Origin: Stenotrophomonas ginsengisoli
Lineage (GTDB): Bacteria > Pseudomonadota > Gammaproteobacteria > Xanthomonadales > Xanthomonadaceae
Direction: 5' to 3'
DNA length: 64,000 nt
Assembly: GCF_001431485.1 (NCBI RefSeq)
Contig: NZ_LDJM01000004.1
Location: 1 to 64,000, forward strand
Shown: one piece after another, positions 1 through 64,000 of the stretch
Layout: the number at the start of each line of letters is the position of its first letter
Numbering within the stretch: the first letter of the stretch is position 1
Translations under genes and position numbers: made by a program
Notes under the pieces: model-generated
What the model saw: the letters and a program-made list of their open reading frames with translations, nothing else
What the model was told of the DNA's origin: nothing
The model's database searches: none

Positions 1-314
1 CGCTCCCTGGAAAGTCGTGCCTATGACCGCCTGATCAAGACAGTTGACTCCCACAAGGTGGGCCCCGGCCATCAGGTGGCCCGGGCTGTTGCAGGAGCGG
101 CCCCGGCCGCGATCCCTGTGCATGCAGTGCTGCTGCCAACCTGCCGCGTCGCGCCCGGGTGCGCTCCCACAAGGTGGGTCCCGGCCGTCAGGTGCCCCGG
201 GCTGTTGCAGGGGCGGGCCGGGCCGCTATGGCGTGCGGCAATGCCGGGCAGATGGGTTGCCGGTGGGGTTGGCGACGTATGATGGGGGCCTGTCTTGAGT
301 GTGGATCTTCCGCC
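1..314. other. Leader region before nadE, no gene assigned
   Basis: No gene is assigned here. One forward frame stays open from the window edge to a stop at about 280, so the first ~50 nt could be the 3' end of an upstream gene. Beyond that it runs into a duplicated GC-rich intergenic repeat, which argues against coding. No clear sigma-70 promoter for nadE was recognised. Confidence 0.5.
48..228. repeat. Two imperfect direct repeats of about 65 nt
   Basis: Two copies, about 48-112 and 164-228, begin with CTCCCACAAGGTGGG and continue nearly in register to GGGCTGTTGCAGG and a GC-rich palindrome. The first copy contains GGAGCGGCCCCGGCCGCGA, close to the REP core seen again at 14.3-14.5 kb and 22.36 kb. 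They look like REP-type intergenic elements; function is unknown. Confidence 0.65.
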
Positions 315-1952
315 ATGTCCGATTCCCTGCGCATTGCCCTGGCCCAGTTCGATTTCCCGGTCGGGGACATCGCCGGCAACACCACGCGCATCATCGAGAT
401 GATTGCCACCGCGCGCGAGGAGTTCGATGCCGACCTGGTGCTGTTCCCGGAGCTGGCGCTGTGTGGCTACCCGCCCGAGGACCTGCTGCTGCGGCCGCGC
501 TTTTTGGCCGATTGCGAAGCGGCGATGGCGCAGATTGCCGCCAGTGTCAGCGGCATCACCGCCATCGTCGGCTGGCCGCAGAGCCATGGCAGCGTGGTCT
601 ACAACGCGGCCAGTGTGCTGCGCGATGGCAAGGTCGAGCACACCTACCGCAAGCGCGAGCTGCCCAATTACGCGGTGTTTGACGAGCGCCGTTACTTCAC
701 CGTGGACCCGGATGGCGGCAGCTGCGTGTTCGAGCTCAAGGGCGTGCCGGTGGGCCTGCTGATCTGCGAGGACCTGTGGTACGCCGAACCGCTGGCCGAC
801 ACCATGGCTGCCGGGGCGCGTTTGATCGTGGCCCCCAATGCCAGCCCGTTCGAACGCGGCAAGCATGCCCAGCGCGATGCCCTGCTGGCCGAGCGCTCAC
901 GCGACAGCGGGGTGGGCATCGTCTACCTCAACTGTGTCGGCGGCCAGGACAGCGTGGTGTTTGATGGCGCCTCGCTGGCGGCCGATGGCGATGGCACCGT
1001 GCATCCGGCCGCCGCCGCCTTCACCGAGCAGTGGCTGGTGGTGGACTACGACCCGGCCACGACCCGCTTCACCGCCTGCCACTGGATGGACGATGGCGAT
1101 GAAAGCATGGACGCGCTGGCCTGGCGCGCGGTGACCCGCGGGATCACCGATTACTGCGCCAAGAACGGTTTTTCCAAGGTCTGGCTGGGGTTGTCCGGCG
1201 GTATTGATTCGGCCCTGGTGCTGGCCATGGCGGTGGATGCGCTGGGCGCGGACAACGTCACCGCGGTGCGCCTGCCTTCACGCTACACCGCCGACCTGTC
1301 CAATGACCTGGCCGCACAGCAGTGCCAGGCGATGGGGGTGAAGCTGGAGACGGTGTCCATCGAGCCGGTGTTCGAGGGGTTGATGAGCGCCCTGGGCCCG
1401 ATGTTCCAGGGCACTGCCAGTGATGTCACCGAAGAGAACCTGCAGTCGCGCGCGCGCGGTGTGTTGATGATGGCGCTGTCCAACAAGTTCGGCGGCCTGT
1501 TGCTGACCACCGGCAACAAGAGCGAGTACGCGGTGGGCTACGCCACCATTTATGGCGACATGTGCGGTGGCTACGCGCCGTTGAAGGACCTGTACAAGAC
1601 CGAGGTGTTCGGCCTGGCCAAGTGGCGCAACACGGTGGGTGGGGCGCCGGTGATTCCGCCGGCGGTGATCGCCCGCCCGCCCTCGGCCGAGCTGCGCGAG
1701 AACCAGACCGACCAGGATTCGCTGCCGGCCTATGACGTGTTGGACGGCATCCTCTACCGCCACATCGACAACGAGCAGAGCCGCGAGGAAATCATCGCCG
1801 CCGGTTATGCCGAGGCGATGGTGGACCGGGTGCTGCGCCTGGTGCGCACTTCCGAATGGAAGCGCCAGCAGGCTGCGCCCGGGCCCAAGGTCAGCCGGCG
1901 CGCCTTTGGCCGTGAGCGGCGCTATCCGATCAGCAACGGCTATCGCGGCTGA
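315..1952 (+). CDS. nadE: Glutamine-dependent NAD+ synthetase
   Basis: Catalyses the last step of NAD synthesis, amidating nicotinate adenine dinucleotide with ammonia drawn from glutamine. The 545-aa protein has the usual two-domain build. The N-terminal nitrilase-type glutaminase shows a Glu-Lys-Cys triad (about E46 in FPELAL, K113 in RKREL, C151 in LICEDLW). The C-terminal synthetase carries the ATP-binding SGGIDS at about 294-299. The ATG at 315 is chosen because the protein then starts MSDSLRIALAQFDFPVGD like the family; the frame is open upstream to 159 but only through low-complexity repeat sequence. It converges with bamD across a strong shared terminator. Confidence 0.96.
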   Translation: MSDSLRIALAQFDFPVGDIAGNTTRIIEMIATAREEFDADLVLFPELALCGYPPEDLLLRPRFLADCEAAMAQIAASVSGITAIVGWPQSHGSVVYNAASVLRDGKVEHTYRKRELPNYAVFDERRYFTVDPDGGSCVFELKGVPVGLLICEDLWYAEPLADTMAAGARLIVAPNASPFERGKHAQRDALLAERSRDSGVGIVYLNCVGGQDSVVFDGASLAADGDGTVHPAAAAFTEQWLVVDYDPATTRFTACHWMDDGDESMDALAWRAVTRGITDYCAKNGFSKVWLGLSGGIDSALVLAMAVDALGADNVTAVRLPSRYTADLSNDLAAQQCQAMGVKLETVSIEPVFEGLMSALGPMFQGTASDVTEENLQSRARGVLMMALSNKFGGLLLTTGNKSEYAVGYATIYGDMCGGYAPLKDLYKTEVFGLAKWRNTVGGAPVIPPAVIARPPSAELRENQTDQDSLPAYDVLDGILYRHIDNEQSREEIIAAGYAEAMVDRVLRLVRTSEWKRQQAAPGPKVSRRAFGRERRYPISNGYRG

Positions 1953-2002
1953 GGCGCCGGGTCTGCCGCCGGCTGCGGCCGGTGGCAGGCAGCCAACGCA
2001 AC

Positions 2003-2027
2003 AAAAAGGGCCCTTGCGGGCCCTTTC
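2003..2027. terminator. Bidirectional intrinsic terminator between nadE and bamD
   Basis: A 9-bp perfect stem, AAAGGGCCC / GGGCCCTTT, encloses the tetraloop TTGC (GCAA on the other strand). It has A-rich sequence on the left and T-rich on the right, so it can work in both directions for the convergent nadE and bamD genes. Confidence 0.9.
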
Positions 2028-2046
2028 TGCATCCAACCGGCAAGGA

Positions 2047-2928
2047 TTACTTGCGGTTCATGGTGGCGTTGCGCTCGCCGGTCAGCGGCGACTTTTCACC
2101 GGCAAACGGGTTCAGCTTGCGGATCATCCAGCTGTACTTGGGCCAGTCGCCGGACAGATAGGGATGCTGCGCATCCAGGCTGGCCAGGCGGTTGCGGGCA
2201 CTGGCGGCCAGTTCCTGGTTGCCCAGGCCTTCGTAGGCGGCACCGAGCAGGGCCACGGCGTCGGCCTGGTAGGTGGTGTCCGGGTAGGTTTCCAGCACGA
2301 AGTTGGCGCGGCCGGCAGCCGAGGTCCAGGCGCCGCGGCGCAGGTAGTACAGGCCGCTGTTCAGTTCGCCCATGGCGAAGGTGTCACGCAGCTCGCCCAT
2401 GCGCTTGCGCGCGTCGGCGGCGTAGCGGCTGTTGGGGTAGCGGTCCACCACGATGCCGAAATCGGCAAAGGCCTGGCGCGGCGCGGACAGGTCGCGGCGG
2501 CTGGAGTCCAGCGACCAGACGCGGCGCAGGAACACCGTGTCGCGGTTGGAGTTGGCCAGCCCGCGCAGGTAGTACAGGTAGGCAATGTTGCGGTGGGTCG
2601 GGTAGGTGCGGATGAAGCGGTCGATCGAGGACACCGCATCATCGTGCTTGCCGGCCTTGTACTGGGCGTAGGCGGTTTCGATCAGCGCCTGCTCGGTGTA
2701 CGGGCCGTAGGGGTACTGGGCCAGCAGGCGGCGGTAGCCAGCCTCGGCGCCGGACCAGTTGCCGGCTTCCAGCAGTTTCAGGCTGTCTTGGTACAGGGTC
2801 TGTACCGGCGTGCCTTCCGGGGCGTCATCCTTGGTGCCTCGCGAGCAACCGGTAACGGCCAGGGTGCCAAGCAGGATCAGTCCCGCCAGACGGGCGGATG
2901 AGGACATCGGGCTGGAGCGTCGGATCAT
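2047..2928 (-). CDS. bamD: Outer membrane protein assembly factor BamD (lipoprotein)
   Basis: Essential lipoprotein of the BAM complex, which folds beta-barrel proteins into the outer membrane with BamA. The 293-aa product has a lipoprotein signal with lipobox LAVTGC (C at about 28 from the first Met). It is followed by TPR-type helical repeats, visible as [31 protein letters not shown] and the [15 protein letters not shown] region. A second Met at residue 8 is an alternative start that still leaves a good signal peptide. It is divergent from rluD, sharing a 100-nt intergenic region, as in other gamma-proteobacteria. Older names are ComL and YfiO. Confidence 0.95.
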
Positions 2929-3028
2929 GGTTCAGGCTGGACGCAAGGGAATACGGAAGGTCGATGATAGCCTATGTACCTCCCGGCGGCCGATTTTGCT
3001 GCCAGCGCCTTTCATTGAGCCGTTACCC

Positions 3029-4012
3029 ATGTCCCAGACCCCCGACCAATCCGTGCGTCAGGCCGTTGTGCCCGATGCCTCCACCGGCTTCCGCCTTGAT
3101 GTGGTTGCTGCCGAACTGTTCCCCGGTTTTTCCCGCTCGCGGCTCAGCGAATGGATCAAGTCGGGCAAGTTGCTGCTGGACGGGGCGCAGGTGCGCCCGC
3201 GCGACACGGTGTTCGGCGGCCAGCAGCTGAGCCTGGAAGTGGAGCTGGAAACCCAGACCCTGGCCGAGCCGGAAGACATCGCGCTGGACGTGCTCTACGA
3301 GGATGAGCACCTGCTGGTGATCAACAAGCCGGTCGGCCTGGTGGTGCACCCGGGTGCGGGCAACCACAGCGGCACACTGGTCAATGCCCTGATGTTCCGT
3401 TACCCGGAAGCGGCCCAGCTGGTGCGCGCCGGTATCGTCCACCGTCTGGACAAGGACACCTCCGGGGTGATGGTGATCGCCCGCACCGTCGAGGCGCAGA
3501 CCGCCCTGGTCGAGCAGCTCTCCGCCCGTGATGTGCACCGCCAGTACGTGGCCGTGGTGGCCGGTTCGCTGGTGGCCGGTGGCACCGCTGATTTCCCGAT
3601 CGACCGCCACCCGCGTGACCGCCTGAAGATGGGTGTGCGCGAGGACGGCAAGGAAGCGATCACCCATTACCGCCTGCGCGAGCGTTTCCGTGCCCACACC
3701 GTGCTGGAGTGCCGTCTGGAAACCGGGCGTACCCACCAGATCCGTGTGCACATGGCCCACCTCAAGCAGCCGATCATCGGTGACCAGCTCTACGGTGGTT
3801 CGCTGAAGCTGCCGCGTCAGGCCACCGACGAGCTGGTGGCGGCGCTGCGCGGCTTCAAGCGCCAGGCCCTGCATGCCGAGGTGCTGGAGTTCACCCACCC
3901 GGTCAGCGGCGAGCCGGTGCGTTGCACCGCACCGTTGCCGGCGGACATGCAGGCGCTGATTGCCGCCCTGCGCGTGGATACCAGGAAGGCCGAAGAGCGC
4001 GAGCGCTACTGA
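3029..4012 (+). CDS. rluD: 23S rRNA pseudouridine synthase RluD
   Basis: Isomerises uridines of 23S rRNA helix 69 (1911/1915/1917 in E. coli numbering) to pseudouridine during 50S maturation. The 327-aa protein has an N-terminal S4 RNA-binding domain ([19 protein letters not shown]..) and the RluA-family catalytic domain. The motif HRLDKDTSG holds the catalytic Asp at about 141. The ATG at 3029 gives the normal family length; the frame is open further upstream across bamD but without homology. Only 5 nt separate it from pgeF, so the two are one operon, an arrangement conserved in many proteobacteria. Confidence 0.96.
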
Positions 4013-4017
4013 GCCCC

Positions 4018-4809
4018 ATGAGCAACCCTGCCCAGGACTTGATGCCCTGGCTGCCGGCCGACTGGCCGGCACTGCCGGGTGTGCATGCGCTGACCACCCT
4101 GCGCCATGGCGCGGGGGTGTCGCAGGCGCCGTTTGACCATTTCAACCTGGGCAACCGCAGCAGCGCCGAGGGCGATGACCCGGCGGCCGTGGAGATCAAC
4201 CGGGGCGAGCTGGTGCGTCTGGCCGGCTTGCCCTCCTGGCCACACTGGCTGCGCCAGGTACACGGCACCGGCGTGTTCCGGGCCACCACTGCCGGGCAAC
4301 CGCTGGCAGCGGCCGAGGAGCCGGTGGCCGATGCGGCGGTGACCGACGTGCCCGGCGTGGTGCTGGCCATCCTCACCGCCGATTGCCTGCCGGTGGTGCT
4401 GGCGGCAGATGACGGCAGCGAGATCGCGGCGGCCCATGCCGGCTGGCGCGGGCTGGCCGACGGCATGCTCGAAGCCACGGTGGCCGCCATGCGCACCCCG
4501 CCTGCACAGCTGCGTGCCTGGCTGGGGCCGGCGGCGGGGCCGCAGGCCTACGAGATCGGTGAGGACGTCTACCAGGCCTTCGTTGCCGCTGATGCGGCAG
4601 CCGCCTCGGCATTCGTGGCGACCCGTCCCGGGCACTGGCGGGTGGACCTGTACGCATTGGCGCGCCAGCGCCTGCAGCGTGCGGGGCTGATCCCCGCAGC
4701 GATCCATGGCGGCCAGCATTGCACCATCAGCGAGCCGCAGCATTTCTTCTCGCACCGCCGTGACCGCCGCAGCGGGCGTATCGCGACCCTGGTCTGGATG
4801 GCCGACTGA
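4018..4809 (+). CDS. pgeF: Peptidoglycan editing factor PgeF (YfiH / DUF152, laccase-like)
   Basis: Member of the YfiH/PgeF family, long annotated as polyphenol oxidase. Family members act on purine nucleosides and, in E. coli, prevent misincorporation of residues such as L-Ser into the peptidoglycan stem peptide. The 263-aa sequence shows the metal-site signatures RQVHGTGV, LTADCLPV, AHAGWRG and HFFSHRRD. It lies 5 nt after rluD and is followed after a single base by the first diguanylate cyclase gene, so all three may be cotranscribed. Confidence 0.93.
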   Translation: MSNPAQDLMPWLPADWPALPGVHALTTLRHGAGVSQAPFDHFNLGNRSSAEGDDPAAVEINRGELVRLAGLPSWPHWLRQVHGTGVFRATTAGQPLAAAEEPVADAAVTDVPGVVLAILTADCLPVVLAADDGSEIAAAHAGWRGLADGMLEATVAAMRTPPAQLRAWLGPAAGPQAYEIGEDVYQAFVAADAAAASAFVATRPGHWRVDLYALARQRLQRAGLIPAAIHGGQHCTISEPQHFFSHRRDRRSGRIATLVWMAD

Positions 4810-4810
4810 A

Positions 4811-7800
4811 ATGCCGGCTGGCGTTGAGGGGCCATCACATCTGCCGGTGACGGGCAACCGTGGCCGGCTTTGGCCTGCCTGCCTGCTGTGGCTGCTGCTG
4901 TGCTGGCTGGGTCTGCCACTGGCCGCGACCGCCAGCCCGGCGCTGCAGCCTTACCAGGCGGTCAGTGCGGTTTCGGTGCTGACCGATGGCGGCCAGTACG
5001 CGATGCGCTCCACCACCGCCCTGGCCCTGGACCGGCGCGAGCGCCTGTGGGTGGGTGGCTTCCGCCATCTGCTGCGGGTGGACGGGGCACAGGTACACAG
5101 CTTCGGCCCGGGCCAGAATCCCCTGTTGCCTGAAGGCCACATCCGCGCCCTGCTGGCCTTGGACAACGGCGACATGCTCATCGGGGGCAACCGTGAAGGC
5201 GTGCTGCTGTGGGAGCTGGACAGCGGCCGGCTGCTGCCGCTGGAGGTGACCGACGGCCCGGCGCTTACCCGCATCAATGACCTCACTGCCGCACGCGATG
5301 GCGGGGTCTGGGTATCGGCCGAGCAGGGCCTGTTCCATTGGGCCGGTGGCCAGGCACGCACACTGCAGGCGGTGCCGGCGCTGCAGCAACTGCCAACGCT
5401 GTCGGCGCGGGTGATGTCGGCATTGCAGGCCGATGACGGCAGCCTCTGGGTGGCCGCGCACAACGGCCTGTACCGGCGTGCTGCCGATGCGCAGGCGTTT
5501 GTGCCGGTGCGCAGCGGGCAGGCCGCGCTGGACCGGCGTCTGGCGGGTGAAACGGTCTGGACGCTGCGCCAGGATGGGCGCGGCCGGGTCTGGGCCGGGC
5601 TGGTACGTTCCGGCGTGGTGGTGTTCGATGCCGGGCGGGCCTTTGCCCCGGCCGGACTGGATGGCATCAACGGGCTGCATCAAGGACGTACCATCCGCAG
5701 CCTGCTCTGGGCCGATGGCCAGATGTGGCTGGGTACCGATGGCAGCGGCCTGCTGGCCTGCCGCGGCAGCTGCCAGCAGGCGCGCACGGTGCCGGTCAGC
5801 CTCAGCGCCTTCGAGGGCCAGCGCAATTTCCATGTGCGCGGCCTTGCCCAGGCCGCCGATGGCCGGATCTGGGCCGCCAGTGACCGCGGCATCTTCCATT
5901 TCGATCCGGACCCGCAGGGCATCCATGTGCTGGATGTCACCCCGCCGGGGATGGATCCGCACCAACGCTTGAATGCGACCCGGGCCCTGTGGCTTGACCA
6001 TGCGCGCCAGCAGTTGTGGCTGGGCCGCGAGGCCGGTGAGCTGCTGCGCTGGAACCTGGCCAGCGGCAAGCGCGACCTGCTCTACCTGCCGGCACCGCAC
6101 AGTGCCAGTGCGGTCAATGCGCTGGGCACCGATGCCCAGGGCAAGCTGTGGGTGGCCGGCAGCGGGGTGGTGTGGGTGGACCCGCACAGCCTTAAGGTAC
6201 GCCCGGCCGGGCAGATCGGCGGCCAGGCCCGCAGCCAGGTCAACCACATGGTGGTGGGGCCGCAACGGGTCTGGCTGGGCTATCACGATGGCCTGGTCGA
6301 AGTGGACCTGGACGGACGCATCCGCCGGCAGATGCTCTCCACCCGGGGCACCGGCCTGGGCACCACCCACATCGTGGCCCTGGCATTGCAGGGCGGCTGG
6401 CTCTGGGCCGGCACTCCGCAGGGCCTGTACCGGATCGACCTGGCGCGCTGGCAGGCCGAACCGGTGACGCTGCTGCCTGCAGCCGACCCGGCGCAGGCCG
6501 AACGTACCGGTCTGATCAACGCCCTGACCGTGGATGGCCCGACCCTGTGGGTGGCCACCGCCGGCGGGGTGTTCCAGGTGGATGGCGACAGCTTGCGGGC
6601 GCGTGCGGTGGAGCCTGTGCTGGGGCTGGAAGTGATGGCCCTGCAGCTGGCCGGCGATGGCCGGCTGTGGTTCAGTGCGCGGCCAACCACCATCGGCACG
6701 GTCGGCCGCGATGGCCAGGTGCGCCTGTATGGCGCCCATGACGGGGTGCATGAGAACCGCGGTTTCCACCGCGGCGTGGCCCAGACTCTGGAGGATGGCA
6801 GCGTGCTGTTCGGTACCGGCACCGGGGTGCTGGCGGTGGACCCGGCGCGGCTGCCGGCCCGGCCCGCGGCGATTCCGCCTTTGCAACCGGTGATCACCGG
6901 GCTGCAGATCGATGGCCAGCGCTGGGCCGAAGGCGCGTTGCCGGCCCCCGGTCAGGCCCTGCAGCTCAGGCCGGAACAACAGCGTTTGATGATCGAGTTC
7001 TCCGCCCTGCAGATGCTGTCGATGGAGCGGCGCCGCTACGCCTTCATGCTGGAAGGGCAGGACCCGGACTGGGTGGAACTGGCGCCGGGGGCGGCACCGA
7101 TGGCCCTGTACGGCAAGTTGCCTCCGGGCGATTACCGGCTGGCGTTGCGGGTGGAAAGTGACGAACAGCCCGGCGTGCAGTGGATCAGCCATTACCCGCT
7201 GCAGGTGCTGCCACAGTGGTACCAGCGTGGTTGGGTATGGGCGCTGGCCCTGGCCGGCGCGGTGTTGCTGCTGTCGCTGCTGGTCTGGCTGCGCGACCGC
7301 ATCGTGCGCCGGCGTCAGCGTCAACTGGAGCAGCTGGTCTACCTGCGCACCTGCGAGCTGCAGCAGGCCAACCGCCAGCTGTCCGCGCTGGCCGGCGAGG
7401 ATGCGCTGACCGGCCTGTACAACCGGCGCCGCCTGCTGCAGCGGATGAACGAATTGATCAGCCAGGCCCAGCGCCAGCCGCATCCGGCCAGCCTGGTGCT
7501 GCTGGACCTGGACCACTTCAAGCACATCAATGACAGCCATGGCCATCTGGCCGGCGATGCCGTGCTGCGCCAGGTGGCCGGCCTGCTGCAGACCTCGTTG
7601 CGGGCCCATGACATGGCCGCGCGTTATGGCGGCGAAGAGTTGCTGTTGCTGCTGCCCGATACCGATCAGGACACTGCGCTGGAAGTGGCCGAACGGCTGC
7701 GTCTGGCCATTGCCGACATGACGGTGGTCAGCGAGTCGGTGCAGCTGAGAGTGACGGCCAGCTTTGGCGTGGCCCAGCTGCAGACACAGCACAGTGCCGA

Positions 7801-7888
7801 GCAATGGATCGAGCGCGCCGACATGGCCCTGTACCGGGCCAAGCGCGAAGGCCGCAACCGTGTCTGCGTGGAACGGCTGCCGGATTGA
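4811..7888 (+). CDS. Membrane diguanylate cyclase with periplasmic two-component-regulator propeller sensor (copy 1)
   Basis: Predicted c-di-GMP synthase of 1025 aa. An N-terminal signal or anchor (~18-36) leads to a long periplasmic region with repeated short motifs such as GGVWVSAEQGL and GKLWVAG, typical of Reg_prop beta-propellers. A Y_Y_Y domain follows at about 727-793, then a transmembrane helix near 806-826 and a basic coiled linker. The GGDEF domain has motif GGEEL at about 940-944. RAHD at 931-934, five residues before it, matches the RxxD inhibitory I-site, so product feedback is likely. The ATG at 4811 follows the pgeF stop by one base. The next gene is a paralogue of the same architecture. 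The ligand is unknown. Confidence 0.88.
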   Translation: MPAGVEGPSHLPVTGNRGRLWPACLLWLLLCWLGLPLAATASPALQPYQAVSAVSVLTDGGQYAMRSTTALALDRRERLWVGGFRHLLRVDGAQVHSFGPGQNPLLPEGHIRALLALDNGDMLIGGNREGVLLWELDSGRLLPLEVTDGPALTRINDLTAARDGGVWVSAEQGLFHWAGGQARTLQAVPALQQLPTLSARVMSALQADDGSLWVAAHNGLYRRAADAQAFVPVRSGQAALDRRLAGETVWTLRQDGRGRVWAGLVRSGVVVFDAGRAFAPAGLDGINGLHQGRTIRSLLWADGQMWLGTDGSGLLACRGSCQQARTVPVSLSAFEGQRNFHVRGLAQAADGRIWAASDRGIFHFDPDPQGIHVLDVTPPGMDPHQRLNATRALWLDHARQQLWLGREAGELLRWNLASGKRDLLYLPAPHSASAVNALGTDAQGKLWVAGSGVVWVDPHSLKVRPAGQIGGQARSQVNHMVVGPQRVWLGYHDGLVEVDLDGRIRRQMLSTRGTGLGTTHIVALALQGGWLWAGTPQGLYRIDLARWQAEPVTLLPAADPAQAERTGLINALTVDGPTLWVATAGGVFQVDGDSLRARAVEPVLGLEVMALQLAGDGRLWFSARPTTIGTVGRDGQVRLYGAHDGVHENRGFHRGVAQTLEDGSVLFGTGTGVLAVDPARLPARPAAIPPLQPVITGLQIDGQRWAEGALPAPGQALQLRPEQQRLMIEFSALQMLSMERRRYAFMLEGQDPDWVELAPGAAPMALYGKLPPGDYRLALRVESDEQPGVQWISHYPLQVLPQWYQRGWVWALALAGAVLLLSLLVWLRDRIVRRRQRQLEQLVYLRTCELQQANRQLSALAGEDALTGLYNRRRLLQRMNELISQAQRQPHPASLVLLDLDHFKHINDSHGHLAGDAVLRQVAGLLQTSLRAHDMAARYGGEELLLLLPDTDQDTALEVAERLRLAIADMTVVSESVQLRVTASFGVAQLQTQHSAEQWIERADMALYRAKREGRNRVCVERLPD

Positions 7889-7970
7889 TCCTTGTCATGG
7901 CCCCACATCGCGGGCAAGCTGGAAAATGAGGCATCTGGATCGGTGATGTTGGACAGGGGGCAATGACTGC

Positions 7971-10900
7971 GTGCGCAGGATGATGCACGGCCGTGTGGCC
8001 GCCGGCAGTTGCCGCGCAGTGAGCGTGGTGCTGGCCGCGTTGATGCTGCTGTGGTGCGCGCCGCTGGCCCTGGCCGGCAGCGCACCGGGATGGCAGGCTT
8101 TTGCCGCCCTGCGCGGGCATACCGTGCTTACCGGGGACAATGGCCCGGCCGTGCGCAATGCCTACAGCGTTGCCCAGGACAGCCGTGGCCGGATCTGGAT
8201 CGGCACCAATGACGGGGCCATCCGTCTGGACGGGGATCTGGTCCAGCGTTATGAGCCGGCCCAGGTGCCGGCAATGGCCACCGGTTTCACCCGTGTGTTC
8301 CACCCGCTGGACAATGGCGATGTATTGATCGGTGGTGACCGTGAAGGGGTGCTGCGCTGGCAGCTGGCCGATGACCGCTTTGTGCCGGTGACCCTGGGGG
8401 ACGGCCGGCGTTTGAACCGGATCAATGCGATCGAGCCGGCACGTGATGGCGGCGCCTGGGTGGCCGCCGAACAGGGGTTGTTCTACTGGGATGCCGGCAG
8501 CAACCTGTTGCAGCCAGTGGATCTGGACCTGCCGCGGCCGGTGGACGGCGAGCGCATTTTTGATGTCGAGCAGACGGCTGATGGCACCCTGTGGGTAGCT
8601 GCTGCGCCCGGGCTGTACCAGCGTGGGCCGGGGCAGCGGCAGTTCCAGCCGGTACAGGTGGATCATCCCGGCCTGCAGCAGCGGCTGGACAGCGAGCTGA
8701 TCTGGCAACTGGCCGGTGATGCACAGGGCGGTCTGTGGGTGGGCTTCATCCAGCACGGGGTGGTGCGAATCCAGGGCCGGTACGCCCAGGCCGCGCAGGG
8801 CCTGGATGGGCGCGAAGGCCTGCATGCCGGCAACACTATCCGCGCCTTTGTGCCGATCGCCGGGCAGATGTGGGTGGCAGTGGATGGCCGTGGCCTGATG
8901 GCCATCGAACAGATGCGCACGCGGCCACTGGCGGTGAACCTGAGCCAATTTCTGGGCGGGCGCAATTTCCATCCCAGCCAGATGATCCGCGCCCGCGATG
9001 GCCGCATCTGGGTGGCCAGTGACCGTGGCGTGTTCCATCTGGACCCAGAGCCTGCCGGGATCGTCGAACTCGATGCCAGCCTGCCTGGCGAGCATGCCCA
9101 CCAGCAGCCGGACATGGCCCGCACGCTGCATATCGACCGCCGGGGCCGGCTGTGGATCGGCAACTTTGATGGTGTTGTGCAGGTACTCGATCCGCACAGT
9201 GGGCAACGCCATGTGATCCGCTTGCCGTCACCACTGGACGGCACCGATGTGGTGGCCATCGCCGAAGACAGTACCGGGCAGATCTGGGTAGCCAGCAACG
9301 GGGTGGCGGTGATCGACCCGGACAGCCTGCGCGTACGCGGTGGCAGCGCCTTGGCCCAGGTGCCGGTGCAGCGCTACCTGGCCCTGGCCGCGCAGGGGCA
9401 ACGGGTCTGGGTCGGTGGGCGGGAGGGCATCATCGAACTGGACCTGCAGGGCAGGGTGCTGCGGCGCATGCTTGATCATCACCACGGCCTGCGCAGCAAC
9501 CGGGTGCTCAACCTGGCCGTGCACGCTGACGCCCTGTGGGTGGGTACCGGCGAGGGTCTGCACCGGCTGGATCTGGACACCTGGCAGGCCCGCCATGTGC
9601 CGGTGGGCAGTGCGCGTGGCGACCTGCCGGCCAACCGCTACATCGTCGCCCTTCTGGCCGGGCGCGAGCAGATCCATGCCGGCACCCTGGAAGGTGTCTC
9701 CAGTGGCCTGCCGGCAGACGCCCGGCTGCAACTGCTGCTGCCGGCCATGCCGGGCCCGGGCCGTGGCATTGCCAACCTGGGCGAGGATCCCGCAGGTGGC
9801 TTGTGGGCCGGCATCCGCGATGGCGACCTGTACCACCGTGACCTGCAGGGACACTGGCGCCAGTTCGGTGCCCGTCATGGCCTGCATCCACGCACCCGAC
9901 TGCGGGCTGACAAGATGGTGCGCAGTGCCGATGGCAGCCTGTTCATGGCCGCCGGCAGCGGGGTGATCATGCTCCAGCCCGGCTTGTTGCAGTTGCCGGA
10001 ACCGGCCTTGCCCGACCTGCAGCCACATGTTGTCTCCATGCATCTTGATGGCCACCCGCTGCCGCCCTCGCAACTGCCCGGTGACGGCCAGCGCCTGCAG
10101 CTGGCGCGCGATGTGGAGCGTGTGGCCCTGAGTTTTTCGGCGATGGATTACCTGGCCCCGCAACGACGCCAGTACAGCTACCGCCTGGAAGGCCTGGACA
10201 GCCGCTGGATCAGCGCCAGTGGCCACAACCAGGTGCCCCTGGTGCTGTACAGCCGCCTGCCGGTGGGGCAATACACCCTGCTGCTGCGTACCACCTCCGA
10301 TGAGTACCCGGGCAAGGAATGGATCACCCGCCTGCAGCTGGAGGTGCCGCCGGCCTGGTACCAGCAGTGGTGGGTGCAGTTGCTGGCGCTGTTGCTGTTC
10401 CTGCTGGCGGTGGCCGGCGCGGTGCAGTGGCGGTTGCGGACCGCGCGCCGGCGTGAGCGTCGCCTGCAGCAGCGGGTGCTGGACAGCACCGCCGAGCTGC
10501 GCCAGGCCAATGCACGCCTGGCACAGTTGGTTGGTGAGGATGCCCTGACCGGGCTGGACAACCGACGCCGTGGTTTCGAGCGCCTGGCCGAGCTGCACAC
10601 CTGGCGCCAGCGCATGCGCGGCAGTGACTGTGTGGTGCTGATGGACCTGGACCACTTCAAGCGCATCAATGACCGTTACGGCCACCTCGGCGGCGATGCG
10701 GTGCTGCGTGAGGTCGGCCAGTTGCTGCGCAGCCAGTTGCGCGCCATTGATATCGCCGCCCGTTACGGTGGCGAGGAACTGCTGCTGGTGCTGGTGGATG
10801 CCGATCTGGCCCAGGGCCGCCACACGATCGCGCGCCTGGCCGATGCCCTGCGGCAGATGCCGGTGCTGTATGACGGCCAGTCGATCCATGTGGACGCCAG

Positions 10901-11027
10901 CTTCGGCCTGGCCGCTTCCGATCCAGACCAGCCCATCGAGCAATGGCTGGCCCGGGCCGATGCGGCGTTGTACCGGGCCAAGCACCGCGGGCGTGGCCGG
11001 CTGTGCGTGGACGGTCACGACGACTGA
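7971..11027 (+). CDS. Membrane diguanylate cyclase with periplasmic propeller sensor (copy 2)
   Basis: Paralogue of the preceding gene, 1018 aa, with the same order: signal sequence, Reg_prop propeller repeats (DSRGRIWIGTNDGA, DGRIWVASDRGVFHL), Y_Y_Y domain, one membrane helix at about 797-820 and a GGDEF domain. GGEEL lies at 933-937 and the I-site RAID at 924-927, so it should be catalytically active and product-inhibited. The start is uncertain. GTG 7971 has a G-rich stretch about 10 nt upstream, while ATG 7980 or 7983 would shorten it by 3-4 residues. The 82-nt gap after copy 1 holds no obvious terminator, so cotranscription is possible. Confidence 0.86.
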   Translation: MRRMMHGRVAAGSCRAVSVVLAALMLLWCAPLALAGSAPGWQAFAALRGHTVLTGDNGPAVRNAYSVAQDSRGRIWIGTNDGAIRLDGDLVQRYEPAQVPAMATGFTRVFHPLDNGDVLIGGDREGVLRWQLADDRFVPVTLGDGRRLNRINAIEPARDGGAWVAAEQGLFYWDAGSNLLQPVDLDLPRPVDGERIFDVEQTADGTLWVAAAPGLYQRGPGQRQFQPVQVDHPGLQQRLDSELIWQLAGDAQGGLWVGFIQHGVVRIQGRYAQAAQGLDGREGLHAGNTIRAFVPIAGQMWVAVDGRGLMAIEQMRTRPLAVNLSQFLGGRNFHPSQMIRARDGRIWVASDRGVFHLDPEPAGIVELDASLPGEHAHQQPDMARTLHIDRRGRLWIGNFDGVVQVLDPHSGQRHVIRLPSPLDGTDVVAIAEDSTGQIWVASNGVAVIDPDSLRVRGGSALAQVPVQRYLALAAQGQRVWVGGREGIIELDLQGRVLRRMLDHHHGLRSNRVLNLAVHADALWVGTGEGLHRLDLDTWQARHVPVGSARGDLPANRYIVALLAGREQIHAGTLEGVSSGLPADARLQLLLPAMPGPGRGIANLGEDPAGGLWAGIRDGDLYHRDLQGHWRQFGARHGLHPRTRLRADKMVRSADGSLFMAAGSGVIMLQPGLLQLPEPALPDLQPHVVSMHLDGHPLPPSQLPGDGQRLQLARDVERVALSFSAMDYLAPQRRQYSYRLEGLDSRWISASGHNQVPLVLYSRLPVGQYTLLLRTTSDEYPGKEWITRLQLEVPPAWYQQWWVQLLALLLFLLAVAGAVQWRLRTARRRERRLQQRVLDSTAELRQANARLAQLVGEDALTGLDNRRRGFERLAELHTWRQRMRGSDCVVLMDLDHFKRINDRYGHLGGDAVLREVGQLLRSQLRAIDIAARYGGEELLLVLVDADLAQGRHTIARLADALRQMPVLYDGQSIHVDASFGLAASDPDQPIEQWLARADAALYRAKHRGRGRLCVDGHDD

Positions 11028-11126
11028 GCCCGGGTTGGTTCCGGCTGCGCGCAGGGGTTACTGACGGCGGTTGGTCTGGCGCGGCAATCGGCCTACCATC
11101 GCTTGCCCCCACTTGTGACCCACCCC

Positions 11127-12734
11127 ATGCAGGCTGCTGCCACCTCCACTCCGCCGCGCTGGTTTGTCGCCGGCGACATCAATGGTTTCTTTGGCCTGGT
11201 GGTGGACAACCTGTCCATCCTGGGCTTCATCGCGATGGCCTTGATCGGCATCTTCGGTTTCCCGGCCGAGGTGGTGTTCACCCGCATGTTCCCCGGTACC
11301 GCGCTGGGCGTGCTGGTGGGCAACGTGATGTACACGGTGATGGCACGACGCCTGGCCGCGCGCAGCGGCCGCGCCGATGTCACCGCGATGCCGCTGGGCC
11401 TGGACGCGCCGACCTCCATCGGCATGGCCCTGCTGGTGCTGGGCCCGGCGTTTGCCGGCTTCAAGGCCGCCGGCATGGACGAAACGGCCGCGGCGATGGC
11501 CACCTGGCAGCTGGGCATGGCCTCGCTGGTGGTGATGGGCCTGCTCAAGACCGTGCTGTCCTTTGCCGGTGATGCGGTGACCCGGCATGTGCCGCGTGCG
11601 GCCCTGCTCGGCTCCATCGGTGGTGCGGCGTTGATGCTGCTGGGCTTTTTGCCGCTGATCGAAAGCCTGCGCCAGCCGCTGGTGGGCCTGGTGACCCTGG
11701 GCGTGCTGCTGTATGTGCTGGTGGCTGGTGGCCGGGTGCCGTTGCGGCTGCCCGGGGTGCTGTTTGCGCTGCTGATCGGCGTGGCCCTGTATTACGGCCT
11801 GGGCAGTGCCGGCCTGCTGCCCGGGTTTGCCCTGCCGGCAGGCGTGAGCCTGGCCCCGGCGCTGCCGCTGCCCCGTCTGGGCTTTATCGATGGCCTGCCG
11901 CTGACCGTTCCGTACCTGTCGCTGCTGCTGCCGTTCGGCCTGCTGATGGTGGTGGGCGGGATCAATGTGGCCGAGAGCGCACGCGCTGCCGGCGATGACT
12001 ACCGCACCCGCGATGTGCTGCTGGTCGAGGCGGTCTCCACCCTGGTGGCCGGCGTGTGCGGTGGTGTGGCACAGACCACCCCGTACATCGGCCAGCCGGC
12101 CTACAAGCGCCTGGGCGCACGGACCGGCTACACCCTGCTCACCGGCTTGTTTGTCGGCATCGGCGGCATGCTCGGCGTGGTCGCCGGGCTGGTGCAGTGG
12201 CTCCCGGTTGCGGTGCTGGCCCCGATCATCGTGTTCGTCGGCCTGGACATCACCGTGCAGGCCTTCCAGTCCACCCGTCGCCAGCACGCCATCGCCGTGG
12301 CCCTGGCCTTCCTGCCGGCGGTGGCCTACCTGATCAACATCAAGTTCGGTAGCTGGGTCGCCCCGGACGCTGCCGCGGCCCTGTATGCGGCGGTGGACAG
12401 CCACGGTTTGAGTGATGTGGCTGCCCTGCAGGTGCTGGGCAACGGCTTCATCATCACCGCCATCATCTGGGCCGCCAGCCTGATCGCCCTGATCGAGCGT
12501 CGTGCCGGCGTGGCCATGGCCGTTCTGCTGCTCGGCGCGCTGTTCACCGCGTTCGGGGTGATGCATTCCACCGACCCGCGTGGCGGGGTCTACCTGCCGT
12601 GGAGCATCGACGGCCTGCGCGCGGCCATCACCTGGCAGCTGGCCGCGGCCTATGCCGTGCTGGCCGTGGTGCTGGGCCTGTTGTCCTGCTTGTGGCCGGG
12701 CGTGGACACGGCCCATGGCCATGGGCAGGATTGA
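11127..12734 (+). CDS. NCS2-type (xanthine/uracil-like) permease
   Basis: Polytopic inner-membrane protein of 535 aa with about 12 or more hydrophobic segments. The N-terminus has GDINGFFGLVVDNLSI and AMPLGLDAPTS, and the later GGVAQTTPYIGQPAYK segment matches the substrate-binding region of AzgA/xanthine-uracil permease relatives. A nucleobase or related anion is the likely cargo, but it cannot be assigned from sequence. The ATG at 11127 is preferred over the GTG at 11115 and the TTG at 11103, which add only a few residues. It is followed after 3 nt by a DUF4166 gene, so the pair is probably an operon. Confidence 0.82.
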   Translation: MQAAATSTPPRWFVAGDINGFFGLVVDNLSILGFIAMALIGIFGFPAEVVFTRMFPGTALGVLVGNVMYTVMARRLAARSGRADVTAMPLGLDAPTSIGMALLVLGPAFAGFKAAGMDETAAAMATWQLGMASLVVMGLLKTVLSFAGDAVTRHVPRAALLGSIGGAALMLLGFLPLIESLRQPLVGLVTLGVLLYVLVAGGRVPLRLPGVLFALLIGVALYYGLGSAGLLPGFALPAGVSLAPALPLPRLGFIDGLPLTVPYLSLLLPFGLLMVVGGINVAESARAAGDDYRTRDVLLVEAVSTLVAGVCGGVAQTTPYIGQPAYKRLGARTGYTLLTGLFVGIGGMLGVVAGLVQWLPVAVLAPIIVFVGLDITVQAFQSTRRQHAIAVALAFLPAVAYLINIKFGSWVAPDAAAALYAAVDSHGLSDVAALQVLGNGFIITAIIWAASLIALIERRAGVAMAVLLLGALFTAFGVMHSTDPRGGVYLPWSIDGLRAAITWQLAAAYAVLAVVLGLLSCLWPGVDTAHGHGQD

Positions 12735-12737
12735 GCG

Positions 12738-13274
12738 ATGACCCAGCCCAGCGTGTTTGCCCAGTTGCTCGGTACGCAGTTTGCGCATCTGTCGCCCCGC
12801 GTGGCGCAGTTGCACCAGCTCGACGGGCCGGGCCACTGGCAGGGGCAGTGCGTCATCCAGCGCGGCCAGCATCCCGTGGCCCGGCTCTGCGCCTGGGCGG
12901 CACGCCTGCCGCCGGGCGGGCAGGCGTTGGCCACCACGGTGACCCTGCAGCGCAGTGCCGGGCAGGAAACTTGGACGCGCAACTTCGGCGGGGTGCCGAT
13001 GCGCTCGCGGATGTGGCCCTGGCAGGGCCGGTTGCGCGAGCGCCTGGGGCTGGTGCAGTTCGATTTCCAGCTGGGCGTCCAGGATGGCGCCTTGACCTGG
13101 AACACGCGGGCGGTGCGGGTACTGGGCATTGTGCCGCTGCCGGCCGCCTGGTTTGCCGGCGTGCAGTGCACCGAGGCGGTGGACGGGCAGGGCCGCTACA
13201 CCTTCGATGTGCGTGCCAGCCTGCCGCTGGTCGGCCTGATCGTGCATTACCGCGGCTGGTTGCTGCCCGGCTGA
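12738..13274 (+). CDS. DUF4166 domain protein
   Basis: 178-aa protein resembling the DUF4166 family (core segments TWTRNFGGVPMRSRM, LGLVQFDFQLGVQDGALTW and the ending GLIVHYRGWL). In the family this domain is found alone or fused to oxidoreductase-like modules; its biochemical role is unknown. No signal peptide or membrane segment is evident. It starts 3 nt after the permease gene, which suggests coupled expression and possibly a shared substrate. Confidence 0.75.
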   Translation: MTQPSVFAQLLGTQFAHLSPRVAQLHQLDGPGHWQGQCVIQRGQHPVARLCAWAARLPPGGQALATTVTLQRSAGQETWTRNFGGVPMRSRMWPWQGRLRERLGLVQFDFQLGVQDGALTWNTRAVRVLGIVPLPAAWFAGVQCTEAVDGQGRYTFDVRASLPLVGLIVHYRGWLLPG

Positions 13275-13345
13275 GGCAACCCGGCAGGCGATACCGGAAA
13301 TTTCAGCAAGCTGGGCGTCAGCTGCGGCACGGCGCTTTCCTATAT

Positions 13346-13364
13346 GATAATGATTCTCGTTAGA
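13346..13364 (+). promoter_or_regulatory. Fur box upstream of the TonB-like gene
   Basis: GATAATGATTCTCGTTAGA closely matches the 19-bp Fur consensus (GATAATGATAATCATTATC), strongest in the left half. It ends 5 nt before the ATG at 13370, so Fur binding would block promoter clearance or translation-start access. It implies iron repression of the downstream tonB-like gene. Confidence 0.75.
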
Positions 13365-13369
13365 GCGTC

Positions 13370-14275
13370 ATGGGCACCCGCGTGGGTATCGCAGCAGGCA
13401 AGCACGGCATTGGCAGCACCCCGCAGGCAGGCCCGGCGTGGGCGGGCCTGCATTTCGGCCCGCGCCCGTCCGCGCCGGCAGGCCCGGGGCGGGGGCGTCA
13501 TTGGCCGCTGGCCCTGGCCAGCCTGGCCGCGCACGGTCTGCTGATTGCAGCCCTGTTGCAGGCCGCGCCCAGCCAGCCGCTGGCTGGCAACAGCGAATCT
13601 GCCCCCGAGCGCGTCCAGCTGCGCTTCGTCACTGCATCCAGCATCCTGCGCGAGCAGGGCGCGGCAGCGGCCAGCCCGGCATCGCTGTCCCCGCCACAGG
13701 CGCCGGCCTCGACATCGACATCGACAGCGAGCACCACGGCAACGGCCAGGCCCTTGCCGGTCAGCCCGGTGCCTGCGCCGCTGGCCGTGGCAAGCCTGCC
13801 TGCTGCGACCGGGCCGGCATCTGCGCCCCCGGCCGGCCCTGCGGTGCAGAGTGTGGCGGCCACTGCCGCGGCGCCGGCCACAGCGGCCGATGCCACGGCA
13901 GCCAGCCATGGCACTGCCGGGCCTGGCCTGGCGGCACACGGCCACGGCAGCGCCTCACACAGCAGTGCCCCGGCCCAGGACAGCCAGGGCGTGGCCGACT
14001 GGAGCCAGGCAGTGATGCGCCAGCTGGCCCGCTTCCGTACCTATCCGGCTGCCGCCCGCGCCCAGCGCGTGGAAGGAGTGGTGATGGTGCATGCCACCAT
14101 CGCCGCCGATGGCCAGGTGCTGGCCACCCGGGTGCGTCATTCCTGCGGCAACCCGGATCTGGATGCCGAAGCCCTGGCCACCTTCAGCCGCGCCCGTCGC
14201 CTGCCGGCCCCGCCGGCGCACCTGCCCAGTCCGCTCCAGGTGGACCTGCCGGTGGCCTTCACCCTGCGCAGCTGA
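13370..14275 (+). CDS. TonB-family energy transducer
   Basis: 301-aa TonB-like protein that should link the proton motive force to TonB-dependent outer membrane receptors. There is a short basic, Gly/Pro-rich cytoplasmic segment, one membrane helix (~47-66, PLALASLAAHGLLIAALLQ), a long Ala/Pro/Thr-rich periplasmic spacer and a C-terminal TonB domain (RFRTYPAAARAQRVEGVV, then AADGQVLATRVRHSCGNPDLD). ExbB/ExbD are not adjacent. The Fur box immediately upstream predicts induction under iron limitation, matching the Fur-marked receptor at 16.7-19.3 kb. The ~45-residue N-terminal part before the helix is longer than usual, and an internal start cannot be excluded. Confidence 0.83.
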   Translation: MGTRVGIAAGKHGIGSTPQAGPAWAGLHFGPRPSAPAGPGRGRHWPLALASLAAHGLLIAALLQAAPSQPLAGNSESAPERVQLRFVTASSILREQGAAAASPASLSPPQAPASTSTSTASTTATARPLPVSPVPAPLAVASLPAATGPASAPPAGPAVQSVAATAAAPATAADATAASHGTAGPGLAAHGHGSASHSSAPAQDSQGVADWSQAVMRQLARFRTYPAAARAQRVEGVVMVHATIAADGQVLATRVRHSCGNPDLDAEALATFSRARRLPAPPAHLPSPLQVDLPVAFTLRS

Positions 14276-14325
14276 TCCGTTTTGCTGCCGACACTGCCGT
14301 CCCGATCAGGGGGGGGCGGGCAAAT

Positions 14326-14496
14326 CGTCGCTGCCGGGGCAGCTTCTACAGGGACGCTTGGCCTGTGCACCTACCGGTAGGTGCGGCTCCAGCCGCGAGG
14401 CGGAGTGCCTCGTCGGGAAAGCCGTCGCTGCCCGGGCAGCTCCTGCAGGGGCGCTTGGTCCCTGCATCTACTGGCAGGAGCGGCTCCAGCCGCGAG
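14326..14496. repeat. Pair of REP-type direct repeats of about 74 nt
   Basis: Two tandem-oriented copies, 14326-14399 and 14423-14496, share CGTCGCTGCC, CAGCTTCTACAGGG or CAGCTCCTGCAGGG, and end in TGCGGCTCCAGCCGCGAG or AGCGGCTCCAGCCGCGAG. The final part is a GC-rich hairpin of the REP class common in Stenotrophomonas and Pseudomonas. No transposase (RAYT) lies nearby. Confidence 0.75.
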
Positions 14497-14530
14497 AGTC
14501 GCTTGGAGAGGCTGTGCGAGAATCGCGTGC

Positions 14531-15271
14531 ATGGTGATCAACGCGGAACATTTCCAGGCACTGCGCCTGCTGCTGGACGACCCCAGCCTTCCCAAACCTC
14601 CCGTGCCTGCGTGGCCGGGCGCACTCCCTGCAGGCGAATATGCCTGTGATGCAGCCCCTGGCCCAAGTGGCGCCATCCAGCACGCCGTGCTGTCGTTATT
14701 CCAACGCTCCGGGCGGCCCTGTTTGAGCACCGACGGCGCCACGGGTACCGTGCGCCAGACCCTGCACACACCGTTCCAAGGGTTGGAATGCTGGCAATGG
14801 GATATCGACTGGGACGACGGCAGCGGCACTTTGCGCTGCGAACGCCTGTGGCTGCATGCACGCAACGGTCAACGCTTTGACCTCTACGATGCACAGGGCC
14901 AGTGCACTACGTACACACTGGTGGCCGAAGAGGTGATCGCGCAGCGCTGCCTGTGGCCGGAGCCTTTGTGCATGGCCGTCTACCAAGCCATTGATACAGC
15001 GCACCTGCCCAGCTATCTGCACCAGATCGAAATTCTGGAATATGACGACCAGCCCCTGCTGCAATGCGGTATTGGGTGTTGCACGGTGAACGATGCGCAG
15101 ACCGATGCGGACGGCATTTACCACGCCATGCTGGAGTGGTCGCTGCACCAGGACGTTGGGAATGTGCTGGCACCCACGCAGATCCGCTGGCACATCCATG
15201 ACGGGGATCGTTTTGACTGGCTGCATGCCGATGGCAGCGCCACGCCCTTTACGTGGCTGCGCAACATCTAG
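14531..15271 (+). CDS. Hypothetical protein, family not recognised
   Basis: 246-aa protein that I do not recognise. It is soluble-looking, acidic and aromatic-rich (ECWQWDIDWDDGSG, RFDWLHADGSATPFTW), with several scattered Cys residues including CGIGCC, and has no signal peptide or membrane helix. The ATG at 14531 is chosen because upstream in-frame sequence lies within REP repeats. It sits alone between REP elements and a strong terminator shared with the convergent peroxidase gene, so it is probably monocistronic. Codon use looks ordinary for the window apart from some lower-GC stretches. Confidence 0.62.
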   Translation: MVINAEHFQALRLLLDDPSLPKPPVPAWPGALPAGEYACDAAPGPSGAIQHAVLSLFQRSGRPCLSTDGATGTVRQTLHTPFQGLECWQWDIDWDDGSGTLRCERLWLHARNGQRFDLYDAQGQCTTYTLVAEEVIAQRCLWPEPLCMAVYQAIDTAHLPSYLHQIEILEYDDQPLLQCGIGCCTVNDAQTDADGIYHAMLEWSLHQDVGNVLAPTQIRWHIHDGDRFDWLHADGSATPFTWLRNI

Positions 15272-15345
15272 GCAATGCGCCGGCTGGTACCTGATGCGCG
15301 CAAGGTGCTGTCAATTGTTCAAATGCCAATGAAAATTCAGCCATG

Positions 15346-15370
15346 AAAAGCACCTCAACGAGGTGCTTTT
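15346..15370. terminator. Bidirectional intrinsic terminator
   Basis: A 10-bp perfect stem AAAAGCACCT / AGGTGCTTTT with loop CAACG. The A-tract on the left arm and T-tract on the right arm allow termination from both sides. It separates the unknown gene at 14.5 kb from the convergent peroxidase/receptor operon. Confidence 0.88.
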
Positions 15371-15491
15371 CTCCAGCTGCCTGCTGCAGATACAGCGCAG
15401 CGCACTGTGTTCAGAATGGCAGCTTGGGCATGCCGCCGCCGTCCATCATGCGCGGCAGCGCCACCGCTGTGGTTGTTGTGGGCAATCCAGC

Positions 15492-16682
15492 TCACAGGGT
15501 GCTGAGGAAATCCAACAGTGCCTGGCGTTCGGCGGCGCTCAGGCCCAGTGGCTGCAGCAGCGGGTCGGTGGTGGGGAAGCTGGGGTCATTGGCCTGTTCA
15601 CCGACCGGGCGCGGGCGGAAGGCGCCGGCGTTGTACATGTTGACGATGCCCTCCAGGTTGGGGAACAGGCCGTTGTGCATGTACGGGCCGTTGCGCGGCA
15701 CATTGCGCAGCGAGGGAGTGCGGAAGGCGCCGCTGTCGGCCGGGTTGCCGGTCACTCCATAGCGGCCCAGGTCTTCCAGCTCGCGGCCGAAGAAGTGGAT
15801 GCCCAGGTTGTGGAAGGCATCGTCGCTCATGGTCGGGCCGTTGTGGCAGTTGATGCAGCGCGCCTTGGTGCGGAACAGGTGCAGGCCGAGCAGCTGGTTG
15901 TCGCTCAGGGCGTTGTCGCGGCCGGCCAGGTAACGGTCAAAGCCGCGGTTGCGCGGGTACAGGGTGCGCTGGAAGGCGGCGATGGACTTGGCCACCTTGT
16001 CCATGGCGATGCGGCCCGGCCCGAAGGCCGCGTCAAACTGCTCGCGGTAACCGGCATCGCGGCGCAGGTAGCGCTCCATGCGGGCGATGGTATTGGCCAT
16101 TTCAACCGGGTCATGGATCGGGAACTGTGCCTGGTTTTCCAGGCTGCCGCCACGGCCGTCCCAGAACTGGTGTGCGCTGTAGGGGGCCATGGACACGTCC
16201 ATGGCATTGCGCCGGCCGGGCTGGCGGTCATGGCCGAAGGAGACGCGCTTGCCATCGCCCCAGCCGAGCTGGCGGTCATGGCAGTTGGCGCAGGCAATCT
16301 GTCCGGAGGCCGACAGCTTCGGGTCCTCGAACAGACGCTGGCCCAGGGCCACCTTCTGCGCTGTGCCGGGGTTGTCGGCCGGCTCCGGTGGTGGCAACAG
16401 TGGCCCCAGTTCGCGCCGCGCCACGCCCTCGGACCAGTACGCGGCCGGCCAGTGCGCCGGCGTCTGCCGGTACAGCGCCCGCAGGCAGCTGATGTCCTGG
16501 CTGCCATCGGCCAGCTGCCGCTGGCAGTTTTCCAGTGCAGCACCGGAGTGGTCATCAGCCTTGCCCGGGGCGACGCAAAGCACGATGCCTGCCAGGGTCA
16601 TCAGGCCCAGGCAGGCATACAGATAGCGCCGCAGACGCTGGCGGGCGTTGAACGACGCTGACGTGGGGGCGGGGGCTGACAT
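15492..16682 (-). CDS. Di-heme cytochrome c peroxidase / MauG-family protein
   Basis: 396-aa exported di-heme protein. An N-terminal hydrophobic anchor (YLYACLGLMTLAGIVLC) is followed by about 90 residues outside the usual catalytic core. Two c-type heme sites follow: CANCH (with DRQLGWGDGKRVSFGHD) and CINCH (with NGPTMSDDAFHNLG), plus the family segment FWDGRGGSLENQAQ. Such enzymes reduce peroxide or carry out MauG-like oxidations in the periplasm. The start at 16682 gives MSAPAPTSASF and leaves 46 nt after the receptor gene, so the two form an operon downstream of a Fur box. The substrate is unknown; see the finding on this pair. Confidence 0.87.
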   Translation of the reverse strand: MSAPAPTSASFNARQRLRRYLYACLGLMTLAGIVLCVAPGKADDHSGAALENCQRQLADGSQDISCLRALYRQTPAHWPAAYWSEGVARRELGPLLPPPEPADNPGTAQKVALGQRLFEDPKLSASGQIACANCHDRQLGWGDGKRVSFGHDRQPGRRNAMDVSMAPYSAHQFWDGRGGSLENQAQFPIHDPVEMANTIARMERYLRRDAGYREQFDAAFGPGRIAMDKVAKSIAAFQRTLYPRNRGFDRYLAGRDNALSDNQLLGLHLFRTKARCINCHNGPTMSDDAFHNLGIHFFGRELEDLGRYGVTGNPADSGAFRTPSLRNVPRNGPYMHNGLFPNLEGIVNMYNAGAFRPRPVGEQANDPSFPTTDPLLQPLGLSAAERQALLDFLSTL

Positions 16683-16728
16683 ACCGTTACCAATGAGAGG
16701 GCGCCGGCGGTGCCGGCGCCATGACAGC

Positions 16729-19284
16729 TTAGAACCTGTAACCCAGCTCCACCCAGAACGAGCGGCCGGTTTCGTACTGCGGGATGTCCTGGGCACCCAG
16801 GCTGGTGACATTGACCCGGTCCAGCAGGTTGAAGATGTCCAGGTTCACGAACGCGGCCTGCTGGCCGGCCAGGGCCTTTTCCCAGCTGATGCGCACATCC
16901 CAGTTGAGGCTGGCGCAGAAATCGCGGCGGTCGTAGACATCGGCAATCACGCCGTTGACCTCCACGCTTTCACCGGTCTTGCCGATGTCGCGGTAACCGG
17001 CGCGGTAACGCAGGAAGTGGGTGATGGCCAGGTCCCAGCGCTCGATGGCGGTGGTGGTGGTCAGGCGCGCGGTCCACGGCCGGGTGTAGTTGTTGGCCGG
17101 CAGCTGGCTGCGGTGCAGCAGCTGGCCCAGGTACTGCACATAGTCGGTGTCGTAGTACAGGTTGCCGGCAGCGTCATCCTGGTAGCTGGGCGAGGCGTAC
17201 TTCTGGTCGGTCCAGTCCAGTGCGGCCTGCCAGACGGTGGTGCTGCCGGCCCAGCGCAGCGGCTGGCGACCATCGGCGGTCAGGCTCCAGATCTGGTTGT
17301 GGCTGCGCCCGTCATTGGTCCAGGTGGTATAGCCGGCGGACAGGTCGCGGGTATCGGTCGAGGGTTCGCCGATGGCCAGGCCCGAGGCCTGGATGACCTG
17401 GTCGCGGCCAAGACGGTTGATGAACTTCAGGCCCAGGGTGGCCGCCTCGAAGCGCTGGCTGAAACCAAGCATCAGCTCATCGTCATAGGCGACGTCGAGC
17501 TGGTTGAAGACGTTGTCGGCCGGGGCCTGGGTGCCGACAGTCCAGGCATCGTCCAGGGAGTTGCGGCGCTCGCCGTTGTAGCGCAGGCGGTTGATGTTTT
17601 CCTGCAGGCGCCAGCGGGCGATGGAGCGGCCGTAGTAGCGGTTCACGCCGGCCTGGAGCAGGCGGCTGCCATCAGCGTCGATATCCCACGAGGCGGCCAG
17701 ACGCGGGGCCAGGGTGGTCTGTGCCATGTAGTCATCACGTTCCACGCGCAGGCCCGGGCGCACGGACACATTGCCGATGCGCATGTCGTCTTCCACATAC
17801 AGCGCGCCAGACAGGGTGCTGAAGCCGAACCCGCCCACCGCATAGCGGGTGCGGTTGCTGAAGAACTGCCCGGCCCAGCCGTTGTTGGTGGCCACCGTGC
17901 TGTGGGTGGTGCCCATGGCGCAGGTGGTGGTGTCGGTGATGCCGGCACTGTTGCTGCAGGTGCTGGTGCGCTTGGGCACCACGTAGATGCTGCTCTCGCT
18001 CAGGCGGGCATAGTCGTAGGCATCGCGGCCCAGCTGGGCGCCGGCGCTGAGGCGGTGCAGCACGCTGCCGGTGGCGATCGGGTCCCAGCGCACATCCAGC
18101 TTGTACTGGGCGCTGCGTTGTTCCTGTTCGACCTGGCCGTACTCGCCCTGCAGGCTGTTGTTGCCGGTGCCCCAGTCCTTGGAGTCGGAGCGGGTCCAGG
18201 CGTAGTAGTCATCGCTGTGGCCGTGGCGGCTCTGCTCGTTGCGGGTCAGGCCCAGTTGCTGGTCCACCTGGCCCCAGTCGGTACGCCAGTCCAGCCGCAG
18301 GTTGGCCTGCAGGCCGCCGTTGCGGATATCAATCTGCGAATCGACGATGTTGGAGCGGAAATAGGTGTCTTCCTGCGGCGCGTACATCAGGCTGGCCTGC
18401 AGCTCGATGCGCTCGCTGGCTTCCCACACAGCCTTGATGAAGGCGTTGTCGATGGCCCGTTGCTGGGTGCGCTTGTCCTTGCCGTACTGCTCCACCAGGT
18501 GGGAGGAATAGAACATGGACGGAATGGTCGAGCGCTTGCGGCTGAAGCTGGCCAGCACGCCGACGTCATCGCTCAGCCAGCCTTCGCTGGTGGCACGCCA
18601 GGTGGTCTTCTCGAACTCCGGCTGGCCATCGCCCCAGGAGGACGCATTGGCATAGCTTTCGCGTTGCGCTGCATTGACGTGGTAATGCGTCCACGACGAG
18701 CGGCTCATCTGGGTGGAGATTTCACTGCGCGTCTGCCGGCTCGGCTTGCGCGTGACCGCATCGACCACACCGCCGGTGAAACCACCCCAGGCCGCGGAGA
18801 CGTTGCTGTCCAGCACGGTCAGCTCACCGAGCAGGCGCGCATCCAGGGCAAAGGCCTGGCTGCTGCCCGGGCCGCCGTACAGGCGGTAGGGCGAGGCATC
18901 ACCGGCCGGGTCGATGCTGTTGTTCATGCCCATGCCATCGATGCTGAAGTTGTTCTGGTAGAACGCCGCACCGTTGATGCTGACCTCGGCGGGGCTGATC
19001 TCGCCGGGGGTGAAGCTGGAGAGCTGGCCGTTGTCGTACTGCACGGCCGGGTTGATCTTGAGCAGGCTGCCGATATCGCCATTGCCGGCTGGCTGGTTGG
19101 CAATGTAGCTGGCATCCAGGGTCTGCTTGCCGGCGTACGGGCTGCTGGCCGCCTCGTCCTCCACTTCCAGGGTGGGCAGGACCAGGTCACTGCCGTGGGA
19201 CTGGGCGGCGGCGCTGAGCGGGGCCAGCAGGGCGCCGAGCAGGGCAAGGCAGAGCGGATGCTGGGCAGGCAGGTGACGGCTCAC
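16729..19284 (-). CDS. TonB-dependent outer membrane receptor
   Basis: 851-aa TonB-dependent receptor. A signal peptide ends near LSAAAQS, a short TonB-box-like segment (DLVLPTLEVEDE) follows, then the plug domain (ISPAEVSINGAAFYQNNFSIDGMG, with GGFTGGVVDAVTRKP at its end). A long beta-barrel ends in the terminal aromatic signature VELGYRF needed for Bam-dependent insertion. A Fur box lies 209 nt upstream, so iron repression is likely, and the next gene is a di-heme peroxidase. The ligand is not identifiable; a ferric siderophore or another metal complex fits the regulation. Confidence 0.9.
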   Translation of the reverse strand: MSRHLPAQHPLCLALLGALLAPLSAAAQSHGSDLVLPTLEVEDEAASSPYAGKQTLDASYIANQPAGNGDIGSLLKINPAVQYDNGQLSSFTPGEISPAEVSINGAAFYQNNFSIDGMGMNNSIDPAGDASPYRLYGGPGSSQAFALDARLLGELTVLDSNVSAAWGGFTGGVVDAVTRKPSRQTRSEISTQMSRSSWTHYHVNAAQRESYANASSWGDGQPEFEKTTWRATSEGWLSDDVGVLASFSRKRSTIPSMFYSSHLVEQYGKDKRTQQRAIDNAFIKAVWEASERIELQASLMYAPQEDTYFRSNIVDSQIDIRNGGLQANLRLDWRTDWGQVDQQLGLTRNEQSRHGHSDDYYAWTRSDSKDWGTGNNSLQGEYGQVEQEQRSAQYKLDVRWDPIATGSVLHRLSAGAQLGRDAYDYARLSESSIYVVPKRTSTCSNSAGITDTTTCAMGTTHSTVATNNGWAGQFFSNRTRYAVGGFGFSTLSGALYVEDDMRIGNVSVRPGLRVERDDYMAQTTLAPRLAASWDIDADGSRLLQAGVNRYYGRSIARWRLQENINRLRYNGERRNSLDDAWTVGTQAPADNVFNQLDVAYDDELMLGFSQRFEAATLGLKFINRLGRDQVIQASGLAIGEPSTDTRDLSAGYTTWTNDGRSHNQIWSLTADGRQPLRWAGSTTVWQAALDWTDQKYASPSYQDDAAGNLYYDTDYVQYLGQLLHRSQLPANNYTRPWTARLTTTTAIERWDLAITHFLRYRAGYRDIGKTGESVEVNGVIADVYDRRDFCASLNWDVRISWEKALAGQQAAFVNLDIFNLLDRVNVTSLGAQDIPQYETGRSFWVELGYRF

Positions 19285-19492
19285 GTGTTTTCTCTAAGGA
19301 CAGCGCACACGGCATGGCCAGGCGGCGCGTTGGGCGCCGGCACAAGGGGCCGTGGTGCAAGGCAGGAGGGGCGCATCGAAAGATGCGCGGTCATGCAGGC
19401 GCTGGCTGTGCGTTCAGGCCGCCGGGCGGGGAGAGAGGCCGGCCGGTGGGATGGGCGTAACTGGCGTGCGGAAGCAGGTAACCGATGCCAAT

Positions 19493-19511
19493 GATAATGA
19501 TTCTCATGTGC
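19493..19511 (-). promoter_or_regulatory. Fur box upstream of the receptor/peroxidase pair
   Basis: GATAATGATTCTCATGTGC matches the Fur consensus, with GATAATGATTCTCAT nearly ideal. It lies about 209 nt upstream of the minus-strand receptor gene. clpB reads away on the other side and is not expected to be iron-regulated. Together with the box at 13346 it defines a small iron-responsive block. Confidence 0.72.
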
Positions 19512-19566
19512 GGCGCAACTAAAAATTAATGCGCGCTCAACCCACGCTCCGGCTGTGGTTCAGGTG

Positions 19567-19596
19567 CTTGAACTGTGCCGCCACGATCCGCACATC
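19567..19596 (+). promoter_or_regulatory. Candidate sigma-32 heat-shock promoter for clpB
   Basis: CTTGAA at 19567-19572 equals the heat-shock -35 core. About 15 nt later CCGCACAT resembles the CCCCAT-type -10. The position, 50-75 nt before the clpB ATG, fits. The -10 match is imperfect, so this is a prediction based on the known sigma-32 control of clpB. Confidence 0.5.
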
Positions 19597-19643
19597 AGGT
19601 GCATCGGTCGATCGACCTTTTGCCACCTTGAGAGGACGCCCCC

Positions 19644-22229
19644 ATGCGGATGGACAAGCTCACCACGCGTTTCAGCCAGGCCCTGCAGGATGCCCAGTCG
19701 CTGGCCGTGGGCCGTGACCACACCATCATCGAACCGGTGCACTTGATGCAGGCCCTGCTCGAGCAGCAGGGGGGCAGCACGCGCCCGTTGCTGGCCCAGG
19801 CCGGGGTCAATGTGCCGCTGTTGCGCGAGCGCATCGGCGAGTTGCTGGCCAAGCTGCCCACGGTGACCGGCCAGGCCGGCAATGTGTCCATCGGCAATGA
19901 CTTGGCGCGCCTGCTCAACCAGGCCGACAAGGCCGCCCAGCAGGCCGGTGATGCCTTCATTGCCAGCGAGTGGTTCGTGCAGGCGGCAGTGGACGAGGCC
20001 GGCGCGCTGGGCATGGTCCTGCGCCAGGCCGGTGCTGACAAGAAGAAGGTGGCCGCGGCCATCGAGGCCATCCGTGGAGGGGAAAACGTGACCAGCGAAA
20101 ATGCCGAAGACCAGCGCCAGGCGCTGGCCAAGTACACCATCGACCTGACCGAGCGCGCCGAGAGCGGCAAGCTGGATCCGGTGATCGGCCGCGACGAGGA
20201 AATCCGTCGCGCCATCCAGGTGCTGCAGCGCCGGACCAAGAACAACCCGGTGCTGATCGGCGAACCCGGCGTGGGCAAGACCGCCATCGTCGAAGGCCTG
20301 GCCCAGCGCATCATCAACGGTGAAGTGCCCGAGGGCCTGCGTGGCAAGCGGGTGCTGAGCCTGGACATGGGCGCGCTGATTGCCGGGGCCAAGTTCCGTG
20401 GCGAGTTCGAGGAGCGCCTCAAGGCCGTGCTCAATGACCTGGCCAAGAGCGAAGGCCAGGTGATCCTGTTCATCGACGAGCTGCACACCATGGTCGGCGC
20501 CGGCAAGGCCGATGGCGCCATGGATGCCGGCAACATGCTCAAGCCGGCCCTGGCCCGTGGCGAGCTGCACTGCATCGGCGCCACCACCCTGGACGAGTAC
20601 CGCCAGTACATCGAGAAGGATGCCGCACTGGAACGCCGCTTCCAGAAGGTGCTGGTGGGCGAGCCGACGGTGGAGGACACCATTGCCATCCTGCGCGGGC
20701 TCAAAGAGAAGTACGCCGTGCACCACGGGGTGGAGATCACCGACCCGGCGATCATTGCCGCGGCCACCCTGTCCAACCGCTACATCACCGACCGCCAGCT
20801 GCCGGACAAGGCGATCGACCTGATGGACGAAGCGGCCAGCCGCATCCGCATGGAGATCGACTCCAAGCCGGAGGAGCTGGACCGCATCGAGCGCCGCCTG
20901 ATCCAGCTCAAGATCCAGCGCGAGATGCTGAAGAAGGAGAAGGACGAGGCCTCGCGCAAGCGCCTGGCCGAGATGGAGGCCGACATCGGCGCGCTGGAGC
21001 GCGAGTTCAACGACCTGGATGAAGTGTGGAAGGCCGAAAAGGCCTCGCTGCAGGGCGCCACCAAGGTCAAGGAGCAGATCGAGGCGGCCAAGCTGGAGCT
21101 GGAAGCGGCCCAGCGTGCCCAGGACTACGCCAGGATGAGCGAGATCCAGTACGGCCGCATCCCGCAGCTGGAAAAGCAGCTGGCCGCGGCCAATGCGGCC
21201 GAGCAGGGTGAGTTCAAGCTGCTCAAGGAAAAGGTCACCGCCGAGGAAATTGCCGAAGTGGTGGGCCGTTGGACCGGCATTCCGGTCAGCCGCATGCTCG
21301 AAGGCGAGCGCGAAAAGCTGCTGCGCATGGAAGACGAGCTGCACAAGCGCGTGGTCGGCCAGGAAGAGGCGATCAAGGTCGTCTCCGACGCGGTGCGCCG
21401 TTCGCGTGCCGGCCTCAGTGACCCCAACCGTCCGTCCGGCTCGTTCCTGTTCCTGGGGCCCACCGGCGTGGGCAAGACCGAGCTGTGCAAGGCACTGGCC
21501 GATTTCCTGTTCGACTCGTCCGATGCCATGGTGCGCATCGACATGAGCGAGTTCATGGAAAAGCATGCGGTCAGCCGCCTGATCGGTGCGCCCCCGGGTT
21601 ATGTCGGTTACGAGGAAGGCGGTTACCTGACCGAGGCCGTGCGCCGTCGCCCGTACTCGCTGATCCTGCTGGATGAAGTGGAGAAGGCGCACCCGGACGT
21701 GTTCAACATCCTGCTGCAGGTGCTCGACGACGGCCGCCTCACCGATGGCCAGGGACGCACGGTGGACTTCCGCAATACCGTCATCGTGATGACCTCCAAC
21801 CTGGGCAGTGCCCAGATCCAGGAGCTGGCCGGCGAGGGCACGGCCGAGGCCTACACCCAGATGAAGGCGGCGGTGATGGGCGTGGTGCAGGCGCACTTCC
21901 GCCCGGAGTTCATCAACCGCCTGGATGACCTGGTGGTGTTCCACCCGCTGGACAAGACGCAGATCCGTTCGATTGCCGCCATCCAGATGAGCGGTTTGAA
22001 CAAGCGCCTGGCCGAGCGTGGCCTGACCCTGCAGGTAAGCGATGCCGCCTTTGATGTGCTGGGCAATGTGGGCTTTGACCCGGTCTACGGCGCCCGCCCG
22101 CTTAAGCGTGCGATCCAGGCCCAGCTGGGAAACCCGCTGGCGCAGAATATCCTCTCCGGGCAGTACGCCAGCGGCGACACCATCGTTGTCGATGCCCAGG
22201 GCGGCGAGCTGGTCTTCAGCAAGGCGTAA
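19644..22229 (+). CDS. clpB: ATP-dependent disaggregase ClpB (Hsp104 family)
   Basis: Hexameric AAA+ chaperone that pulls polypeptides out of aggregates together with DnaK/DnaJ/GrpE. The 861-aa protein has the Clp_N domain, NBD1 with Walker A GEPGVGKT and the Walker B region LFIDELHTM, and a coiled-coil middle domain (about 400-530, rich in [15 protein letters not shown]-type heptads). NBD2 follows with [23 protein letters not shown] and the C-terminal small domain. Length and order are those of standard ClpB, with no internal defect. The start [10 protein letters not shown] is the family start. A candidate heat-shock promoter precedes it and a strong terminator follows. Confidence 0.97.
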
Positions 22230-22240
22230 ACACCCGCCTC

Positions 22241-22270
22241 AATACCGCAATACCGCAATACCGCAATACC
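22241..22270 (+). repeat. Short tandem repeat, unit AATACCGC, nearly four copies
   Basis: Three perfect copies of AATACCGC (22241-22264) followed by AATACC, located between the clpB stop codon and its terminator. It is noncoding. Such 8-bp repeats can vary by slippage, but no promoter or start codon is near enough to suggest phase variation. Confidence 0.8.
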
Positions 22271-22271
22271 C

Positions 22272-22303
22272 ACAGGCCCCGGTATCCCCGGGGCCTGTTT
22301 TTT
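22272..22303 (+). terminator. Intrinsic terminator of clpB
   Basis: An 11-bp perfect stem, ACAGGCCCCGG / CCGGGGCCTGT, with a 5-nt loop followed directly by TTTTTT. This is a textbook Rho-independent terminator. Confidence 0.92.
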
Positions 22304-22362
22304 GAGTTGCCATCTGGCCGGGGCTTGCGGGCGGCCGGGGTGGTGTCGTGGGACTTGCTTTC

Positions 22363-22385
22363 GTAGGAGCGGTCCCGGCCGCGAT
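22363..22385 (+). repeat. REP element
   Basis: GTAGGAGCGGTCCCGGCCGCGAT is a near-palindromic REP of the GTAG type found in Stenotrophomonas. It lies between the convergent ends of clpB and the effector gene and marks the boundary of the accessory effector/immunity locus. Confidence 0.7.
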
Positions 22386-22434
22386 GCCTTGCCGGTACGC
22401 GACAGGCTGTGACGGATAGCCTGCCAGCTGCGCC

Positions 22435-24003
22435 TTAGTGAAGCCGCATCGCCGCTTGCTGGCTGTGCTCCTGCTGTTGTGCCTGCAGCGGATGATCGGC
22501 CTGCGGCGTTGTTTCCAGCGCCTGCGCCCGCTGCAGCGACTGGCTTTCCGGTGCGGCCACCGCCTCGGCGGTAGGCAGGTGGGCACGCCGATGGGCGGGG
22601 TCGTCCGGTGAGCCCTGCACCAGGAAGACATGCGCCCCGGCCGGTTGGGTGGCCGTGGCCTGGCTGAGCAGCACATGGTCCACCCGTTCAAAGCCGTGTT
22701 CGCGCGCGCTGGCATACAGGCTGGCACTCAGGTTGGCGCTGTGCTGGTCCCAGGGCTTGCCCTGCGCGGCATCCAGTTGCGCCACCTTGCCCTGGATCTG
22801 TTCCAGCAGCGGGTCGGCGCGCTCGTGATGGCTGGGGGGAGCGGCGGCCATGGGCAGCTCGGCCAGCGTGTCCGGTTGCCGCAGCTGGCTGGTGGCTGGC
22901 CCGGCGCTGGCCGGGGCCAGCGTCGGAGGGCTGGTCATCGGTGCCATCGGCGGCGGCAACACCACACTGCCCGGTGCGGCGGGCCCATGCAGCCCGTGTG
23001 GCACATTCGGGGCCGGCACATGGTGGGGCAGGGCATAGAACGGGAGGTTCGGGGCGCCGGTGTCCTGGATCGCCAGGGTCCGGCCGCTGCCGCCCAGGTT
23101 GATGCCATTGCAGTTCAGCAACTCCGGGCGTAGCCCCAGTCTGCCCATGTCCAGGCTGATGGGTAAGGCGGTGTTGCTGTCCCAGACACGGTGGGCGGCC
23201 TGTTCGGCATTGGCGATCACCTGCAGGGCGGTCGCCGCATAGTAATTCGGGTAATCCGAGTGCCCGGTTGTCCCCATCCGGAGTATCTGCGGCGGCTTGT
23301 TGTAGTAATGCTGGTCTATGGCCGCCTGGTTGCCGGCATCCAGGGTCAGGGTGTTGTCTGGGTTGGGGGAGTAACCGGGTTTCCATGTAGCGGTCTTGGT
23401 ACTTTGATCGTAATCGAAGTAGTCCAGCATTCGACTGCCGCCCAGTGCGTGCAACTCTGTTGGGTCTACACTCCTGCCCTCCGCCAGCAAGCGGTCAGCC
23501 AGGATGTTCAAGCCACGTACCTGTGCGCTGGCTTCGTCCCAACGGGTCTGGTTCAAATATGTTTCGAGCGGGGCGCTGTAGTCTCGTGGCGGCTCACCGC
23601 CGGCATCGGCCACCTTCCTGGCATCGCGGTGGTAGTCCATCCAGACGTCGGCCATCTGGCTTGCATTGCGCGCGTGTTCCAGTTCGTGGGCGAACAGGAA
23701 GGTCAGTTTCCCCGAATCGGTTCGATTACTACTGGCGCGCAACAATGAGTCCAGTTCCAAGTTCAGGCTGCCGGAGGACGGGTCATATTCCGCTCCCCGA
23801 TTACTGCCGGGTGCTAGCAGTCCCAGAGTTGTCAATTCAGGCTTGCTGTCACTGCTGTTGGCCAGGGTGTCATTGAACAGGTCAACCAAGGCCGGTGAGC
23901 TGGTGATGGCATCGCGCAGGCCGTCCATATGCTGCTGCGTTACGCCGGGCTGGCTGGTCAGGGTAGTGAGCAGGCTCTCGGCTTCGGGGCTGAGCACGCT
24001 CAT
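22435..24003 (-). CDS. XVIPCD-containing type IV secretion effector with HELEH zincin motif (X-Tfe)
   Basis: 522-aa predicted antibacterial effector of the Xanthomonadales killing T4SS. About residues 395-490 form an XVIPCD, the domain recognised by the VirD4 coupling ATPase; visible landmarks are REHGFERVDHVLLS and LVQGSPDDPAHRRAHLPT. A Gln-rich tail follows. Residues 310-395 are a Pro/Ala-rich linker. The N-terminal half carries H106-E-L-E-H110 within FLFAHELEHARN, a zinc metallopeptidase motif, and E157 in WDEASAQ is a plausible third ligand. ATG 24003 overlaps the TGA of the upstream immunity gene by 4 nt (ATGA), so translation is probably coupled. Its target is unknown; the lipoprotein immunity partner suggests it acts in the periplasm. 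Confidence 0.85.
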   Translation of the reverse strand: MSVLSPEAESLLTTLTSQPGVTQQHMDGLRDAITSSPALVDLFNDTLANSSDSKPELTTLGLLAPGSNRGAEYDPSSGSLNLELDSLLRASSNRTDSGKLTFLFAHELEHARNASQMADVWMDYHRDARKVADAGGEPPRDYSAPLETYLNQTRWDEASAQVRGLNILADRLLAEGRSVDPTELHALGGSRMLDYFDYDQSTKTATWKPGYSPNPDNTLTLDAGNQAAIDQHYYNKPPQILRMGTTGHSDYPNYYAATALQVIANAEQAAHRVWDSNTALPISLDMGRLGLRPELLNCNGINLGGSGRTLAIQDTGAPNLPFYALPHHVPAPNVPHGLHGPAAPGSVVLPPPMAPMTSPPTLAPASAGPATSQLRQPDTLAELPMAAAPPSHHERADPLLEQIQGKVAQLDAAQGKPWDQHSANLSASLYASAREHGFERVDHVLLSQATATQPAGAHVFLVQGSPDDPAHRRAHLPTAEAVAAPESQSLQRAQALETTPQADHPLQAQQQEHSQQAAMRLH

Positions 24004-24755
24004 GGCCGCACCTGCTGAGGCATCGGCTGGAGGGTGATGCCTTTGATGCACAGCCGCCCATTCAACTGGGTGCTGGGGAGAAGAGCGACGGTCAATGCGA
24101 AGTGCTCTGTCTCAGCGATATGGTGCAGTGGGCCGGTTCTGTACCAATTCACAAAGCCCATCGCTTCCAGCTCGGGGCGCAAGGCCGCCCAGTCGGTCGG
24201 GCCATCGCAGATCGGGGCCGGGTCCATATACGCCGAATCAGCCAATGGGCGGTGCTCTACAAAAACACGTATCTCCGGCACGACGGAAGTGTCGTTCAAA
24301 AACCAGACCATTGCCCAGTTCGCGTGGATGCGTGCGCTATAACCATGGCGTGGTGGGGGCATTCCATCACTGGGCATCCCCAGTGCCTTTCCGGCAATTT
24401 CCGGTGTGATGTCGGCAAAGCGTGGCACCGTGCGTAGCAGGTGCAACACGCCCTGCCAGGCACGCTCGGGGCTGTGGCCCTCCCGGATGGGCCAGGTCTC
24501 CCAGCGTTTTACGTAGTCGTCGTGTTGTTGCTGCGTGGTCATACGGGCAGTTCCTTCCTTGGCGGTTGCTGCGGTTGCTGCGGTTGCTGCGGTTGCTGCG
24601 GTTGCTGTGGCTGTGGCTGTGCTTACTGTGGCTGTCGAGTTGGCGGTGCTGGCCGGGGTATCTGCTGCGTGCGTGTCGCCGCCATGACGGCAGCCGGCAA
24701 GCGTCAGCAGCATTGCCATGGCCAGGCAGGGCATCCGGTGTGTACGCATGGGCAT
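24000..24755 (-). CDS. Immunity lipoprotein 1 (X-Tfi), directly upstream of the intact effector
   Basis: 251-aa periplasmic lipoprotein, predicted to protect the cell from the adjacent effector. The lipobox is LTLAGC, followed by CRHGG; lack of Asp at +2 suggests outer-membrane sorting. The linker is the longest of the six: an Ala/Thr run (~33-64) encoded by a GTTGCTGCG-like microsatellite. The globular part has QQQHDDYVKRW, REGHSPERAWQGVL and FADITPEIA. The central block (SDGMPPPRHG.., WFLNDTSVVPEIRVFVEH) is unique to this copy, while the C-terminal block (VNWYRTGPLHHIAETEHF) is shared with copies 2 and 5. The stop codon overlaps the effector ATG. Being next to the full effector, it is the best candidate cognate antidote. 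Confidence 0.82.
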   Translation of the reverse strand: MPMRTHRMPCLAMAMLLTLAGCRHGGDTHAADTPASTANSTATVSTATATATAATAATAATAATAKEGTARMTTQQQHDDYVKRWETWPIREGHSPERAWQGVLHLLRTVPRFADITPEIAGKALGMPSDGMPPPRHGYSARIHANWAMVWFLNDTSVVPEIRVFVEHRPLADSAYMDPAPICDGPTDWAALRPELEAMGFVNWYRTGPLHHIAETEHFALTVALLPSTQLNGRLCIKGITLQPMPQQVRP

Positions 24756-24815
24756 CCAGGTCCTTGTCGATGTGTGCAGGGTAACGGTGCCGTTGCAGGC
24801 AAGCCCGGAAGCCGG

Positions 24816-24972
24816 TCACATCACCGGCGTTGTGCAGGACAGGCTGTCGCTCCACCAAGGCCGGTGAACGGGTGATGGCATCGCGCAGGCCGTCCATATG
24901 CTGCTGCGTTACACCGGGCTGGCTGGCCAGGGTAGTGAGCAGGCTCTCGGCCTTGGGGCTGAGCACGCTCAT
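24816..24972 (-). pseudogene. Effector 5' fragment, unit 2 (frameshifted)
   Basis: Begins at ATG 24972, overlapping the TGA of immunity gene 2, and reads MSVLSPKAESLLTTLASQPG like the intact effector. Compared with the other fragments it lacks 8 nt (ATTGAACC on the plus strand), so after about 41 codons the frame shifts and runs on to 24367, across the start of immunity gene 1 in another frame. It lacks the catalytic region and XVIPCD, so it cannot be a toxin. Confidence 0.8.
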
Positions 24973-25667
24973 GGCCGCACCTTCTGCGGCATCGGCTGGA
25001 GGGTGATGCCTTTGATGCATAGCCGCCCATTCAACTGGGTGCTGGGGAGAAGAGCGACGGTCAATGCGAAGTGCTCTGTCTCAGCGATATAGTGTAGTGG
25101 GCCGGTTCTGTACCAGTTCACAAAGCCCATCGCTTCCAGCTCGGGGCGCAAGATCGCCCAGTCGGTCGGGCCATCGCATACCGGGGCCGGGTCCATGTAG
25201 GTAGAACCGGGTACCGGACGGTGGCCTACTGATACCTCCAGCATCGGCACGACTGTGCGTTCATCCAGAACCCAGCCCAGTGCCCAGTCCGGATGGATAC
25301 GCGCGCTGTAGCCGCGCAGGGGCGGGGGCAGGCTTTGCCCGGGCATCCCCAGCGCCGGCCCGGCGATTTCCGGGGTGATGTCGGCAAAGCGCGGCACGGT
25401 GCGTAGCAGGTGCAACACCCCCTGCCAGGCGCGCTCGGGGCTGTGGCCCTCGCGGATGGGCCAGGCCTCCCAGCGTTTTATTTCCTCATCGTGTTGTTGC
25501 TGCAGGGTCATACGGGCAGTTCCTTCCTTGGCGGTTGCTGTGGTTGCCGTGCTGACGGCATTGGCTGGGGTATCTGCTGCGTGCGTGCCGCCGCTATGAC
25601 GGCAGCCGGCAAGGCCCAGCAGCAGGGCTGCGGCCAGGCAGGGCATCAGGGGTGTGCGCATGGGCAT
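24969..25667 (-). CDS. Immunity lipoprotein 2 (X-Tfi paralogue)
   Basis: 232-aa lipoprotein with lipobox LGLAGC, a shorter Ala/Thr linker and QQQHDEEIKRW at the domain start. The central block (GQSLPPPLRG.., LDERTVVPMLEVSVGHRPVPG) is nearly identical to copy 6; the C-terminal block (VNWYRTGPLHYIAETEHF) matches copies 1 and 5. The start is the ATG of MPMRT preceded by AAGGACCT in a suitable Shine-Dalgarno position; a TTG one codon upstream is rejected. Its stop overlaps the ATG of effector fragment 2. Confidence 0.82.
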   Translation of the reverse strand: MPMRTPLMPCLAAALLLGLAGCRHSGGTHAADTPANAVSTATTATAKEGTARMTLQQQHDEEIKRWEAWPIREGHSPERAWQGVLHLLRTVPRFADITPEIAGPALGMPGQSLPPPLRGYSARIHPDWALGWVLDERTVVPMLEVSVGHRPVPGSTYMDPAPVCDGPTDWAILRPELEAMGFVNWYRTGPLHYIAETEHFALTVALLPSTQLNGRLCIKGITLQPMPQKVRP

Positions 25668-25727
25668 CAAGGTCCTTGTCGATGCGTGCAGGGTAGCGGA
25701 GCCGTTACAGGCAAGCCCGGAACCGGG

Positions 25728-25892
25728 TCACATCCCCGGCGCTGTGCAGGCCAGGGTGTCATTGAATAATTCCACCAAAGCCGGTGAACTGGTGATGGCA
25801 TCGCGCAGGCCGTCCATATGCTGCTGCGTTACACCGGGCTGGTTGGCCAGGTCGCTGAGCAGGCTTTCGGCCTTGGGGCTGAGCGTACTCAT
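25728..25892 (-). pseudogene. Effector 5' fragment, unit 3 (54 codons)
   Basis: Starts at ATG 25892 within ATGA and encodes 54 residues beginning MSTLSPKAESLLSDLANQPG, the most divergent of the fragments. It matches effector residues 1 to about 48 (ending NDTLA) and then switches to CTAPGM and a stop. This junction is shared with units 4-6. It is either a degenerate remnant or a small translated protein coupled to immunity gene 3. Confidence 0.8.
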
Positions 25893-26602
25893 GGGCGCAC
25901 CTTTTGTGGCATCGGGGTGATTTTGATTCTCCTGATGCACAACTTTTTCAATTCGCTGCTTGGCAACAGAGCGATGCTCAAGGCGTAATGATCGTTATAG
26001 GTATAGGGGTTCAGGTCAGTCATGTATCCCCAGGTCGTAAACCCCATTTCCTCCAACGCCTCACGCAAGGCGGGCCAGTCGGTCGGGCCATCGCAGACCG
26101 GGGCCGGGTCAACATAGGGCGCACCCATTTGTGGGCGGTGCCCCACAGACACGTCCACCATCGGCAATGAAGTGCGTTCATCCAGTGCCCAGTAGAGCGC
26201 CCAGTCCGGGTGGATGCGTGCGCTGTAGCCGCGCAGGGGTGGGGGCAGGCTTTGACCGGGCATTCCCAGCGCCGGTCCGGCGATTTCCGGGGTGATGTCG
26301 GCAAAGCGCGGCACCGTGCGCAGGATGTGCAACACGCCCTGCCACGCACGCTCGGGGCTGTGGCCCTCGCGGATGGGCCAGGCCTCCCAGCGTTTTATTT
26401 CCTCATCGTGTTGTTGCTGCACGGTCATGCGGGCAGTTCCTTCCTTGGCGGTTGCTGTGATTGCTGTGATTGCTGTGGCTGTCGCGTTGGCGGTGCTTGC
26501 CGGGGTATCTGCTGCGTGCGTGCCGCCGCTATGACGGCAGCCGGCAAGCGCCAGCAGCAGGGCCATGGCCAGGCAGGGCGTCTGGTGTGTACGCATGGGC
26601 AT
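25889..26602 (-). CDS. Immunity lipoprotein 3 (X-Tfi paralogue, most divergent)
   Basis: 237-aa lipoprotein with lipobox LALAGC. The N-terminal half matches copies 2 and 6 (QQQHDEEIKRW, GQSLPPPLRGYSARIHPDW), but the second half is distinctive: LDERTSLPMVDVSVGHRPQMG, then TTWGYMTDLNPYTYNDHYALSIALL, and an ending with SSELKKLCIRRIKITPMPQK where the others read STQLNGRLCIKGITLQPM. It probably recognises a different effector variant. Its stop overlaps the ATG of fragment 3, and the next gene downstream starts 60 nt after that fragment ends. Confidence 0.82.
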   Translation of the reverse strand: MPMRTHQTPCLAMALLLALAGCRHSGGTHAADTPASTANATATAITAITATAKEGTARMTVQQQHDEEIKRWEAWPIREGHSPERAWQGVLHILRTVPRFADITPEIAGPALGMPGQSLPPPLRGYSARIHPDWALYWALDERTSLPMVDVSVGHRPQMGAPYVDPAPVCDGPTDWPALREALEEMGFTTWGYMTDLNPYTYNDHYALSIALLPSSELKKLCIRRIKITPMPQKVRP

Positions 26603-26662
26603 CCAGGTCCTTGTCGATGTGTGCAGGGTAATAGTGCAGTTACAGGCAAGCTCGTGAGCCGA

Positions 26663-26827
26663 TCACATCACCGGCGCTGTGCTGGCCACGCTGTCATGGG
26701 ACAGGTCAACCCAGGCTGGTGAGCTGGTGATGGCATCGCGCAGGCCGGCCATATGCTGCTGCGTTACGCCGGGCTGGCTGGCCAGGGTAGTGAGCAGGCT
26801 CTCGGCCTTGGGGCTGAGCACGCTCAT
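26663..26827 (-). pseudogene. Effector 5' fragment, unit 4 (54 codons)
   Basis: ATG 26827 overlaps the stop of immunity gene 4. It encodes MSVLSPKAESLLTTLASQPG.. and ends DSVASTAPVM with the shared junction. Substitutions relative to the intact effector (HMAGLRD, WVDLSHDS) show independent drift without stop codons or frameshifts. Confidence 0.8.
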
Positions 26828-27525
26828 GGTCGCACCTGCTGCGGCATCGGCTGGAGGGTGATGCCTTTGATGCACAGCCGCCCATTCAACTGGGTGCTGG
26901 GCAGCAGATCGATGGACAGCGCATAGTGATCATTTGCGCTGGAATAATCCAAAGCGCTCCATTGTGCCCACAGCGTGAACCCCATCGCTTCCAGCTCGGG
27001 GCGTAAGACGGCCCAGTCGGTGGGGCCATCGCAGACCGGGGCCGGGTCGAAATAGGTGCGTGAATGCATTTGCGGACGATGGCTTACATCAACGCTGATT
27101 TCTGGAACGCTCAATCCATCGTCAAATGACCAGCCCAATGCCCAGTCGTCGTGAATCCTGGCGCTGTATCCACGGTGCGGCGCGGGCAGTCCGTCACTGG
27201 GCATCCCCAGCGCCTGTCCGGCAATTTCCGGGGTAATGTCGGCAAAGCGTGGCACCGTGCGTAGCAGGTGCAGCACGCCCTGCCACGCACGCTCGGGGCT
27301 GTGGCCCTCCCGGATGGGCCAGGTCTCCCAGTGGCGCATCCGTTCTTCGGCTTGTTGGGTGGTGGTCATGGCAGGCGTTCCCTCCTTGGCGGCTGTCGTG
27401 GCTGTCGAGTTGGCGCTGCTGGCCGGGTTATCTGCTGCGTGCGTGCTGCCGCTATGACGGCAGCCGGCAAGCGCCAGCAGCAGGGCTGCGGCCAGGCAAG
27501 CCATCAGGGGTGTGCGCATGGGCAT
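26824..27525 (-). CDS. Immunity lipoprotein 4 (X-Tfi paralogue)
   Basis: 233-aa lipoprotein with lipobox LALAGC and a short linker. It has its own N-terminal variant (TTQQAEERMRHWETW). The central block (SDGLPAPHRG.., SFDDGLSVPEISVDVSHRPQ) is identical to that of copy 5 over about 50 residues. The C-terminal block (TLWAQWSALDYSSANDHY) is shared with copy 6. It therefore combines segments found separately in two other paralogues. The start is the ATG of MPMRT; its stop overlaps the next effector fragment. Confidence 0.82.
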   Translation of the reverse strand: MPMRTPLMACLAAALLLALAGCRHSGSTHAADNPASSANSTATTAAKEGTPAMTTTQQAEERMRHWETWPIREGHSPERAWQGVLHLLRTVPRFADITPEIAGQALGMPSDGLPAPHRGYSARIHDDWALGWSFDDGLSVPEISVDVSHRPQMHSRTYFDPAPVCDGPTDWAVLRPELEAMGFTLWAQWSALDYSSANDHYALSIDLLPSTQLNGRLCIKGITLQPMPQQVRP

Positions 27526-27585
27526 CAAGGTCCGTGTGGATGCGTGCAGGGTAGCTGAGCCGTTACAGGCAAGCCCGGAAGCCGG

Positions 27586-27750
27586 TCACATCACCGGCGT
27601 TGTGCAGGACAGGCTGTCATTGAACCGCTCTACCAACGCGGGTGAGCTGGTGATGGCATCGCGCAGGCCGGCCATGTGCTGCTGCGTTACACCGGGCTGG
27701 CTGGCCAGGGTAGTGAGCAGGCTTTCGGCCTTGGGGTTGAGCACGCTCAC
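27586..27750 (-). pseudogene. Effector 5' fragment, unit 5 (54 codons, GTG start)
   Basis: The overlap here is GTGA rather than ATGA, so the fragment would start with GTG at 27750. It encodes VSVLNPKAESLLTTLASQPG.. and ends DSLSCTTPVM with a stop. The frame is intact despite the changed start. Confidence 0.78.
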
Positions 27751-28448
27751 GGCCGCACCTTCTGCGGCATCGGCTGGAGGGTGATGCCTTTGATGCATAG
27801 CCGCCCATTCAACTGGGTGCTGGGGAGTAGAGCGACGGTCAATGCGAAGTGCTCTGTCTCAGCGATATGGTGCAGTGGGCCGGTTCTGTACCAGTTCACA
27901 AAGCCCATCGCTTCCAGCTCGGGGCGCAAGATCGCCCAGTCGGTCGGGCCATCGCATACCGGGGCCGGGTCGAAATAGGTGCGTGAATGCATTTGCGGAC
28001 GATGGCTTACATCGACACTGATTTCCGGAACGCTCAATCCATCGTCAAATGACCAGCCCAATGCCCAGTCGTCGTGAATCCTGGCGCTGTATCCACGGTG
28101 CGGCGCGGGCAGTCCGTCACTGGGCATCCCCAGTGCCTGGCTGGCGATCTCCGGGGTGATGTCGGCAAAGCGTGGCACTGTGCGTAGCAGGTGCAACACG
28201 CCCTGCCAGGCACGCTCGGGGCTGTGGCCTTCGCGGATGGGCCAGGCGTCCCAGCGTTTCACGTAGTCGTCGTGTTGTTGTTGCGTGGTCATGCGGGCAG
28301 TTCCTTCCTTGGCGGTTGCTGCGGTCGTCGCGTTGGCGGTGCCGGCCGGGGTATCTGTTGCGTGCGTGCCGCCGCCATGGCGGCAGCCGGCAAGCGTCAG
28401 CAGCAGGGCCATGGCCAGGCAGGCCATCCGGTGTGTGCGCATGGGCAT
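27747..28448 (-). CDS. Immunity lipoprotein 5 (X-Tfi paralogue)
   Basis: 233-aa lipoprotein with lipobox LTLAGC. The N-terminal part (QQQHDDYVKRW) is as in copy 1, the central block is as in copy 4 (SDGLPAPHRG.., DGLSVPEISVDVSHRPQ), and the C-terminal block is as in copies 1 and 2 (VNWYRTGPLHHIAETEHF). It is the clearest recombinant of the array. The start is the ATG of MPMRT, with the same AAGGACCT-type ribosome-binding sequence as the other copies. Confidence 0.82.
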   Translation of the reverse strand: MPMRTHRMACLAMALLLTLAGCRHGGGTHATDTPAGTANATTAATAKEGTARMTTQQQHDDYVKRWDAWPIREGHSPERAWQGVLHLLRTVPRFADITPEIASQALGMPSDGLPAPHRGYSARIHDDWALGWSFDDGLSVPEISVDVSHRPQMHSRTYFDPAPVCDGPTDWAILRPELEAMGFVNWYRTGPLHHIAETEHFALTVALLPSTQLNGRLCIKGITLQPMPQKVRP

Positions 28449-28508
28449 CAAGGTCCTTGTCGATGTGTGCAGGGTAACGGTGCCGTTGCAGGCAAGCCCG
28501 GAAGTCGG

Positions 28509-28673
28509 TCACATCACCGGCGCTGCGCATGCCAGGGTGTCATTGCACAGATCAACCAAGGCCGGTGAGCGGGTGATGGCATCGCGCAGGCCGTCCATAT
28601 GCTGCGGGGTCACACCGGGCTGGCTGGCCAGGGTGGTGAGCAGGCTCTCGGCCTTGGGGCTGAGCACGCTCAT
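28509..28673 (-). pseudogene. Effector 5' fragment, unit 6 (54 codons)
   Basis: ATG 28673 overlaps the stop of immunity gene 6. The frame encodes MSVLSPKAESLLTTLASQPG, then VTPQHMDGLRD, ending NDTLACAAPVM with the shared junction and stop. It lacks the zincin motif and XVIPCD. Confidence 0.8.
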
Positions 28674-29368
28674 GGTCGCACCTGCTGTGGCATCGGCTGG
28701 ATGGTGATGCCTTTGATGCATAGCCGCCCATTCAACTGGGTGCTGGGCAGCAGATCGATGGACAGCGCATAGTGATCATTTGCGCTGGAATAATCCAAAG
28801 CGCTCCATTGTGCCCACAGGGTGAACCCCATCGCTTCCAGCTCGGGGCGCAAGGCCGCCCAGTCGGTCGGGCCATCACAGACCGGGGCCGGGTCCATGTA
28901 GGTAGAACCGGGTACCGGACGGTGGCCCACTGATACCTCCAGCATCGGCACGAGTGTGCGCTCATCCAGAATCCAGCCCAGTGCCCAGTCTGGGTGAATG
29001 CGCGCGCTGTAGCCGCGCAGGGGCGGGGGCAGGCTTTGCCCGGGCATCCCCAGCGCCTGTCCGGCGATTTCCGGGGTGATGTCGGCAAAGCGCGGCACCG
29101 TGCGTAGCAGGTGCAATACGCCCTGCCAGGCACGCTCGGGGCTGTGGCCTTCGCGGATGGCCCAGGCGTCCCAGCGTTTTATCTCCTCGTCGTGTTGTTG
29201 CTGCACGGTCATGCGGGCAGCTTCTTCCTTGGCGGTTGCTGCGGTCGTCGCGTTGGCGGTGCTGGCCGCGGTATCTGCTGCCTGCGTGCCGCCGCTATGA
29301 CGGCAGCCGGCAAGCGCCAGCAGCAGGGCCATGGCCAGGCAGGGCATCCGGTGTGTACGCATGGGCAT
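28670..29368 (-). CDS. Immunity lipoprotein 6 (X-Tfi paralogue, first in the array)
   Basis: 232-aa lipoprotein with lipobox LALAGC, transcriptionally first in the array. The central block (GQSLPPPLRG.., LDERTLVPMLEVSVGHRPVPG) is as in copy 2 and the C-terminal block (TLWAQWSALDYSSANDHY) as in copy 4. The sequence just upstream differs from the 60-nt spacers between later units beyond about 30 nt, so the array promoter should lie in 29369-29715. An in-frame start 11 codons upstream is rejected because the other copies all begin at MPMRT. Confidence 0.82.
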   Translation of the reverse strand: MPMRTHRMPCLAMALLLALAGCRHSGGTQAADTAASTANATTAATAKEEAARMTVQQQHDEEIKRWDAWAIREGHSPERAWQGVLHLLRTVPRFADITPEIAGQALGMPGQSLPPPLRGYSARIHPDWALGWILDERTLVPMLEVSVGHRPVPGSTYMDPAPVCDGPTDWAALRPELEAMGFTLWAQWSALDYSSANDHYALSIDLLPSTQLNGRLCIKGITIQPMPQQVRP

Positions 29369-29715
29369 CCAGGTCCTTGTCGATGTGTGCAGGGTAACCA
29401 TCCCGGTTGCGACCGGGACGGTACGGCGTCACGGCACACATTGTCCGGGGCAGGGCACTGCCTGCGAGGTATGCCTGTGTTGCCAGCCAGAACACAGCAC
29501 CCTGTATGGACGGGCCCGAGCCGCGATGGATGTCTGGGGTAATCGGGCATGCTCCAGGCATCGCGCCTTGCGGCGCTGCCAGCAAGCGATGTCCCGATCT
29601 GATGCCCCTGCATCGGGGACTCATGCCAAAGCGTCATCGGTCGCATCTGCAACCAGTGCTGCACGTGTGGGTATCATCGGCTATTGTCTATACATCCTTC
29701 AATCCGGATAGAGCG
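29369..29715. other. Divergent intergenic region between the immunity array and metY
   Basis: 347 nt with no convincing gene. It should hold the promoter of the immunity/effector array (minus) and of metY (plus). A short palindrome, TCCCGGT-TGCG-ACCGGGA, lies at 29401-29418, where the repeat-unit sequence ends. No clear sigma-70 boxes or known riboswitch were recognised. Confidence 0.5.
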
Positions 29716-31011
29716 ATGACTGATTCAGCCTGGAAGCCCGAAACGATCGCCGTACACGGTGGTTACCGCCCCGATCCGAGTACCCGCGCGGTGGCGGTGC
29801 CCATCTACCAGACCGTGGCCTATGCCTTTGACGACACCCAGCACGGGGCCGACCTGTTCGACCTGAAGGTGCCGGGCAACATCTACACCCGGATCATGAA
29901 CCCCACCACTGATGTGCTGGAGCAGCGCGTGGCGGCGCTGGAAGGCGGCATTGGCGCATTGGCACTGGCCTCGGGCCAGGCGGCGATCACCTATGCGATC
30001 CAGACCATTGCCGAGGCCGGTGACAACATCGTCGCCGCCAGTGCGCTGTACGGCGGTACCTACAACCTGCTGGCGCACACGCTGCCGCAGTGGGGCATCA
30101 CCGCCCGCTTTGCCGCCAGTGATGACCCGGCCGATTTCGCCGCCTTGATTGATGGCAGGACCAAGGCGATCTTTGTCGAGTCGATCGGCAACCCGCGCGG
30201 CAATGTCACCGATATCGCGGCCATTGCCGCCATCGCCCATGATGCCGGTGTGCCGCTGATCGTGGACAACACGGTGGCCAGCCCCTACCTGCTGCGCCCC
30301 TTCGAACACGGCGCCGACATCGTGGTGCATTCGCTGACCAAGTATCTGGGCGGGCATGGCACCAGCTTAGGGGGGGCGATTGTGGACTCCGGGAAGTTTC
30401 CCTGGGCCGAGCATGCCGCCCGCTTCCCGCGCTTGAACACCCCGGACCCGAGTTACCACGGCGTGGTCTATACCGACGCGTTGGGGCCGGCAGCCTTCAT
30501 CGGCCGGGCGCGGGTGGTGCCGCTGCGCAACACCGGCGCGGCGATCTCCCCGTTCAACGCCTTCCTGATCCTGCAGGGCATCGAAACGCTGGCCCTGCGC
30601 ATGGAGCGCATCAATGCCAACACCCTGGCCGTGGCCCGCTACCTGCAGCAGCACCACGGCGTGGCATGGGTCAATTACGCCAGCCTGGAAGACCATCCGG
30701 ACCACGCCCTGGCCAAGCGTTACCTGCGCGATGGCGGTGCCTCGGGCCTGCTGACCTTCGGCCTGCCCGGTGGCCGGGAAGCGGGCGCACGCTTCCTCGA
30801 TGCACTGGGGTTGTTCACCCGCCTGGTCAATATCGGTGATGCCAAGTCGCTGGCCACCCATCCGGCCTCCACCACCCACCGCCAGTTGTCGCCGGAAGAG
30901 CTCAAAAGCGCCGGGGTCAGCGAGGACGCCGTGCGCCTGTGCGTGGGCATCGAGCATATCGATGACCTGCTGGCCGACCTGGAGCAGGCGCTGGCCGCGG
31001 CCATCGGCTGA
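29716..31011 (+). CDS. metY: O-acetylhomoserine (thiol)-lyase / homocysteine synthase MetY
   Basis: PLP enzyme of the Cys/Met metabolism family. It makes homocysteine from O-acetyl- or O-succinylhomoserine and sulfide. The 431-aa protein begins with [25 protein letters not shown] and contains [21 protein letters not shown] and the PLP-lysine motif [11 protein letters not shown]. The length fits MetY rather than the ~390-aa MetB/MetC group. The ATG at 29716 is chosen because upstream in-frame sequence has no family match. It is monocistronic and ends at a hairpin shared with the convergent reductase gene. Confidence 0.92.
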
Positions 31012-31019
31012 GTGCATAG

Positions 31020-31047
31020 GGCAACGGCCACCGAAGTGGCCCTTGCC
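31020..31047. terminator. Hairpin between convergent metY and the NmrA-like gene
   Basis: GGCAA-C-GGCCAC / GTGGCC-C-TTGCC with loop CGAA forms an 11-bp stem with one C:C mismatch in the 45-nt convergent gap. There is no long T-tract, so termination strength is uncertain. Confidence 0.45.
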
Positions 31048-31056
31048 GATCACCGC

Positions 31057-31707
31057 TTACCAGGCGATGGTGAAACGCCGGCCGATGTGCTGCGGCTTTT
31101 CCAGCTCGTCGACCACGGCGATGGCCAGATCGGCCGCGCTGATGGTGCCCGGGCCATCGTCAGTGGACAGCGGTTGATCGCTGCCGGTGCGGTAGTGGCC
31201 GGTGCGCTGGCTGGGGCCGCCGGGATGGAAGACCGGCGGTGGGCTGAGTTGGGTCCATTCCAGCGCGGTTTCGTTCTTCAGCTCGTTCAGGGCATCGCGG
31301 GCGGCGTTGGCGCCGTCAAAGATGGCCGCCGGGAAGTCCGGCGCGTCCACCAGCTGGCTGCCATCGGGCAGGTACAGGCTGCCGGCGCCGCCGATCACCA
31401 GGTAACGCTTGACTCCGGCGGCCTTGGTCGCCGCAACGATGGCGCGGGTGCCGGCCATGAAGTCACGGTAGATGTCCGGGTTGTCCCAGCCGGCATTGAA
31501 GGCGCTGATTACCGCCTCATTGCCGGCCAGGGCGGCCTGCAGCCGGGTGCTGTCGTGCACATCGGCCTGGATGGCATGCAGGCCGGCGTGGCTGGGCAGT
31601 TTTTCCGGGTGCCGGACCGGGGCGGTGACCTGGTGGCCACGGGCCAGCAGTTCTTGCAGTACAGCGCTGCCGACAAAGCCGGTGGCGCCAATCAGGGCGA
31701 TTTTCAT
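31057..31707 (-). CDS. NAD(P)-binding SDR/NmrA-like oxidoreductase
   Basis: 216-aa Rossmann-fold protein with the N-terminal dinucleotide motif GATGFVGSAV at about 7-16 and a later DGPGTISAADLAIAVVDEL segment typical of atypical SDRs of the NmrA/YwnB type (DUF and epimerase-like relatives). It probably reduces or senses NAD(P) with an unknown substrate. The ATG at 31707 gives the usual MKIALIGATGFVG start. It is divergent from a LysR gene 118 nt away, which suggests it is that regulator's target. Confidence 0.85.
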   Translation of the reverse strand: MKIALIGATGFVGSAVLQELLARGHQVTAPVRHPEKLPSHAGLHAIQADVHDSTRLQAALAGNEAVISAFNAGWDNPDIYRDFMAGTRAIVAATKAAGVKRYLVIGGAGSLYLPDGSQLVDAPDFPAAIFDGANAARDALNELKNETALEWTQLSPPPVFHPGGPSQRTGHYRTGSDQPLSTDDGPGTISAADLAIAVVDELEKPQHIGRRFTIAW

Positions 31708-31825
31708 CAGCTGCTCCAAGGTGTGATCGAAGGTGGCCAGTCTGCGCGTCCAGGCGTGGGCGCGGCAGTGGCAAAAAACTGCCAGTGGCTTGAAGCTGTG
31801 CTTCACAATCGATGGCGGAGGTGGC

Positions 31826-33232
31826 GTGGACAACTTCAAGCGCATGGCCGTGTTTGCCCAAGTGGTACGGCACGGCTCGCTCAGTGCCGCCGGCCGTGCG
31901 CTGGGCATCAGCACCTCGGCGGTGAGCCAGCAGCTGCGCGCGCTGGAGCGTGATGCCGGCATGCCGCTGCTGCACCGGAGCACCCGCGCCCTGGCCCTGA
32001 CCGATGTGGGCAGCCGCTATTACGCCGCCTGCCTGCGCCTGCTCGATGCCGCCGATGAGGCTGCCGCGCAGCTGTCTGCCTCGCGCGGGCAGCCATCGGG
32101 CCAGCTGCGGTTGAGTGCGCCGCTGGGCATGGCGGCGACCATTGGCGTGGCCCTGGGTCCGTGGTTGTTGGACAACCCGCAATTGCGCCTGCAGCTGCAG
32201 TTTGATGATGGCTGGACGGACCTGGTGCAGGCACGGATCGACCTGGCCGTGCGCTTTGGCCAACTGCCCGACAGTGACTGGATGGCCGAGCCGATCGGCG
32301 CGATGGAGCGCTGGCTGTGCGCCGCGCCAGCGTGGCTGCAGCGGCATGGCCTATTGCACGAACCGGCGCAGATACCGCAGGCCCAATGGCTGGGCCGTGA
32401 GGCGATGACGCAGTGGCAGTTCCAGCAGCGCGATCAGCCCATCGGGCAGGCCGTGCCGGCCCACCCGCGCATCCTGAGCAACAGCCAGCCGGCGTTGCAG
32501 CAGCTGTGTCTGCAGGGGCTGGGGGTGGCGGTACTGATGGCCAGCGAGGCGGCGGCAGCGGTAGCGGCCGGGCAGCTGGTGCATCTGCTGCCGGGCTGGC
32601 AGCTGCCGGCCTTGCAAGCCTGGGCGGTGACCCCGCACCGGCAGCGGCAGCCGGCCAAGGTCAGCCAGGCCATTGCCCTGCTGCGTAGCGCGCTGGGCGG
32701 CGAGGCCCCGCCGATGGAGGCACGGGCGGGCAGGGGCCTGCGACGCAGGCCGGTTGAGCCGGGTGCGGGTGTCGCGGCTCAGGCCGCGCTGCCCGGTGCC
32801 GGCGCCTGCTGCAGCGGCTGGGCCGGCGGCAGCGGCGTGCTGCGGAAGGCCGGGGTGGCCATCACCATTTCGGCCAGCGACCAGGCCAGCTCGCGCTCGG
32901 CCATGATCGCGCCATCGGCGCCGTGGGCCAGCAGGTGCTTGACCTCGGCATCGCTGTGGGCGCGGGCCAGCAGGGTCAGCTGCGGGTTGAGCGCACGCAG
33001 CTTGGCCAGCGATTCACCGGCTTCCAGCGGCTGCGGGATGGCCAGGATGGCGATGGCGGCCTTGTCCGGATGGGCTTCGGCCAGCACCGCATCGGCGGCG
33101 GCGCTGCCACGGATGGCCGGGATGCCGTTGGCATGGGCCCGGGCCACATGGTGTTCGTTGTCATCGATCACCAGCACCGGCACGTTGCGCCCCTGCAGCA
33201 CCTGGGCCAGTTCGCTGCCGACGCGGCCATAG
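31826..33232 (+). CDS. LysR-family transcriptional regulator with long read-through C-terminus
   Basis: A typical LysR protein up to about residue 295: winged HTH (FKRMAVFAQVVRHGSLSAAGRALGIS split across 5-30, STSAVSQQLRALE) and a co-inducer domain. Start GTG 31826 is supported by GGAGG 5 nt upstream. The frame then has no stop until 33232, giving 468 aa. The last ~170 residues are low-complexity Ser/Ala-rich sequence that is the antisense of the Kef gene. Family members are about 300 aa, so the normal stop was probably lost by a substitution or small indel near 32700-32780. It probably regulates the divergent reductase. Confidence 0.7.
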   Translation: MDNFKRMAVFAQVVRHGSLSAAGRALGISTSAVSQQLRALERDAGMPLLHRSTRALALTDVGSRYYAACLRLLDAADEAAAQLSASRGQPSGQLRLSAPLGMAATIGVALGPWLLDNPQLRLQLQFDDGWTDLVQARIDLAVRFGQLPDSDWMAEPIGAMERWLCAAPAWLQRHGLLHEPAQIPQAQWLGREAMTQWQFQQRDQPIGQAVPAHPRILSNSQPALQQLCLQGLGVAVLMASEAAAAVAAGQLVHLLPGWQLPALQAWAVTPHRQRQPAKVSQAIALLRSALGGEAPPMEARAGRGLRRRPVEPGAGVAAQAALPGAGACCSGWAGGSGVLRKAGVAITISASDQASSRSAMIAPSAPWASRCLTSASLWARASRVSCGLSARSLASDSPASSGCGMARMAMAALSGWASASTASAAALPRMAGMPLAWARATWCSLSSITSTGTLRPCSTWASSLPTRP

Positions 33233-34515
33233 CCGATCACGATGGCGTGGTTTTCCAGCTCGCGCGAGGGGCCGGCCGGGGTGTCCAGCGGCTGCTTGTG
33301 CGGGTTGGATTCGGGATGGCGCTTCTGCCAGCGGTCCAGCTGGCCGAACACGAACGGGTTGAGCAGGATGGAGATCAACGCACCGGCCAGGACCAGGGCC
33401 TGGCCCTCGGGGGGCAGGATCTTCAAGGCCACGCCGAGGCCGGCGATGATGAAGGCGAACTCGCCGATCTGCGCCAGCGAGGCGGAGATGGTCAGCGCGG
33501 TGGCCTTGGAATGGCCGAAGGCGCGCACGATGAAGAACGCCGCGGCCGATTTGCCGAACATGATGATTGCCGCGGTGGCCAGCACCTGCCACGGGTGTTC
33601 GACCAGGATCATCGGGTTGAACAGCATGCCCACCGAGACGAAGAACAGCACCGCGAAGGCGTCACGCAGCGGCAGCGAGTCATTGGCGGCCTTGTGGCTG
33701 AGCTCGGACTCGTTGAGCATCATCCCGGCAAAGAACGCGCCCAGGGCGAAGGACACGCCGAACAGCGCGGCCGCGCCGAAGGCCACGCCCAGGGCAATGG
33801 CCAGCACCGACAGGGTGAACAGCTCGCGCGAGCCGGTGCCGGCGATCTTTTCCAGGATCCACGGAATCACCCGGCGCCCGACCACCAGCATCAGGACGAC
33901 AAACGCGCCCAGCTTGAGGAAGGTGATGCCGATGGAGGTGAGCACACTGCCCACGCTGTGGCTCTGGCCGGCCGCTTCCGGGCCGAACACCTCGGCGATC
34001 ACCGGCATCATCACCAGGGCGATGACGCAGGCCAGGTCTTCCACGATCAGCCAGCCCACCGCGATCTTGCCGCGGGTGGTTTCCAGCAGGCGGCGTTCTT
34101 CCATCGCCCGCAGCAGCACCACGGTGGAGGCGGTGGCCAGGGAGAAGCCGAAGATCAGCCCGTGCAGGTGGGACCAGCCCATCAACTGCGATACGCCCCA
34201 GCCCAGCAGGGTGGCGGCGGTGATCTGGGCAATCGCGCCGGGGATGGCGATGGTCTTGACCGCCATCAGGTCCTTCAGCGAGAAGTGCAGGCCTACGCCG
34301 AACATCAACAGCATCACACCGATTTCGGCCAGCTGGTTGGCCAGCTCCTGGTCGGCGACAAAGCCGGGGGTGAAGGGGCCGACGAAGATGCCTGCCACCA
34401 GGTAGCCGACCAGCGGCGACAGGCGCAGGCGGTTGGCGATGGCGCCCAGTACGAAGGCCAGCCCGAGCCCCACAGCGACGATGTTGATCAGGTCGGTGTT
34501 GTGCGGCATCGGCAT
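32779..34515 (-). CDS. ybaL: Monovalent cation:proton antiporter, YbaL/KefB-C family (CPA2)
   Basis: 578-aa inner-membrane exchanger. The N-terminal ~380 residues hold about 12 hydrophobic helices with CPA2 signatures (VGYLVAGIFVGP, MLLMFGVGLHFSLKDL, SLAQIGEFAFIIAGLG). A C-terminal RCK_N/TrkA_N domain follows, with Rossmann motif GYGRVGSELA at about 427, a nucleotide-gating module. The ending is an Ala/Pro/Gln-rich tail (PLPPAQPLQQAPAP). It probably exports K+ under electrophile or osmotic stress. The 3' end overlaps the antisense read-through of the LysR gene by 454 nt. Confidence 0.9.
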   Translation of the reverse strand: MPMPHNTDLINIVAVGLGLAFVLGAIANRLRLSPLVGYLVAGIFVGPFTPGFVADQELANQLAEIGVMLLMFGVGLHFSLKDLMAVKTIAIPGAIAQITAATLLGWGVSQLMGWSHLHGLIFGFSLATASTVVLLRAMEERRLLETTRGKIAVGWLIVEDLACVIALVMMPVIAEVFGPEAAGQSHSVGSVLTSIGITFLKLGAFVVLMLVVGRRVIPWILEKIAGTGSRELFTLSVLAIALGVAFGAAALFGVSFALGAFFAGMMLNESELSHKAANDSLPLRDAFAVLFFVSVGMLFNPMILVEHPWQVLATAAIIMFGKSAAAFFIVRAFGHSKATALTISASLAQIGEFAFIIAGLGVALKILPPEGQALVLAGALISILLNPFVFGQLDRWQKRHPESNPHKQPLDTPAGPSRELENHAIVIGYGRVGSELAQVLQGRNVPVLVIDDNEHHVARAHANGIPAIRGSAAADAVLAEAHPDKAAIAILAIPQPLEAGESLAKLRALNPQLTLLARAHSDAEVKHLLAHGADGAIMAERELAWSLAEMVMATPAFRSTPLPPAQPLQQAPAPGSAA

Positions 34516-34757
34516 CCAGAAGTTGTGCAGGGGAAGCTGATTCTAGCCTGCCGCAGGTGTATGGCAGGATAAAAACTGTCAGTCAATTGGCTGATTTGGC
34601 TGATTTTTACCGGTTTTTGGCGGCCTGCAGCAGGTGGCTGTGGCGATTTTTGGCCAGCACGGGCGGCGTACTGCCCGGCGTTTGCACGCGTTGCCGGCAG
34701 CGGCCAGGACACCACGGCCCCGCAGGGCGGAGCCGTGGTGATCCATTGCGGCAGCGC
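34516..34757. other. Intergenic region between the Kef gene and the TonB-dependent receptor
   Basis: 242 nt without a gene. A 9-bp palindrome CACCACGGC / GCCGTGGTG at 34710-34740 lies just past the receptor stop codon and may end its transcript, though no T-tract follows. An AT-richer stretch near 34550-34610 could hold the Kef promoter; no boxes were assigned. Confidence 0.45.
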
Positions 34758-37196
34758 TTACCAGGTGTAGGCGATACGCCCGTAGACATAGGCACCGTTG
34801 AAGCCGTATGGCGAGTAATTGCTGTACGGGAACATACCGAAGGTGGAGTTGGCGAACAGGCTGCGGTCCGGGTACTGGTCCAGCACGTTGTCGGCACCGA
34901 CGGTGAGCTTCCACTGCTGGCTGGGGCGGTAGCTGGCCGAGACGTCCAGCACCCAGTTCGCATCGAAGTTCTGGTCGTTGGCCGCGCCGCTGCTGGGGCG
35001 GTTGGTGAAGCTGCCGTAGCGGGTCGCGGTCAGGCCCAGGTCCCACTTCTGCCCTTTCCAGGTGCCGTTGAGGATGGCCTTGTTGTGCGGGTAGCCCTCC
35101 TCGATGCGGCCGATTTCGTCGCGGGCGATGCGCGAGGGCGACAGCGCGCTGAAGGCCGACCAGGCGGCCGGATCGGCGGCGATGTGGGTGATCTCGGTCT
35201 TGCTGTAGCCATAGCTGGCAGTCAGCTCCAGAGCGCTGGCGGCCAGCGGCTGGGTATAGCTGGCCACCACGTCCACGCCGCGGGTGCGGGTGTCGATGGC
35301 ATTGGTGAAGTAGTTGAACGAGGTCACCCCGTTGATGCCCAGTCCGGCCAGCAGGTCCTGGGCGGCACGCGCGGCGGCCAGGCGCGCCGGCACGCCGGCA
35401 TTGGCGCTGGCGCTCGGGTCGATATTCAGCGGCGAGGACAGCACGATGCGGTCATCGATCTCGATCTGGTAGGCATCCACGGTCAGGTACAGGTTCTGGG
35501 TCGGCTGCAGCACCAGGCCCAGGCTGTAGGAGGTGGATTCCTCCTGCTTGAGCGGCTCGGCACCCAGTGCCAACGCCGCGGCGCTGGTGGCCGGGAAGGT
35601 GCCGCGCTGGGTGAACACGCCGCTGCTGTCCACCGAGCTGGTGATCACCTGATAGTTCTGCTGGGACAGCGAGGGAGCACGGAAGCCGGTGGAGGCGGTG
35701 GCACGCAGGGCCACCGCATCGGTGAAGGCATAGCGGGCCGACAGCTTGCCGGAGACCGCATCGCCGAAGTCCGAATAATCCTCGTAGCGGGCGGTCAGGC
35801 CGGCGGAGAACTTCTCGCTCAGGTCCGCTTCCAGCCCGGCATACAGGGCGTAGCTGTCGCGGTCGGCATGCACGGCATTTTCGGCGGTGAAACCACCAAA
35901 GCCCTGGGCACCACCACCGATGTAGGAATCCAGCGCGCCGGGCGACTGGTTCCACTTCTCCTGGCGGTATTCAGCGCCGAAGGACAGCGCAGCCGGGTAG
36001 GCCAGGCCCAGTTCCAGGGACTGGGTGAAATCGGCATTGAGCACGTTCTGGGTGTATTCCAGCGCCCCGTCGTGGAAGCGGGTCGGGCTGGCCGCCCCGA
36101 GTGAATAGTTGACGCTGTTGTCGGTGTGGAAATCGATCTTGTTGTAGCCGTAGTTGTAGCTGACATCCCAGGCCAGGCCGCCGGCGGTGCTGCCCTTGAG
36201 CCCGGCCAGCAGCGAACGGTCGCGCGAATCCTGCTGGATCTGCGGCACGAAACCGTCCGGGTAGAACAGCGCGGTCAGCGGGTTGTGGTTGCGCGAGCGG
36301 TAGAAGGCGAAGGAGGTGATGTCGCGGTTGCTGGCCATGGCCGTGGCATACGCGCTGACGCTATCGGTGATGTTGAAGCGGCCGTTGGCCGAGACGGCGT
36401 TGGCCTGCACCTGCGGGTCGCCGATGATGAAGGTCTTCTGGCCGATGTCCGGATAGTTGCCGGTATTGGGGGCACTGCCCTGGTAGGGGCCGGCGCGGTT
36501 GCTGTAGTCCTGGTCGGTGATCTGCGCGGCCACATGCACGGCGCCACGGCCGTCGGCAAAGCCCACCCCGGCATCGCCGGAGAGCTGGTACTTGTTGCCG
36601 TCGCCGGCCGAATACTGGCCCGCATCCACGGCCAGGCTGCCGCCGCTGGCGGCCCCCTTGAGCACGATGTTGACCACCCCGGCGATGGCGTCCGAGCCGT
36701 ACTGGGCCGACGCGCCGTCACGCAGCACTTCCACCCGCTCGATGGCGGCAATCGGGATGGCATTGAGGTCGGTGGCCGAGGAGCCGCGGCCGATGCTGCC
36801 GTTGACATTGAGCTGGGCCGAGCTGTGGCGGCGCTTGCCGTTGACCAGGATCAGCACCTGGTCCGGTGACAGGCCGCGCAGCTGGGCCGGGCGGATGCCG
36901 CTGGTGCCATCGGTCAGGGCCGGGCGCGGAAAGTTCAGCGAGGGCAGGGCGCGGGCCAGGGCGGTGGCCAGCTCGCCGGTGCCGGTGGCGGTGAGCGCCT
37001 CCGGGGTGATGATGTCGATGGGCGACTGCGACTGTGCCACGGTGCGTTCGGCAACCCGGGTGCCGGTGACGATCAGGGTGTCCAGGGTGCGCGCGCTGGC
37101 CCCAGCGGCCGGGGTGTCCTGGGCCTGGGCGGTGATGGCCGGACCGGCCAGGGCCAGTGCGATGGCGGCGCAAAGCGTATGGGTCTTGCGGTTCAT
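34758..37196 (-). CDS. TonB-dependent outer membrane receptor (plug/barrel)
   Basis: 812-aa receptor. A signal peptide ends near AITAQAQ, a TonB-box-like LDTLIVTGTR follows, then the plug domain (QLRGLSPDQVLILVNGKRRH, GASAQYGSDAIAGVVNIVLK) and a barrel ending YVYGRIAYTW. The plug sequence VLVNGKRRHSSAQLN belongs to the large Xanthomonas/Caulobacter-type receptor expansion, often for carbohydrate or other nutrient uptake; the ligand cannot be read from sequence. No Fur box was found in its 244-nt upstream region, unlike the receptor at 16.7 kb. Confidence 0.9.
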   Translation of the reverse strand: MNRKTHTLCAAIALALAGPAITAQAQDTPAAGASARTLDTLIVTGTRVAERTVAQSQSPIDIITPEALTATGTGELATALARALPSLNFPRPALTDGTSGIRPAQLRGLSPDQVLILVNGKRRHSSAQLNVNGSIGRGSSATDLNAIPIAAIERVEVLRDGASAQYGSDAIAGVVNIVLKGAASGGSLAVDAGQYSAGDGNKYQLSGDAGVGFADGRGAVHVAAQITDQDYSNRAGPYQGSAPNTGNYPDIGQKTFIIGDPQVQANAVSANGRFNITDSVSAYATAMASNRDITSFAFYRSRNHNPLTALFYPDGFVPQIQQDSRDRSLLAGLKGSTAGGLAWDVSYNYGYNKIDFHTDNSVNYSLGAASPTRFHDGALEYTQNVLNADFTQSLELGLAYPAALSFGAEYRQEKWNQSPGALDSYIGGGAQGFGGFTAENAVHADRDSYALYAGLEADLSEKFSAGLTARYEDYSDFGDAVSGKLSARYAFTDAVALRATASTGFRAPSLSQQNYQVITSSVDSSGVFTQRGTFPATSAAALALGAEPLKQEESTSYSLGLVLQPTQNLYLTVDAYQIEIDDRIVLSSPLNIDPSASANAGVPARLAAARAAQDLLAGLGINGVTSFNYFTNAIDTRTRGVDVVASYTQPLAASALELTASYGYSKTEITHIAADPAAWSAFSALSPSRIARDEIGRIEEGYPHNKAILNGTWKGQKWDLGLTATRYGSFTNRPSSGAANDQNFDANWVLDVSASYRPSQQWKLTVGADNVLDQYPDRSLFANSTFGMFPYSNYSPYGFNGAYVYGRIAYTW

Positions 37197-37440
37197 GCAG
37201 ATACGGCTCCGTTTTCGGGGAGGACACGCAACAGCCGGACCACGGCCAGAAGCACCGCCGGACGGCCGCGCGCACTACAGCAATCAGGGAAAAACCGGCG
37301 GATGTCAAAAATGCTGCCGCCGGCAACCAATCCGGCCAGCAGCCGGGGCGCGGCGTCCAGTATTGGTTAACGGTAGAATCACGTCGCAGGAATGCGGCTC
37401 ATCTGCTCATTCCGTTTCGTTCTTTGGAAACCACCCTCCC

Positions 37441-39342
37441 ATGATTTCCCTGCGTAATTTCGCCCTTCGCCGCGGTGAGCGGCTGTTGCTGTCCAATGTG
37501 GACCTCTCACTGCATGCCGGCTACCGCGTCGGCGTGGTCGGCCGCAACGGCGCCGGCAAGTCCAGCCTGTTTGCCGCCGTGCGCGGCGAGCTGGAGGCGG
37601 ACAAGGGCGATGTCTCGCTGCCCGGCAAGATCCGCATTGCCGATGTGGCCCAGGAAACCCCGGCCCTGCCGGACCGCGCCATTGACTTTGTCCTCGGCGG
37701 CGATGACGTGGTGGCGGCCGTGTTGAAGGAAGAGGCCGAGGCCAACGCCCGCGAAGACTGGGAGGCCGTGGCCAATGCCCACCAGAAGATGGCCGAACTG
37801 GGCGCCTATGACGCCGAGGCACGTGCCGGCAAGTTGCTGCACGGCCTGGGTTTTCCGGCCGACACCCATGACCGCCCGGTGGCGGCGTTCTCCGGTGGCT
37901 GGCGCGCGCGCCTGAACCTGGCCCGCGCGCTGATGATGCCCTCGGACCTGTTGCTGCTGGACGAACCGACCAACCACCTGGATCTGGACGCGGTGTACTG
38001 GCTGGAGCAGTGGCTGCTCAAGTACCCGGGCACCCTGCTGCTGATCTCCCATGACCGTGAATTTCTGGACGTGGTGGCCACCCACACCCTGCACCTGCAC
38101 GGCGGCACCGCCAAGCTGTATCCGGGTGGCTATACCGATTTCGAACGTCAGCGTTCCGAGCACCTGCGCCAGCAGCAGATTGCCCACGAGAAGGAACAGG
38201 CCGAGCGCGCCCACCTGCAGAGCTTCATCGACCGCTTCAAGGCCCAGGCCTCCAAGGCCACCCAGGCCCAGAGCCGGATCAAGCGCCTGGCCAAGATGAC
38301 CGGCACCGAAGCAGTGCGCGCCGAGCGCGAGTTCCGCATCGAGTTCTCCGAGCCGGCCAAACTGCCGTTCTCGCTGATCCGCCTGAACCATGTCGATGCC
38401 GGTTACGGCGCCGATGCGGTGATCCTGAAGGAAGTGGGCTTCGGCCTGGAGGCCGGCCAGCGCGTCGGCCTGCTCGGGCCCAACGGCGCCGGCAAGACCA
38501 CCCTGGTCAAGACCATCGTCGGCGAGCTGGCCCCGCTCACCGGTGAGCGCAGTGCCCACCCGGACCTGCGCATCGGCTACTTTGCCCAGCACACGGTGGA
38601 GTCGTTGCGCGAGGGCGCCACTCCGATGGACCATTTCCGTGACATCGATCCGGACGGGGTGAACCAGAACTTCCGCGATTTCCTGGGCAAGTGGAACTTC
38701 GCCGGCGACCGTGCCTTCGAGCCGGTGGATGGTTTTTCCGGTGGCGAGCGCGCGCGCCTGGCCCTGGCCCTGATTGCCTGGCAGAAGCCCAACGTGCTGC
38801 TGCTGGACGAACCGACCAACCACCTGGACCTGGAAATGCGCGAGGCCCTGGCCGAAGCGCTGAGCATCTTTGAAGGTGCGATCGTGATGGTGTCCCATGA
38901 CCGCCATCTGATCGGTCTGGTCTGTGACACCTTCTGGCGTGTGGCCGATGGCGTGGTCGAGCCGTTTGCCGGTGACCTGGACGAATACGCGGCCTGGTTG
39001 CGTACCCGTGCTTCGGCCCAGGGTTCGCGGGCCAAGGCCGAGCGTGATGCCAAGGCCGAAGCCGATGCCAACCGGGCCAAGGCCCCGTCTCCGGCGCCAG
39101 CCCCGCCGCCGCCGGTGCTCAAGAGCGGCAGCCGCAAGCCGGCCAACCCGGTCAAGCTGGCGGCAGCGGAAAAGAAGGTGGCCGAACTGGAAACCCAGCT
39201 GGCCGAGCTGGACGCATCCATGGCCGACCCGGCCGTGTTTGCCGATGCGGCCAAGCTGGCCAGCCTGAGCCAGCAGCGCGAGAACATGGCCCAGAAGCTG
39301 GAACAGGCCGAGGCCGACTGGCTGGCGATGATTGACGGCTGA
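37441..39342 (+). CDS. yheS: ABC-F family ATPase YheS
   Basis: Soluble 633-aa ABC-F protein with two ATPase cassettes. Walker A motifs are GRNGAGKSS and GPNGAGKTT, signatures FSGGWRARL and FSGGERARL, and Walker B/H-loop LLLDEPTNHLDL in both. Between them lies the P-site tRNA-interacting linker (about 240-320), and at the C-terminus a charged Lys/Ala/Pro-rich region plus coiled coil. ABC-F proteins act on the ribosomal E site during difficult translation; YheS is the closest E. coli type. The start at 37441 gives MISLRNFALRRGERLLL. It is divergent from the receptor gene. Confidence 0.93.
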   Translation: MISLRNFALRRGERLLLSNVDLSLHAGYRVGVVGRNGAGKSSLFAAVRGELEADKGDVSLPGKIRIADVAQETPALPDRAIDFVLGGDDVVAAVLKEEAEANAREDWEAVANAHQKMAELGAYDAEARAGKLLHGLGFPADTHDRPVAAFSGGWRARLNLARALMMPSDLLLLDEPTNHLDLDAVYWLEQWLLKYPGTLLLISHDREFLDVVATHTLHLHGGTAKLYPGGYTDFERQRSEHLRQQQIAHEKEQAERAHLQSFIDRFKAQASKATQAQSRIKRLAKMTGTEAVRAEREFRIEFSEPAKLPFSLIRLNHVDAGYGADAVILKEVGFGLEAGQRVGLLGPNGAGKTTLVKTIVGELAPLTGERSAHPDLRIGYFAQHTVESLREGATPMDHFRDIDPDGVNQNFRDFLGKWNFAGDRAFEPVDGFSGGERARLALALIAWQKPNVLLLDEPTNHLDLEMREALAEALSIFEGAIVMVSHDRHLIGLVCDTFWRVADGVVEPFAGDLDEYAAWLRTRASAQGSRAKAERDAKAEADANRAKAPSPAPAPPPPVLKSGSRKPANPVKLAAAEKKVAELETQLAELDASMADPAVFADAAKLASLSQQRENMAQKLEQAEADWLAMIDG

Positions 39343-39435
39343 GGCTGCACGCGGCAGTCCAGGCCGGCATGCGCAGGCATGCCGGTCCGGGCCCGGATGG
39401 ACATATCAAGGGCGATGCCCACAGGGGGAGGGCAG

Positions 39436-42207
39436 GTGGAGCAGGACAACTGGCAACAGGTCAGGCAGCTGTTTGACCTCGTGTGTGACCTGCCTGCCGA
39501 GCACTGGGAGGCGCGCCTGAACCACCTGAGCAACGATGCCCAGGTGATCGCCCAGACCCTGCGCCTGTTGCAGGCGCAGACCCTGGAGCTGGGCGCGGTG
39601 CGCGAGCAGATCGGGCGTCTGATCAGCCAGGTGGACCAGGCCGAGCTGGGCCCGGGCGACCGGATCGGCCCCTGGCAGTTGCAGCAGTGCCTTGCCCGCG
39701 GCGGCATGGGCATGGTGTTCCTGGCGCAGCGTGCCGATGGCATGTACCAACAGCAGGTGGCGATCAAGCTGCTGCCGGGCATGTGCGATGAGCGGGCGGC
39801 GGCTGGACTGGTGGCGGAACGGCGCATCCTGGCCTCGTTGCAGCATCCGCAGATTGCCCGCCTGTATGACGGTGGCACCACCCCGGCCGGGCAACCGTAT
39901 CTGGTGATGGAATACATCCAGGGCCAGCCGCTTGACCAATGGTGCGAGGATCGTCGATTGGGCCTGGATCAGCGTCTGCAGCTGATGTTGGTGATCTGCC
40001 AGGCCGTACAGGAAGCGCACGCCCGCCTGGTCCTGCATTGCGATATCAAGCCGGCCAACATCCTGATCCGGGAGGACGGACAGCCGGTATTGCTGGATTT
40101 CGGCGTGGCCCATTTGCTGGAAGGTGCCGGCAGTGCTGAGCGTATGGCCTGCTGCACCCCGGCCTATGCCGCACCGGAATTGCTGCAGGGACAACACCTG
40201 GCCGACACGCGCAGCGATGTGTTCTCGCTGGGGGTGCTGCTGGGAGAATTGTTGAGCGGTGTGGCCAGCGGGCGAGGGCTGGACAGTTGGGCGAGCGATG
40301 TACCGGCACCCAGCCAGCAGGCGGCGGCCAGCTGCCGCTGGCGCGCGCAGCTGCGCGGCGACCTGGATGCCATCGTGGCCCGTGCCTGTGCCCTGGAGCC
40401 GGATCAGCGCTATCCCTCGGTAGCCGCACTGGGACGTGACCTGGAGGCATGGCGGCAGCGCCGCCCGGTCAGTGCCCGTGGCGGCGGCATGTTCTATCGC
40501 GGCCAGCGCTGGTTGCAGCGCAACTGGAAGTGGTGGCTGCTGCTGCTCGGCCTGGTGGCCCTGGTGGCCGGCTTTGTCTGGCAGCTGGAGCAGCAGCGGC
40601 AGCGGGCGCAGCAGCAGGCGCGTATCGCTGAAGAGGTGTCCCGCTTCCTGGTCGATGCGTTTGATGCGGCCAACCCGCGCAAGGGCAGCCTGCCCAGTTA
40701 CGGGCAGATCACCGCCAGACAGGTCCTCGATGCCAGTGCCCAGCGTATGCAACAGCAGACATGGACAGACGTGGCAGTAAAGGCGCGCCTGCAGGCCACT
40801 CTGGCACAGGCCTACCAGAATATCGGCCTGGGCAGCCAGGCAGCTGAGCTCTATGAGCAGGCAGTGCCGGTCCTGCTCGAGCACGATGATGGGCGCAACA
40901 CCGAGGCCCTGGTTCCGGTACTCAACGAGTACGCCACCCTGCTGGCCAACAAGCAACAGGGAGAACGGGCAGAAGGGCTGGCCCGGCAGGCACTGGCGCT
41001 GTTGGGCAGCGAGCAGCTTCTGCTCAGGGCCCGCAGTTACAACTCGCTGGGTCTGGCTTTGTCTGCGCAACGCCGGTTTGATGCCTCTTCGCAGGCATTC
41101 GCTACTGCCATGGCCTTGCATCAGCGCAATGGCAGCGGCGTGCTGAGCATTGCGATGATCCTGCAGAACACGGCATTGATGGAGCTGGAGCGAGGTGATT
41201 ACGCCCGCGCGGCATCGCTGCTGCAGCAGGCTGGGGCGTTGCGCCTGCCTCTGGGCAAGCAGACTTCGGAGTGGTGGGGCGGGCAGTACCTGTTGTTGAG
41301 GGCAATGGCAGCGCAAGGGCGCTATGACGATGCATTGGCCATTGCTCAAGAGCTGGATGTGTTGCTTGAGCCGCTGTACGGGCCACACAGTGACCGACGT
41401 GCCGAGCTGGACAATGAGTTGGCCGGCATCCTGCAGGACAGTGGGCGTTATGGCCCGGCAGCCGAGCGTTATGCCCGGGTCCTGGCCCATTACACCCGCA
41501 TGGGGGACGGGCAAAGCATGGATGTTGCGCGCACGCTCAACAACATGGCGACACTGCAACAGGCGCAGGGTGATTGGAACCAGGCCATCTCCCTGTATCG
41601 ACAGTCGTTGCAGTTGCGTCGTGCGCTACTGGGTCCCCAGGTCCCACAGGTATGGCAGGTGGAGACCAACCTGGCGCGGCTTCTGCTTGCCCGCGGGGAT
41701 CGGCAAGAGGCGGCATCACTGTTGGAAAATGCCGCTTCCGGCTGGCGTCAGCGTGTGCCTGCTGATCACCCGCAGCGCCTGCTTACAGCACTGGCGCAGG
41801 CGCAGCATGCCCTGGCCACAGGAAACATGTCGGCAGCAACGGCCTACATCGGACAGGTCGCTGGGCAGCTCCCGGTTGATGATCTACGGGTGGAACGGCG
41901 TTATCTGGAGACGGTGGCAAGACAACAGCAGTTGATGGGCGATTGGTCGGCAGCGGTGGGCACGCAAACCAAGCTGTTGGATTTGTACACGGCACAGAAT
42001 GGCGCCGATTCGGTGCAGGCCGCAGAACAGCAGGTGGCATTGGCCTTGATTCATGCGCGTTCCGGTCAGTGTGCCCTTGCCCGGTCGTTGGCCCGGGAGG
42101 CGATGCCCCACCTGCAGCAACACCATGCGGCGAGCCGAATACTGCAGCAGGCCAGACATCTGGCCGGCAACGGTTCGTCAGGCTGTGCAGGCGCCTTGCT
42201 TGAATGA
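39436..42207 (+). CDS. Membrane Ser/Thr protein kinase with periplasmic TPR-like domain
   Basis: 923-aa bacterial Hanks-type kinase. The cytoplasmic kinase domain has a Gly-rich loop ARGGMGMVFLA, ATP Lys in VAIKLL, catalytic HCDIKPANIL, DFG and the activation-loop end CCTPAYAAPE. One membrane helix (WWLLLLGLVALVAGFVWQL) follows, then about 500 residues of helical TPR-like repeats in the periplasm. The start is GTG 39436, supported by GGGGGAGGG directly upstream; Met codons 39397 and 39415 are alternatives. Such kinases are often encoded with ECF43-type sigma factors; one lies 17 kb away at 59.9 kb. Confidence 0.87.
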   Translation: MEQDNWQQVRQLFDLVCDLPAEHWEARLNHLSNDAQVIAQTLRLLQAQTLELGAVREQIGRLISQVDQAELGPGDRIGPWQLQQCLARGGMGMVFLAQRADGMYQQQVAIKLLPGMCDERAAAGLVAERRILASLQHPQIARLYDGGTTPAGQPYLVMEYIQGQPLDQWCEDRRLGLDQRLQLMLVICQAVQEAHARLVLHCDIKPANILIREDGQPVLLDFGVAHLLEGAGSAERMACCTPAYAAPELLQGQHLADTRSDVFSLGVLLGELLSGVASGRGLDSWASDVPAPSQQAAASCRWRAQLRGDLDAIVARACALEPDQRYPSVAALGRDLEAWRQRRPVSARGGGMFYRGQRWLQRNWKWWLLLLGLVALVAGFVWQLEQQRQRAQQQARIAEEVSRFLVDAFDAANPRKGSLPSYGQITARQVLDASAQRMQQQTWTDVAVKARLQATLAQAYQNIGLGSQAAELYEQAVPVLLEHDDGRNTEALVPVLNEYATLLANKQQGERAEGLARQALALLGSEQLLLRARSYNSLGLALSAQRRFDASSQAFATAMALHQRNGSGVLSIAMILQNTALMELERGDYARAASLLQQAGALRLPLGKQTSEWWGGQYLLLRAMAAQGRYDDALAIAQELDVLLEPLYGPHSDRRAELDNELAGILQDSGRYGPAAERYARVLAHYTRMGDGQSMDVARTLNNMATLQQAQGDWNQAISLYRQSLQLRRALLGPQVPQVWQVETNLARLLLARGDRQEAASLLENAASGWRQRVPADHPQRLLTALAQAQHALATGNMSAATAYIGQVAGQLPVDDLRVERRYLETVARQQQLMGDWSAAVGTQTKLLDLYTAQNGADSVQAAEQQVALALIHARSGQCALARSLAREAMPHLQQHHAASRILQQARHLAGNGSSGCAGALLE

Positions 42208-42234
42208 GTGCCTTGCACAAGGCACAGTTCAAGC

Positions 42235-42900
42235 ATGAACAAAAACCTGCTGACCCTGGCCAGTGCTGCATTGGCCCTCTCGCTGGCGGCCTGTGCCGAC
42301 AATACGTCTGCCCCGGCCACAGGCACTGCTGCCCCGGCTGCTGCCGGCGCTGCGTCCCGGGCTGCCGCCCCGGCTGATGCCTTCCTGGCCGCACTGGCCT
42401 CGGAGTGTGGCAAGGCCTTTGCCGGCCGCATCGTGGCCAACGAACCGGCCACCGGCCAGCCCGATGCCTTCGAAGGCAAGGCGCTGATCATGCATGTGCG
42501 CGGCTGTGACAAGCCGGCCGAGGAGCTGCGCGTGCCGTTCCACGTCGGTGATGACCACTCCCGGACCTGGGTGATCACCCGTACCGATGGCGGCCTGCGC
42601 TTGAAGCACGACCACCGCCATTCCGATGGCAGCGAGGATGTGCAGACCATGTATGGCGGCGACAGCGTGGCTGCCGGTACGGCCATTCGCCAGGAGTTTC
42701 CGGTGGATGCCTACAGCATCGAGCTGTTCGAGCGCGAAGGCCTGCAGCAGTCCACCAGCAATAGCTGGGCGATGGAGATCGAGCCGGGCAAGCGCTTCCT
42801 CTATGAACTGTCACGTCCCAGCGGCCGTCTGTTCCAGGTCGAGTTCGACCTGAGCCAGCCGGTGGCGCTGCCGCCGGCACCCTGGGGCGCGCAGGACTGA
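42235..42900 (+). CDS. Hypothetical lipoprotein
   Basis: 221-aa lipoprotein with lipobox LSLAAC (C20) and an Ala/Pro/Thr linker. The globular domain contains ECGKAFAGRIVANEP, VPFHVGDDHSRTWV and LKHDHRHSDGSEDVQTMYGG. I do not recognise a characterised family, though similar lipoproteins occur widely in Xanthomonadaceae. It starts 27 nt after the kinase gene stop, so it may share its transcript. The His/Asp-rich middle could bind metal, which is speculative. It ends before a perfect 12-bp hairpin. Confidence 0.75.
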   Translation: MNKNLLTLASAALALSLAACADNTSAPATGTAAPAAAGAASRAAAPADAFLAALASECGKAFAGRIVANEPATGQPDAFEGKALIMHVRGCDKPAEELRVPFHVGDDHSRTWVITRTDGGLRLKHDHRHSDGSEDVQTMYGGDSVAAGTAIRQEFPVDAYSIELFEREGLQQSTSNSWAMEIEPGKRFLYELSRPSGRLFQVEFDLSQPVALPPAPWGAQD

Positions 42901-42932
42901 AGTCCTCTGCCGGGGCAACTGCCGGCCAGAAC

Positions 42933-42960
42933 GACAAGGGCGCCAGATGGCGCCCTTGTC
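42933..42960. terminator. Perfect 12-bp hairpin between convergent genes
   Basis: GACAAGGGCGCC / GGCGCCCTTGTC with loop AGAT sits between the lipoprotein gene and the convergent DUF3011 gene. The stem is very stable but lacks a T-tract on either side, so it is a probable rather than certain terminator. Confidence 0.6.
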
Positions 42961-42980
42961 ATGTGTGCGGCGGGGTTGTT

Positions 42981-43721
42981 TCAGCGGCTGGCAAAGCGGG
43001 CGCGGCAGCCCTGGCTGACCCAGACCGCATTGCCGTTGTAGCCCCAGTTGCGGTTTTCCACGCAGCGGGTACGCGAGAGCTGTTCCACCAGTACCGGGCG
43101 CCCGGCGCGACGTTCCCAGTCGCAGGTGCGGGTGCGGTTGTCGTCACTGGAGCAGGTCACGCTGTAGTTGTTGCTGTTGTTCCAGCCATTGCCCGGGCGG
43201 TTGCCGCCACGGCCGGCAGTGAATTCGGCCCGGCAGCCCTTGTCCACCCAGATCGCACCGTTGCGGCTGCCCCAGCTCTGGCCCTCGATGCACTGGCTGC
43301 GCGAGAGCTGGCGGGTCAGGGTGACGTTGCGCCAACCGGTCTGGCAGTAGTTGCGGCGGTTGTCCTTGCTTTCGCAGCGCACCACATCGGCCTGGTTCTG
43401 CCAGTTGTTGCCCTGGCCGGGGCGGTTGCCCTGGCCACGGCCGGCGGCGGCGAATTCGGCGCGGCAGCCATTGCTGACCCAGATGCTGCCATTGCGGCTG
43501 CCCCAGTTCTGCCCTTCCACACAGGTGGTGCGCGAGAGCTGGCGCACCAGCTGGGCGTCGCGCCAGCCGGTCTGGCACTGGCGCTGGCGGTTGTCGGTGC
43601 TTTCGCAGCGGATGGTCTGTTCCTGCCAGCCGGCCGCGGCCGGTTGGGCCTGTGCCGGGGCGCCGAGCATGAGCAGGGCCGGCAGGGCGGACAGGGGCAG
43701 GGCGGTCAGCAGTCGGAACAT
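42981..43721 (-). CDS. Secreted DUF3011 protein with three repeats
   Basis: 246-aa exported protein. A signal peptide ends near GAPAQA, followed by three tandem copies of a ~60-residue Cys-containing module: IRCESTDNRQRQCQTGW.., VRCESKDNRRNYCQTGW.. and VTCSSDDNRTRTCDWE.., each with LSRTxC, a WG motif and WVxxGCRAxF. Gly/Asn/Gln-rich linkers separate them. This matches DUF3011, common in Xanthomonadaceae and of unknown function; four conserved Cys per repeat suggest two disulfides each. ATG 43721 is preferred over GTG 43730 because AGGTGA lies 5 nt upstream of it. Confidence 0.85.
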   Translation of the reverse strand: MFRLLTALPLSALPALLMLGAPAQAQPAAAGWQEQTIRCESTDNRQRQCQTGWRDAQLVRQLSRTTCVEGQNWGSRNGSIWVSNGCRAEFAAAGRGQGNRPGQGNNWQNQADVVRCESKDNRRNYCQTGWRNVTLTRQLSRSQCIEGQSWGSRNGAIWVDKGCRAEFTAGRGGNRPGNGWNNSNNYSVTCSSDDNRTRTCDWERRAGRPVLVEQLSRTRCVENRNWGYNGNAVWVSQGCRARFASR

Positions 43722-44029
43722 GGCGGTCACCTATTCAGTTTCTACGGGTGGACTATAGGCAAAGCGTGACTTAAGCGCGAATGACTGGATTCACGCATTG
43801 CTGGTGGGTTGCCCCCGCGGCATCGGCGGTGACGACCTTGCCGAGTGTGGCCGATGCGTTGTGGTGGCCGCGCAATTGTGCGCGGCACCTGCCGCTACCG
43901 GTGCTGGCGGATGCTGGCAGACGGGGCTGTGGCCGGTGCCGGCAGCGCGGTATTTGCTCCGCCTGCGGTGCAGGCTCAAAATAGGATGTTTCCGGCCCGC
44001 TCCTTGGCCGGCCCCCAGTGGAGTCATTC
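43722..44029. other. Divergent intergenic region between the DUF3011 gene and aspS
   Basis: 308 nt without a convincing gene. Open frames here have skewed Cys/Arg/Trp composition typical of GC-rich noncoding sequence. It should contain the aspS promoter. A GGAG Shine-Dalgarno-like sequence sits about 6 nt before the aspS ATG. Confidence 0.5.
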
Positions 44030-45796
44030 ATGCGTACCCATTTCTGTGGCCTGGTCAACGAGACCCTGATCGGCCAAACCGTCACCCTTGCCGGCTGGAC
44101 CGACGTCGCCCGCAACCTGGGTGGCGTCTGCTTCATCGACCTGCGCGACCACGAAGGCATCGTCCAGGTGACCATCGAGCCGGCCCCGGGTGATGCGGCG
44201 GCTGCTGCCGTGTTCGAGGTGGCAGCGTCGCTGGGCTACGAGGACGTGATCCAGGTCGAAGGTGTGGTGCGTGCCCGTCATGCGGTCAATGACAAGATCG
44301 CCACCGGCAAGGTCGAAGTGATCGCCACCCGCATCACCATCCTCAACAAGGCCGCGCCGCTGCCGTTCCACGCCCACGAGAACCCGGGCGAGGAAACCCG
44401 CCTGAAGTACCGCTACCTGGACCTGCGCCGCCCGGAAATGCAGCGCATGCAGCGCACCCGCATCAAGCTGGTGCAGGCCCTGCGCCGCCACCTGGATGGC
44501 CGTGGCTTCCAGGACATCGAAACCCCGATCCTGACCAAGGCCACCCCGGAAGGCGCGCGTGACTTCCTGGTGCCGGCACGCATGCACCCGGGCGAGTTCT
44601 ATGCCCTGCCGCAGAGCCCGCAGCTGTTCAAGCAGATCCTGATGGTGGCCGGCTTTGACCGTTACTACCAGATCGCCCGCTGCTTCCGCGACGAAGCCCT
44701 GCGTGCCGACCGCCAGCTGGAATTCACCCAGCTGGACATGGAGTTCGCCTTCGTGCGCGAGCGCGACATCCAGGACTTCGTTGAGGAGATGATCCGTTCG
44801 ATCTTCAAGGAAGTTGTGGATGTGGAGCTGGATGCCCAGTTCCCGCGCATGACCTGGGCCGAGGCCATGCGCCGCTACGGTTCGGACAAGCCGGACCTGC
44901 GCATCGACCTGGAACTGGTGGACGTGGCCGAACTGGTCAAGGACTGCGGCTTTGCCGTGTTCTCCACCGCCGCCAATGACGAATTCGGCCGCGTGGCTGC
45001 CCTGCGCATCCCGGGTGGTGCCAGCCTGAGCCGCAAGCAGATCGACGAATACGCCGCCCACGCCGCCAAGTACGGTGCCAAGGGCCTGGCCTACATCAAG
45101 ATCGACGCGGCCGGTGCGGTCTCCTCGCCGATCGCCAAGTTCTTTGACGAAGCGGCCTTTGCTGCCCTGGTCCAGGCCGTGGGCGCCGGCAATGGCGACA
45201 TCGTGTTCTTCGGTGCCGGTGCCTACACCAAGGTCTCCGACTTCATGGGCGCCCTGCGTCTGAAGGCCGGCAAGGACTTCGGTCTGGTCGCTGACGGCTG
45301 GGCCCCGTTGTGGGTCACCGATTTCCCGATGTTCGAATGGGACGAGGAAGAGCAGCGTTACGTTGCCCTGCATCACCCCTTCACCGCCCCGGCGGTGGAT
45401 TCGATCGAGGACCTGCGCGCCCATGCCCGCACCGCCGTCTCGCGCGGCTATGACATGGTCCTCAACGGCAACGAGATCGGTGGTGGTTCGATCCGTATCC
45501 ACCGTCCGGACATGCAGAGCGCCGTGTTCGAGCTGCTGGGCATCGGCGCCGAAGAGGCCCGAGCCAAGTTCGGCTTCCTGCTCGACGCGCTGAACTACGG
45601 CGCACCGCCGCACGGTGGCATCGCCTTCGGCATCGACCGCATCGCCGCGCTGATGGCCGGTACCGAGTCCATCCGTGACGTGATCCCGTTCCCGAAGACC
45701 ACCGGCGCACAGTGCCTGATGACCGATGCCCCCTCGCCGATTGCCGATGTGCAGCTGGCCGAAGTGCACGTCAAGGTGCGTGAGCCGCAGAAGTAA
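44030..45796 (+). CDS. aspS: Aspartyl-tRNA synthetase
   Basis: Class II synthetase charging tRNA-Asp. The 588-aa protein has an N-terminal OB-fold anticodon domain ([24 protein letters not shown] across 22-45), the catalytic core with motif 2 [23 protein letters not shown] split around 215-240, the bacterial GAD insertion (~280-420) and motif 3 [12 protein letters not shown] near the C-terminus. This is the long bacterial form. The ATG at 44030 gives MRTHFCG, the normal start. A hairpin follows the stop codon. Confidence 0.97.
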
Positions 45797-45806
45797 GTCG
45801 CGCCAG

Positions 45807-45826
45807 CGGCCGGGGCAACCCGGCCG
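45807..45826 (+). terminator. GCAA-loop hairpin after aspS
   Basis: An 8-bp stem CGGCCGGG / CCCGGCCG with GNRA-type loop GCAA begins 11 nt after the aspS stop. It has no T-tract. It may protect or end the aspS transcript. Confidence 0.45.
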
Positions 45827-45959
45827 TCAACGCCGACAGGGCAGGGGCGGGTGCCGGCAACGGTCCCGCCCTTGTTGCATCCGGTGCCTGCCGGCATCTG
45901 TCCCGCGCTCTTGGCTCCTCTTTCCTCCTCACTCTTTCCTCGCTTCTCACCTCCCACCC

Positions 45960-46463
45960 ATGCCCATCCGCCAAGCCAACCCTGACGATGCCGCCCTGCT
46001 GTGCGCCCTGTCGGCTGCCACCTTTGTGGAGACCTTCGGCCACCTGTATCCAGCGGCCGATCTGGCCGCCTACCTGGCCATCGCGTACCCGGAAGACCTG
46101 CAGCGCCAGCAGCTGGAAAGCGGCGATTACGCGGCCTGGCTGCTGGAGCTGGACGGGCAGCCGGCCGGCTTCGTGTTTGCCGGCCCGTGTGGCCTGCCGC
46201 ATCCGGAAGTTGGCCCCGCCGATGGCGAGCTCAAGCGGCTGTATGTGCTGGCCGCCCACCACAATGGCGGCTGGGGCCGGCAGCTGATGGATGCCGCCAT
46301 GGCCTGGATGACGCCGCGCTTTAAGCGGCTGTGGCTGGGGGTATGGTCGGAGAACCTCGGCGCCCAGCGTTTCTATGCGCGTTACGGCTTCGCGCGGGTG
46401 GGGCAGTATGAGTTTCCGGTGGGCCAGGTGCGCGATCTGGAATATATCCTGCGTCGCCGGTGA
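45960..46463 (+). CDS. GNAT-family N-acetyltransferase
   Basis: 167-aa acetyl-CoA-dependent transferase fold: N-terminal RQANPDDAALLCALSAATF, the beta4/motif A region LKRLYVLAAHHNGGWGRQLMDAA (with the pyrophosphate-binding loop HHNGGWG) and the C-terminal motif AQRFYARYGFARVGQYEF. The substrate is unknown. ATG 45960 is used because the protein then begins MPIRQANPDD in the family manner. It stands alone between aspS and a small gene. Confidence 0.88.
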   Translation: MPIRQANPDDAALLCALSAATFVETFGHLYPAADLAAYLAIAYPEDLQRQQLESGDYAAWLLELDGQPAGFVFAGPCGLPHPEVGPADGELKRLYVLAAHHNGGWGRQLMDAAMAWMTPRFKRLWLGVWSENLGAQRFYARYGFARVGQYEFPVGQVRDLEYILRRR

Positions 46464-46618
46464 GTGTGCCGCCCATCGCACAAGGGATGGGCGGTTGGTC
46501 GCGGATTGCATCACTGTCAGGTGTGGTTTGACCGGCTTGCGACCGCCGGCACAGAAACGCGCGCGTGGACATCCGAGGCTTCTGAGGTTGCAATCGGCAA
46601 CGATCCGGATACACGAGC

Positions 46619-46861
46619 ATGAACAACGCACGTTTTACCCGTCGCATGGGGCAGCTGGTGGTAGTGATGCTGGGCGTGGTGATGGTGGCAGTTGCTGTGG
46701 CGAGATTGCCGGCTCCGGGCCGCGAGAGCGGTAGCTGGGACTATGTTGATGCAGCGGGCAATGTGATTGGCCAGGGCTGGATGGATTGCAGTGGCCAGAT
46801 CACCAACTGGGGCAGCACCAACGGGCGATTCGCCAATATCGAGATCTTCCGCTGTAATTGA
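46619..46861 (+). CDS. Small exported or anchored protein (DUF6289-like)
   Basis: 80-aa protein with a hydrophobic N-terminal segment (MGQLVVVMLGVVMVAVAVARL) and a short exported domain, SWDYVDAAGNVIGQGWMDCSG, then WGSTNGRF, ending in Cys-Asn. Two Cys residues (one in MDCSG, one at the end) could form a disulfide. The layout is reminiscent of the small DUF6289 proteins of Xanthomonadales; I am not certain of that assignment. A hydrolase gene follows 36 nt after its stop. Confidence 0.6.
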   Translation: MNNARFTRRMGQLVVVMLGVVMVAVAVARLPAPGRESGSWDYVDAAGNVIGQGWMDCSGQITNWGSTNGRFANIEIFRCN

Positions 46862-46897
46862 TCTTGCGGGATATGCCGGCCTGCTAGGCTGGCCGGC

Positions 46898-47512
46898 ATG
46901 AACGAACCCGTCCTGGTCCTGCATGGCATCTGGAACCCCGGCAGCTGGATGCTGCCGCTGGTCTGGCGTCTGCGTCGTGCCGGCATCGATGCGCAACCGT
47001 TTGCCTATGACAGCATTTTCGGTGGTCCGCGGCAGGCTGTGCCGGCGCTGGTCCGGTGTATCGAGCAGACCCGGGCCACTGCGCTGGTTGGCTACAGTCT
47101 GGGCGGTCTGGTGGCCTTGCAGGCCCTGCGTGAACATGCCGATCTGTCCGTACGGGCATTGGTCTGTGTCGGTTCGCCCTTGTGCGGCAGCCAGACCGCG
47201 CGCCAGCTGCAGCAGTTGCGGCTGGGAGCCATGCTCGGCCGCAGCGGGGCATTGCTGGCTGCCGGGCAGCCGGCATGGGAGGCGGCGGTGCGGATTGGCC
47301 AGATCGCTGGCACCAGTCCGCACGGGGTGGGGCGGGTGTTGCGCGCCCAGGGCCCGGATTCGGATGGCACCGTCGGCCTGGCCGAAACCCGCTGGCCGGG
47401 CCTGGCCGATCACTGCGAGGTGGCGGCCAGCCATACCGGCTTGCCGTTCAAGGAGCAGACCGCCCGTCAGATCGTGCATTTCCTGCGCCAGGGCGGTTTT
47501 GCCGGTACCTGA
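46898..47512 (+). CDS. Alpha/beta hydrolase
   Basis: 204-aa lipase/esterase-like hydrolase. The oxyanion-hole region is [13 protein letters not shown] near the N-terminus, the nucleophile elbow is GYSLGG (Ser at about 69), and the catalytic His probably lies in ASHTGLPF near 185. There is no signal peptide, so it is cytoplasmic. The short length and HGIWN motif resemble small RES/UPF-type hydrolases; the substrate is unknown. It precedes yebC by 89 nt. Confidence 0.82.
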
Positions 47513-47601
47513 TCTGCCGGCTTGCGTCGGTGCCCGTTCGGATCGGTGGCGATCAGGTAGAATCTGCGTTCCTGTTCCTGTCAAAACGTACGGAAACTCC
47601 C

Positions 47602-48333
47602 ATGGGTCGTGGTCCCTCCATCGAAGCCCGCAAGAACGCGTCTGACGCGAAGCGTGGCAAGATTTTCACCAAAATCATCCGTGAGATCAGCGTGGCTGCT
47701 CGGGGTGGCGGAGGCGACCCCAACAACAACCCAGCCCTGCGTACCGCCATGGACAAGGGCCTGTCGGCCAACATGTCCAAGGATGTGATCGAGCGTGCGA
47801 TCAAGAAGGCCACCGGCGAGTTGGAAGGCGTGGAATACGAGAACGTCCGCTACGAGGGCTACGCCCCGGGTGGCGTGGCGGTGATCGTGGACTGTCTGAC
47901 CGACAACCGCGTGCGTACCGTGGCCGACGTGCGTCATGCCTTCAACAAGTGCGGCGGCAACATGGGCACCGAAGGCTCGGTGGCCTTCATGTTCAAGAAG
48001 CTGGGCGTGATCAGCTTTGCCCCGGGCGCCGATGAGGACGCGATCACCGAGGCGGCCATCGAGGCCGGCGCCGATGATATCGTTGTCTACCCCGATGACG
48101 GCTCGATCGATGTGATCACCGCGCCGGAAGCCTTCAACGAGGTCAAGGACGCACTGGCCGCCGCCGGTTTTGTTGCCGACCACGCCGAAGTGACCTTCCG
48201 CGCCGAAAATGACATCAAGGTCGACGGCGATGCCGGCGCCCAGGTCAAGAAGATGCTGGACATGCTCGAGGACCTGGATGACGTGCAGAACGTTTATTCC
48301 AACGCCGAGCTCGATCCGAGCCTGTACGGCTGA
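47602..48333 (+). CDS. yebC: YebC/PmpR-family regulator, TACO1-like
   Basis: 243-aa member of the YebC/TACO1 family. In bacteria these have been described as DNA-binding regulators (PmpR, regulation of ruvC in some species) and as ribosome-associated factors easing translation of proline-rich stretches. The N-terminus [21 protein letters not shown] is slightly altered from the common MAGHSKWANI form. Later signatures are [28 protein letters not shown] and [16 protein letters not shown]. It is directly upstream of ruvC, the usual proteobacterial order, with 40 nt between them. Confidence 0.95.
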
Positions 48334-48344
48334 CCGATGATGCC

Positions 48345-48366
48345 GGGCCGGTGGCAACACCGGCCC
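48345..48366 (+). terminator. GCAA-loop hairpin between yebC and ruvC
   Basis: A 9-bp perfect stem GGGCCGGTG / CACCGGCCC with GCAA loop fills most of the 40-nt yebC-ruvC gap, ending 7 nt before the ruvC start. Without a T-tract it may attenuate or process the transcript rather than end it. Confidence 0.45.
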
Positions 48367-48373
48367 GCGTCCC

Positions 48374-48898
48374 ATGCACATGACCCGCATCATCGGCATT
48401 GACCCCGGCTCGCAGCGTACCGGCGTGGGCATCATCGACGTGGCAGCCGACGGACGGGTCACCCCGGTCTGGCATGGCCCGTTGGTGCTGCTGGGCGCAG
48501 ACGATTTCCCGCAACGCCTGAGAACCCTCGCCCTGGGCCTGCGCGACCTGGTCGCGCAATATCGCCCGGACGAAGTGGCCATCGAGAAGGTGTTCATGGG
48601 CAAGAACGCCGATTCGGCCCTCAAACTGGGCCAGGCCCGTGGCGCGGCCATCACCACCCTGGTCCTGCATGACCTGCCGGTGGCCGAGTATGCCCCCACC
48701 GAGATCAAGCTGGCGGTGGTCGGGCGGGGTGGCGCGGAAAAGACCCAGGTCCAGCACATGGTCGGCCTGATGCTCGGCCTGAACGGCAAGATCCAGGCCG
48801 ACGCGGCTGACGCGCTGGCCGTGGCCATCACCCATGCCCATGTCCGCGCCACCGCGCAGCGGCTGGGCGTGAACACGCGCCAGGCCTGGCGCAAGTAA
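48374..48898 (+). CDS. ruvC: Holliday junction resolvase RuvC
   Basis: Dimeric endonuclease that cuts Holliday junctions in the RuvABC resolvasome. The 174-aa protein has the RNase H-like fold with acidic catalytic residues visible in [10 protein letters not shown] (Asp), VAIEKVFMG (Glu) and the C-terminal [14 protein letters not shown] (two Asp). A second ATG two codons downstream could also be the start. It is followed after 11 nt, with an AGGAGAAAGG ribosome site, by ruvA. Confidence 0.96.
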
Positions 48899-48909
48899 GG
48901 AGAAAGGCA

Positions 48910-49509
48910 ATGATCGGACGTCTGCGTGGGGTGGTCGTGTACAAGGCGCCGCCCTGGTTGATGGTGGAAGTGGGGGGCGTGGGCTATGAGCTGGAAGCGC
49001 CGATGAGCACCTTCTACGACCTGCCCGAGGTGGGCCGCGAGGTGACCTTGTTCACCCATTACGCGCAGAAGGAAGATGCGGTCAATCTGTATGGCTTCCT
49101 GCGCGAGAACGAGCGCCGCCTGTTCCGTGATGTGCAGAAGGTCTCCGGCATCGGCGCCAGGATCGCCCTGGCGGTGCTGTCCGGTGTCAGCGTGGAAGCC
49201 TTCGGCCAGCTGATTGCCCACGGTGATGTGACCGCCCTGACCAAGATTCCCGGCATCGGCAAGAAGACCGCCGAGCGCATGGTGCTGGAGCTGCGCGACA
49301 AGGCCGGCAATTTTGTCGGTGCCGGTGGTGCGGCCGGGCCGCAACTGGCCGCCGCGCCGGGCCAGGATCCGGTGGCCGAAGCTACCGTGGCCCTGCAGCA
49401 GCTGGGCTACAAGCCGGCCGAAGCAGCAAAGATGGCCAAGGACGCGGCAGGCGAGGGCGATGATGTCGCCGTGGTCATCCGCAAGGCACTGCAGTCGGCA
49501 TTGCGCTGA
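48910..49509 (+). CDS. ruvA: Holliday junction DNA helicase subunit RuvA
   Basis: Tetrameric junction-binding protein that loads RuvB. The 199-aa protein has OB-fold domain I ([27 protein letters not shown] over 1-27), two helix-hairpin-helix motifs in domain II ([34 protein letters not shown]) and the RuvB-contacting domain III ([16 protein letters not shown]). It has a strong Shine-Dalgarno. Unlike the classical ruvAB pair, kup separates it from ruvB. Confidence 0.96.
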
Positions 49510-49554
49510 GCGCCCTGCCGTCGTTTTCACTCCTACCTGCATAGGCTCGGCACC

Positions 49555-51453
49555 ATGTCGACCCCGACCCATCACGATCCCCATGCCGCCGGCAAGGCCG
49601 GATTGCCGCTGATCATTGCCGCCATCGGCGTGGTTTTTGGCGATATCGGCACCAGCCCGCTGTACACGCTCAAGGAGGCCTTCTCCGGCCACTACGGCCT
49701 GGACAGCAACCACGACACCGTCCTGGGCGTGCTGTCGCTGGCCTTCTGGGCGCTGATGATCGTGGTCACGCTGAAGTACGTGACCATCATCATGCGCGCC
49801 GACAACGAGGGCGAGGGCGGCATCATGGCCCTGATGGCACTGGCCCAGCGCACCTTGCGCAATGGCTCGCGCAGCGCCTATGTGGTGGGCATCCTGGGCA
49901 TCTTCGGCGCCTCGTTGTTTTTCGGAGACGGGGTGATCACCCCGGCCATCTCGGTACTCGGTGCGGTGGAAGGCCTGGAAGTGGCCGCGCCCGGCCTGAA
50001 GCCGTTCGTGGTGCCGATCACCATCGTGGTCCTGCTCGGCGTGTTTGCCGCCCAGCGCTTCGGCACCGAGAAGGTGGGGCGTATTTTTGGCCCGATCACC
50101 ACCCTGTGGTTCCTGTCGCTGGCCGCGATCGGGGTCTGGAACCTGGTCGCCGAGCCGGAAGTGCTCAAGGCCTTCAATCCGTGGTGGGCGGCCAATTTCT
50201 TCGCCGAACACAGCTGGCACGGGGTCTTCATCCTCGGCGCGGTGGTGCTGGCGGTGACCGGTGGCGAGGCACTGTATGCGGACATGGGGCACTTCGGCGC
50301 ACCGCCGATCCGCCATGCCTGGTATTTCTTCGTGCTGCCCTGCCTGGTGCTCAACTACCTGGGGCAGGGCGCGCTGGTGCTGGCCCATCCCGAAGCGGTG
50401 GCCAATCCGTTCTATCAGTCGGTGCCGGGCTGGGCCCTGTACCCGATGATCGTGCTGGCCACGCTGGCCGCGGTGATTGCCAGCCAGTCGGTGATCACCG
50501 GCGCCTTCTCGGTCTCGCGCCAGGCCATGCAGCTGGGCTACATCCCGCGCATGCGGATCAAGCACACCTCGCGCGACACCATCGGCCAGATCTACATCCC
50601 GGGCATCAACTGGGGCCTGGCCGTGATGGTGATCGGCCTGGTGCTGGCCTTCCGTTCCTCCTCCAACCTGGCCGTGGCCTACGGCATTTCGGTGTCGGCC
50701 ACCATGCTCATCGATACCCTGCTGCTGGCCCTGGTGGCGCGCACGCTGTGGCCATCCTCGCGCAAGTGGATCCTGCCGCTGTGCGTGCCCTTCTTCCTGA
50801 TCGACCTGGCCTTCGTGATCGCCAATGGCGCCAAGCTGGCTCAGGGGGCCTGGTTCCCGGTGGTTCTGGGGATCGTGCTGTTCACCCTGATGCGCACCTG
50901 GCGTCGTGGCCGCGAACTGCTGGCCGAAGAAGTGGCGCGTGACGGCCTGCCGGTGGCCACCTTCATCCCGGCGCTGATGATCTCCCCGCCGGTGCGGGTG
51001 CCGGGTACGGCGATCTTCCTGACCACCGACCTGGGCACCACGCCACAGGCCATGCTGCACAACCTCAAGCACAACAAGGTGCTGCACGAGCGCAATGTGT
51101 TCCTGACCGTGCAGGTGCTGCAGGTGCCCTATGCCAGCGCCAAGCGGCGGGTCAGCGTGACCACCCTGGAAGACGGCTTCCATGCCATGACCCTGCGTTT
51201 TGGCTTCATGGAGACCCCGGACGTGCCGGCCACCCTGGCCGGCTTCTGCCAGGCCGGGCAGATCCAGTTCGATGCCATGGACACCACCTACTTCGCCAGC
51301 CGCGAGACCATTGTGGCCAGTGCCAAGAAAGGCATGCCGGTCTGGCGCGACAAGCTGTTTGCCTTCATGCACCGCAATGCGGCGCCGGCGTCGGGTTTCT
51401 TCCGCATTCCGGGCAACCGTCTGGTCGAGCTGGGAGCGCAGGTTGAAATCTGA
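49555..51453 (+). CDS. kup: Kup-type low-affinity potassium uptake transporter
   Basis: 632-aa K+:H+ symporter of the KUP/HAK/KT family. The N-terminus [18 protein letters not shown] is diagnostic, followed by about 12 membrane helices (e.g. [19 protein letters not shown]) to roughly residue 460, then a soluble C-terminal domain. It is placed between ruvA and ruvB, starting 45 nt after ruvA and ending 42 nt before ruvB, with no terminator visible, so it is probably cotranscribed with the recombination genes. Confidence 0.95.
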
Positions 51454-51495
51454 GTTGTCGCACCGGATGCGATGGTCTGGGCGCATAATGCGCAC

Positions 51496-52545
51496 ATGAC
51501 AGATCACCGCATCATCGGTGCCGGCGCGACCCGCGAAGACGAGGCCGCCGACGCCAGCATCCGCCCCAAACGTCTGCACGAGTACCTTGGCCAGCAGCCG
51601 GTACGCGAGCAGATGGAAATCTACATCCAGGCGGCCAAGCACCGTGGTGATGCGCTGGACCATGTGCTGATCTTCGGCCCGCCAGGGCTGGGCAAGACCA
51701 CCCTGAGCCAGGTGGTCGCCAACGAGCTGGGTGTGGCCTTGCGCATGACCTCCGGCCCGGTGATCGAGAAGGCCGGTGACCTGGCCGCGCTGCTGACCAA
51801 CCTGCAGCCGCACGATGTGCTGTTCATCGACGAGATCCACCGCATGTCCCCGGTGGTGGAGGAAGTGCTGTATCCGGCGATGGAAGACTTCCAGATCGAC
51901 ATCATGATCGGCGAGGGCCCGGCCGCGCGTTCGATCAAGATCGACCTGCCGCCGTTCACCCTGATCGGTGCCACCACCCGTGCCGGCCTGTTGACCGCGC
52001 CGCTGCGTGACCGCTTCGGCATCGTGCAGCGTCTGGAGTTCTATTCGGCCGACGAGCTGACCCGCATCGTCAGCCGCTCGGCGCAGATCCTGGGCATCAG
52101 CTGTGATGCCGATGGCGCGGCCGAGATCGCCCGCCGTTCGCGTGGCACGCCGCGTATTGCCAACCGTCTGCTGCGCCGTGTGCGTGACTACGCCCAGGTC
52201 AAGGCTGATGGCGCCATTGATGGCGCCGTGGCGCAGGCCGCGATGTCCATGCTCAAGGTCGACCCGCAGGGCTTTGACGAGCTGGACCGGCGCGTGCTGC
52301 ACACGATGATCGACTACTTCGACGGTGGCCCGGTGGGTATCGAGTCGATGGCCGCAGCGCTTTCCGAAGAGCGCGGCACGCTGGAGGACGTGGTCGAACC
52401 TTTTCTGATCCAGCAGGGTTTTCTGGTACGTACCGCACGTGGCAGGATGGCGACCCAGAAAGCCTGGCGTCACCTGGGCCTGAAACCGAAAAACCCGCCG
52501 GCCGACCTGTTTGCCGCTGGCGCAGAGGCTATCGATGTCGATTGA
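51496..52545 (+). CDS. ruvB: Holliday junction branch migration ATPase RuvB
   Basis: Hexameric AAA+ motor for branch migration. The 349-aa protein has Walker [10 protein letters not shown], Walker [10 protein letters not shown], sensor 1 GATTRAG, an Arg-finger region LRDRFGI and the C-terminal winged helix ([22 protein letters not shown] across 305-330). The ATG at 51496 ([16 protein letters not shown]) is the usual start; the frame extends 8 codons upstream. Its last 11 nt overlap the start of ybgC. Confidence 0.97.
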
Positions 52546-52978
52546 ACAACCATTCATCTGGCCGACCCGGGTTTACTGGGAAGATACCGATGCCGGTGGC
52601 GTGGTCTACCACGCGCGCTACGTGGCCTTCATGGAGCGCGCGCGCACGGAGTGGATGCGCGCACTGGGCTGGGGCCAGGAGGCCATGCGTACCGGTGGTG
52701 GCCAGGTGTTCGTCGTACGTGCGATGAGCCTGGACTTCCACAAGCCGGCCCGTCTGGACGATGCACTGACAGTGAGCGTGGAGCTCACCCAGTGCCGGCG
52801 TGCCAGCCTGGTGATGGCCCAGCAGGTGCGCCGGGACGGGCAGCTGCTGGCCAGTGCCACGGTCCGACTGGCGGCCGTGGGTGCGGAAGATTTCCGCCCC
52901 CAGCCGATCGATGCACACATGTTGTCCGTATTTGAACCGCTACAAGTCCAACACGAATCACTGAGGAACAAGGGATGA
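52535..52978 (+). CDS. ybgC: Tol-Pal-associated acyl-CoA thioesterase YbgC
   Basis: 147-aa hot-dog thioesterase, first gene of the tol-pal cluster. It shows [28 protein letters not shown] split around the catalytic Asp of the DTDAGG motif (about D18), and the dimerising segment [14 protein letters not shown]. It overlaps ruvB by 11 nt and tolQ by 4 nt (ATGA), indicating translational coupling along the operon. The in vivo substrate is thought to be an acyl-CoA or acyl-ACP linked to phospholipid metabolism. Confidence 0.94.
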
Positions 52979-53751
52979 TCGCAACGCTTCTGGCACTGCC
53001 GGCCACCGTGGTGCAAGCACTGCCCGAGGAGGTGGTCAGCGTGGCCACTGACACCGCTGCGGCAGGCGGTCATCAAGGCATCAACTACCTCTCGCTGATG
53101 GCCAAGGCCAGCCTGCCGGTACAGCTGATCGTGCTGTTGCTGCTGGTGGGTTCGCTGACCAGCTGGGTGATCATCTTCCGCAAGCAGCGGGCCCTGAAAC
53201 TGGCCAACCAGGCCGCCGACGAGTTCGAGAACCGTTTCTGGTCCGGTGCCGACCTGGGCAAGCTGTACAGCGCGGCCAGCGACCGCAACCGTGCGGTGGA
53301 AGGCCTGGAGGCCATCTTCGAGGCCGGTTACCGCGAATACACCCGTCTGCGCGGCCGTGGCCGCTTGGACCCGCGTGCGCAGCTGGAAGGGGCGCAGCGT
53401 GCCATGCGCACCAGCTACACCCGCGAGGTGGATGTGCTGGAGCGCAACCTGGAAACCCTGGCCAACATCGGTTCCACCGCTCCGTACGTGGGCCTGGTCG
53501 GTACCGTGTTCGGCATCATGGTGACCATGCATGACATGGTCAACAGCGGTGAATCGGCCGGTATCGCCGCCGTTGCCCCGGGTATCTCCGAAGCCTTGTT
53601 CGCCACCGCCATCGGCCTGTTCGTGGCCATTCCGGCGTCGTGGGCCTACAACCGCTTCACCACGCGTCTGGAGCGGCTGTCGGTGCGTTATGAAACCTTC
53701 GCCGAAGAGTTCAGCTCGATCCTGCAGCGCCAGTCTGCCAGCGAAGATTGA
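52975..53751 (+). CDS. tolQ: Tol-Pal system proton channel subunit TolQ
   Basis: 258-aa inner-membrane protein with three transmembrane helices (SLPVQLIVLLLLVGSLTSW; near 168-190 around YVGLVGTVFGIMVTM; and ATAIGLFVAIPASWAYN). With TolR it forms the proton-driven motor that energises TolA, as ExbB/ExbD do for TonB. The conserved pore helix GTVFGIM and the ATAIGL stretch are intact. It begins on the ATGA overlap with ybgC. Confidence 0.96.
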   Translation: MIATLLALPATVVQALPEEVVSVATDTAAAGGHQGINYLSLMAKASLPVQLIVLLLLVGSLTSWVIIFRKQRALKLANQAADEFENRFWSGADLGKLYSAASDRNRAVEGLEAIFEAGYREYTRLRGRGRLDPRAQLEGAQRAMRTSYTREVDVLERNLETLANIGSTAPYVGLVGTVFGIMVTMHDMVNSGESAGIAAVAPGISEALFATAIGLFVAIPASWAYNRFTTRLERLSVRYETFAEEFSSILQRQSASED

Positions 53752-53772
53752 TCCAGCGCCGGAGCACAGCCC

Positions 53773-54219
53773 ATGACCGTATCGGTCTTCAATCGGCGCA
53801 AGCGCCGCAAGCTCAAAAGCGACATCAACGTCGTGCCGTACATCGACGTGATGCTGGTGTTGCTGATCATCTTCATGGTCACCACGCCGCTGCTCAACCT
53901 GTCGGTCACCGCCGATGTGGAGTTGCCGCAGTCCAGTGCCCGCGCGCTGGAAACCAAGAGCGACCCGTTGATCGTCACCGTGCGCAGCGATGGCCAGCTG
54001 GCCCTGCAGCTGCCCAAGGACAAGCCGCAGGCAATGGAGCCGGCCGAACTGGAGGCACGCCTGGCGGCGATGGTCGCCCAGGACAAGGATCTGCGTGTGG
54101 TGGTCGGTGCCGATCGCCAGGTTCCCTATGAGAAGGTCATCGTGGCCATGGATGCGCTCAAGCGTGCCAAGGTCGAAAAGGTGGGCCTGGTAACCGAATC
54201 GGGCGGCAATGCACGCTGA
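53773..54219 (+). CDS. tolR: Tol-Pal system protein TolR
   Basis: 148-aa motor subunit. There is a short cytoplasmic start with basic NRRKRRKLKSDINVVPYIDV, the single helix MLVLLIIFMVTTPLL carrying the essential membrane Asp in YIDVMLV (about D26), and a periplasmic domain (VVVGADRQVPYEKVIVAMD over 108-126). It partners TolQ. It ends 11 nt inside the tolA start, so translation is coupled. Confidence 0.96.
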   Translation: MTVSVFNRRKRRKLKSDINVVPYIDVMLVLLIIFMVTTPLLNLSVTADVELPQSSARALETKSDPLIVTVRSDGQLALQLPKDKPQAMEPAELEARLAAMVAQDKDLRVVVGADRQVPYEKVIVAMDALKRAKVEKVGLVTESGGNAR

Positions 54220-55279
54220 CCTGCCTCCGTTGCCCGCCCCGCAGCAGCCGTCGCTGGGTCGTGACCTGGCGCTGGCGGTCGGTGTCCATCTGCTGTTGCT
54301 GCTGATCTTCGTGCTGGCCTGGTGGTGGTCACCGCAGCGCAGCGTCGAACCGGCCGCCGGTGATCCGCTGCAGGCCAGCCTGGAAGTGTCTTCCAGCGAG
54401 GCCAGTGCGGCCCGGCGTGCCTTGGCTGCCTCGGAGAAGCTGGAAGACCTGCCCACCCCGGTGGCCGAGCCGGTGGCCGAACCGGCACCAGCGCCCGAAC
54501 CCGCACCGGAAGACACCGTGCCGCCGCCGCAGCCGGTGCCCGAGCCGCGGCCGATGGATGCGCCCACCCCGGTGCAGCACAACGCCCAGGAACGTATCGC
54601 CCAGCCCGATACGGTGGACCAGGAGCGCGTCAGTGCGCTGGCCATTGCCGAGCAGAAGGCGCGCCAGGAGCAGGAAGCCAAGCGCCGCCAGGAACAGATC
54701 GACCTGACCGAGCGCAAGCGTGTGGAGGAGGCCGAGCAGCGCCGTCGCCTGGCCGCACAGCAGGCCGAGGAGCGCGAGAAGAAGCTGGCCGACGAGCGCA
54801 GGCAGGCCGCCGAGGCGGCAGAACGGCAGCAGCGTCTGGCCCAGATCCGGCGCCAGCGCGAGCAGGCCCAGCGTGAGGCACAGGCCGCCGAGGCCCGCCT
54901 CAAGCAGCTGGCCGAAGCGCGTGCGCAGAGTGCCTCCAGCAATGCCGCCAGCAATGCACCGAGCACCCCGCGTGCCGGTGCCGGTGGCACCAGCGAGGAC
55001 CTCACCGCCAAGTACGCCGCAGCCCTGCAGCAGGCGGTGCTCAACCAGTGGGTGCGCCCGGATTCGATTCCGGTTGGCCAGCGCTGCCGCCTGACCATTC
55101 GCCAGCTGCCCGGTGGCGAGGTGCAGGAGGTCAGTTTCAGTACGGGCTGCCCGTACGACGAGGCTGGCCGGCGTTCGGTGGAAGCGGCGATCCTGCGCGC
55201 ACAACCGCTGCCTTACCGTGGTTTTGAGTCGGTGTTCCAACGCACCTTGAACTTCAATTTCGAGGCGCGTGACCGGTAA
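54209..55279 (+). CDS. tolA: Tol-Pal system protein TolA
   Basis: 356-aa inner-membrane protein that spans the periplasm. It has an N-terminal membrane helix (LALAVGVHLLLLLIFVLAWW), a Pro/Glu-rich stretch (90-120, PEPAPEDTVPPPQPVPEP), a long Ala/Gln/Arg/Glu helical domain (~140-240) and the C-terminal TolA/TonB-like domain (LNQWVRPDSIPVGQRC.., GCPYDEAGRRSVEAAI) that contacts Pal and TolB. Length and order are normal. Confidence 0.94.
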   Translation: MHADLPPLPAPQQPSLGRDLALAVGVHLLLLLIFVLAWWWSPQRSVEPAAGDPLQASLEVSSSEASAARRALAASEKLEDLPTPVAEPVAEPAPAPEPAPEDTVPPPQPVPEPRPMDAPTPVQHNAQERIAQPDTVDQERVSALAIAEQKARQEQEAKRRQEQIDLTERKRVEEAEQRRRLAAQQAEEREKKLADERRQAAEAAERQQRLAQIRRQREQAQREAQAAEARLKQLAEARAQSASSNAASNAPSTPRAGAGGTSEDLTAKYAAALQQAVLNQWVRPDSIPVGQRCRLTIRQLPGGEVQEVSFSTGCPYDEAGRRSVEAAILRAQPLPYRGFESVFQRTLNFNFEARDR

Positions 55280-55398
55280 TGCGGTGCAAAGCGTGATCAG
55301 TGCTGCAATTTTCACCCCGCTTGGTTCATGATTGCCCGGTTGTTAATACGTCCCCTGTTATGCCTTCTGGCTCCCCAAGAGCGGATCGAGTGCCGAAA

Positions 55399-56712
55399 AT
55401 GAAAATGCCCCGCTGGCTTGCTGTTGTAACCCTCTTGCTGCTGCCGTTTGCCGTGATGGCACAGCAGCGTGGCCTGGAGATCGATATCGTCGGTGGCAAC
55501 GCCTCGGCCTTGCCGATCACCGTGGTGCCGATGCCGTATGAAGGGGGCAATCCGCCGTCCACCGATGTGGCTGCGGTGGTGCGTGCCGACCTGGACCGTT
55601 CCGGCCAGTTCCGTACCCTGCCCGAAGCCCAGGTTGTCGAGCGTCCGGTGCGTGGCAGCGAGGTCAACTACGCCACCTGGCGTGCGCTGAAGCAGGATTA
55701 CCTGGTGATCGGCCGGGTCCTGGATGCTGGTGCCGGTGCCTACCGGGTCGAGTACGAACTGTATGACGTGGCCCGTGCCGAGCGCCTGCTGGGCCTGGCG
55801 ATGACCGCACGCAGCAATGCCATGCGCGATGTCGCCCACCAGATGGCCGATGCCATCTACGAGAAGATCACCGGCGTGCGTGGTGCCTTCTGGACCCGCA
55901 TCGCCTACGTCACCGCCACCGGCAGCGGCAATGCCATGCGCTATGCGCTGATGGTGGCCGATTCGGATGGCTACAACCCGCAGACCATCGTGCGTTCGGC
56001 CGAGCCGCTGCTGTCGCCGGCCTGGAGCCCGGACGGGCAGAAGCTGGCCTATGTCAGCTTCGAGCGTGGCAACTCGGCCATCTACGTGCAGAACATCAGC
56101 ACCGGCGCGCGTGAGCTGGTCACCAGCTTCCGCGGCGTCAATGCCTCGCCGGCCTTCTCGCCGGATGGCAGCAAGCTGGCGGTGTCGCTGTCGCGCTCGG
56201 GCAACCCGGAAATCTATGTGATGGATCTGGCCAGCAAGGGCCTGACCCAGCTGACCAACCACTTCTCCATCGACACCGAGCCGCGTTTCAGTGCCGATGG
56301 CAGCACCATCTACTTCACCTCCGACCGTGGCGGCCGCCCGCAGATCTACCAGGTGCCGGTCAGTGGCGGTGGTGCGACCCGTGTCACCCACCAGGGCAAT
56401 TACAACGCCACCGCCTCGATCTCGTTTGATGACAAGAAGATCGCCGTGGCCCAGGGCAGCGGCAATACCTACCGCATCGCGGTGATGGACCGCAGCCTGG
56501 GCAGCCCGCGCTGGAGCACCCTGTCGCCCGGTTCGCTGGATGAATCACCCAGTTTTGCCCCCAATGCCAGCATGCTGCTGTACGCCGCCCGTGAGGGGCG
56601 CCGTGGCGTGCTGTATGCCGTTTCTGCCGACGGGCGCGTCCGGCAGCGGTTGGTCCTTGCCGACGGTGATGTGCGTGAGCCGGCATGGTCTCCCTACCGG
56701 AACCAGCGCTAA
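55399..56712 (+). CDS. tolB: Tol-Pal system beta-propeller TolB
   Basis: 437-aa periplasmic protein. A Sec signal peptide (PRWLAVVTLLLLPFAVMAQ) leads to the N-terminal TolB_N domain and then a six-bladed propeller with repeats such as LSPAWSPDGQKLAYVSF, ASPAFSPDGSKLAVSLS and TEPRFSADGSTIYFTSD. It binds Pal and TolA. ATG 55399 places the signal peptide at the very N-terminus; GTG 55390 or a Met at 55360 would add 3 or 13 residues before it. 119 nt separate it from tolA, enough for a promoter of its own. Confidence 0.95.
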   Translation: MKMPRWLAVVTLLLLPFAVMAQQRGLEIDIVGGNASALPITVVPMPYEGGNPPSTDVAAVVRADLDRSGQFRTLPEAQVVERPVRGSEVNYATWRALKQDYLVIGRVLDAGAGAYRVEYELYDVARAERLLGLAMTARSNAMRDVAHQMADAIYEKITGVRGAFWTRIAYVTATGSGNAMRYALMVADSDGYNPQTIVRSAEPLLSPAWSPDGQKLAYVSFERGNSAIYVQNISTGARELVTSFRGVNASPAFSPDGSKLAVSLSRSGNPEIYVMDLASKGLTQLTNHFSIDTEPRFSADGSTIYFTSDRGGRPQIYQVPVSGGGATRVTHQGNYNATASISFDDKKIAVAQGSGNTYRIAVMDRSLGSPRWSTLSPGSLDESPSFAPNASMLLYAAREGRRGVLYAVSADGRVRQRLVLADGDVREPAWSPYRNQR

Positions 56713-56773
56713 ATAAGTGTTAATATTCGCGTTCCATTCACCCATCTCACTGGCTAGGAGCCTGAGGTAAACC

Positions 56774-57289
56774 ATGAACAAGTCCACCCGTGTTCTGCTT
56801 GTTTCGCTGATGTCCGTTGCCGTTCTGGCTGGCTGCTCGAAGAAGGTCAAGGAAGAAGCCCCGGCTCCGGCCCCGACTCCGAGCGACATCGTTACGACCC
56901 CGGCTCCGGTTGCCACCGGTTACGGTCCGAACGATCTGGACACCGACGCTTGCCTGCGTCAGCGCGTTGTCTACTTCGATCTGGATCAGGACGCCCTGAA
57001 GCCGGAATTCCAGGCCATCATGTCCTGCCACGCCAAGTACCTGCGTGACCGTCCGTCCTCGCGCATCACCCTGCAGGGTCATGCTGACGAGCGCGGTTCG
57101 CGCGCTTACAACCAGGGCCTGGGCGAGCGCCGTGGCAATGCCGTGAATTCGGCTCTGCAGGCTGCCGGTGGTTCGGCTGCCCAGCTGACCGTGGTGTCCT
57201 ACGGTGAAGAGCGTCCGGTCTGCACCGATTCCGGTGAAGCCTGCTGGGCCCAGAACCGTCGCGTTGAAATCGTTTACACCGCCAAGTAA
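56774..57289 (+). CDS. pal: Peptidoglycan-associated lipoprotein Pal
   Basis: 171-aa outer-membrane lipoprotein. Lipobox LAGC (C22) precedes a Pro/Ala linker, then an OmpA-like domain with the peptidoglycan-binding signature LQGHADERGSRAYNQGLGERR and ending RRVEIVYTAK. It anchors the outer membrane to the wall and is drawn to the division site by TolA. A GGAG Shine-Dalgarno lies 11-14 nt upstream, and TAATAT at about 56721 could be a -10 for an internal promoter. Confidence 0.97.
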   Translation: MNKSTRVLLVSLMSVAVLAGCSKKVKEEAPAPAPTPSDIVTTPAPVATGYGPNDLDTDACLRQRVVYFDLDQDALKPEFQAIMSCHAKYLRDRPSSRITLQGHADERGSRAYNQGLGERRGNAVNSALQAAGGSAAQLTVVSYGEERPVCTDSGEACWAQNRRVEIVYTAK

Positions 57290-57292
57290 GCG

Positions 57293-58099
57293 ATGAAGCA
57301 GCGGATCATTTCGCTGATGCTTGCAGCGGCCTTCGTGGCCGCTGCACCGGCGCAGGCCCAACGGGCCTCGCTGGGCGATCGTGTGGCCAGCCTTGAGCAG
57401 CAGCTGCTCAATACCCAGGCCAATACCGACATGCTCAACCAACTGCAGCAGTTGCGTTCGCAGTTGACCGAGATGCAGGGCACCATCGAGCAGTTGCAGC
57501 ACGAGAACGAACAGCTCAAGCAGCTCAACCGGGCCCAGTTCCTGGACCTGGATGGCCGCCTGGAGCGCCTCGAGGGCGGCGCCACTGCCGCTCCTGTGGC
57601 CCCGACAGCAGCGGCTCCGGCCGCTGCGCCTGTACCTGCACCCGCCGCCGTCGCCGAACGTGCTCCCACCGTGCGTGGTGATGCCGGTGCGATGGCTGCC
57701 ACCCATGATGAGCGCACCACCTACAACGTGGCCTTCGATGCGCTCAAGGCCGGCCGCTATGCCGATGCCACCCAGTATTTTTTGAGTTTCCTCGAGCTTT
57801 ACCCGGCCGGGGTGTATGCGCCCAACGCGCTGTACTGGCTGGGCGAAAGCCACTATGCGGCTGGCCAGTACGGCCAGGCACGTACGCAGTTTGAACAGTT
57901 GCTCGCCCAGTATCCGACCCATGACAAGGCCGCAGGCGCGCTGCTCAAGGTGGGCCTGTCGCAGAATGCCGCCGGCGATGTCGAGGCTGCCCAGCAGACC
58001 TTGCAGCAGGTGGGGCAGCGTTATCCGGGCAGTGACGCGGCGGGCATCGCGCGTGATCGCCTGCGCTCATTGCAACTGGGCCAGCACAGCCTGCGCTGA
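57293..58099 (+). CDS. cpoB: Cell division coordinator CpoB (YbgF)
   Basis: 268-aa periplasmic protein, last member of the tol-pal operon, which coordinates outer-membrane constriction with PBP1B-driven septal wall synthesis. It has a signal peptide to about residue 22 (AAPAQAQ), a trimeric coiled coil (25-85, LEQQLLNTQANTDMLNQLQ and following heptads), an Ala/Pro linker and TPR repeats (AFDALKAGRYADATQYF, WLGESHYAAGQYGQARTQF, LLKVGLSQNAAGDVEAAQ). It starts 3 nt after pal. Confidence 0.95.
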   Translation: MKQRIISLMLAAAFVAAAPAQAQRASLGDRVASLEQQLLNTQANTDMLNQLQQLRSQLTEMQGTIEQLQHENEQLKQLNRAQFLDLDGRLERLEGGATAAPVAPTAAAPAAAPVPAPAAVAERAPTVRGDAGAMAATHDERTTYNVAFDALKAGRYADATQYFLSFLELYPAGVYAPNALYWLGESHYAAGQYGQARTQFEQLLAQYPTHDKAAGALLKVGLSQNAAGDVEAAQQTLQQVGQRYPGSDAAGIARDRLRSLQLGQHSLR

Positions 58100-58171
58100 C
58101 GTGCCAGCTGTTTGCCCCGTTGCCCAGGGCCGGCCGTAGCGCCGGCCTTCTCGTTTATCAGGATTATCGCG

Positions 58172-58864
58172 ATGCAACCGGCACAAGCCTTTGCCCAGCC
58201 CAGCCAGATCGAGCAGTCGCCACTGTCGCGATTGAAGATCACCGAGATTTTCCTTTCCCTGCAGGGCGAGGCCGACACCATCGGCTGGCCCACCGTGTTC
58301 GTACGTCTCACCGGTTGCCCGCTGCGCTGCCAGTATTGCGATACGGCCTATGCTTTCCATGGGGGGCAGTGGCGCGAAATTGATGACATCGTGGCCGAGG
58401 TGCTGGGCCATGGCGTGCGCCATGTCTGCGTTACCGGTGGCGAGCCGCTGGCGCAGAAGCGTTGCCTGACCCTGTTGGCCAAGCTGTGTGATGCCGGCCT
58501 GTCGGTATCGCTGGAAACCTCCGGTGCACTGGACATCGCCGGGGTGGATGGCCGGATCAGCCGGGTGGTGGACGTCAAGACCCCGGATTCGGGTGAGGCC
58601 GGGCGCAACCGCGCCGAAAACATCGACCTGCTGACCGCGCATGACCAGCTCAAGTTCGTGATCTGCTCGCGCAGCGATTATGAGTGGGCGCGTGACATGG
58701 TGCTGGCCCGGCAGCTGCACCAGCGCACCATGGTGTTGTTCTCGCCGAGCAAGGACCAGGTGTCGCCGCGTGAGCTGGCCGACTGGATCATCGCCGACAG
58801 GCTTCCCGTACGTTTCCAGATGCAGCTGCACAAGCTGCTGTGGAATGACGAACCCGGCCGCTGA
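58172..58864 (+). CDS. queE: 7-carboxy-7-deazaguanine synthase QueE
   Basis: Radical SAM enzyme converting 6-carboxytetrahydropterin to 7-carboxy-7-deazaguanine, a queuosine precursor. The 230-aa protein has the substrate/SAM region IFLSLQGEADTIGWPTVFVR, an iron-sulfur motif CPLRCQYC (CxxxCxxC) and GGEPL. The start at 58172 is preferred to 58112 because the longer N-terminus is antisense-like sequence. Together with queC it forms a short queuosine block after the Tol-Pal genes. Confidence 0.95.
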   Translation: MQPAQAFAQPSQIEQSPLSRLKITEIFLSLQGEADTIGWPTVFVRLTGCPLRCQYCDTAYAFHGGQWREIDDIVAEVLGHGVRHVCVTGGEPLAQKRCLTLLAKLCDAGLSVSLETSGALDIAGVDGRISRVVDVKTPDSGEAGRNRAENIDLLTAHDQLKFVICSRSDYEWARDMVLARQLHQRTMVLFSPSKDQVSPRELADWIIADRLPVRFQMQLHKLLWNDEPGR

Positions 58865-58924
58865 GCCGGACCACTGCCGGCGCGGGACAGCGTGCTGGCC
58901 GCAACCAACAACCGGAAAACACAG

Positions 58925-59590
58925 ATGAAAAAAGCAGTCGTGCTTCTTTCCGGCGGCATGGATTCGGCCGCCGTTGTTGCCATCGCCCGTGAGCAGGGCT
59001 TTGCCGTGCATGCCCTGAGTGTGCGTTATGGCCAGCGCCACACCTCCGAACTGGATGCCGCTGTACGTGTGGCCGCCGCTCTCGGGGTGGCCGAACACAA
59101 GGTCGTGGATGTGGACCTGCGCAGTATCGGCGGCTCGGCCCTGACCGCCGATATCGACGTGCCCGAGGCCGGCGGGCAGGGCATCCCGGTGACCTATGTG
59201 CCGGCACGCAACACCATCATGCTGTCACTGGCCCTGGGCTGGGCCGAAGTGCTCGGTGCGGCGGATATCTTCTGCGGCGTCAATGCGGTGGATTACTCCG
59301 GTTACCCGGATTGCCGCCCTGAGTTTGTCGCCGCCTTCCAGGCGCTGGCCAACCTGGCCACCAAGGCCGGGGTTGAAGGGGCAGGCATCCGGGTGCATGC
59401 GCCGCTGCAATTCTTGAGCAAGGCGCAGATTGCCGCGGAAGGCGCCCGCCTGGGGGTGGATTTCGCCCTGACCGTGTCCTGCTACCGTGCCGATGCCGAC
59501 GGCAGGGCCTGCGGGCACTGCGATGCCTGCAAGCTGCGTGCGGACGGTTTTGCCGATGCCGGTGTGGCCGATCCTACGGCGTATGTGTGA
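58925..59590 (+). CDS. queC: 7-cyano-7-deazaguanine synthase QueC
   Basis: ATP-dependent enzyme converting 7-carboxy-7-deazaguanine to preQ0. The 221-aa protein has the PP-loop [10 protein letters not shown] at 7-16 and the zinc-binding Cys cluster [19 protein letters not shown] near the C-terminus. ATG 58925 gives the family start [11 protein letters not shown]. It follows queE by 60 nt. Confidence 0.96.
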
Positions 59591-59594
59591 GGGC

Positions 59595-59623
59595 TTCGCA
59601 AGCGCAAGTTGTTGATGTATAAT
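59595..59623 (+). promoter_or_regulatory. Sigma-70 promoter of tRNA-Lys
   Basis: TTCGCA (59595-59600), 17-nt spacer and perfect TATAAT (59618-59623), located 33 nt before the mature tRNA 5' end. A GC-rich sequence follows the -10, as in stringent stable-RNA promoters. Confidence 0.75.
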
Positions 59624-59656
59624 TCGCGCTCGGCTTTTGCAGCCGAGCCGCGTAAC

Positions 59657-59732
59657 GGGCCGTTAGCTCAGTCGGTAGAGCAGAAGACTTTTAATCTTTT
59701 GGTCGATGGTTCGAATCCATCACGGCCCACCA
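59657..59732 (+). tRNA. tRNA-Lys (anticodon TTT)
   Basis: A 76-nt cloverleaf: acceptor GGGCCGT / ACGGCCC, D-arm with TTAGCTCAGTCGGTAGAGC, anticodon loop CTTTTAA with TTT, T-arm GGTTCGAATCC and encoded CCA end. TTT decodes AAA and AAG. Confidence 0.97.
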
Positions 59733-59742
59733 CGCATGAATC

Positions 59743-59766
59743 AGGCTGCCGCAAGGCAGCCTTTTT
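59743..59766 (+). terminator. Intrinsic terminator of tRNA-Lys
   Basis: AGGCTGCC-GCAA-GGCAGCCT followed by TTTT: an 8-bp stem with GNRA loop, starting 10 nt after the tRNA CCA. Confidence 0.9.
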
Positions 59767-59906
59767 CGTGTTTGCGGCACTGCTGTTCCTGCTGTTCCTG
59801 CTGTAGCCCGAGCCGGCCTCAGGCATGGAGCAGGGCGTAGGAATACGGCCGCAGATGCGCTAGCCTTCCCGCCGGCAGGCATCGGCCTGATCTGGCAGGA
59901 AGGGCA

Positions 59907-60494
59907 ATGGAAGACGAGCTCAGTTCGGTAACCCGGCGGATAAACCCGCAGGTCACCCAGCTCCTGCATGCCTGGCAACAAGGCGATCTGCTGGCCCGCG
60001 ATCGTGCCCTGGAGGCGATGTATGCCGAGCTGCTGGCCCTGGCGCGGCAGCGCTATGCCGGCCAGGGGCAGGGCACGATGCAGCCGGTGGCGCTGGTCAA
60101 TGAGTCCTTGCTGCGCATCATTTCCAGCAGCCCTGATTACAAGGACCGCAGCCACTTCGTGGCGGTGGCGATGCTCAAGATGCGCTCGGTGCTGATTGAT
60201 CACCTGCGCGCGCAGTCCAGCCAGAAGCGTGGTGGCGGGCATGATCAGCGGGTGACCCTGTCCCTGTTGACCGACCCCACACCGCAGGGCGACAGCCTGG
60301 CCGAGCTGATGACCCTGCAGCAGGGTCTGGACCGGCTGGGTGAACTGGACCGGCGTATGGCCAGTGTGCTGGAGCTGACCTATTTTGCCGGCATGAGCCG
60401 GCAGGAAATTGCTGTGCTGCTGGATGTTTCGGTGCCCACCGTGGATCGTGACCTGCGCTTTGGTCGCGCCTGGTTGAATGAATTCATCGGCTGA
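59907..60494 (+). CDS. ECF-type RNA polymerase sigma factor (TIGR02999 / ECF43-like)
   Basis: 195-aa sigma-70 family factor with only regions 2 and 4. Region 2 spans the segment containing HFVAVAMLKMRSVLIDHLR, which promotes DNA melting; region 4 has the HTH MSRQEIAVLLDVSVPTVDRDLRFGR across 164-188. The pattern LHAWQQGDLLARDRALEAMY with VALVNESLLRI matches the TIGR02999-type sigma factors of Xanthomonadaceae and planctomycetes. These lack an anti-sigma partner and are commonly linked to Ser/Thr kinases. No such partner is adjacent here; a kinase of that type is at 39.4 kb. A GGAAGG ribosome site precedes ATG 59907. Confidence 0.88.
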   Translation: MEDELSSVTRRINPQVTQLLHAWQQGDLLARDRALEAMYAELLALARQRYAGQGQGTMQPVALVNESLLRIISSSPDYKDRSHFVAVAMLKMRSVLIDHLRAQSSQKRGGGHDQRVTLSLLTDPTPQGDSLAELMTLQQGLDRLGELDRRMASVLELTYFAGMSRQEIAVLLDVSVPTVDRDLRFGRAWLNEFIG

Positions 60495-60509
60495 GTGGCA
60501 ACGGTTGGG

Positions 60510-62309
<1,800 letters not shown>

Positions 62310-62376
62310 GGGCACAGGATACCGCCTGCGGGCCGGGTGAATGCGCCCATCGCTGCAAATGCGGGCCGTACTGCGA

Positions 62377-62407
62377 CAAAAAGACATGCCCGGCAAGCCG
62401 GGCATGT
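62377..62407 (-). terminator. Intrinsic terminator of dps
   Basis: Read on the minus strand, ACATGCCCGGC / GCCGGGCATGT is an 11-bp stem with a very short loop, followed by CTTTTTG. It begins 25 nt after the dps stop codon. Confidence 0.85.
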
Positions 62408-62431
62408 GGGGGATGGCGTGACGGTGCTGGC

Positions 62432-63034
62432 TTACTGCAGCAGCGAGCGCAGCATCCAGGCGTACTTTTCGTGGATCTGCAGGCGCTGGGTCAGCAGGTC
62501 TTCGGACGGGGCATCGTCGGCATCAGCGGCGATGTCCAGCACGCGGCGGGCGGTGCGGCACACCGCTTCGTGGCCGGCAACCAGGTCAGTCACCATGGCG
62601 CGCCAGTCGCTGCTGTCTTCCAGCACGGTTTCCTCGATCGAGGCCAGGGCGACGAACTGGCGGTAGCTGCCCGGTGCCTTGAAGCCCAGGGCGCGGATGC
62701 GCTCGGCGATTTCATCCAGCGCGGTCCACTGCTCGGTGTACTGGTCCATGAACATCGCATGCAGCGAATTGAACATCGAACCGGTGACGTTCCAGTGGTA
62801 GTTGTGGGTCTTCAGGTACAGGGTGTAGGCATCGGCCAGAAAGTGGGACAGGCCATCGGCGATCTTCTCGCGTTCGGCCGTGCTGATGCCGATGTTGATT
62901 GACGGTGCGCTGCTGGCCGCCGTGGTGGTGGCCGGCGCAGGAGCGGGCTTTGCAGCCTTGGCCGGCTTGCCGGGCTTGGCTGCTGCTGGCGTCTTGACCG
63001 GCTTTTCGGCCTTGTCTGCTTTGTTCTTTGCCAT
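62432..63034 (-). CDS. dps: Dps-family ferritin-like DNA-protection protein
   Basis: 200-aa miniferritin that oxidises and stores iron with H2O2 and can bind DNA. The four-helix domain starts near residue 50 and carries the ferroxidase ligands in [12 protein letters not shown] and the [10 protein letters not shown] region. The first ~50 residues are a Lys/Ala/Pro-rich tail ([20 protein letters not shown]), which resembles the lysine-rich DNA-binding tails of some Dps proteins but is unusually long. The ATG at 63034 has GAGGAA upstream; a GTG six codons earlier is possible. Confidence 0.92.
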
Positions 63035-63119
63035 GGGTTCCTCACTGCTCACGTGGTTGCGGTCACAATAGACAATCCAGACGCGGTTGCGTCATGAAAG
63101 CTTTGATGGCTGTCCATTG

Positions 63120-64000
63120 ATGAGTGCTATTGAAAAGGAAGGGAGCGCGCGTCTGCGTGCACGGCGGGCTGCCATCGATTCGGCGATGAGCCGGGATCGG
63201 GGGCGTTTGCTCGGTCTATGGTCGCGCTGGAATGCCCAACCGGGCAAGCCCGAACTGGAGCAGGCCTTCGAGAAGGCACTGACGGCCTCGATGGCCCATT
63301 GTGCGCAGCGACAGGCCAGTGCGCCGGCGATCAGCCTGGATACCGCCTTGCCGATCGCCCGCGAAGGCGAGCGCATCATCGAGCTGATCCGCAACCACCA
63401 GGTGGTGGTGATTGCCGGTGAGACCGGCTCGGGCAAGACCACCCAGCTGCCCAAGCTGTGCCTGGCCGCCGGCCGCGGCAGTGCCGGGATGATCGGCTGT
63501 ACCCAGCCGCGGCGGATTGCCGCGCGTGCCGTGGCCACCCGCGTGGCCCAGGAACTGAATACCGAGCTGGGCAGTGTGGTCGGCTACCAGGTGCGCTTCA
63601 CCGACAAGGTCAGTGACGCCTCGCGCATCAAGTTCATGACCGACGGCATCCTGCTGGCCGAGATTGCCAGTGACCGTTGGCTCAGCCGCTACGACACCAT
63701 CATCGTGGACGAGGCGCACGAGCGCAGCCTGAACATCGACTTCCTGCTGGGGTATCTGAAGACCCTGCTGAAAAAGCGCCCGGACCTGAAGTTGATCGTG
63801 ACTTCGGCCACCATCGACACCGGCCGTTTCGCCGCGCACTTCGATGATGCCCCGGTAGTCAGCGTGGAAGGGCGTACCTTCCCGGTGGACGTGCGTTACC
63901 GCCCGCTGGAAGGCGAGGGCGAACATGCCGGCGAGCGCACCGTGGGCGAGGGCATCGTGGCTGCGGTGGACGAGATCACCGGCCAGGATGGGCGTGGCGA
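63120..64000 (+). CDS. hrpA: ATP-dependent RNA helicase HrpA (5' part, runs off the window)
   Basis: DEAH-box helicase; E. coli HrpA rescues stalled or collided ribosomes. Visible are Walker A AGETGSGKTTQLPKL, TQPRRIAARAVA, DGILLAEI, motif II DEAHERS and motif III TSATID, exactly the HrpA order. Only the first ~293 codons of an expected ~1,300-aa protein are in the window. The ATG at 63120 overlaps the stop of a tiny 8-codon frame (63094-63120, TGATG), which may be chance. Confidence 0.94.
   Translation, partial: MSAIEKEGSARLRARRAAIDSAMSRDRGRLLGLWSRWNAQPGKPELEQAFEKALTASMAHCAQRQASAPAISLDTALPIAREGERIIELIRNHQVVVIAGETGSGKTTQLPKLCLAAGRGSAGMIGCTQPRRIAARAVATRVAQELNTELGSVVGYQVRFTDKVSDASRIKFMTDGILLAEIASDRWLSRYDTIIVDEAHERSLNIDFLLGYLKTLLKKRPDLKLIVTSATIDTGRFAAHFDDAPVVSVEGRTFPVDVRYRPLEGEGEHAGERTVGEGIVAAVDEITGQDGRG

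Follow-up and report, generated by a model that had tools for sequence, protein, structure and literature searches.

A FusA/YddB-type receptor gene paired with a MauG-like di-heme enzyme gene in Stenotrophomonas ginsengisoli, and its possible part in iron piracy

The gene pair and its flanks

The window analysed here, a 64,000-nucleotide stretch of Stenotrophomonas ginsengisoli DNA, carries a minus-strand gene pair in which a TonB-dependent receptor is followed, 46 bp after its stop, by the open reading frame of a di-heme CCP_MauG enzyme (Table 1). An earlier note on this DNA had placed the two genes next to each other behind a Fur box, and the open reading frames, the CCP_MauG domain and the 15/19 box all bear this out.

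Table 1. Features of the receptor-enzyme locus (positions within the window).
Feature	Position	Strand	Basis
TonB-dependent receptor, FusA/YddB family, 851 aa, GTG start	16729..19284	-	phmmer vs PDB, Foldseek
Di-heme CCP_MauG enzyme, 396 aa, putatively periplasmic (signal-like start, by eye)	15492..16682	-	PF03150 E 2.6e-48; two CXXCH
N-terminal module of enzyme, residues 44-100, with C53, C66, W78	16383..16553	-	alignment of 81 linked-type enzymes; predicted helices
Heme motif 1, CANCH, enzyme residues 131-135	16278..16292	-	motif and alignment
H151, column that is His in most classical peroxidases of the alignment	16230..16232	-	80/81 linked-type enzymes
Heme motif 2, CINCH, enzyme residues 276-280	15843..15857	-	motif and alignment
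Y350, aligned with MauG Tyr294, predicted axial ligand of six-coordinate heme	15633..15635	-	81/81 linked-type enzymes
Fur-like box 5' of receptor, two overlapping 15/19 matches	19487..19511	-	consensus scan; core kept in S. koreensis
TonB-family protein, candidate energiser	13370..14275	+	TonB_C E 1.2e-14; TIGR01352 64 bits
Second Fur-like box, immediately 5' of TonB gene	13340..13364	-	15/19 at 13346-13364
Terminator-like inverted repeat, between enzyme and convergent gene ending at 15271	15346..15371	.	by eye

Fur-like boxes were scored against the 19-letter Fur-box consensus GATAATGATAATCATTATC. No site in the 64 kb outscores the box upstream of the receptor, and only the match within the second box equals it; the background maximum was 13 in 20 simulated first-order sequences, with one strand scanned. 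That box lies some 205 bp ahead of the receptor start and is also 5' of the divergent clpB gene (start 19644). In S. koreensis, the nearest relative, the region can be aligned, with gaps, at 76% identity and the core of the box is retained, as is the second box (at 10436 of locus L098, 5' of the TonB open reading frame there). Across 64 loci, a modest comparison with many of the loci close kin, a match of at least 14 letters was found within 2.6 kb upstream at 23 loci, compared with 4 for intragenic stretches, one of which (L098) is a true box in an open reading frame called too long; within 400 bp upstream the counts were 15 and 2. The box upstream of the receptor suggests that the operon would be active under iron limitation.

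The TonB-family protein encoded behind the second box may energise the receptor, and the S. koreensis locus likewise has a TonB open reading frame near its enzyme. Of the ten TonB_C matches in the S. ginsengisoli genome, nine exceed the cut-off, and two matches appear to share one open frame. A profile drawn from just eight of this genome's TonB domains picked up TonB open reading frames near the enzyme at 12 of 81 loci, so that a dedicated TonB is not supported as a general partner.

Families of the receptor and the enzyme

Searching the PDB with the receptor by phmmer gave FusA (4zgv, E 3.8e-83) and YddB (6ofr, E 2.8e-62), and no other distinct sequence at E <= 0.001. Foldseek ranked the same two first for the predicted model (4zgv, E 3.5e-69; 6ofr, 8.8e-64; next match, 7.4e-30). 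Aligned over 822 columns, the receptor and YddB share 25% identity. Sequence and predicted model both assign it to the FusA/YddB family, whose members are proven or proposed protein importers, and not to the siderophore receptors; by analogy, its cargo would be a protein. Uptake of a small ligand (a siderophore, heme or other chelate), which the enzyme would oxidise to free the metal, is in our judgement unlikely. The substrate of YddB is still open in the published account, and Bacteroidota pair the same enzyme type with a different receptor family, as such a reading would allow. However, siderophore and heme receptors are far more distant from the receptor model than FusA and YddB are, and sister receptors are adjoined by M16 proteases, whose substrates are proteins or peptides.

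In the enzyme, the CCP_MauG domain spans residues 109-256 (164.9 bits, cut-off 25.6). Where an N-terminal extra region of about 90 residues had previously been remarked on, some 100 residues precede the domain, comprising a putative signal peptide of about 43 (by eye) and a conserved module of about 57. Within this module W78 is present in all 81 linked-type enzymes and in none of 37 background CCP_MauG proteins; the two cysteines are kept in 47 and 46 of the 81. The AlphaFold2 model places helices at 47-58 and 64-71, with block-mean pLDDT of at least 90 for residues 51-120 and below 50 for residues 127-160, the stretch that contains the first heme motif and H151. A tree including MauG and MbnH has one branch (79/98) that splits 31 linked-type from 35 background rows, in a tree whose bootstrap is unsettled, whose long branches are MauG, MbnH and L046, and from which two truncated or odd background rows (L043 and L045) were left out.

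Y350 is invariant in the 81 linked-type enzymes. By alignment its axial-ligand position matches that of MauG, in keeping with the MauG-like label of the earlier note, with Tyr as the predicted ligand, and this points to oxidation. It has in common with MauG and MbnH the fold, the position of this Tyr and the W174 and E194 columns, but it differs from them in its additional N-terminal module, in the His at 151 (Asp in MauG, Ser in MbnH) and in scoring under both curated cut-offs (TIGR03791 for MauG, 191.5 bits vs 443.85; TIGR04039 for MbnH, 200.7 bits vs 362.85). With the classical bacterial cytochrome c peroxidases, which are among the best structural matches of the enzyme model, it shares the fold, W174, E194 and H151, by alignment the distal His of the peroxidatic heme; unlike them, it has Tyr rather than Met at the six-coordinate (high-potential) heme. 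The Leptospira peroxidase, a lead from the literature, was set aside, being described as without the Tyr ligand (PMC7567364). The earlier note's analogy with metallophore systems is not supported, given the FusA/YddB type of the receptor and the two missed NCBIfam cut-offs, and a metallophore or methanobactin system was rejected as the leading reading on the receptor type and the MbnH score.

The ligands also bear on a reductive or plain peroxidase role, in which the enzyme would reduce the imported protein and so loosen its iron cofactor, or would remove peroxide arising from iron release. Reduction is the role proposed for such peroxidases in section 6 of Grinter et al. 2019 (PMC6793856), whereas in this enzyme the Tyr ligand speaks for oxidation. 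A peroxidase would fit the near-invariant His at 151 and the structural matches, and the BthA study describes a Tyr-bearing enzyme that converts peroxide to water (PMC6405878). The same study associates Met ligation with the stable mixed-valence peroxidases and Tyr ligation with MauG, and in all 81 linked-type enzymes Tyr replaces the Met ligand of the six-coordinate heme. We therefore consider this role improbable, with some weight left to ordinary peroxidase chemistry because H151 is kept in 80 of 81 and BthA, with its Tyr, is a peroxidase.

The enzyme might otherwise be a maturase in the manner of MauG or MbnH, oxidising a Trp or Tyr of a partner (the receptor, TonB or an unseen metal-binding protein) that then serves uptake. 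Its Tyr at the MauG Tyr294 position, the W174 and E194 columns and its best NCBIfam matches, the MbnH and MauG models, would all suit such a role, yet those matches fall well below the curated cut-offs. A search of the genome for MbnP (TIGR04052) returned zero matches, with the control genomes equally silent. For six residue types (Trp, Tyr, His, Cys, Met and Lys), every column conserved in 85% or more of 65 enzyme-linked receptors also has the residue among the 7 M16-linked receptors, a small sample. The most contrasting column was G472 (89% vs 0), and the top difference among the six residue types, C443 (66% vs 0), lies below the 85% line. No Trp or Tyr column thus marks the enzyme-linked receptors against these seven, and the receptor was dropped as a MauG-like modification target. 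As a maturase would also not be expected to swap places with a protease, we find this role doubtful.

Co-conservation and exchange of partner genes

The genome-neighbourhood survey found the pair to be co-conserved from both sides. A FusA-type receptor gene lies directly upstream of the enzyme at 66 of 81 enzyme loci. Of 22 receptor-seeded loci (five short-piece matches, E 2.6e-4 to 7.8e-4, were left out), 15 have the enzyme nearby, 5 have an M16 protease of PqqL type, 2 have neither and 0 have both. A peroxide-defence enzyme that shares an iron-regulated operon by chance would be conceivable given how common di-heme enzymes are (matches at E <= 0.001 in 56 of 149 genomes of the family). Against this, all 8 family matches of at least 386 bits adjoin a FusA-type receptor, the next best scoring 203 bits; the gene order is kept at those 66 loci; and the subfamily has its own N-terminal module, making chance very improbable.

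The two partners differ in how far they vary. At 65 loci (the 68 with a receptor match minus L100, L156 and L176), mean identity was 35% for receptors and 56% for enzymes, and at the Stenotrophomonas clpB site similar enzymes adjoin very different receptors. A FusA-type receptor is not always the neighbour of this enzyme type: 10 Bacteroidota operons pair it with a different TonB receptor, and it also lacks a FusA-type neighbour at 3 further Bacteroidota or Planctomycetota loci.

A scan of 107 loci (some of them single places fetched twice) with E. coli PqqL gave matches only in E. coli, at the five receptor-seeded loci and at L160, where receptor plus enzyme and receptor plus M16 stand in tandem. 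A YddA-type ABC transporter is present at 6 of 7 M16 loci (partial in L160, where the locus ends; the exception, L192, carries its M16 gene at a contig edge) and at 0 of 100 other loci. The first 40 kb of the window hold no PqqL match at E <= 1e-5 and no YddA/FusD-type ABC transporter at E <= 1e-10. In a tree built from 39 enzyme-linked receptors (of 65) and the full set of 7 M16-linked ones, the starred branches force at least two label changes between the two kinds; the tree is a quick one, with long branches among M16-linked rows (L192, YddB) and L116. On genomic grounds, the enzyme appears to hold the same slot as the M16 protease of sister systems, a protease that the earlier note does not bring up.

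In the Fus system of Pectobacterium, FusA is the receptor, FusB the TonB, FusC the M16 protease and FusD the ABC transporter. The window resembles it in receptor family and fold and in a nearby TonB gene with its own Fur-like box, but a di-heme enzyme sits at the protease's position, and the first 40 kb contain neither an M16 nor a FusD-type gene. As in YddB-PqqL of E. coli, a receptor gene is followed by the gene of a periplasmic processing enzyme; PqqL is an M16 protease, however, and the E. coli pair is adjoined by YddA.

FusA homologues paired with cytochrome c peroxidases where FusC is absent were described by Grinter et al. 2019, with an Achromobacter/Bordetella cluster as the example (PMC6793856). 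The window pair is a further member of this pairing, in print since 2019. As far as we draw on that paper, its main text mentions neither Xanthomonas nor Stenotrophomonas and it contains no analysis of subfamily, ligands, N-terminal module or partner exchange.

A proposed route to iron release

We propose, at about even odds (probability roughly 0.5), that the two genes form an iron-piracy operon of the FusA/YddB protein-import type, in which MauG-type, peroxide-driven chemistry stands in for proteolysis. Under iron limitation, as the Fur-like box suggests, the receptor would capture an extracellular protein that carries iron. By analogy with FusA, it would then use energy from TonB to bring this protein into the periplasm, where the peroxide-charged di-heme enzyme would make the cargo yield its iron, the role of FusC or PqqL in sister systems. 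The likely chemistry is that a high-valent heme state would oxidise the cargo or its iron cofactor. A link between periplasmic oxidation and release of the imported metal had been raised as a possibility in the earlier note, and it is our leading idea; that the enzyme releases iron oxidatively is what we infer.

Several observations were counted in favour of this piracy operon: the receptor type, the 15/5/2 division of receptor loci, the YddA pattern, the changes on the receptor tree, the invariant Y350, the divergence of receptors beside similar enzymes, including similar enzymes next to different receptors, and the lack of a special Trp or Tyr in the receptors. Counted against it are the two receptor loci with neither partner, the occurrence of the enzyme type without a FusA-type receptor in Bacteroidota and Planctomycetota, the few loci with TonB near the enzyme, the conserved H151 together with the peroxidase activity of Tyr-bearing BthA, the quickness of the receptor tree, the modest Fur-box comparison and, in the literature covered, the demonstration of protein import for FusA only. 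More tentatively, high-valent heme chemistry may have replaced proteolysis as the iron-freeing step, such that one MauG-type enzyme opens many imported iron proteins by cofactor oxidation; the enzyme would be the constant part, with receptors swapped cassette-like around it, and in Bacteroidota it would serve an unrelated receptor alongside DUF4876 and DUF6850 proteins.

Whole-protein import for iron has a detailed account only for Fus in the literature covered. If a di-heme oxidant can replace the protease, bacteria would have a second route for stripping iron from stolen proteins, and MauG-type enzymes would have a new job. With a protease version and a heme-enzyme version to contrast, and a Pseudomonas that carries the two in tandem, the question is open to testing, and a conserved enzyme beside changing receptors may aid the finding of cargo.

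Receptor identity and locus layout

The 851-residue receptor gave no reporting Pfam model at E 0.01. Against the PDB, only two distinct sequences were matched at E 0.001 or better: the ferredoxin receptor FusA (E 3.8e-83) and YddB (E 2.8e-62). The predicted receptor structure (mean pLDDT 82.5) recovered the same two proteins (E 3.5e-69 and 8.8e-64, respectively), and the next match was a siderophore receptor (7.4e-30). According to two papers, plant ferredoxin is imported by FusA with the TonB-like FusB and is then cut by the M16 protease FusC (PMC7593965; PMC6793856).

Features of the locus
Feature	Position	Strand	Remark
Receptor ORF	19284-16729	minus	followed by enzyme ORF after 46 bp
Di-heme enzyme ORF	16682-15492	minus	46 bp 3' of receptor ORF
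Convergent gene adjoining enzyme	14531-15271	plus	beyond terminator-like repeat
Fur-like box	19487-19511		from scan of 64-kb window
Second Fur-like box			directly 5' of TonB-family gene at 13370; match as good as first
XVIPCD ORF and repeats	22435-29401	minus	PF20410, E 2.6e-24

The terminator-like repeat 3' of the enzyme ORF was judged by eye, and neither Pfam nor NCBIfam gave a match for the convergent gene at E 0.01. Both Fur-like boxes were the top-scoring matches in the 64 kb; the maximum in 20 simulated sequences, with one strand scanned, was 13 of 19. Both are kept in Stenotrophomonas koreensis, whose strain DSM 17805 holds the closest named locus among those compared (identity 86% for the enzyme, 89% for the receptor and 95% for ClpB). 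Elsewhere in the window, which belongs to a genome of 3.37 Mb, an ORF carries the X-Tfes XVIPCD domain, which marks killing effectors of the type IV secretion system in Xanthomonadales. Behind this ORF come about six tandem ~0.92-kb repeats, whose lipoprotein-like products resemble one another and are candidate immunity proteins; the repeats also duplicate the beginning of the effector ORF.

Conservation of the receptor-enzyme pair

The earlier note had pointed to the adjacency of the receptor and the di-heme enzyme, and the neighbourhood survey bears out their co-conservation. A scan of named genomes gave 428 confirmed enzyme relatives, of which the best 80 were used (from Gamma- and Alphaproteobacteria, Campylobacterota, Bacteroidota and Planctomycetota). 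With the window these made 81 loci; a FusA-type receptor lies directly upstream on the same strand in 66 of them. Outside the 66, locus L100 has a receptor fragment ~7 kb from the enzyme, L176 has the receptor on the opposite strand with a large protein between, and no FusA-type receptor was found at L172, L164 or L177. Ten Bacteroidota operons (L159, L130, L133, L135, L150, L157, L162, L165, L174 and L175) combine another TonB receptor, DUF4876 and DUF6850 proteins and a di-heme enzyme of the same subfamily; the Pfam names come from L159 and the other nine were assigned by clustering. The DUF4876 protein is lipoprotein-like. PMC10434189 reports a strong rise under iron shortage for DUF4876-receptor loci, which may or may not carry the enzyme, in Porphyromonas and Bacteroides.

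Among 149 family genomes searched for both proteins, seven had a strong receptor match. These hold nine receptor loci, one of which (contig G130 C74) was matched by a piece only (E 6.5e-11), and the enzyme adjoins the receptor in eight. All eight enzyme matches of at least 386 bits lie at receptor loci, the next best reaching 203 bits. The G130 C74 locus (L053) shares 24% receptor and 60% enzyme identity with the window. The pair is patchy, being carried by 2/6 genomes of the window's genus in this survey.

Several neighbouring genes were also observed. ECF sigma factor and FecR genes lie upstream in L047 (7430-9233), with relatives of the sigma gene in L051 and of both in L053; the receptors of L047 and L051 carry an N-terminal extension, and a gene cluster judged FecR-like by eye occurs in 33/81 loci. 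Large proteins of ~1100 residues beside the FusA-type receptor in L176 (4527-7820) and L080 (3786-7097) had no Pfam match above cut-off.

Alternating partners and probable receptor exchange

Searches seeded with the receptor gave at least 22 loci from partly overlapping sets of 149, 369 and 398 genomes, a lower bound because up to two candidates per genome were scored in the last two. The enzyme is directly downstream in 14 of the 22 and within 2 kb in the other orientation in one (L095), and an M16 protease directly adjoins the receptor in five. Neither partner is beside the receptor in two: G130 C17, where the receptor is near a contig end, and G268, where the enzyme is on a different contig. 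A set of 107 loci, in which some places are represented twice (e.g. L048/L110, L050/L099, L052/L105 and L053/L116), was searched with E. coli PqqL as query. M16 genes were found in seven: E. coli itself, the five M16-linked receptor loci and L160. A YddA-type ABC transporter occurs in six of these seven (in part only in L160) and in 0/100 other loci. A quick receptor tree, to be read with caution for the long branches L192, YddB and L116, requires at least two changes of partner label, forced by starred branches. Protease and di-heme enzyme therefore alternate beside one receptor family, the enzyme version lacking the YddA-type transporter.

Over 65 loci (2080 comparisons) the enzymes averaged 56% identity and the receptors 35%. 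The enzyme was the more alike in 99% of comparisons, although picking loci by enzyme similarity favours this result. More telling, seven Stenotrophomonas enzymes fall into a single clade (100/100), yet their receptors do not stay together: L127 and L163 have receptors that join the window's, whereas the L117 and L137 receptors join those of Xanthomonas and Lysobacter. L127 and L137 each adjoin clpB, with enzymes 74% and receptors 38% identical. The simplest account is that one gene of the pair was swapped in place.

Predicted axial ligand and proposed processing

The enzyme is a CCP_MauG protein by Pfam; MbnH and MauG are its top NCBIfam matches, yet each falls below cut-off. Y350, the predicted axial ligand of the six-coordinate heme, falls on residue 294 of solved MauG and on a Tyr of solved MbnH. 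It is invariant among the 81 enzymes of its subfamily (linked-type), whereas classical CCPs in the same alignment have Met there; the neighbouring M349 is not invariant, occurring in only 28/81. Tyr alone is not unique to linked-type enzymes, since the background proteins hold a second Tyr-bearing group. W78 of the N-terminal module is present in 81/81 linked-type enzymes and 0/37 background proteins. The Tyr-or-Met criterion is likewise used in PMC7567364, and PMC6405878 links Met ligation with the stable mixed-valence peroxidase and Tyr ligation with MauG.

The pair would be under iron control, and the receptor may take a protein cargo, imported by a TonB-driven route and then processed by the di-heme enzyme, probably through oxidation. 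We prefer oxidation to the published idea of reduction because Y350 is invariant. Peroxidase chemistry may apply instead: H151 is kept in 80/81 linked-type enzymes, and Tyr-bearing BthA, which nonetheless converts peroxide to water (PMC6405878), offers a precedent.

Families, linkage, partner alternation, ligand residue and Fur-like boxes were computed here. A few sentences of PMC6793856 already describe FusA homologues paired with cytochrome c peroxidases, and no study of this di-heme enzyme was among the literature matches listed (titles and abstract openings); the window's pair therefore adds a further example of a known pairing. Within the literature so covered, the Tyr ligand, N-terminal module, partner changes, in-place receptor exchange and Bacteroidota variant appear undescribed.

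The alternation suggests that enzyme and protease may have an equivalent function on imported cargo. In L160 (Pseudomonas dryadis, 4924-14668) a receptor with the enzyme and a receptor with the M16 protease stand in tandem, which provides a natural side-by-side case of the enzyme and protease versions.
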